Of a stretch of DNA of 40,559 nucleotides, positions 1-40,559 are shown one piece after another. The notes beneath the pieces were generated by a model that was given only the letters and a program-made list of their open reading frames with translations, was not told the origin of the DNA and did not search any database. Source of the DNA: Thiohalobacter sp. (GTDB taxonomy: Bacteria; Pseudomonadota; Gammaproteobacteria; DSM-19610); the NCBI GenBank assembly GCA_026984835.1, contig JALSRI010000107.1, positions 1 through 40,559 of the forward strand, in the 5' to 3' direction. The position numbers and the translations under genes were made by a program. How positions within the stretch are numbered: the first letter of the stretch is position 1; the number at the start of each line of letters is the position of its first letter.

Positions 1-444
1 GCCACGACGAAGAAGAAGGCCACGACGAAGAAGAAGGCCGTCGGGAAGGGGAAAACCGCGACGAAGAAAGTCGCGAAAAAGAAGGTTGCGAAGAAGGCGG
101 CCGCGAGAAAGTCAGCCTCGAAGAAGGCGGCTGTGAAGAAAAAGGCCGCGGCGAAGCAGGCATCCTCCGTGAAGAGGAAAGCCGCCTCGAAAAAGAAGGC
201 GGGCGCCGGCGGGCGCGCGGCGAAGGCGTCGGCGCCGAAGAAAAAGGCAGCCGTACGCAGGAAATCCGCCGGCGGCAAGGCGGCGGCTGCGAAGAAGGCC
301 GCGACGAAAAAGAGACCCGCGGCGAAGAAAAAGGCCGCTGCCGGCAAGGTGCCGGCCAGGAAGAAAGCCGGCACCGGCAAGGCCGCGGCGAAGAAGAAGC
401 GGCCGGCTGTGAAGAAAAAGGCGGCTGCCCGCAAACGGCGCTGA
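1..444 (+). CDS. Histone H1-like Lys/Ala-rich protein (5' end outside window)
   Basis: The frame is open from base 1, so the gene begins upstream; an internal ATG at 133 is unlikely to be the true start. The visible 147 residues are almost only Lys, Ala, Arg, Thr, Ser, Gly and Pro in degenerate repeats of the KKAA/KKKA type. This matches the unstructured C-terminal tails of bacterial histone H1-like proteins (AlgP/AlgR3 of Pseudomonas, Hc1-like proteins), which bind DNA non-specifically and affect nucleoid compaction or expression of certain promoters. No folded domain is visible. The DNA is itself repetitive (aagaagaaggcc-like units), so copy number probably drifts. Assignment to a named family is not possible without the N-terminus. 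Confidence 0.7.
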   Translation, partial: ATTKKKATTKKKAVGKGKTATKKVAKKKVAKKAAARKSASKKAAVKKKAAAKQASSVKRKAASKKKAGAGGRAAKASAPKKKAAVRRKSAGGKAAAAKKAATKKRPAAKKKAAAGKVPARKKAGTGKAAAKKKRPAVKKKAAARKRR

Positions 445-455
445 GCCGGCTTCGC

Positions 456-1679
456 TCAGGGGTTGCGGATGGAAGGGGCGTCGTTCGCCCAGCAGCGGTT
501 CGGCACCCCCGGGGCGTGGCCGGTCGCGCTGTGGCCGGGTTCACCACTGGACGGCTGTTCGGCCGCCGGACCGTTGGCGACCAGCATTTCCCAGACATGC
601 ATGCCGCCGTCGGCGAGGGCGGCCTCGAGACTGGCCAGCTCGAACTCCCAGCCCCGCACCCGTTTTTCTCCCTGGCTTCGGGTGATGGCGTCGCGATGGT
701 AGTGCAGGCGCCGGCGCCAGTGGGCGAGGCTCTGGCGGTAATGCGGGCCGAGATTGCGGGTGCCCAGGATGGTCAAGCCGGCCGATTCGGTATCCGCCGC
801 CAGCCTGGACAGGCGCAAGCCGCGGCCGTCGCCGTGCAGCCGGCGGCGCAGCCAGCGGTTGCCGGCCAGCAGCTCCTGGTCGATGCCGGTCGTCGTCAGC
901 AGGGCCAGGCCGCCGGGCCTGAGCAGCGTCGACAGGTGGACGAGGCAGTTGCGGAAGCCGCGCTGCCCGACCGCGTCGCGCAGGTCGCCCAGCAGCAGCC
1001 GGTCATAGCCGTTGAGGCAGGGCTGGGGCCGGCCGCAGCGGAAATCGAGCCTGCCGTCCAGTCCCTGGCGTCGCGCGGCGGCGCGGTTGTGCTGGAGCTG
1101 GGCCCGGCTGCGGCAGGTGGCGGTGATGCGGACGTCGGCTTCACGGGCCAGGTACAGCGGCAGCGCGCCCCAGCCTGCATCGACGACCAGCAGGTGTTGA
1201 CCGGGTCGCAGCATCAACTGCTCCAGGATCCGGCGTCGGGCGAGCCGCTGGGCCTGTTCCAGGCTCATGCCGGCCTCCGTGAACTGTGCGCAGTGGGTGT
1301 AGAGGGCTTCACCGAGACAGTAGCGGGACAGCTGCAGACTGTCGTCCTGCCAGGACAGTATGCGCTCGGTGCGCGGGCGCGGGAACAGGTGCTCCGCCAG
1401 CCGGTGCAGCCAGCCGCGCGGCACGTGGCGCGGGCGGGGCGAGAGCAGGCGGCCGATGAGCAGCGGCAGCTGTTCGGGGGTGGTGCTCCAGTCACCCGCC
1501 ACGTAGCTTTCACCGAGCCGGGAGGTGGAACCGTTCAGCAGACGGCGCAGGCCGCGGCGCTTGTGGATGTGCCAGTCGAGTACGGGGCCGCCCCGGCCGA
1601 CCTGCCGTTCATCGCCGTCCGGCAGGTGGATGCGCAGGCGGTGATGCGGAAAACGGCGCTCCAGCTCATTCTGCTGCAT
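456..1679 (-). CDS. Divergent cyclopropane-fatty-acyl-phospholipid synthase-like methyltransferase
   Basis: 407 residues with the architecture of the CFA synthase family: an N-terminal lipid-binding part containing GESYVAGDW (about 56-64), the SLEQAQ segment (139-144) and a Rossmann SAM-binding fold starting at LLVVDAGWGALPL (163-175). In real CFA synthases the SAM loop reads DIGCGWGG, and Cys, Glu, His and Tyr bind the catalytic bicarbonate. Here a Cys is kept (C130, in THCAQF), but the FEHVG segment has become DLRDAVG, the following HTIG-like turn is LTTTG, and the late Tyr pair is absent. The protein may therefore methylate another substrate or be a non-catalytic relative. The C-terminal 30 residues are low complexity. 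It is transcribed away from the neighbouring membrane-protein/mpl operon. Confidence 0.75.
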   Translation of the reverse strand: MQQNELERRFPHHRLRIHLPDGDERQVGRGGPVLDWHIHKRRGLRRLLNGSTSRLGESYVAGDWSTTPEQLPLLIGRLLSPRPRHVPRGWLHRLAEHLFPRPRTERILSWQDDSLQLSRYCLGEALYTHCAQFTEAGMSLEQAQRLARRRILEQLMLRPGQHLLVVDAGWGALPLYLAREADVRITATCRSRAQLQHNRAAARRQGLDGRLDFRCGRPQPCLNGYDRLLLGDLRDAVGQRGFRNCLVHLSTLLRPGGLALLTTTGIDQELLAGNRWLRRRLHGDGRGLRLSRLAADTESAGLTILGTRNLGPHYRQSLAHWRRRLHYHRDAITRSQGEKRVRGWEFELASLEAALADGGMHVWEMLVANGPAAEQPSSGEPGHSATGHAPGVPNRCWANDAPSIRNP

Positions 1680-1696
1680 TTCGCTTCCCCTTTATC

Positions 1697-1704
1697 ATTA
1701 TAAT
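1697..1704. promoter_or_regulatory. Possible shared -10 region (ATTATAAT)
   Basis: The octamer ATTATAAT reads TATAAT on both strands (1699-1704 on plus, 1697-1702 on minus) in the 106-bp gap between two divergent genes. It is the only AT-rich patch there. No convincing -35 box accompanies it on either strand, so this is a weak call. Confidence 0.28.
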
Positions 1705-1785
1705 CGCGGGCATGCTGCAGTTTCCTTCCAGGCTCATCCCAAAAAGTAGAACGGCTTTGGCGGCTTGTAAAGTGGGTCGGCGCCG

Positions 1786-2319
1786 GTGAAGCTGTCGCAA
1801 TGGGCGGGCGCACGCCTCTATGCCTGGCTGGAACTGTGCCTGTTGCGGCGCGCCCCGCAGGACGACGCCGCCTCGCCGGCGGCCCTGTGGCTGGCGCTGC
1901 TGCTGTACATCGTCACCGACGTGGTCATCGCCGCGGCCAGTTCCGGCCTGCGGGTGGCGCTGGCCATGACGGCCGTCGACGTGGCCGTGCTGGCCGCCTT
2001 CAGCTGGGCATTGCTGCGTCTGGCGGGGCGTCCGGCGCGCCTGCTCCAGACCCTGACGGCGCTGGCGGGCAGCGGGGTCATCCTCGGCGTGCTGGCGCTG
2101 CCGCTGGTGCAGCAGGCAGCCGCCGCCCAGCGCAACGACGCGCCGGCGGCCGGGCTGGCCATGCTGTGGCTGCTGCTGGTGGTGTGGAGCGTGGTGGTGC
2201 GGGCGCACATCTTCCGGCACGCGCTGTCGGCCGGGTTCAGCGTCGGCATGCTGGTCGCGGTGGTGCACGCCGCGCTGCTGTTCGGCCTGGTCGAATACCT
2301 GTTTCCGAGGGTGACTTGA
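1786..2319 (+). CDS. Four-helix integral membrane protein of unknown function
   Basis: 177 residues starting at GTG 1786. Four hydrophobic segments are visible (about 31-52, 56-78, 85-105 and 121-172, the last long enough for two helices), with an Arg-rich N-terminal cytoplasmic region (LLRRAPQDD). No catalytic motif is recognised. Its TGA stop overlaps the ATG of mpl by one base (TGATG), so the two are translationally coupled and probably one operon. Proteins of this type ahead of mpl are uncharacterised, and a role in envelope or peptidoglycan turnover is only a context guess. Confidence 0.75.
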   Translation: MKLSQWAGARLYAWLELCLLRRAPQDDAASPAALWLALLLYIVTDVVIAAASSGLRVALAMTAVDVAVLAAFSWALLRLAGRPARLLQTLTALAGSGVILGVLALPLVQQAAAAQRNDAPAAGLAMLWLLLVVWSVVVRAHIFRHALSAGFSVGMLVAVVHAALLFGLVEYLFPRVT

Positions 2320-3674
2320 TGCGTATTCATGTTCTGGGAATCTGCGGCACCTTCATGGGTGGCCTGGCGCTGCTGGCGCGCGAGCAGGGCATCGGGGTGT
2401 CCGGCTCCGACGCCGGCGTCTATCCGCCCATGAGCACCCAGCTGCGGGAGCAGGGCATCGAGCTGATGGAAGGCTACCGCGCCGCGCACCTGCAGCCGGC
2501 GCCCGATCGGGTGGTGGTGGGCAACGCCTTGAGCCGCGGCAACGAGGCGGTCGAGTACATGCTGAACGAGGGGCTGCGCTACACATCGGGGCCGCAGTGG
2601 CTCGGCGAGCAGGTCCTGCGGGACCGCTGGGTGCTGGCGGTGGCCGGCACCCACGGCAAGACCAGCACCGCCAGCATGCTGGCCTGGATCCTGGAGCACG
2701 CCGGGCTGAAACCGGGTTTCCTGATCGGCGGCGTGCCGCGCAACTTCGGGGTGTCGGCGCGCCTCGGCGACTCGCCCTTCTTCGTCATCGAGGCCGACGA
2801 GTACGACACCGCCTTCTTCGACAAGCGCTCCAAGTTCGTCCACTACCGCCCCCGCACCCTGGTGCTGAACAACCTCGAATACGATCATGCCGACATCTTC
2901 CCCGACCTGTCCTCCATCCAGCAGCAGTTCCACCACCTGCTGCGTACCGTGCCGGGCAACGGCCTGATCGTCGTCAATGCCGCGGACGGCAACCTGGCGG
3001 AGGTGCTCGACATGGGCTGCTGGACCCCGGTGGAGACGGCCTCGGCCGGCGATTTCCCGGCACAGTGGCAGGTGCGGCCGCTGGCGGCCGACGGTTCGCG
3101 CTTCGAGGTGCTGCTGGACGGCCGCCCGCAGGGCGCGGTCGGGTGGTCGCAGCTCGGCGACCACAACCTGCACAACGCCCTGTCGGCCATCGCCGCCGCC
3201 CGCCACGCCGGCGTGCCGGTGGCACAGGCCATCGAGGCGCTGGCCGCCTTCGAGGGCGTGAAGCGGCGCATGGAGATACGCGGCGTCGCCGGCGGCGTCA
3301 CCGTCTATGACGACTTCGCCCATCATCCCACCGCCATCGCCAGCACCCTGGCGGGGCTGCGCCGGCGGGTCGGCGCGGCGCGCATCCTGGCGCTGCTGGA
3401 ACCTCGCTCCAACACCATGCGCATGGGCGTACACCGCGACGCCCTGGCGGGCGCGCTGGCCGGGGCGGACGCCGTGTGGCTGTACCAGCCCGCCGATCTC
3501 GACTGGGACCTGCGCCAGGCGGCGGCCGGTGGCCGGGTGTTCGGCGATATCGATGCGTTGGTGGCGTCGGTGGCGGGGGAGGCGCGGGTGGGGGATCATG
3601 TGCTGGTGATGAGTAACGGGGGCTTCGGCGGCATCCACGACAAGCTGCTGCGGGCGCTCGCCGCCTCGGCGTGA
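2319..3674 (+). CDS. mpl: UDP-N-acetylmuramate:L-alanyl-gamma-D-glutamyl-meso-diaminopimelate ligase
   Basis: 451 residues, normal length for Mpl. The enzyme re-attaches the recycled murein tripeptide to UDP-MurNAc in the cytoplasm with ATP, feeding peptidoglycan synthesis. The N-terminal Rossmann part begins MRIHVLGICGTFMGGLA, characteristic of Mpl and MurC. The Mur-ligase P-loop is GTHGKTS (110-116). It is followed by the EADEYDTAFFDKRSKF segment typical of Mpl, the NNLEYDHADIF segment, and the C-terminal YDDFAHHPTA motif. The start at ATG 2319 overlaps the upstream stop. ubiX follows after 57 bp, the gene order seen in many gammaproteobacteria. Confidence 0.95.
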   Translation: MRIHVLGICGTFMGGLALLAREQGIGVSGSDAGVYPPMSTQLREQGIELMEGYRAAHLQPAPDRVVVGNALSRGNEAVEYMLNEGLRYTSGPQWLGEQVLRDRWVLAVAGTHGKTSTASMLAWILEHAGLKPGFLIGGVPRNFGVSARLGDSPFFVIEADEYDTAFFDKRSKFVHYRPRTLVLNNLEYDHADIFPDLSSIQQQFHHLLRTVPGNGLIVVNAADGNLAEVLDMGCWTPVETASAGDFPAQWQVRPLAADGSRFEVLLDGRPQGAVGWSQLGDHNLHNALSAIAAARHAGVPVAQAIEALAAFEGVKRRMEIRGVAGGVTVYDDFAHHPTAIASTLAGLRRRVGAARILALLEPRSNTMRMGVHRDALAGALAGADAVWLYQPADLDWDLRQAAAGGRVFGDIDALVASVAGEARVGDHVLVMSNGGFGGIHDKLLRALAASA

Positions 3675-3731
3675 CGCCTGCGCGGTGTGTTTTCCATCGC
3701 GACATCGGTCCGGTCACACAGGAGTCACGAC

Positions 3732-4346
3732 ATGAACCATGCCATTGCCGTCGCCATCACCGGCGCCTCCGGCGCCGCCTATGCGCTGCGGCTCCTGAAG
3801 GCGCTGGTCGACGCCGGCGAACAGATCCACCTCATGATCTCGGCGCCCGGCCAGGTGGTGATCGGCATGGAGACCGAGCTGCGGCTGCCGGGCCGGCCCG
3901 CGGAGATCCGCCGCGTCCTGGGCGACTACCTGGGCGCCGCCGACGGCCAGCTGCAGGTGTTCGGCCGCGAGGAATGGACGGCGCCGGTGGCCAGCGGCTC
4001 GGCCGCGCCGCGCGCCATGGTGGTCTGTCCCTGCACCACCGGCACCCTGGCCAACATCGCCAACGGCATCTGCAGCAACCTCATCGACCGCGCCGCCGAC
4101 GTCGTCGTCAAGGAAGGCCGGCGCCTGGTGCTGGTGCCGCGCGAGACGCCCTTGTCGGCCATCCACCTGGAGAACATGCTCAAGCTGGCGCGCCTGGGCG
4201 TGGTGATCCTGCCGCCCAGCCCCGGTTTCTACCAGCAGCCGGAGACGATCGGCGAGCTGGTGGATTTCGTGGTGGGAAGGATCCTGGATCAGCTGGGCAT
4301 CGACAACACCCTGTCCCCGAGATGGGGCGAGCCCGACGAAGGATGA
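3732..4346 (+). CDS. ubiX: Flavin prenyltransferase UbiX
   Basis: 204 residues. UbiX attaches a dimethylallyl group to FMN to make prenyl-FMN, the cofactor of the UbiD decarboxylase in ubiquinone synthesis. The FMN-binding start is ITGASGAAYALRL (about 9-21). SGSAAPRAMVVCPCTTGTLA, the PRETPLSAIHLENML segment and the SPGFYQQPET loop are all diagnostic. ATG 3732 is preferred because AGGAG lies seven bases upstream at 3720-3724; an in-frame start at 3687 would add an unconserved leader. It lies 57 bp after mpl and could share its transcript. Confidence 0.95.
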   Translation: MNHAIAVAITGASGAAYALRLLKALVDAGEQIHLMISAPGQVVIGMETELRLPGRPAEIRRVLGDYLGAADGQLQVFGREEWTAPVASGSAAPRAMVVCPCTTGTLANIANGICSNLIDRAADVVVKEGRRLVLVPRETPLSAIHLENMLKLARLGVVILPPSPGFYQQPETIGELVDFVVGRILDQLGIDNTLSPRWGEPDEG

Positions 4347-4458
4347 ATCCGGCGTCCTTGCGGCGCTGCGGTGGGGTGACTCCGCTCGCAATCACACTTC
4401 CACCGCGCTGCACCCGAATGCCAAGGCCCGGAATCGCCAGCGCCGTGCTGGCGAAACG

Positions 4459-4515
4459 AAACAAAGAACCTCCGCGTTCCTCTGTGTTCTTTGCGCCTTT
4501 GCGTCAGGTTTTGCG
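4459..4515. repeat. Dispersed repeat of the CGCAAAGG/CACAGAGG/CGCGGAGG type
   Basis: Read on the minus strand, this stretch runs through a degenerate iteration of 9-10 base units (acgcaaagg, cgcaaagaa, cacagagga, cgcggaggt). This kind of intergenic repeat is common in many bacterial genomes and often yields spurious peptides with an LTQRRKEHRG-like sequence. It lies 15 bases past the stop of the DedA-PAP2 gene. The rest of the 183-bp gap between ubiX and that gene shows nothing else. Confidence 0.6.
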
Positions 4516-4529
4516 ACCCCCCGCGCCCG

Positions 4530-6575
4530 TCACGGCGGACTGCCCGCCGCCGGCCGCGGGGCGGGTTCATACAGGAGCAGGACGTCCCCGCTCCACTTCG
4601 CCTGCCCGGCCTTCACCGCCCGCGGCGGCCGCCGCACCAGCTTCTGGCCGAGGCCGTCCAGATCCTGCCGCAGCTCCCGCAACGGCGTATCGAAATCGTC
4701 GTCCGTGACCAGGAGGGTGACCAGCTTCAGGCGGCTCTCGCGCAGCAGCGACACGTTGCCCACCCACAGGGGCACGCCGTTCTCCAGCTGGTAGCCACCG
4801 GGCCACAGGCGCAGCACCCGCAGGTGATCGGGGTCGCCGCCGGTGCGCGTCAGCAGCAGCTGCTGTTCGCGTCCGTCGTGCACCTGTGGCAGCACCGGCA
4901 GGCGGTCCACGCCGGCGTCGCTGGCGAACAGGTCGGGCAGGCCGGTCCAGGCCGCGGCCGGGCGCTGCCAGCCGCGGGCCGACAATACCCCTTCGAGCCG
5001 CCGCAGGGTGCCCGCCCACTGCACGTCGAGGGGGTGATGGTGACGGCCTTCGAGGTCGTTGCGGTAGGTCGGCAGTCGCTGCCAGCCGCCGTTCAGCCAG
5101 GCGCTCAGGTGCAGCACCCGCGGCTGCTGCTGGTAGGGCTGGTAGCGGGCCAGGTCGGTCTCGAAGCGCTGGCTGCCGTGCCAGGTCCACAGGCCCAGCA
5201 GGCACACCAGCGCCACCGGGACGAGGCGCGGCGGCGAGACGCGGGGCGCCGGGTGCACGCGGTAGGCGATGCCCAGCAGCGCCACCCAGGCCAGGCCGAG
5301 GCTGATGCCGCCGAGCACGTCGCTGAACCAGTGCGCGCCCAGGTACAGGCGCGAGAAGGCGATGGCCGTCACCAGCAGGACCGCCAGCGAGTAGGGCAGC
5401 CAGTGCCAGCTGCTGCGCAGTTCGCGCGCCACCAGCACCGCCAGGAAGCCGAACACGGCGACCGACAGGCTGGCGTGGCCGCTCGGGAAGGCGTGGCTGG
5501 CGGTGAGGCTGAACAGGCTGGGCGGGCGTTCCACGTCGGTGGCCAGCTTGAGTCCTTCGGTCAGCAGGCCGACCGCCACCACCGTGGTCAGCCAGTGGGC
5601 CACGGCGCGCCAGTGCCGGCGCCACAACAGCCACAGGCTCAGCAACACCGTGAAGCCGTACAGCACCACGCCGTCGCCGAGTTCGGTGATGCGTATCAGG
5701 ACGCGGTCGGCCGGCTCGCTGCGCAGGCCCTGCAGGGCGTGGTAGAGGTAGAGGTCGAGGTTGTGCAGCAGACTGCCGGGGGTGAGTTGCTGCAGGGTGG
5801 TCATGAACATCCAGCTGGCCGCCAGCAGCAGCAGGGTGAGCACCGTCATGCCGCGGGCCTCCGGGTGCGCGGGGTCCAGCAGGGCGGCGGCGACGGGTTC
5901 CACCAGCCGGTGGCGGTGGCTCCAGTCGAGAATGGCCAGCCGCACTTCTTCGGCGTGCGGCTGCAGGCTGCGGGCGATACGCCGCACCAGCCACCACACG
6001 AACCACAGCAGCGCCACCAGCAGGCCGATGAGCAGCGCCAGGCGGCCGGCGATCTCGGCGGCCACCCCCAGCGAGGCGCCGAACAGGATGCCGGGCAGCA
6101 TGTAGGCCGGCGCCCACAGGATGGCCGACAGCACGTTGATGACGAAGAACCTGCGCACCGGCATGTCCAGCATGCCGGCGATGGCCGGCACCAGCGGCCG
6201 CACCGGTCCCACGAAGCGCGCCAGCACGATGCTCTTGCCGCCGTGGCGGTGAAAGAAGTCGACACCCCGGGTCATCATTTCCGGGTGGGTGCGGAACGGC
6301 CACATCACCCGCAGCCGCTGGTGGAAATGACGCCCGATCAGGTAGCTGCTGCCGTCGCCGAGAATGGCGCCGATGATGGCCCACACCAGGGTCGGCACCA
6401 GCTCCATGCTGCCGGCCGCCACCATGGCGCCGATGGCGAACATGACCACCGTGCCCGGCACGAACAGGCCCACCACCAGGAAGGACTCCAGCGCCGACAC
6501 CACCAGCACGGTGAGGCTGGCCCAGTGCGGATGCAGCCGGATCCACTCCAGGAAGGTGTCGATCCACTGCTCCAT
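4530..6575 (-). CDS. DedA - PAP2 phosphatase - LssY fusion membrane protein
   Basis: 681 residues with three recognisable parts. Residues 1-200 are a DedA/SNARE-associated (VTT) domain, with the FVPG motif (38-41), the GDGSSYLIGRHF segment (73-84) and FVGPVRPLVPAIAG (121-134). Residues about 245-440 are a PAP2 acid phosphatase with the full motif set: K343-x6-R350-P351, PSGH (364-367) and SRLYLGAHWFSD (408-419). Residues about 470-675 match the LssY C-terminal domain (LPTYRNDLEG, then PLDVQWAG). DedA proteins flip or traffic lipids and PAP2 enzymes dephosphorylate lipid phosphates such as undecaprenyl-PP, so a role in lipid carrier recycling is a reasonable inference. About 10-12 membrane segments are expected. 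The same fusion is known in other Proteobacteria. Confidence 0.88.
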   Translation of the reverse strand: MEQWIDTFLEWIRLHPHWASLTVLVVSALESFLVVGLFVPGTVVMFAIGAMVAAGSMELVPTLVWAIIGAILGDGSSYLIGRHFHQRLRVMWPFRTHPEMMTRGVDFFHRHGGKSIVLARFVGPVRPLVPAIAGMLDMPVRRFFVINVLSAILWAPAYMLPGILFGASLGVAAEIAGRLALLIGLLVALLWFVWWLVRRIARSLQPHAEEVRLAILDWSHRHRLVEPVAAALLDPAHPEARGMTVLTLLLLAASWMFMTTLQQLTPGSLLHNLDLYLYHALQGLRSEPADRVLIRITELGDGVVLYGFTVLLSLWLLWRRHWRAVAHWLTTVVAVGLLTEGLKLATDVERPPSLFSLTASHAFPSGHASLSVAVFGFLAVLVARELRSSWHWLPYSLAVLLVTAIAFSRLYLGAHWFSDVLGGISLGLAWVALLGIAYRVHPAPRVSPPRLVPVALVCLLGLWTWHGSQRFETDLARYQPYQQQPRVLHLSAWLNGGWQRLPTYRNDLEGRHHHPLDVQWAGTLRRLEGVLSARGWQRPAAAWTGLPDLFASDAGVDRLPVLPQVHDGREQQLLLTRTGGDPDHLRVLRLWPGGYQLENGVPLWVGNVSLLRESRLKLVTLLVTDDDFDTPLRELRQDLDGLGQKLVRRPPRAVKAGQAKWSGDVLLLYEPAPRPAAGSPP

Positions 6576-6599
6576 GAGGCGGCGGCTCCCGGCAGCGTG

Positions 6600-7883
6600 T
6601 CAGGCGATGGCGGCGAAGGCGGTGGCCGCTGCCTGCAGCGTGGCGCCGATGGCTTCGTCGTCGTGTGCCGAGGAGACGAAGCCGGCTTCGAAGGCCGACG
6701 GCGCCAGGTAGACGCCGGCGTCGAGCATGGCGTGGAAGAAGCGCCGGAAGCGCTCGACGTCGCAGGCCTGCACCTCGCCAAAGCGCCTGACGCGCCCGGC
6801 CCCGGTGAAGAACAGGCCGAACATGCCGCCGACCCGGTTGGTGGTGAAGGGCACCCCGGCGTCGCGGGCGCGCGCCTCCAGTCCCTCGGTCAGGGTCCGG
6901 GCAGTCTCTGCCAGGCGGTCGTGGAAGCCCGGCTGGCGCGCCAGTTCCAGGGTGGCCAGGCCGGCCGCCATGGCCACCGGGTTGCCGGACAGGGTGCCGG
7001 CCTGGTAGACCGGGCCGGTGGGGGCGATGTGTTCCATGATGTCGCGGCGGCCGCCGAAGGCGCCCACCGGCAGGCCGCCGCCCACCACCTTGCCCAGCGT
7101 GGTCAGATCCGGCGTGACGCCGTAGTGCGCCTGGGCGCCGCCCAGGGCGACCCGGAAACCGGTCATGACCTCGTCGAAGATGAGCACGCTGCCGTGGCGG
7201 TCGCAGACCGCGCGCAGGGTCTCCAGGAAGCCGGGTTCGGGCGGCACGCAGTTCATGTTGCCGGCCACCGGTTCGACGATGACGGCCGCCACCTGGTCGC
7301 CGATGTCGGCGAATACCGTTTCCACCTGTCCGGCGTTGTTGTACTCCAGGGTGACGGTGTGTTCGGCCAGCGCCGCCGGCACCCCCGGCGAGGTCGGCAC
7401 GCCCAGGGTCAGGGCGCCAGAGCCGGCCTTGACCAGCAGCGAGTCGGAGTGGCCGTGGTAGCAGCCCTCGAACTTGACGATTTTGTCGCGGCCGGTGAAG
7501 CCGCGCGCCAGGCGGATGGCGCTCATGGTGGCCTCGGTGCCGGAGTTGACCATGCGCACCAGCTCCAGCGACGGCACCAGCTCGCACAGGGTGTCGGCCA
7601 TGCGGATCTCGATCTCGGTGGGGGCGCCGAAGCCCAGCCCGTCGGCGGCCGTCTCCTGCACGGCGCGGATGACGTCGGGGTGGCCGTGGCCGGCGATCAT
7701 GGGGCCCCAGGAGGCGACGTAGTCCACGTAGCGCCGGCCGTCGACATCGATCAGCCAGGCGCCCTCGCCGCGGGCGAAGAACACCGGTTCACCGCCGACG
7801 CCCCGGAAGGCGCGCACCGGCGAATTGACGCCGCCCGGGATGTGCCTCTGGGCGGCCTGGAAGAGTTCGGAGGATCTGGACAT
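6600..7883 (-). CDS. hemL: Glutamate-1-semialdehyde 2,1-aminomutase
   Basis: 427 residues, the standard length. It is a PLP enzyme converting glutamate-1-semialdehyde to 5-aminolevulinate for tetrapyrrole synthesis. The start [36 protein letters not shown] (111-128), [10 protein letters not shown] (138-147), [11 protein letters not shown] (234-244) and the PLP-lysine in [17 protein letters not shown] (K265) are all present. The start is set at MSRSS, since the upstream in-frame TTG at 7934 would run through an unrelated repeat element. It lies downstream of thiD and thiE on the same strand but is separated from them by a 110-bp inverted-repeat element. Confidence 0.96.
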
Positions 7884-7910
7884 GGGTGGTTCCTGTTGAT
7901 GGGGTGGGGG

Positions 7911-8020
7911 GATGGCCACGGAAAGCACGGACAAGAACTTTTTTCAGGACCACGCGCGAAGCGCGGGTCCACATCCGAAGACGCTTTGGTCCGTGTTTTC
8001 CGTACTTTCCGTGGCCATCC
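7911..8020. repeat. 110-bp inverted-repeat element, copy 1 (CACGGAAAG family)
   Basis: The element begins GATGGCCACGGAAAGCACGG and ends with the matching inverted arm CGTACTTTCCGTGGCCATC. The core contains CCACGCGCGAAGCGCGGGT, the reverse complement of the core seen in the copies at 19719 and 40287, so this copy is in the opposite orientation. It lies between hemL and thiE, with its end two bases from the thiE stop codon. The arms are made of 9-bp CACGGAAAG units. There is no coding capacity. Confidence 0.8.
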
Positions 8021-8021
8021 C

Positions 8022-8639
8022 TTATTCAAAAAAACACGCTTCCACATACCCCCGCGCCGCCTTCGCCACGTCGTCGGCGCCGAACACGCCGTGCACCACG
8101 GCCAGCAGGTCGGCGCCGGCCTCGACCAGGGCGGGGCCGTTGGCCGGGGTGATGCCGCCGATGGCGGCCACGCAAAGGCCCGATTCTCGCTTGGCGCGGC
8201 GCAGCAAGTCCAGTTCGGCCCGGACCGCCCCCGGCTTGGTGCGGGAGGGGAAGAAGCGCCCGAAGGCGACGTAGTCGGCGCCGGCTTCCGCCGCCGCCAG
8301 GGCGCGCGGCCACTCGTTGTAGCAGGACACGCCGATCAGGGCGTGCGGCCCGAGGCGGCGGCGCGCCGTGCGCGGATCGGGGTCGTCACGTCCCAGGTGC
8401 ACGCCGGCGGCGCCGCTCGCCGCGGCCAGTTCCACGTCGTCGTTGACGATCAGCGGCACGCCGCGGCGGTCGCACAGCGCCGCCAGTTCGGCGGCGCGCG
8501 CCAGTCGGCGCCCGGCGTCGGCCGACTTGTCGCGGTACTGGATGAGCACCGCGCCGCCGTCGATGGCCTGCGCCACCCGTTCGGCGAGCCGGTCGTCCGG
8601 TTGCAGGCCGGTGTCGGTGATGGCGTACAGGCCGCGCAT
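8022..8639 (-). CDS. thiE: Thiamine-phosphate synthase
   Basis: 205 residues forming a TIM-barrel enzyme that joins HMP-PP and thiazole phosphate to give thiamine monophosphate. Diagnostic segments are QYRDKSAD (34-41), the ND pair (66-67), AAGVHLGRDD (77-86), LIGVSCYN (101-108), FGRFFPSRTKPGA (126-138, the pyrophosphate-binding loop) and AIGGITPAN (159-167). It is 13 bp downstream of thiD, so the two form an operon and catalyse consecutive steps. No TPP riboswitch could be recognised upstream of thiD. Confidence 0.95.
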   Translation of the reverse strand: MRGLYAITDTGLQPDDRLAERVAQAIDGGAVLIQYRDKSADAGRRLARAAELAALCDRRGVPLIVNDDVELAAASGAAGVHLGRDDPDPRTARRRLGPHALIGVSCYNEWPRALAAAEAGADYVAFGRFFPSRTKPGAVRAELDLLRRAKRESGLCVAAIGGITPANGPALVEAGADLLAVVHGVFGADDVAKAARGYVEACFFE

Positions 8640-8652
8640 GCCGGTCCCGGGT

Positions 8653-9456
8653 TCAGCCTTCCTCGCTGGCCCAGAACAGGCGGTTGGGGAGTTGCTGGCC
8701 CATGCCGATGCGGTAGCCCTGCCTGAGCGCCTGCCAGGTGTATTCCTGCGCCTCGTGGATGGCGGTGAAGGGTTCCAGGCCCTGCGCCAGCAGGCCGGCG
8801 ATGCTGGCCGCCAGGGTGCAGCCGGAGCCGTGGAAGCTGCCTTCGAGGCGCTCCCAGGTGAAGGTTTCCAGCAGGCGGTGGTTGCCGTACAGGCTGTTGT
8901 CGACCGTCGGCGTGTTCTCGTGGGTGCCGGTGATGAGCACGTACTCGGCGCCGCGCTCCAGCAGCGCCATGGCGCAGGCGTCGAGGTTGTCGGCCTCGGG
9001 CGCCAGGCGGCGCGCCTCGGCGCTGTTGGGGGTGAGCACCGTGGTCTGCGGCACCAGCAGTTCCAGCAGGGCGTCGATGACGTCGTCCTCGGCCAGCTCG
9101 GCGCCGCCGCCGCTGGTCAGCACCGGGTCGAGCACCACCGGGATCTGCGGGTAGTCGGCCAGCAGGGTGTGCACGGCCTCCACCACCTCGGTACTCCCCA
9201 GCAGGCCGATCTTGAAGCCGTCCACCGCCATGTCCTCCAGCACCGCGCGCGCCTGCTCGATGACCAGGCCGGCGTCCAGGGGCGTGTAGCCGATGACGTC
9301 GCGGGTGTCCTGGATGGTGAGCGCAGTCACCACCGGCGAGGTGTGGCAGCCGTGGCTGACCAGCGACTCGATGTCGGCCTGGATGCCGGCGCCGCCGCTG
9401 GGGTCGTTGCCGGAAAAGGTCATGACCACCGGTACGGTCCGGGCTTCCGTGGTCAT
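8653..9456 (-). CDS. thiD: Hydroxymethylpyrimidine/phosphomethylpyrimidine kinase
   Basis: 267 residues from ATG 9456; a longer in-frame version to 9528 adds an unconserved leader. A ribokinase-fold enzyme that phosphorylates HMP and HMP-P to HMP-PP, the pyrimidine substrate of ThiE encoded next to it. The substrate motif FSGNDPSGGAGIQADIE is at residues 14-30. VVLDPVLTSGGGAEL and TVLTPNSAEA form the central part. The anion-hole motif near residue 217 reads GSFHGSGCTLAASIA, with His-Gly-Ser in place of the commoner Gly-Thr. The sequence is otherwise complete. Confidence 0.93.
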   Translation of the reverse strand: MTTEARTVPVVMTFSGNDPSGGAGIQADIESLVSHGCHTSPVVTALTIQDTRDVIGYTPLDAGLVIEQARAVLEDMAVDGFKIGLLGSTEVVEAVHTLLADYPQIPVVLDPVLTSGGGAELAEDDVIDALLELLVPQTTVLTPNSAEARRLAPEADNLDACAMALLERGAEYVLITGTHENTPTVDNSLYGNHRLLETFTWERLEGSFHGSGCTLAASIAGLLAQGLEPFTAIHEAQEYTWQALRQGYRIGMGQQLPNRLFWASEEG

Positions 9457-9579
9457 GCGGGGAAGCCCCGCGAACAGTGTGGAGATGGCATGGATGGAGA
9501 CCCTGTTGTCACCGGGGCATTGTAGCATCCAATTGCGTTATGATTGCGCGAGTTGTGGCAACCGGAGCGGGAATTTCCG

Positions 9580-9753
9580 ATGCAACCCTACAGGAAATAC
9601 ATGTGCGTCATCTGCGGCTTCATCTACGACGAGGAGCAGGGTCTGCCCGAGGAGGGGCTGGCGCCCGGCACGCGCTGGGAAGATGTGCCCATGAACTGGG
9701 TGTGTCCGGAGTGCGGCGCCGGCAAGGAGGATTTCGAGCTGGTCGAGGACTGA
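9580..9753 (+). CDS. Rubredoxin
   Basis: 57 residues with the four iron ligands in two CxxC-type knuckles: C9-V-I-C12-G and C42-P-E-C45-G. The conserved Y16-D17, the EEGLAPGTRWEDVP loop and the W40-VCPECGAGKEDF end are present. It carries one electron at a single Fe(SCys)4 site in the cytoplasm, for example to alkane hydroxylase or in oxygen/peroxide detoxification; the partner is not visible here. ATG 9580 gives the family length. It is divergent from thiD with a 123-bp gap. Confidence 0.95.
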   Translation: MQPYRKYMCVICGFIYDEEQGLPEEGLAPGTRWEDVPMNWVCPECGAGKEDFELVED

Positions 9754-9835
9754 GTCCGGCGCAGGGCGCGGAATTCCGTCTACACTTGGGTTGATGGCCG
9801 CGCGCGAGCGCGGCCGGCGAGACGGAGGCCCGCGC

Positions 9836-10315
9836 ATGCAGGAACGGGAACGCGCCCGCTTTGCGGAACTGGTGGCGGTGGCCAGGCAGTATTGCAGCCT
9901 GATCGACCGCATACCCGCACAGGGGGGGGACGACTGGTTGCTGCCGCTGTGCGGTCTGCTGCCGCGGCTGCACGCGGCGGTGGCGGCGCTGCAGGACACC
10001 GGCGGCCGCGACATTCCGCTGGAACTGTCCGACCTGGACAGCCGTTTCGATCTGTTCAGCCGCCTGCACCGGGAGCTGGGCCGCCGCGACAGCTACTGGC
10101 TGGAGTTCGACCAGCACTCCATGAGCGGCAGTCTGGCCGACGACCTGACCGACATCTATTTCGAACTCAGGCGCGGCCTGCAGCTGCTGGACGCCCTCGA
10201 CGCCGACGACGTCGCCCACCTGTGGCAGGCCGGCTACCGCCAGCACTGGGGCCAGCACCTGGTGGATGCGGAACGGCACCTGTATTCGCTGAAGATCAAC
10301 GACCGCCTCGGGTAG
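9836..10315 (+). CDS. Uncharacterised protein, probably DUF5063 family
   Basis: 159 residues, all-helical looking and soluble, with no signal peptide. The segments FAELVAVARQYCSLIDRI near the start and DDLTDIYFELRRGLQLLDAL in the second half resemble the DUF5063 pattern as I remember it; a profile search would settle this. ATG 9836 is chosen because GGAGG lies eight bases upstream at 9824-9828. The last codon and the TAG stop (10313-10315) merge into a REP-like repeat, so the extreme C-terminus may have been altered by repeat insertion. No function is known. Confidence 0.7.
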   Translation: MQERERARFAELVAVARQYCSLIDRIPAQGGDDWLLPLCGLLPRLHAAVAALQDTGGRDIPLELSDLDSRFDLFSRLHRELGRRDSYWLEFDQHSMSGSLADDLTDIYFELRRGLQLLDALDADDVAHLWQAGYRQHWGQHLVDAERHLYSLKINDRLG

Positions 10316-10367
10316 GGTGGGGTGAGCGCAGCGAATGTAGGGTGGGGTGAGCGCAGCGAACCCCACC
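10313..10367. repeat. REP-like hairpin repeat, one truncated plus one full copy in tandem
   Basis: The sequence TAGGGTGGGGTGAGCGCAGC occurs twice in a row (from 10313 and from 10338). The first copy breaks off after GCGAATG and the second continues into ACCCCACC, giving an 8-bp stem GGTGGGGT/ACCCCACC around a GAGCGCAGCGA-type loop. The first TAG is the stop codon of the upstream gene. Other copies are at 11552, 18657, 20702, 20798, 20921 (reversed) and 37886. Confidence 0.85.
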
Positions 10368-10404
10368 AGAACGCCGATCCGGCGGCCGCCATCACGCCCG
10401 GAGG

Positions 10405-10947
10405 TCAGCGGCTCAGCCAGGCGATGCGGGCCGAGGATTCCACCGAGCAGCTCCACTTGTAGGCCAGCTCCAGCGTCTCGCCCCAGGCGTAGACGCCGTG
10501 TCCGGCCACCACCGCGACGGGGTGTTCGGCCAGCGCCCGCGCCACCCGCTCCGGCGCTTCTTCCACATAGTCCCCGTAGGCGATCCTGAGCACCGGCACG
10601 CGCGGGAAATAATACTGGCCCTCGAAATCGACCGGCACGAAGTCCTCGCCGTCCAGGGTCATGGCGATGACGTGCGGCCCGTGGCTGTGCAGCACCGCGC
10701 CGGCGCGCGGGTTGCGGCGGTAGACGGCCAGGTGCAGGGGCGCGTCCAGCGAGGCGCCGACGGGCGGTGCGGCGTCCAGCGGGCAGCGTAGCAGCCGGTC
10801 GGCGGTGAGGGTGTCGGCGCAGGCGCCGGTCGGCGTCACCCAGCAGTCGGCGCCGTTGCGCACCGAGGCGTTGCCGCTGTGGGAGTCGTTGAGGCCGTAC
10901 TGCCGCAGCCAGCGGTAGTGGCGAACCAGGTCTTCGCGCGGGTCCAT
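10405..10947 (-). CDS. Class II aldolase/adducin family protein
   Basis: 180 residues, compact for the family. Class II aldolases and related dehydratases use a metal held by three histidines. Here HSGNASVR (about 23-30) is the phosphate-binding segment, LHSHGPH (about 91-97) supplies two ligands and VAGHGVYAWG (about 147-156) the third. FEGQYYFPRVPVL and EEAPERVARAL are typical of the fuculose-phosphate aldolase/MtnB group. The substrate cannot be told from the sequence: fuculose-1-P aldolase, methylthioribulose-1-P dehydratase or an unstudied sugar-phosphate lyase are all possible. It is divergent from gspG, and a perfect 8-bp inverted repeat lies in the shared gap. Confidence 0.82.
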   Translation of the reverse strand: MDPREDLVRHYRWLRQYGLNDSHSGNASVRNGADCWVTPTGACADTLTADRLLRCPLDAAPPVGASLDAPLHLAVYRRNPRAGAVLHSHGPHVIAMTLDGEDFVPVDFEGQYYFPRVPVLRIAYGDYVEEAPERVARALAEHPVAVVAGHGVYAWGETLELAYKWSCSVESSARIAWLSR

Positions 10948-10989
10948 GTGTGACGGGTTTCCTTCCGTTTGCCGCTGCGGCGTGCCGAA

Positions 10990-11008
10990 ATGGGGTAAAA
11001 TACCCCAT
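10990..11008. promoter_or_regulatory. Perfect inverted repeat, possible operator or small hairpin
   Basis: ATGGGGTA, AAA, TACCCCAT form a perfect 8-bp dyad in the 135-bp gap between the class II aldolase gene (start 10947, leftward) and gspG (start 11083, rightward). The centre contains TAAAAT, which resembles a -10 box. The position suits an operator controlling one or both divergent genes, but no -35 box is convincing. Confidence 0.35.
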
Positions 11009-11082
11009 GCTGCCAGGAACCGGTAGCCGGGTCGCCGGTCACAGGGACCTGACACACTGTATTTCGACGGGATTTTCAATCG

Positions 11083-11514
11083 ATGATGAAACTGATCAAG
11101 CGCCGGCACGCGGCCGGCTTCACCCTCATCGAGGTCATGGTGGTGGTGGTGATCCTCGGTATCCTGGCCGCCGTGCTGGTGCCCAAGGTCATGGACCGCC
11201 CCGAGCAGGCCCGCATCACCAAGGCGCGCCAGGACATCCGCGCCCTGGAGGCGGCGCTGAACCTGTACAAGCTCGACAACTTCGTCTATCCGACCACCGA
11301 CCAGGGCCTGGAGGCGCTGGCCAGCAAGCCCGATACGCCGCCCGAACCGCAGCACTGGAAGCAGGGCGGCTATATCGACCGGGTGCCGATCGACCCCTGG
11401 AACCGGCCCTACCAGTACCTCAACCCCGGCGTGCACGGCGCCATCGATATCTACTCGCTGGGGCCGGACGGCCAGCCCAGCGACGACGACATCGGCAACT
11501 GGAACATCAAGTAG
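11083..11514 (+). CDS. gspG: Type II secretion system major pseudopilin GspG
   Basis: 143 residues. GspG is the main subunit of the periplasmic pseudopilus that pushes exoproteins through the GspD secretin. The prepilin peptidase site is G12 before FTLIE, with Glu at mature position 5, followed by a hydrophobic helix. YPTTDQGLEALASKPD and GYIDRVPIDPWNRPYQYLNPG are diagnostic GspG segments, and the C-terminal D-rich SDDDIGNWNIK holds the calcium site. It is the first gene of an eight-gene gsp operon; gspC-F are not next to it. Confidence 0.97.
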   Translation: MMKLIKRRHAAGFTLIEVMVVVVILGILAAVLVPKVMDRPEQARITKARQDIRALEAALNLYKLDNFVYPTTDQGLEALASKPDTPPEPQHWKQGGYIDRVPIDPWNRPYQYLNPGVHGAIDIYSLGPDGQPSDDDIGNWNIK

Positions 11515-11528
11515 GCCCAACCCCCGGC

Positions 11529-12164
11529 ATGCCCCCCTCCCCCGTATTACCCGCAGGGTGGGGTGAGCGCAGCGAACCCCGCCGGGGCGAACCGGCGCCG
11601 GCGGCGGGACGGGGCGCGCTGCGCTCTCCCCGCCCCGCGGCGGGTGGCCGTACGGCGGCGGGTTTCACCCTGCTGGAGCTGATGGTGGTGCTGGTCATCG
11701 TGGGCATCGTCCTGACCTTCGTCACCCTGTCCGTGGGCGGCGACAGGCGCGGCGAGCAGCTCGACCGCGAGGCCCGGCGGCTGGCGGCGCTGCTGGAACT
11801 GGCCAGTGAAGAGGCGGTGCTGAAGTCCCGGCAGCTCGCCGTGCGCTTCGAACGCGACGGTTACCTGTTTCTGCGCCTGCAGGGCGGCCAGTGGCTGGCG
11901 CTGGCCGAGGATCCGCAGCTGCGCGAGCGGCGCCTGCCGGACGGCGTGCGGCTGGAACTGGAGCTGGACGACAGCCCGCTGCCGGATATGGCCGGGCAGC
12001 AGGAGGACGCGGCGGCGGACGCCACCGACAGCGCCGGGCTGCCCCAGGTGTTCCTGCTCTCCAGCGGCGAGATGACGCCCTTCCGGGTCGTCCTGTCGGC
12101 CGACGAGACGGATCTGCGCCCCGTGGTCAGGGCCGACCTGCTGGGGCGCCTGGAGGTGGAGTGA
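11529..12164 (+). CDS. gspH: Type II secretion minor pseudopilin GspH with unusually long leader
   Basis: 211 residues if translated from ATG 11529, the only ATG, GTG or TTG in frame between the gspG stop and the prepilin motif. The mature part starts F46-TLLELMVVLVIVG after G45, with Glu at +5, followed by a GspH globular domain ending LLGRLEVE. The 45-residue leader is odd: residues about 8-20 (PAGWGERSEPRRG) are encoded by a REP-like repeat, and the next 25 are Arg/Gly/Ala rich. Minor pseudopilins usually have 5-15 residue leaders, so the repeat appears to have destroyed or displaced an original start. An unusual start such as CTG near 11618 is an alternative. Confidence 0.8.
   Translation: MPPSPVLPAGWGERSEPRRGEPAPAAGRGALRSPRPAAGGRTAAGFTLLELMVVLVIVGIVLTFVTLSVGGDRRGEQLDREARRLAALLELASEEAVLKSRQLAVRFERDGYLFLRLQGGQWLALAEDPQLRERRLPDGVRLELELDDSPLPDMAGQQEDAAADATDSAGLPQVFLLSSGEMTPFRVVLSADETDLRPVVRADLLGRLEVE
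11552..11584. repeat. REP-like hairpin repeat inside the gspH leader region
   Basis: GCAGGGTGGGGTGAGCGCAG followed by CGAACCCCGCC is a copy of the dispersed REP-like hairpin, 38 bases after the gspG stop. It is read in frame as WGERSEP in the presumed gspH leader. Confidence 0.8.
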
Positions 12165-12535
12165 TGCGGCCCATGCGCGGCTTCACGCTGCTCGAGATCC
12201 TGGTGGCGCTGACGGTGCTGGCGCTGGCCATGGGCGCGCTGGTGGAGGCGGCCAGCCGCTTCACCCTCAACCAGGCCTACCTGCGCGACCGCACCCTGGC
12301 GACCTGGGTGGCGCGCAACCGCCTGGTGGAGCAGCAGCTCGACCCGGCCTGGCCGAAACCGGGCCAGACCAAGGGCGAGGTGGAACTCGGCGGCCGCGAG
12401 TGGCGCTGGGTGATGCAGGTGACGCAGACGCCGGAGCGGGACCTGCGCCGCCTGGACATCGAGGTGTTCGCGCTGCCGGAGTCCGACGACGAACGGCCGC
12501 TGGCCACCCTGGCCGGCCTGGTGGAGAAGCGCTGA
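12164..12535 (+). CDS. gspI: Type II secretion minor pseudopilin GspI
   Basis: 123 residues. It starts MRPMRGFTLLEILVALTVLA with the cleavage Gly at 6 and Glu at mature +5, followed by the FTLNQAYLRDRTLATWVARNRLVE segment typical of GspI. GspI nucleates the tip complex with GspJ and GspK. ATG 12164 overlaps the gspH stop by one base, and its own TGA overlaps the ATG of gspJ, so translation is coupled along the operon. Confidence 0.94.
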   Translation: MRPMRGFTLLEILVALTVLALAMGALVEAASRFTLNQAYLRDRTLATWVARNRLVEQQLDPAWPKPGQTKGEVELGGREWRWVMQVTQTPERDLRRLDIEVFALPESDDERPLATLAGLVEKR

Positions 12536-13197
12536 TGCGGCGTTCGTCCGGCTTCACCCTGCTGGAACTGCTGGTGGCGCTCAGCATTTTCGCCCTGGTC
12601 AGCGTCATGGCCTATGGCGGCATGAGCCGGGTGATGGAGCAGCGTGCCCGTACCGCCGCGCAGGCCGAGCGCCTCAAGTACCTGCAACTGGCCGTCAACG
12701 TCATGGCGCGCGACTTCGAGCAACTGGTCGATCGCGGCATCCGCAACGAATTCGGCGATGCTGTGCCGGCGCTGGTGGGCGGCAGCGGTTTCCAGGGCGT
12801 CGAGTTCACCCACGCCGGCTACGCCAATCCCGCCCGCCTGCCGCGCAGCGAGCTGCAGCGGGTGGCCTACGTGCGCGAGGAGGACCGCATCCTGCGCCGT
12901 GTCTGGCGGGTGCTGGACCGCGCCCAGGACAGCCAGCCCGCCAGCACGGTGCTGATGGAGAAGGTGGACGCCTTCCGCCTGCGGTTCCTGACCGCCGACG
13001 GCGCCTGGCAGGACAACTGGCCGCCGCCCGGTCAGGCCGGCGACGCGCCGCCGGGGCTGCCGCGGGCGGTGGAGGTGAGCGTGGAGAGCGGGGATCTCGG
13101 TCGCCTGCGCTGGCTGTTCCGGCTGCCGGAGACGCCGTTGCCCCCCACGGCGGGTGCGGGGGGGCAGCCGCCGCCCGCGCCGGGAGGTGCGACATGA
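12535..13197 (+). CDS. gspJ: Type II secretion minor pseudopilin GspJ
   Basis: 220 residues, with prepilin motif SSGFTLLELLVALSIFALVS (Gly6, Glu at +5). The globular part contains MARDFEQLVDRGIRNEFG and RVAYVREEDRILRRVWRVLDRAQ, normal for GspJ. The C-terminal 20 residues are Pro/Gly rich. It forms the pseudopilus tip with GspI and GspK. The stop overlaps the gspK start by four bases (ATGA). Confidence 0.94.
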   Translation: MRRSSGFTLLELLVALSIFALVSVMAYGGMSRVMEQRARTAAQAERLKYLQLAVNVMARDFEQLVDRGIRNEFGDAVPALVGGSGFQGVEFTHAGYANPARLPRSELQRVAYVREEDRILRRVWRVLDRAQDSQPASTVLMEKVDAFRLRFLTADGAWQDNWPPPGQAGDAPPGLPRAVEVSVESGDLGRLRWLFRLPETPLPPTAGAGGQPPPAPGGAT

Positions 13198-14168
13198 GGC
13201 GCCAGCGCGGCGTGGCCCTGATCACCGCCATCCTGATGGTGAGCCTGGCCACGGTGGCGGCGGTGGCCATGGCCACCCGCCAGCAGCTCGACCTGCGCCG
13301 CACCGGCAACCTGCTGCACGGCGAGCAGGCCTGGGCCTATGTGCTGGGTGCGGAGAGCTGGGCGCGGGTGATACTGGCGCGCGACCTGACCCGGAACAAG
13401 ACCGATTCGGGCCAGGACGACTGGGCCACCCGGGTGCCGGCGGCCCTCGTCGAGGGCGGTTCGGTGGCCGGCCGCGTCGTCGACCTGCAGGGGCGTTTCA
13501 ATCTCAACAGCCTGGTGGATGAGCAGGGGCGGGCCGTGCCGGCCGCCATTGCGCGCTTCAAGCGCCTGCTGCAGGTGCTGGATATCAGCGAGACCCTGGC
13601 CAACGCGCTGGTCGACTGGCTGGACAAGAACGTCGACGTGACCTTTCCGGACGGCGCCGAGGACAACGCCTATCTGTTGCTGAACCCGCCCTACCGGGCC
13701 GCCAACCGGCCGCTGGGCAGCGTCTCGGAACTGCGCCTGGTGCAGGGTTTCACGGCCGAGGTGGTCGACGGGCTGCGGCCCTTCGTGTGCGCCCTGCCGA
13801 CCTCCTCCGGCGCCGTCAACGTCAACACCGCGCCGGCTGAAGTGCTGCGCACGCTGGCCGCCAACCTCAGCGAGAGCGATGGCGAGGCGCTGCTGGCGGC
13901 GCGCGAACAAGGGGTGTTCGAGGACGCGGCCCGGTTCCTGGCCCTGGCGCCGCTGGCCGGCAAGCAGGTGGACGCCGATTCGGTGACGGTCGCCAGCCAG
14001 TGGTTCCGGCTGGTGGCGGAGGCCAGCGTGGGACAGGGCTACGCCGGCCTGACCAGCCTGTTCCAGCGCACCCCCCAGGCGACCCGGGTGGTGCGCCGCG
14101 AGCGCCTGTTGCAGGAGCCGGTCACGGGCCCGGCGCCCGCGGGCGAGGCAGCGGGGGCCGGGGGTTGA
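13194..14168 (+). CDS. gspK: Type II secretion pseudopilin GspK
   Basis: 324 residues, the large tip pseudopilin. The start MRRQRGVALITAILMVSLAT has Gly6 and lacks Glu at mature +5 (Thr instead), which is characteristic of GspK because it caps the pilus. Helix-hairpin-like NVNTAPAEVLRTLA and LNSLVDEQGRAVP are family landmarks, and AYLLLNPPYRAANRPLGSVSELRLV is typical. The stop is followed by an 87-bp gap before gspL, the longest gap in the operon. Confidence 0.95.
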   Translation: MRRQRGVALITAILMVSLATVAAVAMATRQQLDLRRTGNLLHGEQAWAYVLGAESWARVILARDLTRNKTDSGQDDWATRVPAALVEGGSVAGRVVDLQGRFNLNSLVDEQGRAVPAAIARFKRLLQVLDISETLANALVDWLDKNVDVTFPDGAEDNAYLLLNPPYRAANRPLGSVSELRLVQGFTAEVVDGLRPFVCALPTSSGAVNVNTAPAEVLRTLAANLSESDGEALLAAREQGVFEDAARFLALAPLAGKQVDADSVTVASQWFRLVAEASVGQGYAGLTSLFQRTPQATRVVRRERLLQEPVTGPAPAGEAAGAGG

Positions 14169-14255
14169 GCGGCGCAGCGGCGCCGGAACGGTCCCCGCGG
14201 TTTGCAAGGCCGCGCTTCCAAGTTACGATGGCGACAACAGAAAACGGATGAACTC

Positions 14256-15461
14256 ATGGCAGAAAGCCTGCTGATACGGCTCACGAGCAACGGCGCGCTG
14301 CGCGACTGGGCCATCGTCGACGACGAGGGCCAGTGCCGCGACGGCGTGCATGGCGCCGGCGAGGCGCCGGCGAGCGCGGCCGCCGGCCGCCGCGTGGAAG
14401 TGCTGGTGCCGGCCGAGGACGTGCACCTGTGCCGCGCCCGGGTTCCGGGCCGCAACCGCCAGCGGGTGCTGCGTGCCATCCCCTACGCCCTGGAGGAGCA
14501 GCTCGCCGACGAGGTCGAGAGCCTGCATTTCGCCATCGGGCCGGCCGCGGAAGACGGCGATTACCCGGTCGCGGTGGTGGCGCGGGCGCGCATGAACGGC
14601 TGGCTGGAGAGCCTGCAGGACATGGGTCTGGCGCCGGACCGCCTGCTGCCCGACGCCCTGGCGCTGCCCCTGGCCGACGACGCCTGGAGCCTGCTGGTCG
14701 ACGGCGACCGGGCGCTGGTGCGGCGCGACGCCTGGAACGGTTTCGCCCTCGACACGGCCCTGCTGCCGGGCTGGTTCGAGCTGCTGGCCGGGCGCGAGGA
14801 GGCGCCGCCGCGGGTGCGGGTGTTCGGCGACGCCGCGGTCGATCTCGGCGTGATCGAGGTGGAACGCGAGGACACCGGCGGCGCGCCGCCGTTGGCCATC
14901 CTGGCGCGCGGCCGGGCACGGACCGAAGCCATCGACCTGTTGCAGGGCAGCTACGGCCGCCGCGAGGAACTCGGCCGCCTGCTGCGTCCCTGGCGCGCCA
15001 CCGCCGTGCTGCTGGCGGCCGGCCTGTTGCTGTTCCTGGTCTCGACCGGCATCGACTACTACCGCCTGTCGCGCGAGAACGACAGGCTGGCGGCCGAGAT
15101 CGAGCAGCTCTACCGCCGCACCTTCCCCGACGCCAAACGGGTGGTCAACGCCCGTGCCCAGATGGAGCAGCGCCTGAAGTCCCTGCGGCGCCGGGCCGGC
15201 CAGGCCGGCGCCGACTTCTTCGGCCTGCTGGGCGAGACCGGCAAGGTGCTGCAGCAGACGCCGGGCATCCAGGTCCGGGGCGTGAACTACCGGGACGGGC
15301 GGCTCGACCTGGAACTGACGGCGGACAACCTGCAGGTGCTCGACCGGCTCAAGCAGAAGCTGGTCGCCGGCGGCCGCCTGGCGGCGGAGATCCAGTCCGC
15401 CACCAGCGAGGGCGGCCAGAAGGTGAAGAGCCGCGTCCGCGTGCAGGGGGTGCGCTCGTGA
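14256..15461 (+). CDS. gspL: Type II secretion inner-membrane protein GspL
   Basis: 401 residues. The N-terminal actin-like cytoplasmic domain (about 1-245) binds the GspE ATPase and contains VEVLVPAEDVHLCRARVPG and RVLRAIPYALEEQLADEVE, both standard. One membrane helix lies near 250-270 (TAVLLAAGLLLFLVSTGID). The remainder is a periplasmic ferredoxin-like domain ending before gspM. ATG 14256 (MAESLLIRL) is chosen over the longer in-frame start at 14202, which has no conservation. The stop overlaps the GTG start of gspM. Confidence 0.93.
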   Translation: MAESLLIRLTSNGALRDWAIVDDEGQCRDGVHGAGEAPASAAAGRRVEVLVPAEDVHLCRARVPGRNRQRVLRAIPYALEEQLADEVESLHFAIGPAAEDGDYPVAVVARARMNGWLESLQDMGLAPDRLLPDALALPLADDAWSLLVDGDRALVRRDAWNGFALDTALLPGWFELLAGREEAPPRVRVFGDAAVDLGVIEVEREDTGGAPPLAILARGRARTEAIDLLQGSYGRREELGRLLRPWRATAVLLAAGLLLFLVSTGIDYYRLSRENDRLAAEIEQLYRRTFPDAKRVVNARAQMEQRLKSLRRRAGQAGADFFGLLGETGKVLQQTPGIQVRGVNYRDGRLDLELTADNLQVLDRLKQKLVAGGRLAAEIQSATSEGGQKVKSRVRVQGVRS

Positions 15462-15946
15462 AGGACTGGTTCCTGGGCCTGGAACCGCGCGAGCGCCGGC
15501 TGGTGGCGGCCGGCGGCGTGGTGCTGGCGCTGCTGCTGGTCTACCTGATGCTGTGGGAGCCGCTGGCCGGCCGCTACCGGCAGCTCCAGGACAGCGTCGC
15601 CCGGCAGCGCGAGACCCTGGCCTGGATGCAGCAGGCGGCGACGCAGGTCAAGGCGCTGCAGCGCAGCGTGCCGGGCGGCGGCCGCGGGCTGGCCGGCCGC
15701 TCGCTGTTGTCGGTGGTCGACCAGTCGGCGCGCGCCGGCGGCCTGGGTCCCGCCCTGAAGCGCATCGAACCGGACGCCAGCAAGGGCGTCAAGGTGTGGC
15801 TGGAGGGGGTTTCCTTCGACCAGATGATCCTGTGGCTGGGCAACCTGTCGCGCCAGTACCAGGTCGAGGTCGCCAGCCTCAGCATCGAACCGAAGGGCGC
15901 CGGCCGCGTCGACGCCCGCATCACGCTGCTGGAACCCGGCCTGTGA
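15458..15946 (+). CDS. gspM: Type II secretion inner-membrane protein GspM
   Basis: 162 residues starting at GTG 15458, which overlaps the gspL stop by four bases. A short cytoplasmic stretch (DWFLGLEPRERRLVAAGG) is followed by one membrane helix (about 17-34) and a periplasmic coiled-coil/ferredoxin-like part with LSVVDQSARAGGL and the VSFDQMILWLGNLSRQYQV segment that is typical of GspM. It partners GspL in the inner-membrane platform. Confidence 0.92.
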   Translation: MKDWFLGLEPRERRLVAAGGVVLALLLVYLMLWEPLAGRYRQLQDSVARQRETLAWMQQAATQVKALQRSVPGGGRGLAGRSLLSVVDQSARAGGLGPALKRIEPDASKGVKVWLEGVSFDQMILWLGNLSRQYQVEVASLSIEPKGAGRVDARITLLEPGL

Positions 15947-16701
15947 AGCCGGCATGGCGCTGGCTGCTGCCCGGCGCAGCCGCCTATCTCCTGTTCCTGG
16001 TGCTGAACACGCCGGCCGCCTGGCTGGCGGGCCGCGTGCAGTCGCGGCTGCCCGCCGTGCAGCTGGCCGGCGTGCAGGGCAGCGCCTTCGCCGGGACGGC
16101 GGCCGTGGCGCGCGTCCAGGGGGTCCGGATCGACGGCCTGCGCTGGCGCTGGCGGCCGCTGGCCCTGTTCGCGGGCCGCTTGGAGGTGGCGCTGGAAGGC
16201 CGCTACCGTGACCGGCCGCTGCGGAGCCTGGCCGGCCTGCGCCTGGGCGGGCAGCCCTACCTGCGTGACACGCGCGGCCGGCTGGACGTGCAGGATCTGG
16301 TGGTGCGTCTGAGCCGCGCGCCGCTGGAGCTGGGCGGCGATCTCGAGTTTGCGCTGGCGCAGGTGGACTTCCCGCCCGGCGGCCTGCCGCTGGTCGAGGG
16401 CCGGCTGGCCTGGTCGCCGGCGCGGGTGGCGCAGCCGCTGCAGCTCGAGCTGGGCCAGGTGGCGTGGCAGCCGGCGCCGGACGGCGACGGCCGCCGCGGC
16501 GGGCCGCTGACGGCGCGCGGCGGCCAGCTGCAGGTCGAGGGCGAACTGTTCTATGCCGCGCAGGGCGACTACAGCCTCGAGGGCCGGCTGCGCGCCAGCG
16601 GTACGCTGCCGGACGCCGTGGCGAGGGCATTGCAGACCTTCGCCGAGTACCGCGACGGCACCTGGCACCTGGAACTGTCCGGAAAGATCCCGCTTCCCTA
16701 G
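15943..16701 (+). CDS. gspN: Type II secretion protein GspN
   Basis: 252 residues from GTG 15943, overlapping the gspM stop by four bases. It has one N-terminal membrane helix (about 5-24) and then a beta-rich periplasmic domain with LPAVQLAGVQGSAFAGTA, IDGLRWRWRPLALFAGRLE and a final GTWHLELSGKIPLP, matching the GspN family. GspN is present in only some type II systems and its job is poorly defined. It ends the recognisable gsp block; the next gene begins two bases after the stop. Confidence 0.88.
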   Translation: MKPAWRWLLPGAAAYLLFLVLNTPAAWLAGRVQSRLPAVQLAGVQGSAFAGTAAVARVQGVRIDGLRWRWRPLALFAGRLEVALEGRYRDRPLRSLAGLRLGGQPYLRDTRGRLDVQDLVVRLSRAPLELGGDLEFALAQVDFPPGGLPLVEGRLAWSPARVAQPLQLELGQVAWQPAPDGDGRRGGPLTARGGQLQVEGELFYAAQGDYSLEGRLRASGTLPDAVARALQTFAEYRDGTWHLELSGKIPLP

Positions 16702-16702
16702 A

Positions 16703-18190
16703 ATGATCCGGTTACTGCTGAACCTGCCCGACCAGCACGATCTGGACGACCCCAGCGTGGAGCGCGACCCGCGCCGGCTGCGCAAGGCCCTGTCCGAACT
16801 GCCGGTGCTCAACCTGGAGGAATCGCTGCGCGGAGTGCTGGACACGCTGGAACCGCTCAACGAGCAGAGACTGGAGTTCCGCCAGCGCCTGAGGCTGATG
16901 GACGTCTACCTGCCCACCGCCCAGCGCCTGTACGACACCGCCGAGCCGCTGCGGCTGCGCCAGTCGCCGCTGACCCGGCGCCAGCGGGTGGACGTCGTCG
17001 AAGCCGTCGAACGCCTGTGCCGCGGCATGGCCGACGGCTACAAGCGGGTGGTGGTGGAATGGCATCGCGCCGGCGTCGAGCGCCGCGACCAGCCGCGCTT
17101 CGCCCAGGTGCTGCGGCGCGCGCTGCGCCAGCTCGGCTGCCAGCTCCTGCACGGCTACCGCTTCTACCGGCCGTTGCCCCCCTTCCTGTTCCTGGAGCTC
17201 AACCAGCTCTACCGGCTGGCGCGCCACCTGGGTCTGCACGAGGCGGCGCCCGCCACCGAGGGCGTGCCGCACCTGGCGGCGCATTTCCAGGCGCTGTCGC
17301 TGCTGGCGGCCTGCGACCCCTTCCACCTGGCCGAGGGCCAGGTGGACGCCTGGTACCCGGTGCTGCTGAAGTACGTGCCCGGCTGCCGGCTGGTGCCCGG
17401 CAACAGCTGGAAGGGCACGCCCGAGGGCCTGTTCTATCTCGACCTGCTGGGCGACAGCGTGCCGCGGCCCTGCGTGTTCCTGCAGCCGCCGGTGGCGGGC
17501 GAGGAGCCGCACCTGCTGGACGCCCGCAAGGCGCTGCAGGCCATGCACAACGCCCTGGCCGCGCTGCCCGCCGACCGGCGGGGACGCCGCGCCGAGGCCG
17601 GCATCCTGAAGTCGCTGCTGCCGGAGGTGCGGGGCGAGGGGGGCGAGCAGCGGCGCGAGCCGCGCCGGCCCGACGGCCGCCGGTTGCAGGCGATCACCGG
17701 GCTTCAGGCCATCCACGCCTGGCTGGGGCGGCCGCCGGCGGACCGGCCGGTGGCGCCGGCCTGGCGGGTGCGCGACGCCAGCGGGGAAGGCTACCGGCTG
17801 GCCGGCGCCGACGACGTCACCGCCGTGCTGGGTGCCGGCGAGCTGTTGTGCGTGGTGGCCGACAGCGCCGACGGCCGGGCCCGTCCCCACCTGGCCCTGG
17901 TGCGCTGGGTGCGCAACGCGCGCGAGGGCGGCAGCGAGATCGGCGTGGAGCGGCTGGCCGGGGCGCCGGCGCCGGTGCGCTTGCAGCCGGACGACGAGCC
18001 CGGCGGCGACCACCCGGCGCTGTTCCTGACCGCGCCCGGCCAGCCGGCGCGGCTGGTGGCGCCGGCCGGCGTCTACCGGCCGGGCCGCGCCCTGACCATC
18101 CTGGCCGGCGAGCGGGCGGTGGCGGCGCGCTGCGCCGACAGCCTGCTGGACAGCCCGCTGCTGGACTGTTTCGAATTCACCTCGGGGTGA
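16703..18190 (+). CDS. Large uncharacterised protein with PilZ-like C-terminal region
   Basis: 495 soluble residues, no signal peptide or membrane helix. The N-terminal 330 residues are helical and rich in Arg and Leu. The C-terminal region has a run resembling the second PilZ motif, R-x-R-D-A-S-G-E-G-Y-R-L (a D-x-S-x-x-G pattern, near residues 355-366), preceded by Arg-rich REPRRPDGRR, which could stand in for the first motif. That suggests, but does not prove, cyclic-di-GMP binding. It begins two bases after gspN, so is probably co-transcribed and might link secretion to c-di-GMP. The last codons run into a degenerate REP-like hairpin. Confidence 0.6.
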   Translation: MIRLLLNLPDQHDLDDPSVERDPRRLRKALSELPVLNLEESLRGVLDTLEPLNEQRLEFRQRLRLMDVYLPTAQRLYDTAEPLRLRQSPLTRRQRVDVVEAVERLCRGMADGYKRVVVEWHRAGVERRDQPRFAQVLRRALRQLGCQLLHGYRFYRPLPPFLFLELNQLYRLARHLGLHEAAPATEGVPHLAAHFQALSLLAACDPFHLAEGQVDAWYPVLLKYVPGCRLVPGNSWKGTPEGLFYLDLLGDSVPRPCVFLQPPVAGEEPHLLDARKALQAMHNALAALPADRRGRRAEAGILKSLLPEVRGEGGEQRREPRRPDGRRLQAITGLQAIHAWLGRPPADRPVAPAWRVRDASGEGYRLAGADDVTAVLGAGELLCVVADSADGRARPHLALVRWVRNAREGGSEIGVERLAGAPAPVRLQPDDEPGGDHPALFLTAPGQPARLVAPAGVYRPGRALTILAGERAVAARCADSLLDSPLLDCFEFTSG

Positions 18191-18206
18191 GCAGCGCACC
18201 CCGCCG
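18183..18206. repeat. Degenerate REP-like hairpin at a stop codon
   Basis: CGGGGTGAGCAGCGCACCCC followed by GCCG is a shortened relative of the REP-like repeat, with a GGGGTG/CACCCC stem. Its TGA (18188-18190) is the stop codon of the upstream gene. Confidence 0.5.
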
Positions 18207-18230
18207 GAACCTGAACAGGGAGCACAACGC

Positions 18231-18629
18231 ATGACACGCAGGCCCACCCCACCCCTGGAAGCCATGACGCCCGAGACCAAGTGCAGCTACTGCACCGGCT
18301 CCAAGTGTTGCACCTATGTCACCCAGGCCATCGACACGCCGCGTTCCAAGCAGGATTTCGACTACCTGCTGTGGCAGGTGTCGCACCGCAACGTGCGCGT
18401 CTACAAGGACGAGGGCGCCTGGTACCTGCTGTTCGACAGCCCTTGCAACCACCTGGGCCACGACGGACGCTGCGGCATCTACGAGACCCGTCCGCAGATC
18501 TGCCGGGAGCACTCCAACGACTACTGCGAATTCGACGCCCCGGCCGAAGAAGGCTTCGAGCTGTATTTCGATGGCTATGAGTCATTGCTGAACTATTGCC
18601 GGAAGCGGTTCAAGCGCTGGGGGCGGTGA
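18231..18629 (+). CDS. YkgJ-family cysteine-cluster protein
   Basis: 132 residues with eight cysteines in the CxxCxxxxCC...C...C...C...C arrangement of the YkgJ/UPF0153 zinc-or-iron binding family: C18, C21, C26, C27, C72, C81, C91 and C99. The segment HDGRCGIYETRPQICREHS is the family signature. The metal and function are not established for most members. The ATG has AGGG about ten bases upstream. It follows the PilZ-like gene by 40 bp and may share its transcript. Confidence 0.88.
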   Translation: MTRRPTPPLEAMTPETKCSYCTGSKCCTYVTQAIDTPRSKQDFDYLLWQVSHRNVRVYKDEGAWYLLFDSPCNHLGHDGRCGIYETRPQICREHSNDYCEFDAPAEEGFELYFDGYESLLNYCRKRFKRWGR

Positions 18630-18656
18630 ACGGCGCGACGACAGCCGAAGTCACCC

Positions 18657-18690
18657 GCAGGGTGGCGGTGAGCGCAGCGAACCCCACCAC
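18657..18690. repeat. REP-like hairpin repeat
   Basis: GCAGGGTGGCGGTGAGCGCA followed by GCGAACCCCACCAC: a copy of the dispersed hairpin with one changed stem base, 28 bases after the YkgJ-family stop. The text continues ACAACGCCGGAT, close to the AGAACGCCGATC that follows the copy at 10338, so the repeat unit may be longer than the hairpin. Confidence 0.8.
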
Positions 18691-18773
18691 AACGCCGGAT
18701 CGGTGGATAGCGCCGCCCCACCCCGTTCCGGCAGTGGTCGACGAACGCGCAGGGTTGCCGGGGAGGGCGTGAT

Positions 18774-18830
18774 TCAACCACGAAGGCGCGCGAGGGCGCA
18801 CGAAGGGCAAGAAAACATCAACCGCGAAGG
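18774..18830. repeat. Dispersed repeat of the CACGAAGG type
   Basis: A degenerate iteration of CCACGAAGG, GCGCGAGGG, GCACGAAGG and later CCGCGAAGG. It is similar in style, but not in sequence, to the 9-bp CACGGAAAG elements. Only one copy is seen in the window. Confidence 0.5.
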
Positions 18831-18860
18831 GGCAGGGCCTGCTGTGGTTCCGGGGGATAA

Positions 18861-18960
18861 ATAGCCACGGAAAGCACGGAAAGCACGGACAAAGGCTTGG
18901 CTTGGCGCGTGGTCCGTCGACAAGGATCTGGTCCGTGTTTTCCGTGCTTTCCGTGGCCAT
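18861..18960. repeat. 100-bp inverted-repeat element, copy 2 (CACGGAAAG family)
   Basis: Begins TAGCCACGGAAAGCACGGAA and ends GTGCTTTCCGTGGCCAT. The left arm has an extra 9-bp unit and the core is shortened but keeps GCGCGTGGTCCG and ACAAGGATCTGGTCCG. It ends 15 bases from the stop of the YrfG-type gene. Confidence 0.8.
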
Positions 18961-18974
18961 GGATTTTTTCCGTA

Positions 18975-19655
18975 TCACCCACCCCGCCAGGCCAGCCCCC
19001 GCATCAGTTCCCGGAAGCTGTCGATGGCGGGGAAGCCGGACGGGGTCCGGGGTGGCGCCTGGCTGTCGGGGCGGGTGATGGCGCGCAGGTGGCGGACGCC
19101 GAAGTCGCGGGCGGCTTCCAGCACCGGCAGGCTGTCGTCCACGAACAGGGTGCGGGCCGGGTCGAAGGGGTCCTGTTCGGCCAGCCGCGGCCAGAAGCGC
19201 GGGTCTTCCTTGGGGCAGCGGAAGGCGTGGGCGCAGATCAGGTGATCGAAGTGGCGGTCCAGGCCGGTGGTGGTCATTTTCAGCTCCAGCACCTTGTGGT
19301 GGGCGTTGGTCAGCAGGGCCACGCGCTTGCCGGAGTGTTGCAGGGCTTCCAGGAAAGCGGTGACGTGCGGGCGCACGCGGATCAGGTGTTCCAGTTCGCG
19401 CTTGAGCGCGGGGATGTCCAGCCCCAGCTCGCGGCTCCAGTAGTCGACGCAGTACCATTCCAGGGTGCCCTCGCGGGCGCGGAACTTCGGGAACAGCCTT
19501 TCCCTGGCTTCCTCCACCGACAGGCCGTGCTTCTCGGCGAAGCGCAGCGGCACGTGCTCCAGCCAGAAGCGGTTGTCGAAATGCAGGTCCAGCAGGGTGC
19601 CGTCCATGTCCAGGAACACGGTGTCGATCTGCTGCCAGGGGAGAGGGGAGGTCAT
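18975..19655 (-). CDS. yrfG: GMP/IMP nucleotidase, YrfG-type HAD phosphatase
   Basis: 226 residues of the HAD superfamily. Motif I is FLDMDGTLLD (D16 nucleophile, D18), motif II LLTNAH (about 114-119), motif III lysine in CPKEDPRFWPRL and motif IV FVDDSLPVLEAA. Overall sequence (HFDNRFWLEHVP near the start, GTLEWYCVDYWSRELGLD) matches YrfG, which removes phosphate from GMP and IMP in the cytoplasm. It is divergent from cysQ, and a 110-bp repeat element occupies the gap between their starts. Confidence 0.9.
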   Translation of the reverse strand: MTSPLPWQQIDTVFLDMDGTLLDLHFDNRFWLEHVPLRFAEKHGLSVEEARERLFPKFRAREGTLEWYCVDYWSRELGLDIPALKRELEHLIRVRPHVTAFLEALQHSGKRVALLTNAHHKVLELKMTTTGLDRHFDHLICAHAFRCPKEDPRFWPRLAEQDPFDPARTLFVDDSLPVLEAARDFGVRHLRAITRPDSQAPPRTPSGFPAIDSFRELMRGLAWRGG

Positions 19656-19718
19656 GGGGGCTATTCTAGCCCGGATTTCTCACCGGGCTGGCGGAAAAGG
19701 CGTGGAGCGGGGGGTAAC

Positions 19719-19828
19719 GATAGCCACGGAAAGCACGGACAAGGGCGGGCTTTGGGGCGGACCCGCGCTCCGCGCGTGGGCCGCCAACAAGGATCTTGTC
19801 CGTGCTTTCCGTGCTTTCCGTGGCTATC
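19719..19828. repeat. 110-bp inverted-repeat element, copy 3 (CACGGAAAG family)
   Basis: Begins GATAGCCACGGAAAGCACGG and ends GTGCTTTCCGTGGCTATC, with core segments CCCGCGCTCCGCGCGTGG and CCGCCAACAAGGATCTTGTC almost identical to the copy at 40287. It lies between the divergent yrfG and cysQ starts, so any native promoters must fit in the 63 and 67 bp left on each side or lie in the repeat. Confidence 0.85.
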
Positions 19829-19895
19829 CTCGCTGTTCCCCCCTTTCCGAATCCCGTATCATCCCCGCTTCGCCAACACCAGGATGAAGCCCTCG

Positions 19896-20701
<806 letters not shown>

Positions 20702-20705
<4 letters not shown>

Positions 20706-20733
20706 GGCGGGGTGAGCGCAGCGAACCCCACCG
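20702..20733. repeat. REP-like hairpin repeat supplying the cysQ stop codon
   Basis: GTAGGGCGGGGTGAGCGCAG followed by CGAACCCCACC. The TAG in this repeat is the cysQ stop codon. One stem base differs from the other copies (C for T). Confidence 0.85.
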
Positions 20734-20797
20734 TGCCCGGCCTGGGTCCGAAGTCCCGTCGTTCACGTCCATTCAGGCGACAGCCACCGGTATCCCG

Positions 20798-20826
20798 GTA
20801 GGGTGGGGTGACGAAGGAACCCCACC
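20798..20826. repeat. REP-like hairpin repeat with shortened loop
   Basis: GTAGGGTGGGGTGACGAAGG followed by AACCCCACC. The stem is intact but the loop lacks the AGCGCAG portion, leaving GACGAAGGA, as expected of a decayed or independently evolving copy. Confidence 0.75.
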
Positions 20827-20920
20827 ATGTCGGTCCGGCGGCCGCTGCCGGAACAAAGTGGAAGGGAACGGGGTGGGGTGATTCGATCCGGCGCGGCTGC
20901 GTCCACCGATCCGGCGTCCT

Positions 20921-20951
20921 GGTGGGGTTCGCTTCGCTCACCCCAGCCTAC
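20921..20951. repeat. REP-like hairpin repeat, reversed orientation
   Basis: GGTGGGGTTCGCTTCGCTCA followed by CCCCAGCCTAC is the reverse complement of the family, with TTCGCT in place of CTGCGC in the loop. Its TAG end lies next to the stop of the VanZ-type gene on the minus strand. Confidence 0.8.
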
Positions 20952-21355
20952 GTCAGGTCTTTTGGTTTCCGGGGGTTTCCGGTGGGTGTGGCCGGGCCTG
21001 CCCTGAGGGCCGAGGCGCGGGCGAGCAGCCAGGCGGCCAGCGCCGCGCCAGCGGTGTCCGCGACCCAGTCCCAGACGTCGGCGCTGCGGCCCGGCACGAA
21101 GGCCTGGTGGACTTCGTCGGTGATGCCGTACAGGCTCGCCAGGGCGGCGGCCAGCCAGGCCTGGCGACGGCCGTAGCCGCGCCGGCCGGCGGGCTGCGCG
21201 CCCAGCAGCGCCGCCGCCAGCAGGCCGTAGACGCCGGCGTGGAACAGCTTGTCCTGGCCGGGAAACAGCAGCGGGGCGTCGATGGCCGGCTGGCTGGAGA
21301 GCCAGAACAGCACGGCCATCCAGCCCAGGGCCAGGCCCAGGCTCAGGCGGCGCAT
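20948..21355 (-). CDS. VanZ family membrane protein
   Basis: 135 residues, four predicted membrane helices, with the VanZ core FPGQDKLFHAGVYGLLAAAL and the hallmark GITDEVHQAFVPGRSADVWDWVADTAG region. VanZ proteins are often the last gene in exosortase-associated exopolysaccharide loci. The biochemical role is unknown; the family name comes from teicoplanin resistance. It begins three bases after the stop of the ATPase gene upstream, so is the likely end of the export operon. The terminal NPRKPKDLT is low complexity. Confidence 0.85.
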   Translation of the reverse strand: MRRLSLGLALGWMAVLFWLSSQPAIDAPLLFPGQDKLFHAGVYGLLAAALLGAQPAGRRGYGRRQAWLAAALASLYGITDEVHQAFVPGRSADVWDWVADTAGAALAAWLLARASALRAGPATPTGNPRKPKDLT

Positions 21356-21358
21356 GGC

Positions 21359-22609
21359 TCAGGCGACCGACTGGGGCGGGGCGGGCACCAGGGCGTACAG
21401 CCGGTTGCTCAGGGTGCGGCCGTACTCCAGGCGGTTGGGACGCGACAGGCTGGCCTCGGTGGCCAGGCTGTCGTTGAACAGCACCGGGCACGGCCAGGTC
21501 TCCAGCCGGGCGCGCAGCCCGTCGTCCAGGTTGGCGAGGTCGTCGTCCAGTTCCACCAGCAGCACGTCCATGGCGGCGGGATCCAGGCCGGCCAGGTCCT
21601 CCTGGCTCAGCGCCGCGGTGGCGACCACGTCGATCCGGAAGCGGCCCAGCAGACGCGCCAGGTAGGTGCGGATCAGTTCCGACTGGGAGGCGATGGCCAC
21701 CCGCAGGTTCCTTTCCGCCGCCGGTACCGGCCGCAGCGGCGCGGCGTCGGTCCCGGTTTCGGCCGGCGTGTCGGCGGCGGCCGCCTCGGCCTGGGTCCGG
21801 AACAGGCCGCCCTGCTCCTTGTCATGGCCCACTTCCCGTATCAGCCCGGCGTCGATGGTTTCGCGCTGCTCGGCGTAGCCGTAGACCAGCGCCGTGTCGC
21901 ACAGCAGGTTGATGAGGCGCGGCACGCCGCCGGTGAAGTCGTGCACCGCATCGCAGGCCCCGGCGTCGAACAGCTCCGCCCGGCCGCCCGCCACCCGGCA
22001 GCGGTGGGCGATGTAGCCGGTGGTCTCCTCGCGCGTCAGCGGCTCCAGGTGGTAGTCGACGGCGATGCGCTGGGCGAACTGCACCAGGTCGGGCCGGCGC
22101 AGGGTGTCGCGCAGCTCGCGCTGGCCGACCAGGATGACCTGCAGCACCTGGTGCTTGTCGGCGTTGATGTTGGACAGCATGCGCAGCTCTTCCAGCGTTT
22201 CGGCCGACATGTTCTGCGCCTCGTCGACGATCAACACGGTGCGCTGGCCGGCGGCGTAGGCGTCGATCACGAAATCGACGAAGGCCTGGTACATCTCCAC
22301 CTTGGTCTTGCCCTGGAAGGGCAGCTCGAAGGCCAGCGAGATCCACTGCAGCAGGTCGCCGAAGGTGGAATGGGTGTTGGCGATCAGGCCGACCCGCACC
22401 GAGTCGTCCATCTGGTCGAGCAGGTGGCGGATGAGGGTGGTCTTGCCGGTGCCGATGTCGCCGCTCACCACGGTGAAGCCGGCCTGGTTCATGAGGCCGT
22501 ATTCGAGCAGGGTGAGCGCCATGCGGTGCTTGCTGCCGAGATACAGGAAGCCCGCGTCGGGCAGCAGCGAGAAGGGTTTTTCCCGGAATCCGTAGAAGCT
22601 CTCGTACAT
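21359..22609 (-). CDS. ExeA-type AAA ATPase of an exosortase-associated EPS locus, with C-terminal pseudo-receiver
   Basis: 416 residues. Residues 1-270 match the ATPase found in PEP-CTERM/exosortase polysaccharide loci: MYESFYGFREKPFSLLPDAG, Walker A GDIGTGKTT (50-58), Walker B VLIVDEAQNM (125-134) and the sensor region FTGGVPRLINLLCDTAL. After a linker (271-300) the C-terminal 115 residues look like a response-regulator receiver fold: RVAIASQSELIRTYLARLL (303-321), AMDVLLVELDDDLANLDDG (346-364) and CPVLFNDSL. The phospho-acceptor position appears to be Glu (E353), so it may be a non-switching or phosphomimetic receiver. It lies in one operon with the kinase-like gene 13 bp upstream. Confidence 0.82.
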   Translation of the reverse strand: MYESFYGFREKPFSLLPDAGFLYLGSKHRMALTLLEYGLMNQAGFTVVSGDIGTGKTTLIRHLLDQMDDSVRVGLIANTHSTFGDLLQWISLAFELPFQGKTKVEMYQAFVDFVIDAYAAGQRTVLIVDEAQNMSAETLEELRMLSNINADKHQVLQVILVGQRELRDTLRRPDLVQFAQRIAVDYHLEPLTREETTGYIAHRCRVAGGRAELFDAGACDAVHDFTGGVPRLINLLCDTALVYGYAEQRETIDAGLIREVGHDKEQGGLFRTQAEAAAADTPAETGTDAAPLRPVPAAERNLRVAIASQSELIRTYLARLLGRFRIDVVATAALSQEDLAGLDPAAMDVLLVELDDDLANLDDGLRARLETWPCPVLFNDSLATEASLSRPNRLEYGRTLSNRLYALVPAPPQSVA

Positions 22610-22622
22610 GGCGCTGGACCGC

Positions 22623-23411
22623 TTAGCTGGTCGAGCCAGCCTTGTTCAGTACCGTACCCAGAACATTGGTGCCGGACAAGAGATCGACGGCGCGCTCGAC
22701 GTCGCGGCGGCTGGTGCGGCCCTCCTCCACCACCAGCAGGGCGGCGTCGACATAGGGAGAAAAGGCAAGCGCATCAGCGGCTTGAAGAACCGGCGGCAGG
22801 TCGAAGATGACGATGCGGCCGGGATAGCGGGATTTGGTCTCCTCGACCAGGTGCATCATCTTCGGCGAGGCCAGCATTTCCGCCGAATTGGGCAGCGGCC
22901 GTCCGCCCGGGAGGACGGTGAGGTGGTCCATGTCCCGGGGGTGAATGAGCAACTCGCTGAGCGGCGTATCGTCGAGCAGGTAGTCGGCGAGCCCCGGCAT
23001 TTCCGGCAGCCCCAGGTGCTCGTGCAGGGTGGGGTGGCGCAGGTTGGCGTCGATCAGCAGCACCGTGCGGTCGACTTCCATGGCCAGGCTGGCGGCCAGG
23101 TTGAGCGCGGTCAGGGTCTTGCCCTCGCCGGTGCCGGGACTGGTCACCGCCAGCACGTTCCAGTCGTTTTCCTTCAGGCGCTGCTGCACCTGGGTGCGCA
23201 GGATCTTGTAGGCGTCGGTGAAGGCGCCGGCCGGGAAGGCGGTGACGATGCGCTGGCGGCGCAGGGTGTCGGGCGGAATGTCGACGTTGCGGGTCTGGGT
23301 GTAGTTGACCTCGGCCGTGACCGGCGGCGCCTTGCGGCCGGCCGGCGTCGGCCGCGGCTGCCCCTCGCGTTCGGCGCGTGCACGTTCCAGTGCCTGTTTG
23401 ATGCGTTCCAT
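22623..23411 (-). CDS. BY-kinase-like P-loop ATPase of EPS system (CpsD/CapB family)
   Basis: 262 residues. A basic N-terminal tail (MERIKQALERARAE) is followed by the bacterial tyrosine kinase ATPase domain: Walker A SPGTGEGKT (91-99), Walker A' LLIDANLRHP (118-127) and Walker B VIFDLPP (201-207). These kinases control chain length with the neighbouring Wzz. The usual Tyr-rich C-terminal tail is missing, since the protein ends NKAGSTS after LGTVLN. It may therefore signal without the classical autophosphorylation cluster or act as a partner ATPase. It lies 11 bp downstream of wzz. Confidence 0.87.
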   Translation of the reverse strand: MERIKQALERARAEREGQPRPTPAGRKAPPVTAEVNYTQTRNVDIPPDTLRRQRIVTAFPAGAFTDAYKILRTQVQQRLKENDWNVLAVTSPGTGEGKTLTALNLAASLAMEVDRTVLLIDANLRHPTLHEHLGLPEMPGLADYLLDDTPLSELLIHPRDMDHLTVLPGGRPLPNSAEMLASPKMMHLVEETKSRYPGRIVIFDLPPVLQAADALAFSPYVDAALLVVEEGRTSRRDVERAVDLLSGTNVLGTVLNKAGSTS

Positions 23412-23422
23412 GGTGATACCCG

Positions 23423-25165
23423 TCAGGTGTTGATGACGACGTCCGCCTTGCGCAGCGCCTTGTACCAGAGCACGTCCAGCGGTTTCCAGAAAAAATGCGC
23501 CAGCGCCAGCGCCAGCACCACGATGCCGACCGCGGCGGCGGTGCGCAGCGCCACCTTGCGCTTGTGCCCGCGCACTTCCTCCTCGGTGGCCTGGTAGGGG
23601 ATCTCCGCCAGCGGCGGGGCACCGACGGCGGACAGCAATGATTTGCCGCCCCGCACCGAATCGTCCATGCCTTCCGCGATGGCGGCATAGCCGATGCCGG
23701 CGCCCAGCGCCAGCACCAGGCTCAGGAAGATGATGGCCGGGCGGTTGGGGCTGACCGGTTCTTCCGGCAGGATGGCCGGTTCGATGAGCTCGAAGCGCTC
23801 GCCCTTGCGCTCCTTCTCCAGTTGCTGCGAAACCTGGGCCTCCATCTGCTTGGCGCGGATCTCCTGGTACTTGGCGGTGGCGTTCTGGAGGTCGCGGTTG
23901 AGGGCCAGGTATTCGCGTTCGACCTGGGGCGTCTGCACCAGCCGGTTCTCGTACTCCCGCAGGCGGGCGCGCAGTTCCTCTTTCTTTTTCTTCAGCGAAC
24001 GGATTTCCGAGTCGGCGGCCTCGATCTGGCTCTTGAGCGAGATATAGGCGGGGTTGTCCGGGTTGTCGCCGGCGGCCGTGGCCAGTTTGCCCGGCACCTT
24101 CTCCACTGGCGCCCTTTGCAGGCTGTCGATCTGGCGCCGCAGCTTGACCACGTCGGGGTGTTCCGGGGAGTAGCGCTTGCGCAGCTGGGCCAGCTCGCTT
24201 TTCAGCGCCTCGATCTGCTTCATGCGTTCGGCGGACGTATCGACGTCGCCGGTCTCGGCCTCCAGCGCCTCGATCTCCCGTTTGGCGCGGATGACGTCCG
24301 GGTGGTCCTCGGAATAACGTGCCTTCAGCCGCAGGTACTCGGTGCGCAGCGCCTGCAGGCGGGTCTTGGGGTCGACCGAGACATCGGTGCCGAAAGGCTT
24401 GAGCTGGGCGAGTTGGCCGCCGAGGTAGATCTTCCTCTCCTCCAGGGAGCGGATCTGGCTGTCGATGTCCGAGAGTTCGCGCTCGGTGCGGTCCATCAGC
24501 GTCTGGTTGAGCTCACGCAGTTCCGGCAGCTCGTTGATGTGCTGTTCCTTGAAGGCGGCCAGCTTTTCTTCCAACTCGTCGATTTCCCGGCTCAGGCGTT
24601 CCGACTCCGCTGTCAGGAAGTTGTAGGTTTCACTCGCTTTTTCCGAGCGTTCCTTCAGATTTTCCTTGAGATACAGGGAGGTGAGTTCGTTGGCAACTTT
24701 CTGTACCTGTCCCGGATGATCACCGGTGAAACTGAGCCGGAAGGCAATGGTGGCGGCCGTGGGCCGGCCTGAGCGTGGGTCCACGACCTCGGCATCGATC
24801 ATCTGGAGGTCGATGTTGTCGCGCATCTCCTCGATGATTTCTTCCGTCGTCAGGCGCTTGCTGTCGTCCTTGTAGAGGCCGTATTTCTTTATGATCTCCA
24901 ACAGGTTGGAGCGCGCCATCACCATCTGGCTGATGGCCTGGATGCGTTGCGCGGCATAACTCGTCACCGTGGACCGGACCAGCTCGGGTGGGATGTCCTG
25001 CTCCTTGATAAGGATGGTGGCCGATGAGCGGTAGGTAGGTGGCCACAGTACAGCAGTCAGCAGACCGGCCAGGAAGACAACCGCAGCGACACCGAGGATG
25101 CTCAGACGACGCCTTTTCAGAGCGCCAAGATAATCTTTTAAATCAAGTGGTTGTTCTTCCATCAT
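23423..25165 (-). CDS. Polysaccharide chain-length determinant (Wzz/GumC type)
   Basis: 580 residues. A first membrane helix (about 17-37, LSILGVAAVVFLAGLLTAVLW) follows the Wzz start LDLKDYLGALKRR. A long periplasmic domain holds coiled coil from about 165 to 455 (EKASETYNFLTAESERLSREI onward, in part) and the PxxP-like end PILPEEPVSPNRP before helix two (about 475-495). An additional C-terminal helix (AAAVGIVVLALALAHFF, about 542-558) makes it longer than classic Wzz and like exosortase-locus GumC proteins. The first 30 or so codons are AT-rich, as in the genes to the right, while the rest has the high-GC codon use of the left side. Confidence 0.9.
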   Translation of the reverse strand: MMEEQPLDLKDYLGALKRRRLSILGVAAVVFLAGLLTAVLWPPTYRSSATILIKEQDIPPELVRSTVTSYAAQRIQAISQMVMARSNLLEIIKKYGLYKDDSKRLTTEEIIEEMRDNIDLQMIDAEVVDPRSGRPTAATIAFRLSFTGDHPGQVQKVANELTSLYLKENLKERSEKASETYNFLTAESERLSREIDELEEKLAAFKEQHINELPELRELNQTLMDRTERELSDIDSQIRSLEERKIYLGGQLAQLKPFGTDVSVDPKTRLQALRTEYLRLKARYSEDHPDVIRAKREIEALEAETGDVDTSAERMKQIEALKSELAQLRKRYSPEHPDVVKLRRQIDSLQRAPVEKVPGKLATAAGDNPDNPAYISLKSQIEAADSEIRSLKKKKEELRARLREYENRLVQTPQVEREYLALNRDLQNATAKYQEIRAKQMEAQVSQQLEKERKGERFELIEPAILPEEPVSPNRPAIIFLSLVLALGAGIGYAAIAEGMDDSVRGGKSLLSAVGAPPLAEIPYQATEEEVRGHKRKVALRTAAAVGIVVLALALAHFFWKPLDVLWYKALRKADVVINT

Positions 25166-25227
25166 CTTCCCTTCCGCGCTACCGGATGTTGCGCATTAGC
25201 GCGTGCGGCCCGTCCCCCGGCGTGCCG

Positions 25228-26451
25228 CTAGCGGGAAACTGCAATTTTAGGCCACTGGTAGGTGAGCGTCAAATAGGCGGCGTTGCGTACCTCATCCCGA
25301 CCATTCTCTCGCGCTTGCTTGTTATATCGGTAACTGACTGAAATTCTGAAGAATCGAGATAAACTAAGCTGAATATGTGGTGTCACGGTGAAGTACCTTG
25401 TGTCCAATCGAGGTGAAACTGGACTCTGGTCCGTAGTCTGGGTATGGACCATTGACAGACCCAGGTCGCCTGATAAGGTTTCAGAGAAGTTGTATCGGTT
25501 GTCACTCGAAATTCGTGTTACTTCCACCAGTATGCCGGATATGGTGTTAGTGACGTCCCGGGAAGCTGAGAGGGAGATATCACCTCTGACAAATGCCTTC
25601 GACAGGCTCAAACTGAAGACGCTCCCGTTACTACTTGTTTCGGAACGTCCTGGTACATTGATGAAGCCCAGAGGTATACCCCCGGATAAAACGGGTACCG
25701 CGGCATTGTCGAACTCTGTCCGTGTACGTCTTAGGCCCAAAACTACCGACGCATTCAATATTTCGCTGAACCGGTAGGATGCTCCAATCTGCAAGAACGT
25801 GAACCTTGACTGTATGTTGTTTTCACTATCGGAAAAGGTTTGTCCTGCCGTCAACGAGGTAGTACTGCGTTCATTCAATATCCGCGCTACAGTTAGTTGG
25901 CCATTCTGGAGAGCATAGTCTACGAATGCCGTATTGCTTGTACTGCGATAGCGAACGTCAGTGTAAGTGTATTCGAAAGTCATACGTGTCAGGGGATCAA
26001 AATTCCATGTCCAGCCCGGATTGATGCTGTTGCTCAGGCGGGGTATACGATCGAAAACCAGTCCGGTCTGGTCGAGTTCGCTATCCAGCGTGGTATCTTT
26101 CAACGCGCTTAGATCGAGGCTCATTTCAGCCTTCTCCAGTCGATACAGTGATGTGATGCCCAGGCGTGCATTGTTGTCATTGAACTCAGCGGCATCCAAG
26201 AATCGCCTGAAATTCAGGCCGATCTCGCCGCTCAGGCTGGATCGAGCTGTTTCACGGCTGAACTTGGCGGTTGGGGTGATATCTATCTCAGCGGACGAAA
26301 TATTGCTCGCTGATTGCATGGTTATGTTGTCGTCGTATCCAACTCGTGACTGTAGTGCAGGCTCGATTTTCCATTCTGCAGCCGAGGCTGTAGTGGTGCT
26401 GGTGGCCAAAGTGAGTAAATACAGGCAAGAAAAAACCGAATATTCTTTCAT
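25228..26451 (-). CDS. Outer-membrane beta-barrel protein of EPS locus
   Basis: 407 residues with a clear signal peptide (MKEYSVFSCLYLLTLATSTTT, then ASA before AEWKIEP). The mature part is a continuous run of alternating polar/aromatic beta strands (GYDDNITMQ, TFEYTYTDVRYRST, TLTYQW), as in the outer-membrane proteins of exosortase/PEP-CTERM polysaccharide loci. The barrel ends YLTLTYQWPKIAVSR rather than with a terminal Phe. It is likely the outer-membrane outlet or scaffold working with the exporter encoded upstream. Codon use is lower in GC than the wzz body that follows 62 bp downstream. Confidence 0.78.
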   Translation of the reverse strand: MKEYSVFSCLYLLTLATSTTTASAAEWKIEPALQSRVGYDDNITMQSASNISSAEIDITPTAKFSRETARSSLSGEIGLNFRRFLDAAEFNDNNARLGITSLYRLEKAEMSLDLSALKDTTLDSELDQTGLVFDRIPRLSNSINPGWTWNFDPLTRMTFEYTYTDVRYRSTSNTAFVDYALQNGQLTVARILNERSTTSLTAGQTFSDSENNIQSRFTFLQIGASYRFSEILNASVVLGLRRTRTEFDNAAVPVLSGGIPLGFINVPGRSETSSNGSVFSLSLSKAFVRGDISLSASRDVTNTISGILVEVTRISSDNRYNFSETLSGDLGLSMVHTQTTDQSPVSPRLDTRYFTVTPHIQLSLSRFFRISVSYRYNKQARENGRDEVRNAAYLTLTYQWPKIAVSR

Positions 26452-26640
26452 GATGGCCGTCCCATCGTTGTGTTGGAGTCATGTTGATGCGTGGCCGCTG
26501 AATCAGGAGTCCACCTCCCTCGGCAGGGCAGGCCCCATCCGGATTGTGGTGGCCGAACGGGAATCGAGCGGCCCATGCGGTATCAACAGGCCTGGGAAGA
26601 GTCCTGGGGCAATATTGTTGTTTCTGTCGTCGGCTTGTTC

Positions 26641-27213
26641 TTATGGTACGACTACTACGTCGCCTGCATCTAACACAATATTCTGCTGAAGATTTTCGCC
26701 TTTCTCAATGTCTCCGTATCTGAAGGGTATGGATACAAGCTTGCCGCTTTTCCGTCGGAGGATCCGGATTTTGTTTGGCGCGGCATAGGTCGATGTTCCA
26801 CCAGCCATGCTTAATGCTTGCATGACATCGACATAGCGCGTGATGGGGAAAGCGCCGGGGCGATTTACCTTTCCAATGACATAGATTACATTGCCCGATA
26901 ACTGGTTTATTGATACGTTGACTACAGGGTCGGGTATGAATTTGCGCAGGCGATCCACAATGGAGTCGCGTACGTCAGAAACGGGGTGGTTTGCAGCCTC
27001 TATTTCGCCAACCAAGGGAAAGCTGATGAAACCGTCCGGTCGAACGATTGCATCCTGTGCAAGACCCTCTTCCTTCCATACCGAGATCGTGAGTACGTCG
27101 CCAGGTTGGATGAGGTAGCGCTTGATGTCAGCGATGGCTGATGATGATAGTGCACTCATTGCCATGCTGACTAACAGCAATAACAGCCTATGTTTTTGTG
27201 AGGTCGGATGCAT
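26641..27213 (-). CDS. Polysaccharide export protein (Wza/GumB-like, single SLBB)
   Basis: 190 residues. A signal peptide (about 1-28, ending SSSAIA before DIKRY) is followed by the polysaccharide export domain YLIQPGDVLTISVWKEEGL with AIVRPDGFISFPLVGEI, then an SLBB domain VYVIGKVNRPGAFPITRYVDVMQALSMAGG (shown here in part). It lacks the lipobox Cys of classical Wza, as do other short exporters in exosortase-type loci. It is the first gene of a leftward operon of six. The 189-bp gap to the next gene is the only long one in the operon. Confidence 0.9.
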   Translation of the reverse strand: MHPTSQKHRLLLLLVSMAMSALSSSAIADIKRYLIQPGDVLTISVWKEEGLAQDAIVRPDGFISFPLVGEIEAANHPVSDVRDSIVDRLRKFIPDPVVNVSINQLSGNVIYVIGKVNRPGAFPITRYVDVMQALSMAGGTSTYAAPNKIRILRRKSGKLVSIPFRYGDIEKGENLQQNIVLDAGDVVVVP

Positions 27214-27311
27214 GGTGAATTGGGCTGACTACTTTGTTTTTGCTTAAGGGCCAATAGTGCGCTCGTATTGAATCAGAAGGTGCATTGAGGGTCAAGAAAC
27301 GATGCCAACTG

Positions 27312-27370
27312 AGCCGAAGAAGTTCTCTTGGCGGCCCAGGAGCTTCGATCGACAGGGATGTTCTTCGGCT
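27312..27370. other. Long-armed inverted repeat, possible structured leader RNA
   Basis: AGCCGAAGAA (27312-27321) pairs perfectly with TTCTTCGGCT (27361-27370). Inside the 39-base loop, CTCTTGG and CCAGGAG can form a second stem around CGGC. It lies 99-157 bases upstream of the exporter start. No T-run follows on either strand, so it is not a simple terminator. Confidence 0.4.
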
Positions 27371-27568
27371 GCCTGAATTATCAGGATGCTCTTATATGAT
27401 TATATAAATATAAACTATATGGTATGAATGCTGAAACAGGAAGCTCATTAGCGGACCGTTAATAGTCTTGAGAAGGATCAAATGAAGCTGCATTGAGCGT
27501 GGGATGCTTTTTTGCTTGCCTTAAACTAAGGAATCCGGCTTTGTCCTGCAGGGTGAACGAATGTCGAG

Positions 27569-27574
27569 TATAAT
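27569..27574 (+). promoter_or_regulatory. Possible -10 box of the lipoprotein gene
   Basis: TATAAT lies 63 bases ahead of ATG 27638. There is no good -35 hexamer at 16-18 bases (TTGTCC is 22 bases upstream), so another sigma factor or an activator would be needed. Confidence 0.33.
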
Positions 27575-27637
27575 ATTGGGAACTGTTGCAGGGCAATCCG
27601 GTGTAATTCGAGTATGGCTTGTTGGTGGGAATGGCAA

Positions 27638-28564
27638 ATGAACAGGAACGCAATTAGTCATGCCGGTATGGTTGCGATGGCCATAGTCTTGGCTGCTGCG
27701 CTGGCAGGCTGTACCGGCGTAACGTCGTTTGGTTTAACTGCTCGCGCCGGTGATACCGTTGCGCTGCCACTTGGTTGGCAGCAGAACCTCAGTCGGAAAG
27801 ATGTCCGTGTAACGATAACTGACAGCTCGTCCGCTCAGTTCACATATCTCCCTGGCGACCCATCGGTGCGCTCGATCTTCAACAGTTATCCAGACCCCAT
27901 ATCCAATCTGATAGTTGGTGGCGAGACCGGGCAGCCCGGATTGGGGGGTAGTCTTGCGGGCTCTGCCACCGCGTTCGTCGACGCGTCGGTTACAGCTGGG
28001 GACAAGGATTATTTACAGACTTTCATGTTGCTGGATTTGCCCATGGGGATGTCGGTAGGAACGGCGAATATCAGTGTCACCGATCCTGCTGGTAACCCGA
28101 TTCCAAATCCTTCCACAGCAAGCGGCAGTATCGATCCGCTGGCAGTGGAGATCGTGGCGGGGGTTGGGACTCCTAATCAATTGCTTGCACAGGAAGGGCT
28201 TCAGGTAATCGAGGGGTATCTCGTCGCTCTGGAACGTACTGCCCACTATACAGTGACATTTTCCGGGAGCACCATCCCGTATGCGATCCAGCTTGACATG
28301 GTCCACGCGCCAGATGTGGACAACGGTGGGACGGGTAAGGCCTATGTAGTGAATCCGCGTGGCGACCTGAAAAGCGTAAACTGGCATGACGACGGAACGA
28401 ATATGAATATCATTATCATGCCGGCCCGTGATCGGACGCTTTCCGACATAAAGCAGTTTAAATTCTATATTGCCGGCGGTATTACAGGGTTGTCCGTGTC
28501 TCAAATACAGGCATTTGATATGAACGGAAATATGCTTTCTTCTATCAACGTATTTGTGAACTGA
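27638..28564 (+). CDS. Lipoprotein of unknown function
   Basis: 308 residues. The signal sequence MNRNAISHAGMVAMAIVLAA ends in the lipobox LAGC with the modified Cys at 25, so the protein is exported and lipid-anchored. The mature part is predicted mostly beta (VRVTITDSSSAQFTYL, HYTVTFSGSTIPYAIQLDMV), with a Gly-rich turn region (GETGQPGLGGSLAGSATAF). No known domain is recognised. It is transcribed away from the EPS operon and 86 bp ahead of the TPR-oxygenase gene. A surface or envelope role is inferred only from the signal and the neighbourhood. Confidence 0.75.
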   Translation: MNRNAISHAGMVAMAIVLAAALAGCTGVTSFGLTARAGDTVALPLGWQQNLSRKDVRVTITDSSSAQFTYLPGDPSVRSIFNSYPDPISNLIVGGETGQPGLGGSLAGSATAFVDASVTAGDKDYLQTFMLLDLPMGMSVGTANISVTDPAGNPIPNPSTASGSIDPLAVEIVAGVGTPNQLLAQEGLQVIEGYLVALERTAHYTVTFSGSTIPYAIQLDMVHAPDVDNGGTGKAYVVNPRGDLKSVNWHDDGTNMNIIIMPARDRTLSDIKQFKFYIAGGITGLSVSQIQAFDMNGNMLSSINVFVN

Positions 28565-28650
28565 ATAGTATATCTGGTCGAGACTATTCGGCCATATATC
28601 ACCGCATCTTGTATCCTCGATAGTCGGCAGAACGATTTTTGGTATTGTAA

Positions 28651-30357
28651 TTGAACAGCCAGTCACCAAGTCGGCATGTCAATACAACACTGGCGCAAGC
28701 GCTGAAATGCCATGGCCATGGTTCGGTTCGAAAAGCCGAACGCTTATACAGAAAAGTGTTGCGCGATGATCCAACCCAGTCTATCGCGCTGCAGAATTTG
28801 AGCAGACTGCTGCTTGATCAGGAAAAGTATCCGGAAGCGATTAGGCTGGCAGCCAACGCAATTGCTCGGCAGCCTGGAAACACCCTATTTGAACTCTGCC
28901 TGGCCGATGCGCTATGTATGAACGGGGATTACGATGCTGCGATTCATCGTTATGGCCGCGCTTTGCAGTCATCCGAGAAAAGCATGGCAGCGTTGCTGGG
29001 ACGAGCCAGAGCGCATCGATCGAAGGGCGATGTCGAGGGTGCGGTTGCAGATTTGCGATTGGCAATCAGCATGGATCCGGGGTTCCCGCAACCAAGCTAT
29101 GAACTGGCAAACCTGCTCCGTACTGACGGCCGTTTGGATCAGGTGCTGGAGGTGCTGGAGGCGCTTGTAGAGCGCAGGCCCAATGATGCGGATGCGCACC
29201 TTAATCTCGGCAATTTCCTGAAAGAGCTGGGTGAATTTGATCGGGCTCGGGCCGAATACCGCTTTGCGGAGAACTTGTTGCCGCATTCGCCGCTTCCATA
29301 TCAGGCAATGGCTTATCTTCTTTTGGAGCTCGGGGATTACGACGGAGCCCATCGGGCATTTTACTCTGCCTTCGTATTGCGTCATGGCAGAGGATTCGGC
29401 AGGGAAGAATTGTTTGTGCCTCACAAAGTGTCTGAAGAAGCCGGTGGAAAGCTGGTTATGTCTGCTTTTTACTTTGAAAATATGATCGGACATATTGGGC
29501 GCCTTATCGAGGGTGGGCGACTCCATCCTTCCTTCAGGAAGCTTGTCGAATTGTACGGCTCGGTGCAAGAAGGCCTTGATTTTCCGGATGCCGTTGATTG
29601 CAGGATTACCGTGCCGGAATCGGTGGCGGCTGCGATAAGGCCATTTTGCCACCTCGCTCTGCATTATGCGCCGCCAGGCATGATTCCATCGAGAGCGCTG
29701 GCGGGTGATCCCGGGGACTATTATCGTAGATTGGAAGACGACTATTTAGGGTCATCTCTGCCCTGCGTTGTTCTCGATAACGCTCTGTCACAGGCCGCAC
29801 TGGAAGGGCTGAGGGAGTTCTGCCTCGATTCAACCATCTACTTTCAGCAGAGTCCTTCAGGTTTTCTGTTTTCACATGTGCATGATGGATTCAGTTGCCC
29901 GCTGTTGTATCAAATAGCGGCAGAATTGAAGCAGAATTTTCCACGGGTACTTGGGGGCCTGCCGTTGAAAGAGGTATGGGCATATCGTTATCCGCATTCA
30001 GGCGATGGTGTGCGCCCCCACACCGACCAGGCGGCCGTGACGGTGAATTTCTGGATTACGGAGCAGAGCGCCAATGAACGCCCGGACAGTGGGGGGCTGG
30101 TCGTGTACGCCAAGGAGCAATCGTTGGATGTCGACTGGTTCGAGCAGAACTACAACAAGCATGACGAGCATATGCGCCATCAGATTGCTGTCGACATCAC
30201 TTCTTCAGCCGCCATTACCATCCCGTACATGGAAAACCGTGCCGTCATTTTTCGATCCAATCTATATCACCAAACTGACGAGTACTGGTTCAGAGATGAC
30301 TATACCGGCAGACGGCTGAATGTGACGCTGTTGTTTGGGGCGCGAGGGTCAGATTGA
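28651..30357 (+). CDS. TPR protein fused to a 2-oxoglutarate/Fe(II)-dependent oxygenase
   Basis: 568 residues from TTG 28651; no other start lies nearby in frame. Residues about 10-245 form tetratricopeptide repeats (AERLYRKVLRDDPTQSIALQ, AEYRFAENLLPHSPLPYQAM). The C-terminal 190 residues have the jelly-roll iron site: H457-T-D459 in GDGVRPHTDQAAV, H540 in RSNLYHQTDEYW, and the 2OG-binding Arg in GRRLNVTLLFGAR (R555). It should hydroxylate a protein or small molecule; TPRs usually select the protein target. The stop overlaps the start region of the methyltransferase gene, so the two probably act together. Confidence 0.82.
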   Translation: MNSQSPSRHVNTTLAQALKCHGHGSVRKAERLYRKVLRDDPTQSIALQNLSRLLLDQEKYPEAIRLAANAIARQPGNTLFELCLADALCMNGDYDAAIHRYGRALQSSEKSMAALLGRARAHRSKGDVEGAVADLRLAISMDPGFPQPSYELANLLRTDGRLDQVLEVLEALVERRPNDADAHLNLGNFLKELGEFDRARAEYRFAENLLPHSPLPYQAMAYLLLELGDYDGAHRAFYSAFVLRHGRGFGREELFVPHKVSEEAGGKLVMSAFYFENMIGHIGRLIEGGRLHPSFRKLVELYGSVQEGLDFPDAVDCRITVPESVAAAIRPFCHLALHYAPPGMIPSRALAGDPGDYYRRLEDDYLGSSLPCVVLDNALSQAALEGLREFCLDSTIYFQQSPSGFLFSHVHDGFSCPLLYQIAAELKQNFPRVLGGLPLKEVWAYRYPHSGDGVRPHTDQAAVTVNFWITEQSANERPDSGGLVVYAKEQSLDVDWFEQNYNKHDEHMRHQIAVDITSSAAITIPYMENRAVIFRSNLYHQTDEYWFRDDYTGRRLNVTLLFGARGSD

Positions 30358-30365
30358 GGAGCATC

Positions 30366-31751
30366 GTGCCGGATTCCAGTTCCAGATATCATCCCGCAGT
30401 CAGGGCGCAATATGAATCGTTCCCGTATCCTCCCAGGAATCCGGCCGATGAGCTGGCCCGGCTTCTGCTGACCGAGATGGATGCCCTGGGTAAGGTAAGC
30501 TATTACTGCTTTCAGGGGCGCCTCGACTTAAGAGAAAATATTCGCATTCTGGTCGCTGGCGGAGGCACGGGAGATGCAGCTATATTCCTCGCGGAGCAGT
30601 TACGCGGACATCCCGGTGAGGTGGTCTATCTTGATATCAGCAGGGCTTCCATGGAAATTGCCATGGCCCGGGCACGGGTGCGCAAACTGGATAATATTCG
30701 CTGGGTGTCTGGCTCGCTGCTCGATATTCCGCAATTGGATCTGGGATGTTTTGACTACATCAACTGTAGCGGCGTGCTCCACCATCTTGAGGATCCTGTT
30801 GAGGGCTTGCGGGTAACAGCATCAGCGCTCGCCCCCCGCGGGGTTCTTGGTATCATGGTTTACGCAAAGTATGGCCGGACGGGCGTATATCACTTTCAGG
30901 AGCTGATGCGCCTGTTCGGTGGTGAAGACACCGAGTTGGCGGAGATACTGGGTGTGGCCCGATCCCTTATCCATAGTTTGCCGAATACTCATACGCTGAA
31001 GTGTGGCCCCATACCACTTACTAGCCAAAAGGCGGCTGAACTTGAAGATGCAGATATAGTGGATCTGTTCCTGCATCCCCAGGACAGGGCATATACGGTA
31101 TCGGAATTATACGACTGGTTGCATTCCTGTAACCTGGAGCTGGTCGATTTCGTATGTTCACGCCATTTATACGAGCCTGAAACCCACGTTGACGATTCCC
31201 AGCTTCTGGGGTTGATCGGCAGATTGCCTCGTCCGCAGCAACAGGCGATCGCGGAGAATATGGGGGGGAATCTATACAAACATGTCTTTTATACGGGGAA
31301 AGCAACCCCGCGACGTATTGATGTCGACGACCTCAACAACATCCCCTACTTCTGTGATCTGGTGCCGCTGTCGGCCGAGGAGCGGAGGCTGCTTCAGGAA
31401 TACGTCATGGCTGCGCCGATCGGCAGGAAATGCCGCCTTCACTTCCCCAGGGGGAATAGCAGTTTTGAAATCCAGATAACCCCCACGACAGGTTTGTTTT
31501 TCAGGTTCATTGATGGACAGAGGACTCTTGGTAAGATCATCAAGCTGGTCCAGCGACATGCGCGTGCAGCGGGTATTCAGCGCCCGGATCTGAAAAAGGA
31601 GTTCAGGCAGCTTTTCCGCCAGATGAGCTGTAAACATGCCTTGTTACTACGAGGGCGCACCGTGCCGGCCTACAAAACCTATGCGGAGCTCCAGGCTGGA
31701 TGCAAGCCAAGGAGGCACCCGGAAGGTTTGGCCGAATCGGGGGGGCTGTGA
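30366..31751 (+). CDS. Class I SAM-dependent methyltransferase with C-terminal extension
   Basis: 461 residues from GTG 30366, with AGGAG four bases upstream (30357-30361); TTG 30354 is an alternative start overlapping the upstream stop. Residues about 15-215 hold the SAM fold: ILVAGGGTGDAAIFLAEQL for the glycine loop, VVYLDISRASMEIA for the acidic loop and FDYINCSGVLHHLEDPVEGL for motif IV/post-I. The region after 330 (VMAAPIGRKCRLHFPRG, then FFRFIDGQRTLGKII) looks like a separate wing-like regulatory domain. The substrate is unknown; coupling with the oxygenase suggests sequential hydroxylation and methylation. Confidence 0.82.
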   Translation: MPDSSSRYHPAVRAQYESFPYPPRNPADELARLLLTEMDALGKVSYYCFQGRLDLRENIRILVAGGGTGDAAIFLAEQLRGHPGEVVYLDISRASMEIAMARARVRKLDNIRWVSGSLLDIPQLDLGCFDYINCSGVLHHLEDPVEGLRVTASALAPRGVLGIMVYAKYGRTGVYHFQELMRLFGGEDTELAEILGVARSLIHSLPNTHTLKCGPIPLTSQKAAELEDADIVDLFLHPQDRAYTVSELYDWLHSCNLELVDFVCSRHLYEPETHVDDSQLLGLIGRLPRPQQQAIAENMGGNLYKHVFYTGKATPRRIDVDDLNNIPYFCDLVPLSAEERRLLQEYVMAAPIGRKCRLHFPRGNSSFEIQITPTTGLFFRFIDGQRTLGKIIKLVQRHARAAGIQRPDLKKEFRQLFRQMSCKHALLLRGRTVPAYKTYAELQAGCKPRRHPEGLAESGGL

Positions 31752-31761
31752 GGGTTAGTAT

Positions 31762-31803
31762 TCAGGCGAACTATATGCGTGTGCAGTGAGAGTATTCGCC
31801 TGA
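31762..31803. other. Inverted repeat downstream of the methyltransferase gene
   Basis: TCAGGCGAA (31762-31770) and TTCGCCTGA (31795-31803) are perfect 9-bp arms around a 25-base loop, 11 bases after the stop. There is no following T-run, so it is a 3' hairpin or protein-binding dyad rather than a canonical terminator. Confidence 0.4.
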
Positions 31804-31829
31804 CACATCTGCTGTTGGCAAGTTATTCG

Positions 31830-31847
31830 TTCGAGTCCTGCCCGGCG
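31830..31847 (+). other. Short sequence resembling the 3' end of a tRNA gene
   Basis: TTCGAGTCCTGCCCGGCG resembles a T-loop, T-stem 3' side and acceptor 3' side of a tRNA. The matching 5' stem and the rest of a tRNA are missing. Such fragments occur as attachment-site remnants, but 18 bases can also arise by chance. Confidence 0.2.
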
Positions 31848-31965
31848 TGCAGGCGCTTGTGCTGCTGGGTGTGGAGTATGGAAATCCACATCATCACTTA
31901 GTCTGCCACTGGGGCGCGATAAAACCTGCGTAACTTTCCCCGTGAATGCGCGATGAACCAAAAAA

Positions 31966-31990
31966 GGGCGCCCCGCCAAGCGGGGCGCCC
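31966..31990 (-). terminator. Rho-independent terminator of the PEP-CTERM-type gene
   Basis: GGGCGCCCCGC, loop CAA, GCGGGGCGCCC is a perfect 11-bp GC-rich stem. On the minus strand it is followed by TTTTTT, 48 bases past the stop of the gene at 32038-32892. Confidence 0.88.
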
Positions 31991-32037
31991 TCCCGTTTGT
32001 CACACTTTAAGTGGGGCAAACTATGCGGCTGTCTCCT

Positions 32038-32892
32038 TCAGCCTTTCTTCCTGCGGGCGACACCGACCATTCCCAGCAGGCCAGAGCCGAACAGCCAGAC
32101 CGCAGCGGGCACAGGTACGACTGCCGCCGTCGCAACGGCGCCGCCAAACTCGAACTGCGTGTACTGGTTTGCGAAGCCGAGGGAGTCCTCATTGGCCGTG
32201 ATCTGGTGCTCGGCGGTACAGTGCAGGCTGGAGAAGCCGGCGCCCGCGGAGTTGGCCGCGCCAGTGCTACAGTTGAAAACAACCGGAGCGTCGGTGCCGA
32301 TGGCGAATAGGCCGCCGCCCCACTGGGCCTCCAGGATCGGCACCGTGATCGAGAACGAATCATTGGCGCCAATGCTGGTCTTGCTCAGAGTCGCCGGACC
32401 GGTGCCATACTCGGCGATCACCGCACTACCCACGGTCGGGGCGCGGAAGCCGAAGTTGCCGGTAGGTGCCGGAAACAGGAACGCAGCGTTCAGGAACATG
32501 CCGGTACCAGGCGCACCGCTAGATGGGCCGCAATTCGGGCACTTGATACTGCCACCCGGAGTCATCGGCGTGCCGTTGACTGCAGTCAGATCACCGGCGT
32601 TGTCGAAAACCCAGTTGATGCCGGTCGCACCAGTGGTGTCGGCAGCGCCGGAAACGACGCTCTTTTCGCCACCGCCGCTGACGGAGCCGCCGTTCATGAC
32701 GCGGAACTCGTTGGGTGCCGTGCCCTGTAGGTCAAAGCCTGCATTGAAGACACCATTGTTTGCGGCATCAGCGGCAGGGAACGGGTTGACCGGGCTGGTG
32801 TTGTCGCCCAGGTAGAGGACAACAGCCGACGCACCGCTCGAGGCTACGCCCAGTACGGCAGCAAGTGCCGAAGATAACAGAGTTTTTTTCAT
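32038..32892 (-). CDS. Secreted protein with VPLPA/PEP-CTERM-type sorting signal
   Basis: 284 residues. Signal peptide 1-23 (ends SGASA before VVLYLGD). Residues about 26-252 are an uncharacterised beta-rich domain with SPVNPFP (33-39), EFRV (62-65), SGGGEKS (72-78), APTVGSA (150-156), ILEAQW (186-191) and EDSLGFANQYTQF (235-247). The C-terminus is VPVPAAVWLFGSGLLGMVGV then ARRKKG: a sorting motif, a membrane helix and a basic tail, as cleaved by exosortases (VPLPA-type signals are linked to XrtD). A strong GGAGGAG lies six bases before ATG. The same domain occurs in the protein at 35004-37022. Confidence 0.88.
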   Translation of the reverse strand: MKKTLLSSALAAVLGVASSGASAVVLYLGDNTSPVNPFPAADAANNGVFNAGFDLQGTAPNEFRVMNGGSVSGGGEKSVVSGAADTTGATGINWVFDNAGDLTAVNGTPMTPGGSIKCPNCGPSSGAPGTGMFLNAAFLFPAPTGNFGFRAPTVGSAVIAEYGTGPATLSKTSIGANDSFSITVPILEAQWGGGLFAIGTDAPVVFNCSTGAANSAGAGFSSLHCTAEHQITANEDSLGFANQYTQFEFGGAVATAAVVPVPAAVWLFGSGLLGMVGVARRKKG

Positions 32893-33641
32893 TGACTACT
32901 CCTCCAAAACGAGAGTATGTTCGGTTTCCTGAGGTTGCGCGTACACGATACAAGCCAATCCGCAAGCTTGCGCTACCTGTTAAACTTCAGCCAAGCCAGT
33001 TCTCCAAATCCGGGCCTACGAAAAACTTGCCTAAATCTGTAGTTGGACTTAAAGAGAAGCTTCGGTATCTACGGTTCACCACTGCACCATGTGCGCGTTT
33101 TAGGACGATGCAACATGCATGCCAGTCAGCTATCTCGTTGGTGAATAAGCCAAATAGCTCTGTTGGCTGGAGGCGGACCTAGCCGAACTGTAAAGTAATC
33201 CGACGCAATTCTCCGTTTGGGTCCTTCTCCCCGATCATCAGTGCGTTGGTAACCACATTAACAACAATAAGTTACATCTATCCTGCTGCTCCAGGCATCA
33301 TTGTTAATAATTCCGACGCATTCAGGTGGCGGATGGTCGTGGAAATGGCCTATCGAACCATACCTTAAGCGCTACAATCGAAATTCATAGATTGTATCTA
33401 AATTCCTAGAAGCAGGGGTATGGCTGTGCTGGGTTGTTTTCGCATAGCGGCCGGTTCTGCTTTGATGGAAATAGACTCCATCAATTTGACAATGGTCTGG
33501 ATGGGGCGAAATAATGCGAGCCGCCAAACGCTGGCGCGACATGGCGTGCGGAGAAGATTTTATAATAATCCAACGGGATTTGCGGCGCGGAAGTGCTGCG
33601 TGAGGATCCCGATTTGCTACAGATTTTAGGAGGAGGCGCAA
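32893..33641. other. Long non-coding gap between divergent surface-protein genes
   Basis: 749 bp, moderately AT-rich, with no ORF having plausible coding character on either strand. It includes a promoter-like pair at 33486-33515 and AT-rich words such as ATTGTTAATAATT near 33300. It must hold the promoters for the divergent PEP-CTERM-type and FadL-type genes. I see no RNA gene. Confidence 0.65.
33486..33515 (+). promoter_or_regulatory. Candidate sigma-70 promoter of the FadL-type gene
   Basis: TTGACA (33486-33491), 18-base spacer, AATAAT (33510-33515), a perfect -35 and a 5/6 -10. Transcription would start near 33522, giving a 120-base leader before ATG 33642. Confidence 0.45.
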
Positions 33642-34934
33642 ATGTCGATTCGATATCGGCGAGTTGGAGTGTTGTTGTGTAGTTTTTTCGCGTCTAGCAA
33701 TGCATTCGCGACCAATGGTTACTTCCTGATCGGCTATGGTACCCAATCCCGTGGCATGGGGGGAGCGGCCATCGCACTGCCACAACAAGGAGAAGCGGCT
33801 GCCGTCAATCCGGCGGGTTTGGTGGATCTGGGAACCCGCATCGATATCGACGCGGCACTTTTCCTGCCGCGGCGTCGCTCTGCGTGCTGTCTGTCGCAAG
33901 AAGGTGTGGTCAGTGGCGCCAACGTGTTTTTGATTCCCAGCCTTGGAGGGGTGTTCAAGTTCAACCGTAGGATGTCCCTGGGGCTTGGCGTGGTCGGCGC
34001 CGGTGCGAACACGCGTTTTGAGCAGAATTTTTTCTTCGATGACCCAAACCTGGCAGGGCCGCAAGCGGACCAGAGTAATGGTGCTCTGGGTGTCAGCCTG
34101 ATCCAGATGATCATGGCCCCAGGGGTAGCCTACAAGGTCGACAAACACAATGCAGTGGGTGTTTCCCTGCAAATTGGTATGCAGCAGTTCAGGGCCTATG
34201 GTCTGTCAAACGCATTCGCCAATTTGTCTCAGGATCCGGATAATCTGACGAATCGTGGGAACGACTATTCGTATGGCGCGGGTGTGCGTCTGGGATGGCG
34301 AGGCAAGTTCTTCGACAAACGTTTGATGCTGGGCGCCACTTACGCGAGCAGAACCTACATGACCCGATTCGATAAGTACAGGGGGCTGTTCGCAGATGAG
34401 GGTAATTTTGATATACCTGAAAATTACGGGCTTGGCATCGCAATCAAACCTGTAGGTGGATTGGTCATCGCATTTGACTGGAAGCGGATCTTGTACAGCA
34501 ACATTCCGGCGGTGGGTAACCCCGCAACACCGATCAGCGCGGATCCGAATAACACAAAAGACAAGCTGGGGAATGCGAGCGGACCCGGGTTCGGATGGAG
34601 CAATCAGAGCATATATAAAGTCGGTATCTCCTATGATCTGACTCATGCCTTTACAGTGAGGGCTGGCTATAATTATGGGAAAACTCCAATAAGAGAAAAT
34701 GATTCGCTGGAGTTCAACGTGCTGGCGCCCGCTACAACGGAGAAACACATTACGCTGGGCGGAACCTACCGGATCGGTAAGGCCCATGAGTGGAGTTTTG
34801 CATACCAGCATGCGCGTCGAAACAAATTGAAGACGAATGTTGACGCCAACGCAGGGCTTCCATTTTCGGGACCCGTGGAGACCGAACTGTATATCAATAC
34901 ATTCGAGATCGGTTATTCATTCAAATTGAATTAG
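33642..34934 (+). CDS. FadL/OmpP1/TodX-type outer-membrane transporter
   Basis: 430 residues. Signal peptide 1-23 ends SNAFA before TNGYF. The mature N-terminus NGYFLIGYGTQSRGMGGAAI with AAAVNPAGL is the FadL family hatch region, followed by a 14-strand barrel pattern ending FEIGYSFKLN. FadL proteins move long-chain fatty acids, alkanes or aromatic hydrocarbons across the outer membrane; the ligand cannot be told from the sequence. AGGAGGAGG lies just upstream. The gene is flanked by two genes encoding the same novel secreted domain and is probably co-transcribed with the one 69 bp downstream. Confidence 0.92.
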   Translation: MSIRYRRVGVLLCSFFASSNAFATNGYFLIGYGTQSRGMGGAAIALPQQGEAAAVNPAGLVDLGTRIDIDAALFLPRRRSACCLSQEGVVSGANVFLIPSLGGVFKFNRRMSLGLGVVGAGANTRFEQNFFFDDPNLAGPQADQSNGALGVSLIQMIMAPGVAYKVDKHNAVGVSLQIGMQQFRAYGLSNAFANLSQDPDNLTNRGNDYSYGAGVRLGWRGKFFDKRLMLGATYASRTYMTRFDKYRGLFADEGNFDIPENYGLGIAIKPVGGLVIAFDWKRILYSNIPAVGNPATPISADPNNTKDKLGNASGPGFGWSNQSIYKVGISYDLTHAFTVRAGYNYGKTPIRENDSLEFNVLAPATTEKHITLGGTYRIGKAHEWSFAYQHARRNKLKTNVDANAGLPFSGPVETELYINTFEIGYSFKLN

Positions 34935-35003
34935 GAAATCCCAGTATTACTATAGAGCCGTGCAGCCGAGGTTGCATGAGCTCTTGCAGGAGGAGCTTTA
35001 GGT

Positions 35004-37022
35004 ATGTATTCCAATAAACGAACGATCGCGCGGATAACTGTGCCCAAATCTCTCAGGTCAGCGTTGTTTTGTGCTGCATTGTCGGTGTTTGGCTCTGGTG
35101 CGCAGGCGGATACGACGTTGGTGTTTGCCGATAATCTTTCACCTTCCAACCCGTTTCCTGGGGCTAAGCCAACCCAGCAAACCGCGATGGCGCCGGGTGT
35201 CGAATTCAGGGTAGTCACATCGACCGGGTTCGTGTCGGGTGGCGGCGAAAAATCCATAATTGGCCAATCGGTGGTCTCCAATCCACCCTCGTTTGTCGAT
35301 GGCGGACCATTGTTGCCGACTCCGGCGGGCTGGCAGTTTGTGTCCTGGGTCTTTGATTCCAACAATCAGCTGGCTGCCGTACTCAACTCTGATACGACTT
35401 TGGGGGCGACGGCGTCGGTGGCGACCTGCAATGGTATCACCAGTGCGGCGCCGCTCGGCGCGACAGGGTTGTTCAGGAATGCGTTATTCCTGGCCGCGCC
35501 TTTTGGTTTTCTGGCGCCCACGGTGGGAAGTGCGGCCGCCGCTGCATACGGCGTTGGACAGTTGTCATTCTCGGGTGTCAGTGCCTTTACCGTGCGTATC
35601 CCGGTTGCGGAAGCTCAGTGGTCGAACTGTCCTTTCCAGTTGGGAGGCCAGAACAATGCAGGTATATCGTTTCTTGGTACGGTCGGTGCTGACCGGCATA
35701 CGTTTCGTTTAGTGGCAGACCATGAAATAGGGCCGACCGGGGTTGAGGATTCGCTCGGCTTCGCGGGTCAGAATACGCAATGGGATCTTGTTGGTGTTAT
35801 CAACAGCGATCCCAGCCCCAATATCACTTCATATTCAACACTGCCCGCGCAGCAACTGGTTATTCCTTTGACAAGTCTGGCTACGGACCGGGAGTCGGAT
35901 GGACTCTCTATCTCAACGACTGGTTCTAGGGCGGTCACAGGAAGTGCCGGCGGCTCTGTAACCTGTACTGCTACTGATTGCACATACAATCCAGCCGGTT
36001 CCGCAGGGACGGATAGCTTCACGATTACGGTGGTGGATGATTGTGCCACGACAGTGGCTACTTGTGTTCAGGGGAGCGGCAATATTACTGTTACAGTCAA
36101 TGTAACGGCGGCGCCTATTGCTTCCAATGACGCTTTTACCGTGAGCCAGAATAGTGCGAACAATTCGCTCAATCTGACGGCAAACGATTTGCCGGGGAGC
36201 GTGGCTATTAATCCGGCGGCAATAACAATAGTTTCGCCACCTGGTAATGGGACGATTGGCACGCCGCTGCCTGGAGATGGCACAGTCAGCTATACGCCAA
36301 ATGCGGGCTTCTCCGGCACCGACAGTTTTTCCTATACTGTAGATGACACGCTTGGCAATGTCTCGAACACTGCATCGGTCACAGTAACGGTGAATTGCAT
36401 TGATGCATGTGCTTCGTCCGGTACCGCGCCTTCTGGTGGCATGGTGACCGGTTCTGTGCGCATTACAGCTGCAGATCTTGTCGCTGCAGGCGTGCCGGCC
36501 GATGATGGGGCCGATGGGGTCGGTGTTTCCTGTGACCCGGATTGTTTCGATTTTGTCGTGGCAGCACCTGGTGGGCAGGTTCAGGTCGTTTTCGCTCTGT
36601 CAGGGCCAATCAAGCCGCAGTCCGTGTATCGAAAAGTAGTAAATGGAACGTGGAGATCTTTCGATTCCACCGGTGGAAATGCGGTTAAGTCGGCCCTTGG
36701 TGCTCCGGGTTCTTGTCCTCCACCAGGCGACCCGGCTTATTCCACGGGGCTTGCTGCAGGTGATCTTTGTCTGGAACTCACTATTGTAGACGGTGGTCCA
36801 AATGACGCTGATTCGATTGTGGGGCAGGTGAGCGATCCGGGCGGTATTGGCTCTGGCCTACCGGCACCAGTCGTACTTGCGGGGCAGGAACTCAGTAGTA
36901 CGCCCGGCGGTTGTACCCTGAGTCCGACAGGCAGTTGGCGCAGAGGCGACCTGTGGTTGATAGGTTTGGTGTTGATAGTGCTGGGTTACAGGCTCCATAG
37001 TCGTCGAGGCCACGCCAATTAA
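35004..37022 (+). CDS. Multidomain secreted protein with choice-of-anchor U domain and Cys-type C-terminal anchor
   Basis: 672 residues. Signal peptide about 1-35 (SGAQA before DTTLV). Residues about 37-265 repeat the domain of the protein at 32038: SPSNPFP (46-52), EFRV (67-70), SGGGEKS (78-84), APTVGSA (171-177), VAEAQW (201-206) and EDSLGFAGQNTQW (248-260). Two cadherin/Ig-like repeats follow (about 270-365 and 370-465, with AGTDSFTITV and SGTDSFSYTVDDTLGNV). A choice-of-anchor U domain (about 475-625) shows SVYRKVVNGTWRSF and LTIVDGGPNDADSIVGQVSD. The tail GGC637TLSPTGSWRRGDLWL, helix and HSRR resembles JDVT-CTERM signals with an invariant Cys. Multiple Cys suggest disulfides. AGGAGGAG lies eight bases upstream. 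Confidence 0.85.
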   Translation: MYSNKRTIARITVPKSLRSALFCAALSVFGSGAQADTTLVFADNLSPSNPFPGAKPTQQTAMAPGVEFRVVTSTGFVSGGGEKSIIGQSVVSNPPSFVDGGPLLPTPAGWQFVSWVFDSNNQLAAVLNSDTTLGATASVATCNGITSAAPLGATGLFRNALFLAAPFGFLAPTVGSAAAAAYGVGQLSFSGVSAFTVRIPVAEAQWSNCPFQLGGQNNAGISFLGTVGADRHTFRLVADHEIGPTGVEDSLGFAGQNTQWDLVGVINSDPSPNITSYSTLPAQQLVIPLTSLATDRESDGLSISTTGSRAVTGSAGGSVTCTATDCTYNPAGSAGTDSFTITVVDDCATTVATCVQGSGNITVTVNVTAAPIASNDAFTVSQNSANNSLNLTANDLPGSVAINPAAITIVSPPGNGTIGTPLPGDGTVSYTPNAGFSGTDSFSYTVDDTLGNVSNTASVTVTVNCIDACASSGTAPSGGMVTGSVRITAADLVAAGVPADDGADGVGVSCDPDCFDFVVAAPGGQVQVVFALSGPIKPQSVYRKVVNGTWRSFDSTGGNAVKSALGAPGSCPPPGDPAYSTGLAAGDLCLELTIVDGGPNDADSIVGQVSDPGGIGSGLPAPVVLAGQELSSTPGGCTLSPTGSWRRGDLWLIGLVLIVLGYRLHSRRGHAN

Positions 37023-37090
37023 TGTTGGCACCTAGCGGCTTGTCCTGGATAGCAGTTAGTTACTGAGCTGCTTAGGGGCGCTGGAAATAG

Positions 37091-37119
37091 GCTTGGCGTG
37101 GTTGAAAACCACGCCAAGC
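37091..37119 (+). terminator. Rho-independent terminator of the FadL/surface-protein unit
   Basis: GCTTGGCGTGGTT, loop GAA, AACCACGCCAAGC is a perfect 13-bp stem followed by TTTTCAGTTT. It closes the rightward unit 33642-37022. The remaining 186 bp before aroQ show no gene. Confidence 0.9.
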
Positions 37120-37305
37120 TTTTCAGTTTGAATACGGAGACGACCGGATCATGCGGAGCCCCTGCGGCCATTGTCTGCTCTAGTTGACAGAATGGTGACC
37201 GCGGCCGACATGAAGCATAGATCGTGCGAATCCATTTTCGTGGGGGTGGGTGGGATTGCCTGTGATTGAGGCTATGCTAGCGGGGGAAGTTGTTTCAAAC
37301 ATGTC

Positions 37306-37761
37306 ATGTCTTGCATATTGATTCTCAATGGGCCAAACCTCAATCTCCTTGGGCAGCGAGAGCCAGATACCTATGGCTTGATTACCCTGGATGTGATCAT
37401 TAGGCGGTTGAATGAGCTTTTGTCGGAGGGGTCGGGTCGACTACTCACCTTCCAGTCCAACGCCGAACACGAACTCATCGACCACATCCACGCTGCCCCC
37501 CACGAGGGTATCGATTTCATCATTTTCAACCCGGCGGCCTTCACCCACACCAGCGTGGCCCTGCGCGACGCCCTGCTGGCGGTGAAGATCCCCTTCATCG
37601 AGGTGCACCTGTCCAACGTGCACGCCCGCGAGGGCTTCCGGCGCAAGTCGTACTTTTCCGACATCGCTGTCGGCGTCATCAGCGGGCTGGGGCCGATCGG
37701 CTATGAGCTGGCGCTGCAGGCGGCGCTGTCGTTTGTTGGCGACAAAAAAGCCGAAAGCTGA
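37306..37761 (+). CDS. aroQ: Type II 3-dehydroquinate dehydratase
   Basis: 151 residues. Dodecameric shikimate-pathway enzyme making 3-dehydroshikimate. The catalytic loop GQREPDTYG contains Arg18 and Tyr23 after [40 protein letters not shown] and [22 protein letters not shown] complete the family. The sequence is intact, but the first 45 codons use CTT, TTG, AGG, CTA and CGA freely while the rest is almost all G/C-ending, so a composition breakpoint appears to lie inside the gene near 37440. aroQ-accB-accC is the standard gammaproteobacterial order. Confidence 0.96.
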
Positions 37762-37885
37762 CGATTCGCCGATTTTCGGCGCAGTTGGGTAACATTTCGC
37801 TCCCGGTTAAGCTATACTCCCCGGCCATTCGAGACGGCCGGGATCGGCTTCGCGGCGTTCGACCCGGCACGAGGCAACCAAACCC

Positions 37886-37917
37886 GCAGGGTGGAGTGAG
37901 CGCAGCGAACCCCACCT
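37886..37917. repeat. REP-like hairpin repeat upstream of accB
   Basis: GCAGGGTGGAGTGAGCGCAG followed by CGAACCCCACC lies 22 bases before the accB ATG, inside its leader, with one changed stem base (A for G). Here the repeat precedes a gene instead of following a stop. Confidence 0.82.
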
Positions 37918-37938
37918 GAACCCACCAGGCAGGGCAGC

Positions 37939-38400
37939 ATGGACATCCGCAAAGTCAAGAAACTCATCGAGCTGCTGGAGGAATCCGGCGTCGCCGAGAT
38001 CGAGATCCACGAGGGCGAGGAATCGGTGCGCATCAGCCGCTACACGGCCGCGGTGCCCCCCGCGCCGCCGCCCCCCGTGGCCGTGGCCGCGCCGCCGGTC
38101 GCGGCGCCCGCCGCTGCCGCGCCGGCCGAGGCGGCGCAAGAGGAAGCCGGCCAGGCCATCCCCGAGGGCCACATCGTCAGCTCCCCCATGGTCGGCACCT
38201 TCTACCGCGCCCCCTCGCCGGGCGCCAGCCCCTTCGTCGAGGTCGGCCAGCGGGTCAGCGAGGGCGACACCCTGTGCATCATCGAGGCCATGAAGATGCT
38301 CAACCAGATCGAGGCCGACACCTCCGGCACCATCGCCGCCATCCTGGTCGAGAACGCCGAGCCGGTGGAGTACGGCCAGCCTTTGTTTGTGATTGAGTGA
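37939..38400 (+). CDS. accB: Biotin carboxyl carrier protein of acetyl-CoA carboxylase
   Basis: 153 residues. The N-terminal part [20 protein letters not shown] binds the carboxylase subunit. Residues about 38-75 are an Ala/Pro linker. The C-terminal biotinyl domain has [19 protein letters not shown] and the biotin Lys in [13 protein letters not shown] (K119). It carries biotin between AccC and the carboxyltransferase in fatty-acid synthesis. It normally lies directly before accC, but here a repeat-bounded gene separates them by 511 bp. Confidence 0.97.
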
Positions 38401-38403
38401 GGG

Positions 38404-38907
38404 GATAGCCACGGAAAGCACGGAAAGCACGGAAAAAATCATGTTTTCAGGGAGGGAAACGGATGTTGGTAGAAAGGGAGCTTACTTACCGGATCCGTGG
38501 ATGTATCTTCGAGGTATCCAGGAGGTTGGGGGCGGGGTTTCTGGAGAAAGTGTACGAGAGGGCTCTGCTGAGGGAATTGACCGTGCAGGGCATCGAAGCC
38601 AGGACCCAGGTTCCGCTGGCTGTGCACTACAAAGGTGAGGTGGTGGGAGAGTATTACGTGGATATCCTGGTAGAAGATCGCGTTCTTGTCGAATTGAAAG
38701 CGCAGGACAGCTTGTCTCCGGTGCATGAGGCTCAACTGATAAACTACCTCAGGGCGAGCGGCCGGCGCGTCGGTCTGCTGGTCAACTTCGTCCACCCACG
38801 TGCAATAGTCAAACGCATGACAATCTGACAACCACCTGTCATACAACCAACCATTATCAAGGTTTTTTCCGTGCTTTCCGTGCTTTCCGTGTTTTCCGTG
38901 GCCATAA
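38404..38907. mobile_element. Repeat-bounded GxxExxY element inserted between accB and accC
   Basis: The left arm GATAGCCACGGAAAGCACGG continues through a further CACGGAAAG unit to GGAAAAAA (to about 38437). The right arm (38863-38907) is its reverse complement, with one additional 9-bp unit, ending TTTTCCGTGGCCATA. Between the arms is a single gene (38463-38828). The arms are the same family as the termini of the 110-bp elements at 7911, 18861, 19719 and 40287. The whole unit begins four bases after the accB stop. A mobile origin is inferred from the interrupted operon and shared ends, not proven. Confidence 0.65.
38463..38828 (+). CDS. GxxExxY protein (PD-(D/E)xK nuclease-like)
   Basis: 121 residues, the normal length. 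The family motif is G25-F-L-E28-K-V-Y31 in [16 protein letters not shown]. The nuclease-like core follows: D67 in [11 protein letters not shown], then E77-L-K79 in VLVELKAQD, and a final [13 protein letters not shown] helix, together the PD-(D/E)xK_3 arrangement. The cellular function of this family is unknown. It lies between inverted 9-bp-unit arms in the accB-accC interval. It lacks an obvious strong ribosome-binding site (GGGAAACGG precedes the ATG). Confidence 0.92.
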
Positions 38908-38911
38908 CAAG

Positions 38912-40252
38912 ATGCTAGATAAAGTCGTCATCGCCAACCGCGGCGAAATCGCCCTGCGCATCCTGCGCGCCTGCCGCGAAATGGGCATCAAGACCGTGGC
39001 CGTCCATTCCGAGGCCGACCGCAGCCTGAAGCACGTGCTGCTGGCCGACGAATCCGTGTGCATCGGTCCGGCGCCCTCGGTGGACAGCTACCTGAACATC
39101 CCGGTGCTGATCGCTGCCGCCGAGGTGACCGACGCGGTCGCCATCCATCCCGGCTACGGTTTCCTGTCCGAGAACGCCGACTTCGCCGAACGGGTGGAGA
39201 AGAGCGGTTATGTCTTCATCGGCCCGCGCGCCGAGACCATCCGCACCATGGGCGACAAGGTGGCCGCCATCCGCGCCATGAAGGAAGCCGGCGTGCCCTG
39301 CGTGCCGGGCAGCGACGGCCCGCTGGGGGACGACGGCGACACCAACCTGCGCCTGGCGCGCAGCATCGGCTACCCCATCATCATCAAGGCCGCCGCCGGG
39401 GGCGGCGGGCGCGGCATGCGCGTGGTGCACGCCGAGGCCAACCTGCTCAACGCCATCGCGCTCACCCGCACCGAGGCGCGCACCGCCTTCGGCGACGATA
39501 CCGTCTACATGGAGAAGTTCCTGGAGAAGCCGCGCCACGTCGAGTTCCAGGTGCTGGCCGACGGCGAGGGCAACGCCATCCACCTGGGCGAGCGCGACTG
39601 CTCCATGCAGCGCCGTCACCAGAAGGTGGTGGAGGAGGCGCCGGCCCCCGGCATCACGCCCGAACAGCGTATGGAGATGGGCGAACGCTGCGCGGAGGCC
39701 TGCCGCAGGATCAACTACCGTGGCGCCGGTACCTTCGAGTTCCTGTTCGAGAACGGCGAGTTCTACTTCATCGAAATGAACACCCGCGTGCAGGTGGAGC
39801 ACCCGGTCACCGAAATGGTCACCGGGGTGGACATCGTCAAGGAACAGCTGCGCATCGCCGCCGGCGAAGGCCTGGGCTACCGCCAGGAAGACATCACCTG
39901 GACCGGACACGCCGTCGAGTGCCGCTTCAATGCCGAGGACCCGAAGACCTTCCTGCCCTGTCCCGGCACCATTACCCAGTACCACGCCCCCGGCGGGCCG
40001 GGCATCCGCGTCGACACCCACATCTACAACGGCTACACCGTGCCGCCCTATTACGATTCCATGATCGGCAAGCTCATCGCCCACGGCGAGGATCGCGCCG
40101 CGGCACTGGCGCGCATGCGCGGCGCCCTGTCGGAAGTGGTGATCGACGGCATCCGCACCAACATCGAACTGCACCAGGACATCTGCTCGGACGCAGCGTT
40201 CCTGGCGGGCGGCACCGACATTCATTATCTGGAGAAGAAGTTGGGGTTATAG
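38912..40252 (+). CDS. accC: Biotin carboxylase subunit of acetyl-CoA carboxylase
   Basis: 446 residues, full length. ATP-grasp enzyme that carboxylates the biotin on Acc[21 protein letters not shown] starts the N-terminal domain; K116 and K159 flank the Gly-rich loop GGGGRGMR (163-170); the [15 protein letters not shown] segment and [18 protein letters not shown] form the active site. The ATG lies five bases after the right arm of the GxxExxY element, leaving no room for a normal spacing, so translation initiation must use the repeat sequence or a poor site. The TAG stop (40250-40252) is the first part of a following repeat. Confidence 0.97.
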
Positions 40253-40396
40253 CCACGGAAAGCACGGACAAAGCATTCCGGTTGTAAATAGCCACGGAAA
40301 ACACGGAAAACACGGACAAAGACGGGGTTTGGGACGGGCCCGCGCTCCGCGCGTGGTCCGCCAACAAGGATCTTGTCCGTGTTTTCCGTGGCTATT
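40248..40396. repeat. 110-bp inverted-repeat element, copy 4, preceded by a solo arm
   Basis: A solo left arm (TATAGCCACGGAAAGCACGG, 40248-40273) provides the accC stop codon. It is followed by a complete element (40287-40396) that begins AATAGCCACGGAAAACACGG and ends CCGTGTTTTCCGTGGCTATT. The core CGCGCTCCGCGCGTGGTCCG and CCAACAAGGATCTTGTC match copy 3. The complete part is 110 bp, the same as copies 1 and 3. Confidence 0.85.
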
Positions 40397-40420
40397 ACCC
40401 CCCTGATCCACCACCCCCCC

Positions 40421-40559
40421 ATGTCCTGGCTCCAACTGACCCTAGACGCCGCCGACCTCGACCCCGAGGCCCTGTCCGCCTTCTTCGAGTCGGCCGGCGC
40501 CCTGGCCGTGACTTTCGAGGACGCCGCCGACCAGCCGCTGTTCGAGCCCGACCCCGGCG
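40421..40559 (+). CDS. prmA: Ribosomal protein L11 methyltransferase, N-terminal part (3' end outside window)
   Basis: Only the first 46 codons are present. MSWLQLTLDAADLDPEALSA with FFESAGALAVTFEDAADQP is the typical PrmA N-terminal substrate-recognition domain. PrmA trimethylates ribosomal protein L11. accC-prmA adjacency is usual in gammaproteobacteria, which supports the call. A repeat element lies between the two genes and may affect coupling. Confidence 0.85.
   Translation, partial: MSWLQLTLDAADLDPEALSAFFESAGALAVTFEDAADQPLFEPDPG

Follow-up and report, generated by a model that had tools for sequence, protein, structure and literature searches.

On a 40,559-nucleotide contig of Thiohalobacter sp. 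(JALSRI010000107.1), analysed over its whole length and referred to here as the window, a gene for a TPR protein with a putative 2-oxoglutarate (2OG)/Fe(II) oxygenase part (OX) is directly followed by a gene for a class I methyltransferase (MT). This arrangement raises the question of whether the two enzymes form a dedicated two-step unit, hydroxylation by OX preceding methylation by MT, as proposed in the first-pass annotation, or whether they act separately. Both open reading frames of that annotation are present in the window (Table 1), and the sequences and predicted folds suggest that each encodes an intact enzyme, in line with its description.

Table 1. Coordinates of the OX and MT genes, their predicted functional parts and associated features in the window.
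Feature	Position	Strand	Details
Lipoprotein-like gene, family unknown	27614-28564	+	Possible first gene of the OX/MT transcription unit; ends 86 bases before OX
OX (gene 1), TPR + 2OG/Fe(II) oxygenase	28651-30357	+	568 aa; TTG start directly 3' of TAA
TPR superhelix of OX	28666-29385	+	Residues 6-245; 14 helices (model); Pfam TPR families
Catalytic part of OX	29434-30354	+	Residues 262-568; strand order in model suggests beta-helix type
H457-x-D459 (H457-T-D459)	30019-30027	+	Putative iron ligands by motif; codons at 30019 and 30025
H540	30268-30270	+	Putative third iron ligand
R555	30313-30315	+	Likely 2-oxoglutarate-binding Arg
GAGGAG, ribosome-binding-like site	30356-30361	+	Overlaps OX stop TGA (30355-30357); read from sequence
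MT (gene 2), Rv2067c/PKMT-like class I methyltransferase	30366-31751	+	461 aa from GTG 30366
MT open frame from alternative TTG start	30354-31751	+	465 aa
S-adenosylmethionine-binding motif of MT	30549-30575	+	Residues 62-70
C-terminal domain of MT	31299-31670	+	Approximately residues 312-435, boundaries approximate; counterpart of Rv2067c CTD; 8hkr aligns to model residue 432

The AlphaFold2 model of OX (mean pLDDT 93.2, pTM 0.89) combines TPRs with a strand-rich part. The TPR helices span residues 6-22 to 230-245 and are recognized by Pfam TPR_16 (E 2.8e-24), while the strand order of the catalytic part fits a double-stranded beta-helix (pLDDT 93 model). Structure searches were swamped by TPR matches, and VIA with the whole protein returned no oxygenase among the best 50 matches listed, which is of little weight since TPRs occupy the list. 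Foldseek identified matches to the TPRs of OGT and to AspH, a TPR-containing 2OG protein hydroxylase. AspH resembles OX in having a TPR arm ahead of its 2OG domain, and the match covers both parts, but TM-scores are just 0.27-0.36. The iron site of AspH, which is not known to include an acidic ligand, also differs from the full HxD...H of OX, in which Asp459 is present in 80/80 sequences. OGT and other GT41 enzymes likewise place a TPR superhelix ahead of the catalytic part, but their chemistry is different and no glycosyltransferase domain occurs in the window pair.

The H-x-D...H...R site with which the TPR protein was said to end is borne out by comparison with its relatives. It is invariant in a first alignment of 11 sequences (the window and ten relatives), in all 80 cellular sequences (the window and 79 relatives from 78 of 80 loci; L091 and L117, which have no called frame, were left out) and in 34/34 TPR-less versions of the catalytic part carried on viral contigs. 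Because of this invariance in cellular and viral sequences the residue set is not a chance occurrence, and the HxD...H triad together with a 2OG-binding Arg is the hallmark of the 2OG/Fe(II) superfamily. Of 45 members of the OX catalytic set, 25 match PF13640 (2OG-FeII_Oxy_3) at E <= 0.1, the best at E 9.3e-4. OX of the window does not match it at this threshold and exhibits a weak PhyH match (E 0.024). A sequence search for solved relatives of the catalytic part gave eight matches, all with E >= 0.39 and none of note, and an NCBIfam scan of the 45 members yielded eight families, each weakly hit by a single member. OX belongs to a widespread family that is named by none of the Pfam and NCBIfam models searched. 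Literature searches for bacterial TPR-domain 2OG protein hydroxylases turned up papers on AspH and OGFOD1, and searches combining a TPR-2OG oxygenase with Nitrospira, or with a methyltransferase and exopolysaccharide, gave no match in the literature set covered; judged solely from these searches, the family looks undescribed.

MT is recognized by Pfam PF08242 (E 3.3e-17), and L62, A64, G65 and G67 of its S-adenosylmethionine-binding motif are invariant in 17/17 aligned members. Generic methyltransferases align only up to approximately residue 315 of 461, leaving some 145 residues beyond. The additional C-terminal domain noted in the first-pass annotation therefore exists with respect to the generic domain but is not extra, as it is the family's own CTD (a name used for Rv2067c in PMC10739865). 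Full-length kinship to the protein lysine methyltransferase Rv2067c (PDB 8hkr) was found by phmmer (E 1.4e-26, residues 53-419 of 461), by profile (E 6.8e-69, profile positions 7-409 of 415), by VIA (Z 32.2, 368/378 residues aligned, 3.4 A) and by Foldseek (E 2.2e-24), and both proteins share the same build of catalytic, inserted dimerisation and C-terminal parts. The next VIA matches were Rickettsia PKMT1 and PKMT2 (Z 22.3-23.0 over 368-389 residues), those listed below them reaching Z <= 17.6 over <= 220 residues, and Foldseek ranked the matches in the same way. A new C-terminal domain on MT was considered and is rejected by the profile and VIA alignments, which identify it as the CTD of the Rv2067c/PKMT build. 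The domain is small and winged-helix-like by eye, as would suit leader-peptide binding if the pair tailored a small ribosomally made peptide natural product. This role is extremely improbable for a domain of the Rv2067c/PKMT build for which Pfam gives no match up to E 10 (HMMER with filters), and none of the nine window proteins scanned against Pfam and NCBIfam names a natural-product family.

Rv2067c trimethylates H3K79 when histone H3 is free, and it has a trough similar to the one in PKMT1 and PKMT2, which methylate OmpB (PMC10739865). MT differs from Rv2067c in sequence (23-26% identical) and setting, deriving from a probable environmental gammaproteobacterium in which its neighbours are surface genes and no histone target is apparent. 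It shares with PKMT1 and PKMT2 the fold and the AdoMet-binding Asp (D90, corresponding to PKMT1 Asp102; Asp in 16/17 members, Glu in 1/17) at 13-16% identity, but lacks the AdoMet-binding His (PKMT1 His146). This is replaced by S135 (C, S, T or A in 17/17 members) according to a by-eye reading of the profile alignment to PKMT2. The same His is present in Acinetobacter KmtA, an outer-membrane protein lysine methyltransferase that methylates the adhesin AtaA (PMC11784438) and was compared with MT by description. Synechocystis cKMT1, a lysine methyltransferase of ferredoxin-NADP reductase, was considered, by description only, as a possible further relative. As the AdoMet-contacting His is missing, the predicted lysine specificity of MT rests on Rv2067c. 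In genome G238, two tandem MT homologues (39-41% identical) adjoin FliS and a FliT-like gene (names assigned by eye), and one weak relative (26%) was identified among viral contigs. The window genome contains flagellins in two places on other contigs, and no YadA-type adhesin or anchor was found in it; neither observation settles the substrate by context.

The two genes had been described as overlapping, which holds only for translation of MT from TTG 30354 (4-base overlap). In the sequence, GTG 30366 has the GAGGAG motif 4 bases upstream and leaves a gap of 8 bases, and it is most likely the start codon, so that the genes would be coupled rather than overlapping. As the ribosome-binding-like site spans the OX stop codon, OX and MT are probably co-translated. 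For the protein encoded by the lipoprotein-like gene ahead of OX, neither Pfam nor NCBIfam gives a match at E <= 1e-3; at L030, a protein encoded approximately 4.8 kb from OX is weakly related to it at the N-terminus (31.5% over 92 aa, E 5e-8). A promoter and terminator scan gave results near shuffled expectation.

In agreement with the first-pass annotation, the pair lies beside surface machinery, with surface and secretion genes adjacent. Upstream, on the opposite strand, lie genes of chain-length and export type together with one for an XrtA-associated ATPase, and the low-GC stretch that contains the pair (from about 25 to 37.5 kb) also takes in the export gene, low GC3 being common to several unrelated genes of the stretch. 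Exported proteins are encoded nearby at 27614-28564 (the lipoprotein-like gene) and 35004-37022. The pair looks like part of an acquired low-GC islet of surface genes. These surroundings would suit tailoring of an exopolysaccharide or other glycan, such as the XrtA-associated polysaccharide encoded upstream, with OX oxidising and MT methylating sugars. We consider this distinctly unlikely, since MT has the fold of protein lysine methyltransferases and OX has a TPR arm, which would be unusual for a sugar enzyme. Furthermore, no polysaccharide genes were seen by eye among the 25 neighbour clusters found most often around 80 OX loci, and the neighbour clusters shared among 15 MT stretches are not polysaccharide genes. 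An XrtA/PEP-CTERM exopolysaccharide locus, adjacent to the pair here, was not noticed in this by-eye reading of the OX clusters.

The neighbourhood check on the proposed unit, a search for the same pair in other genomes, went against it and gave the outcome, lack of linkage, that the first-pass annotation had itself named as refuting. In a class-wide survey of 369 genomes, OX was identified in 8 (E <= 1e-10) and MT in 22 (E <= 1e-12), the window genome being counted in both and the only one encoding both. Among 90 OX loci, which include four repeats of the same places and whose flanks are cut by contig ends, one (L155) has a related MT domain in its flank and two have generic methyltransferases, while OX is absent from the flanks of all 23 MT loci. 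At the level of whole genomes, 14/49 OX genomes contain an MT-domain match (E <= 1e-12), and a full-length match occurs in only 4/49 (the L088, L126, L143 and L148 genomes; E 4.6e-76 to 1.5e-71), two of the four holding one stop codon inside and none lying within the OX flanks. These counts reject a conserved OX/MT pair; each family is widespread singly. As no second case of the pairing turned up in the sampled genomes, two protein-modifying enzymes acting separately are a better reading of OX and MT than a pathway of two fixed steps. Hydroxylation of a residue by OX followed by O-methylation of the resulting hydroxyl by MT would fit the adjacency and probable co-translation of the genes but is very unlikely given the missing linkage, and the characterised kin of MT are lysine enzymes of a fold group that needs no prior hydroxylation.

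The same counts are compatible with a chance encounter, in which unrelated tailoring enzymes, possibly both acting on proteins, met in the acquired islet and share only a message. Near-zero linkage at the OX and MT loci, the low GC3 spanning unrelated genes and four genomes of the same family that carry OX without a close MT all point in this direction, and we regard such an encounter as a real possibility. It is set against the ribosome-binding-like site across the OX stop, which suggests co-translation, and against the company of both enzymes in other genomes.

In two of the four same-family relatives (G004 and G009), OX adjoins a gene for a TPR-containing GT41 (OGT-family) protein (Pfam GT41, E 2e-50 and 1.4e-48), whereas no nameable tailoring neighbour was found in the other two (G013 and G016), and the G004 and G009 places are the only OX loci outside Prochlorococcus with GT41 in their flanks. 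In G101, both TPR-MT genes adjoin GT41 genes (E 6.2e-57 and 4.4e-30). Furthermore, Prochlorococcus AG-402-M18 encodes one leader and TPR module that is fused, in different genes, to OX, MT, GT41, PF13759 and TylF-type domains, related modules thus carrying either GT41 or OX. No GT41 match was obtained among the frames of the window. Sulfotransferases are also found near OX: one adjoins it in G004, and a contig-end fragment 83% identical to the G004 protein adjoins it in G009, where another sulfotransferase and sugar-nucleotide genes (FdtA and DegT-type) lie within approximately 10 kb.

Since GT41 is a protein-glycosylating family, its presence was counted in favour of protein modification. GT41 adjacency is rare, and the sulfotransferases of G004 and G009 and the sugar-nucleotide genes of G009 also fit work on glycans. 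Because of these genes near OX and of GT41 beside TPR-MT in G101, both the glycan reading and a broader one gained weight. In the latter, OX and MT would be part of a bacterial kit of exchangeable catalytic domains for protein modification, placed on TPR address modules or, as in the window, encoded as separate neighbours, that combinatorially mark the same exported proteins. Its members would comprise an OGT-like transferase, two kinds of 2OG oxygenase, lysine-methyltransferase-like and TylF-like methyltransferases and perhaps sulfotransferases, the viral TPR-less OX being a captured piece. We consider this rather unlikely, though less so than glycan tailoring.

Thus, we tentatively favour, at a little less than an even chance, that OX and MT are two protein modifiers made from one coupled message and working side by side without a fixed two-step order, OX by TPR-guided hydroxylation and MT by lysine methylation, on exported proteins. 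Of the targets named in the first-pass annotation (protein, peptide or glycan), protein is accordingly the likeliest. The TPR superhelix of OX would hold a substrate protein or peptide and offer it to the 2-oxoglutarate/Fe(II) centre, which may hydroxylate a side chain. The trough of MT, a putative dimer like its characterised relatives, would take an extended, not yet folded polypeptide and methylate the amino groups of its lysines; the polypeptide would most likely be a surface or exported protein still inside the cytoplasm.

Protein hydroxylation in bacteria is poorly charted, and OX provides a concrete, widespread family of TPR-oxygenases with viral TPR-less forms. Bacterial lysine methylation is likewise described as poorly charted (PMC11784438), and MT, apparently a generic methyltransferase, is now placed in a lysine-methylating fold group. 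The activities predicted for both enzymes could be tested on recombinant proteins by mass spectrometry.

The TPR-oxygenase gene (OX) and the Rv2067c/PKMT-like methyltransferase gene (MT) form a real, well-formed pair of enzymes. Both open frames, their coordinates and their tight junction, as given in the first-pass annotation, were confirmed by reading the window sequence, and the junction is established. The overlap described there holds only if MT starts at TTG 30354, but not with GTG 30366, which leaves a gap of 8 bases and appears to be the better start; GAGGAG spans the OX stop codon four bases upstream of this GTG. OX starts with a TTG immediately 3' of a TAA. Both genes are probably translationally coupled and would share one common message.

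The active-site residues of OX (H457, D459, H540 and R555) are intact; they are kept without exception in 11 sequences (the window and ten relatives) and are invariant in a wider alignment of the window with 79 relatives, obtained from 78 of 80 fetched loci (the best 80 of the 263 relatives found; L091 and L117, with no called frame, are left out). The domain builds of both enzymes were established from sequence and predicted structure. The AlphaFold2 model of OX (52 sequences, mean pLDDT 93.2) contains 14 TPR helices to residue 245 followed by a strand-rich C-terminal domain, with Foldseek matches to TPR proteins, OGT and AspH. A sequence search with the catalytic part alone retrieved no solved relative, and Pfam gave marginal matches only (PF13640 or PhyH). 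OX is a distinct family with an architecture of known type, nameless in the family libraries searched. A TPR-less form with equivalents of all four residues is encoded on 34 predicted viral contigs (L192-L225). Its length is ~330 aa on most of them; two have shorter versions, one at a contig end. By eye, it is located near terminase-like genes in some of these contigs. The basic start of several viral forms resembles that found in Nitrospira TPR proteins of the OX family. In Nitrospira (L094, L127 and other loci), OX is a stand-alone gene among recurring neighbours, identified by eye as RtcB-like and response-regulator genes, and no tailoring partner was seen at these loci.

Pfam and NCBIfam recognise the SAM domain of MT alone. 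Among PDB sequences, Rv2067c (8hkr) matched over the whole length (E 1.4e-26 as single query, 6.8e-69 with a 17-member profile), establishing full-length kinship to a lysine methyltransferase. The AlphaFold2 model (pLDDT 85.3) matched 8hkr with Z 32.2 and the Rickettsia outer-membrane protein lysine methyltransferases PKMT1/2 with Z 22.3-23.0, others among the matches listed reaching at most 17.6. According to PMC10739865, Rv2067c is homodimeric, is built from a catalytic, a dimerisation and a C-terminal domain, and trimethylates histone H3 in its free form; its trough is likened to that of PKMT1/2. MT does not retain the His with which PKMT1/2 contact AdoMet, and it was therefore grouped with Rv2067c instead of being classed as an outer-membrane PKMT. 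MT is a further member of an already known kind of enzyme. At locus L065, two tandem MT homologues adjoin, by eye, FliS and a FliT-like gene, together with a 1707-aa TPR protein matching GT9 and polysaccharide-pyruvyl-transferase, possibly a flagellin-modification cluster.

OX and MT had initially been interpreted as a two-step tailoring unit, with hydroxylation followed by methylation, for which a neighbourhood search was proposed; this search found the genes unlinked in the other genomes sampled. Class-wide (369 genomes), OX occurs in 8 (E <= 1e-10) and MT in 22 (E <= 1e-12), the window genome, counted in both, being the only one in both sets. In a phylum sample of 398 genomes, 18 including the window genome encode MT (E <= 1e-25), and OX is absent from 15 stretches that surround MT homologues in 14 of the remaining 17 genomes (two in G613). 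A six-frame check with flanks of up to 10 kb, shortened by contig ends, covered 90 OX loci, 80 of them named and ten taken from genomes (four of these ten duplicate named loci), as well as 23 MT loci (the 15 stretches and 8 others, some TPR-fused or short). A related MT domain lies beside OX at one of the 90 (L155, Prochlorococcus) and generic methyltransferase matches at two (L119 and L091), while OX adjoins MT at none of the 23. Four of 19 other same-family genomes (G004, G009, G013 and G016) encode OX, 41-43% identical over the query domain, with generic methyltransferase matches only (E 4e-8 or weaker). Because the genes are unlinked in the sampled genomes, loci and same-family relatives, where the lack of conserved linkage is established, their pairing is, as far as seen, particular to the window lineage. 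Two-step tailoring is not supported, and two separate protein-modifying enzymes, of which OX would hydroxylate protein and MT would methylate lysine, provide a better account; tailoring of a glycan is a possible rival reading.

G004 and G009 encode a TPR-GT41 (OGT-like glycosyltransferase) gene upstream of OX on the opposite strand (Pfam E 2e-50 and 1.4e-48). Downstream of OX, G004 has a sulfotransferase gene (E 1.4e-13) and G009 a contig-end fragment without Pfam match, 83% identical to that sulfotransferase; FdtA, DegT-type and sulfotransferase genes are found within ~10 kb of OX in G009. Such sugar and sulfotransferase genes could indicate that OX and MT tailor a glycan, but can also be read for protein work. 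GT41 genes also lie directly beside both TPR-MT genes of G101 (E 6.2e-57 and 4.4e-30). Protein O-GlcNAc transferase belongs to GT41, and this company of OX and TPR-MT therefore favours protein substrates. Besides G004 and G009, no GT41 (E <= 1e-12) was identified at other OX places outside Prochlorococcus among the loci examined, and the OX neighbours in G013 and G016 differ from those in G004/G009.

In Prochlorococcus AG-402-M18 (G770; loci L084, L155, L269-L275), a leader + TPR query (200 aa) gave 40 matches, many of them repeats inside one protein, and sixteen frames were examined. In frames that contain the leader, the module precedes an OX domain in L084, MT-type domains in L155 and L269, GT41 in L270 and one L271 frame, a PF13759 oxygenase in L272 and a TylF-type methyltransferase in L155. 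A further group, truncated at contig ends or alike only in TPRs, includes a second OX (L155), two additional GT41 (one partial) and two additional PF13759-type frames (one assigned by eye); four others contain TPRs only and one has no named catalytic domain. The L155 MT domain (profile positions 4-275 of 415) lacks the C-terminal domain present in the window MT. Although TPRs resemble one another in general, the module shared by OX, MT and GT41 domains may support protein modification by analogy.

The window spans contig C107 in full, which belongs to an assembly of 2.87 Mb. In 1500-base blocks, its GC content is mostly 0.67-0.75 up to ~24 kb and 0.51-0.55 at 25.5-37.5 kb, except for one block at 0.60. 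GC3 is 0.56 in OX, 0.61 in MT, 0.53-0.59 in five neighbours (TIGR03016, export, lipoprotein-like, FadL and tandem-95 genes) and 0.53 in a doubtful frame at 22777; mpl, thiD, gspJ, gspK, gspL, cysQ (matched part only), XrtA ATPase and accC show 0.80-0.95, and intermediate values are 0.68 (an unnamed frame at 37810), 0.74 (VPLPA-CTERM gene) and 0.83 (chain-length gene). The low GC and GC3 suggest that positions 25500-37500 are probably an acquired islet of surface genes holding OX and MT. Among the XrtA-associated genes listed below, only the chain-length determinant passed the curated cut-off.

Features of the window and of loci in other genomes
Feature	Coordinates (strand)	Setting
T2SS genes gspH, J, K, L	within 10950-15458	upstream of XrtA-associated genes
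XrtA-associated ATPase, chain-length determinant, TIGR03016, export-type genes	(-)	near OX/MT
OX	28651-30357 (+)	
MT	30366-31751 (+)	
VPLPA-CTERM protein, FadL-type porin, protein with Big_9/tandem-95 repeats		around OX/MT pair
OX between divergent TPR-GT41 gene and sulfotransferase	L029:8264-12562; L030:2649-7441	two same-family relatives
GT41 genes adjoining TPR-fused MT genes	L043:3-1337 (-); L061:2355-3719 (-)	G101
Tandem MT homologues with FliS and FliT-like gene	L065:3145-11876	

We infer that the targets of OX and MT are exported or surface proteins. KmtA provides a precedent: according to PMC11784438, an enzyme of this kind can methylate many lysines of a surface adhesin.

Follow-up and report, generated by a model that had tools for sequence, protein, structure and literature searches.

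In the window analysed here, a 40,559-nucleotide stretch of the Thiohalobacter sp. contig JALSRI010000107.1, the genes accB and accC are separated by a short unit in which a gene of the GxxExxY family lies between inverted arms. Based on sequence comparisons, we consider it probable (about 0.62) that this unit represents a copy of a nuclease element, mobile or homing, on which palindromic satellites depend. Since arms flank the gene in at least 17 phyla and gene-less arm copies are present in the same genomes, the arrangement looks like a widespread mobile-element system. The comparisons show that the gene and its arms travel together, that the arm dialect follows the protein clade, that units occur in one sister genome and are missing from the orthologous site of the other, and that gene-holding genomes also contain gene-less (solo) elements of the resident dialect.

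The gene-bearing unit and its protein

The relevant features of the window are as follows.

37939..38400, plus strand: accB, upstream neighbour; stop codon ends 4 bp ahead of the unit
38405..38905, plus strand: gene-bearing unit, outer ends ATAG...CCAT
38405..38443, plus strand: left arm, an ATAG head followed by three CACGGAAAR units
38463..38828, plus strand: GxxExxY gene, 121 aa, predicted PD-(D/E)xK nuclease family
38858..38905, minus strand: right arm, four units in inverted orientation, then the head
38912..40252, plus strand: accC, downstream neighbour; start codon 6 bp past the unit
7912..8018, unstranded: solo element with matching arms
18861..18960, unstranded: solo element with matching arms
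19720..19827, unstranded: solo element with matching arms
40249..40395, unstranded: solo, complete at 40288-40395 and nested behind a second left arm; the ATAG head overlaps the accC stop codon

The first-pass annotation had described a unit of 504 bp (38404-38907) with arms of 9-bp units and one GxxExxY gene. Unit, inverted arms and gene are all there, but the ends are better placed at 38405-38905 (501 bp), since an ATRG-type head is conserved at both ends and nothing beyond it. The arms are 94% complementary in either of two pairings, over 34 nt (38410-38443 with 38858-38891) or 31 nt (38405-38435 with 38875-38905), and an arm 23-mer with up to three mismatches has 9 matches in the window compared with none in 100 shuffles. 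The arms match no Rfam family. The sole recognisable gene within the unit is that of the 121-aa GxxExxY protein (TIGR04256, 139.5 bits; PF13366, 137.7 bits).

The AlphaFold2 model of this protein has a mean pLDDT of 96; no solved structure related by sequence was found. The best fold matches to the model are LHK-Exo, SSO0001 (a Cas4 protein), lambda exonuclease and AdnAB, with E-values of 6e-4 to 9e-3 and TMq of 0.51-0.60 for matches including 3syy, 4ic1, lambda Exo and AdnAB. The D...ExK catalytic core of the lambda-exonuclease/Cas4/RecB branch is found as D67, E77 and K79, which, together with E28, Y31 and other residues, are invariant in 77 sequences; 44 of these 77 members also weakly match the Cas4 profile. 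GxxExxY is thus a predicted nuclease of this branch of the PD-(D/E)xK fold, nearest to lambda exonuclease and Cas4. Judged from the alleles at a site shared by sister genomes, where dN/dS is about 0.09 with dS near saturation, the protein is under purifying selection. The window gene matches the PF13366 and TIGR04256 profiles only, in other words neither the Y1 HUH tyrosine transposase (PF01797) characteristic of REP/RAYT nor the DDE transposase of insertion sequences.

A nuclease fold might also be expected of a restriction or abortive-infection enzyme whose gene is kept between palindromes acting as transcription terminators, and four members do weakly match a restriction-fold toxin profile. 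Nevertheless, GxxExxY has no match in PADLOC or PHROGs, a consensus scan revealed no terminator-like site at the arms, and solos far outnumber the genes. We regard a role in toxicity or defence as very improbable.

Arms accompany GxxExxY genes across phyla

A single scan of a genome collection yielded 80 named loci from Pseudomonadota, Bacteroidota, Chloroflexota, Acidobacteriota, Planctomycetota, Verrucomicrobiota, Cyanobacteriota, several candidate phyla and methanogenic archaea. Together with loci of relatives and one viral contig they make up a wide sample of 97 loci. Counting inverted arms at a score of at least 16, and using as a control the upstream and downstream flanks of different loci mixed, we found arms at 64 of the 97 genes versus 8% in mixed flanks. 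In an independent unbiased sample, for which 249 genomes of the phylum were drawn evenly and gave 40 matches, mostly full-length, the corresponding values were 31 of 40 and 4.7%, and most of the remaining genes have shorter arms by eye. Two inverted repeats thus flank the gene, as in REP/RAYT, and armed genes occur in both bacteria and archaea, in no fewer than 17 phyla. The commonest arm unit is C-R-C-N-R-A-G plus 1-3 bases (the RAG dialect), and in the most common dialect the outer end reads TTCACC or similar; CACGGAA, CRCNGAT and CRCGAAT arms make up further dialects. There are usually one to a few GxxExxY copies per genome. At the sensitivity used, plasmids (8 of 72,556 records) and viral contigs (one locus) contain almost no members of the family, and phage records contain none; a match to E. 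coli DNA and phage relatives were likewise not found.

The first-pass annotation had asked whether the arms co-vary with the protein, and they do. When mapped on a 135-protein tree, the four arm dialects require 5 changes compared with at least 13 in shuffles, and a two-state division into RAG and all other dialects requires 2, again compared with at least 13. By this measure the repeat coevolves with the protein, as is characteristic of REP/RAYT. Within the RAG dialect, arm composition and protein distance are weakly correlated (r 0.13, p 0.006), also after removal of pairs from the same known phylum (r 0.11, p 0.018). Part of the correlation between arms and protein would be produced by co-inheritance of linked arms. 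However, one and the same dialect recurs in many phyla, which argues for a constraint on the arm sequence, most simply recognition, and we infer that the tandem 9-bp arm units are probably recognised by the GxxExxY protein.

Solo elements in the genome of the window

The genome of the window holds one GxxExxY gene. The first 16 bases of the arm recur in this genome as 72 exact copies, of which 37 lie on one strand and 35 on the other, most of them paired in inverted orientation; its arm copies are thus dispersed in the manner of REP sequences. The same 16 bases are absent from 17 of 19 other genomes, with 7 copies in G011 and 1 in G003. As single strands, the window solos fold into strong hairpins (z -6.6 to -9.9). 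In 25 elements of this genome, the A, T and G of the ATRG-type head are present at both ends in all 25 and the R in 24, and there is no conservation outside the heads. Target duplications, a feature suggested for checking, were not found: no direct repeats of 2-9 bp flanking the 25 elements exceeded permutation, and a 2-bp AT duplication is indistinguishable from the ends.

Four elements of 100-110 bp with matching arms had been reported as coreless or short-core derivatives of a parental 504-bp unit. The four elements are present, but "coreless" does not describe them well, as many solo cores have a common GC-rich hairpin of the GCGCGC type and do not look like derivatives of the gene unit. 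Considering this core of their own, the sharp ATRG ends and the lack of target duplication, solos are not simple deletion derivatives, and such a derivation is too simple.

Several observations concern the variability of these elements. Two contigs from one genome bin (window 40088-40559 and the end of G000:C232, locus L127) are ~99% (98.9%) identical over the 3' end of accC and carry different element forms at this place, while the gene after accC is ~83% identical. The two contigs probably represent two related strains in one assembly. In the same part of the window (40225-40435, minus strand), arm repeats yield spurious reading frames (VFRVFRGY-like peptides), which annotation pipelines may call proteins. 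A second solo family with ACCGCCAAGACGCCAAG arms (CGCCAAG) makes up most of 63 pattern hits in G000, on contigs C3, C14, C24, C27, C110, C132 and others; a matching GxxExxY gene is absent from G000. Separately, solo cores at L185 851-966 and at L178 near 5360-5500 contain other repeats (of the GTCATTCCGGC...GCCGGAATCCAGG type), which gives the impression that elements insert into each other.

Solo elements and the presence of the gene

To relate solos to the gene, we counted the arm pattern ACCRCVRAGNCRCVRAG and treated genomes with at least 10 hits as positive. Among relatives, 8 of 13 gene-positive genomes reached this threshold versus 1 of 82 gene-negative ones (Fisher 9e-8); in the phylum sample, it was reached by 11 of 35 versus 4 of 214 (Fisher 8e-8), although the p-values of both tests are not fully independent because the genomes are related. 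Elements near a gene also tend to match that gene's own arms: 22 did so versus 5.6 expected (none of 20,000 permutations reached 22), and a second test gave 11 versus 4.1 expected (p 0.005). A pair of sister genomes provides an example. G003 has a gene with CACGGAATCCACGGAA arms (GGAATC) and 18 pattern matches, the majority with precisely this arm sequence, whereas G001 (~95% identical) has neither such a gene nor pattern matches. The proposed link between the short elements and the GxxExxY gene is therefore upheld, as solos concentrate in gene-holding genomes and use the resident dialect. In G008, G011, G015 and G228, solos are present and no gene was detected, several such genomes being incomplete; these cases fit dependent satellites remaining after gene loss.

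The main alternative is that the palindromes are REP/REPIN-like sequences moved by a RAYT or another transposase encoded elsewhere, and that GxxExxY is cargo or an exapted gene caught between two of them. The ATRG head does resemble the GT(A/G)G head of REP (PMC2817692), sites of the same kind host other REP-like palindromes, and some genomes have solos and no gene. On the other hand, most GxxExxY genes are bracketed by arms in 17 phyla including archaea, the dialect follows the GxxExxY tree, solos are enriched where GxxExxY is present, and other dialects end in TTCACC and lack a GT(A/G)G-like head. Taken together, we find it unlikely that GxxExxY is only a passenger.

Filled and empty sites

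The unit was said to interrupt a normally contiguous gene pair, and relatives agree with this: in the window the two genes lie apart (accB up to 38400, accC from 38912), while in most relatives the pair is uninterrupted, with a spacing of 9-38 bp or an overlap. The 38-bp spacer of G009 (L130) contains a degenerate half arm (TTCCGTATGTTCCGTGCCTTGCGTGGC), possibly the scar of a lost element, and the accB-accC spacer of G004 contains a different REP-like palindrome. More generally, unrelated REP-like palindromes (of the GGAGCGGGCTTGCCCGCGAA type) are seen in relatives at intergenic positions of arm elements, such as the L132 accB-accC spacer and L176 4743-4828.

Most genomes compared are draft assemblies. 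G001 and G003 are ~95% identical over aligned stretches. Precise empty sites had been named as a further check, and two gene-bearing units of G003 have empty sites in G001, with junctions of ~10-20 bp that do not align cleanly. At the site of the G003:C68 unit, the flanking genes of G001 overlap stop to start (ATGA could have been duplicated there), and at that of G003:C215 there are ~20 bp. At solo sites of this pair, one genome has the element and the other has another palindrome, dialect or core, or nothing, and there are replaced cores within conserved arms. At a gene-bearing site shared by sister genomes, the flanks are ~95% identical, over half of the unit is ~65% identical and the rest ~90%, so that the interior looks as if it had been replaced or converted. 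Two apparent gaps between G003 and G001 were rejected as elements, both being in coding sequence.

These sites also bear on a resident function, in which the arms would be operator or processing sites of the nuclease (serving autoregulation, palindrome maintenance or nucleoid and repair functions) and the palindromes would have spread by ordinary recombination. Purifying selection, invariant catalytic residues, the low copy number and the near absence of the family from phages, plasmids and viral contigs all agree with housekeeping. Empty sites, dialect-specific bursts of scattered solos and patchy presence between sister species do not, and we consider such a function quite unlikely.

A possible mechanism

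Returning to the mobile or homing nuclease element, it is tempting to consider how it might spread. The GxxExxY protein would bind the arm units as a multimer and would cut or trim DNA at the arms or at a hairpin formed by them. The break could then be repaired with another arm-bearing element as template, so that solos would spread in trans, elements already in place would have their interiors converted, and a new intergenic site would occasionally be seeded. Solos would in this case be satellites that depend on the element in the way REPINs depend on RAYTs. Break and repair fits the replaced interiors, the solos in trans and the new sites; no movement intermediate was seen. To our knowledge, strand transfer is not among the activities of lone PD-(D/E)xK nucleases. 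We put forward a break followed by templated repair as a tentative route, with the odds somewhat against it. The broader proposition is that the units represent a novel class of mobile DNA in prokaryotes, found in 17 phyla or more, archaea among them. A lone nuclease similar to lambda exonuclease and Cas4 would recognise the tandem 9-bp units and, with no transposase, spread both its own gene and gene-less palindromes through break and templated repair. This proposition seems to us a serious possibility at slightly less than even odds.

The results suggest a role for the orphan family GxxExxY (PDDEXK_3), and they may explain why genomes of many phyla contain a class of short intergenic palindromes. 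Because arm dialects correspond to proteins, recognition of the arms can be tested directly in vitro. We found no publication linking GxxExxY/PF13366 to repeats, most subscription papers lying outside the literature searched. Within it, the name GxxExxY appears in two papers, neither of them concerned with repeats, PF13366 appears in one, and the arm strings occur in no paper.

Comparison with known systems

Rpn proteins are PD-(D/E)xK nucleases, and in this respect GxxExxY resembles them. However, it belongs to another Pfam family, as none of the 77 members match PF04754. Rpn proteins (YhgA-like, PF04754) were once named transposases and have been linked to DNA mobilisation (PMC5350276, PMC10327210). 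With Cas4, lambda exonuclease and RecB, GxxExxY shares the fold, the D-ExK core and a QxxxY-like motif (Q91, Y95), but it is much smaller, its consensus lacks a conserved cysteine cluster, and the window gene does not adjoin cas or phage recombination genes. If the nuclease does spread palindromes, the Cas4/lambda exonuclease family gains a mobile-element branch. MITEs and their parent insertion sequences offer another parallel, that of short non-autonomous elements whose ends are common to a gene-bearing element; here, in contrast, the solo core is no deletion remnant, there is no DDE transposase and no target duplication was found.

The closest parallel is RAYT/REP, in which a gene lies between two inverted palindromic repeats, copies are dispersed, and repeat and protein trees agree (PMC2817692, PMC3116915). 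The GxxExxY system is alike in having a gene between inverted repeats, many dispersed copies in the same genome, matching repeat and protein trees, several dialects per genome, intergenic, clustered and nested elements, and no larger target duplication. It differs in that GxxExxY is an unrelated PD-(D/E)xK nuclease and RAYT a Y1 HUH tyrosine transposase, in that the arms are tandem 9-bp units and REP is one GC-rich hairpin, and in that the ends lack a GT(A/G)G head, being ATRG in the dialect of the window's genome and TTCACC in others. The system moreover extends to archaea and spans at least 17 phyla, and its units are present or absent between sister species. The earlier description of a nuclease-based analogue of REP/RAYT fits in most features and, because the enzyme is unrelated to RAYT, the system is an analogue rather than a member. 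If the nuclease spreads the palindromes, the REP/RAYT arrangement has evolved at least twice, with unrelated enzymes.
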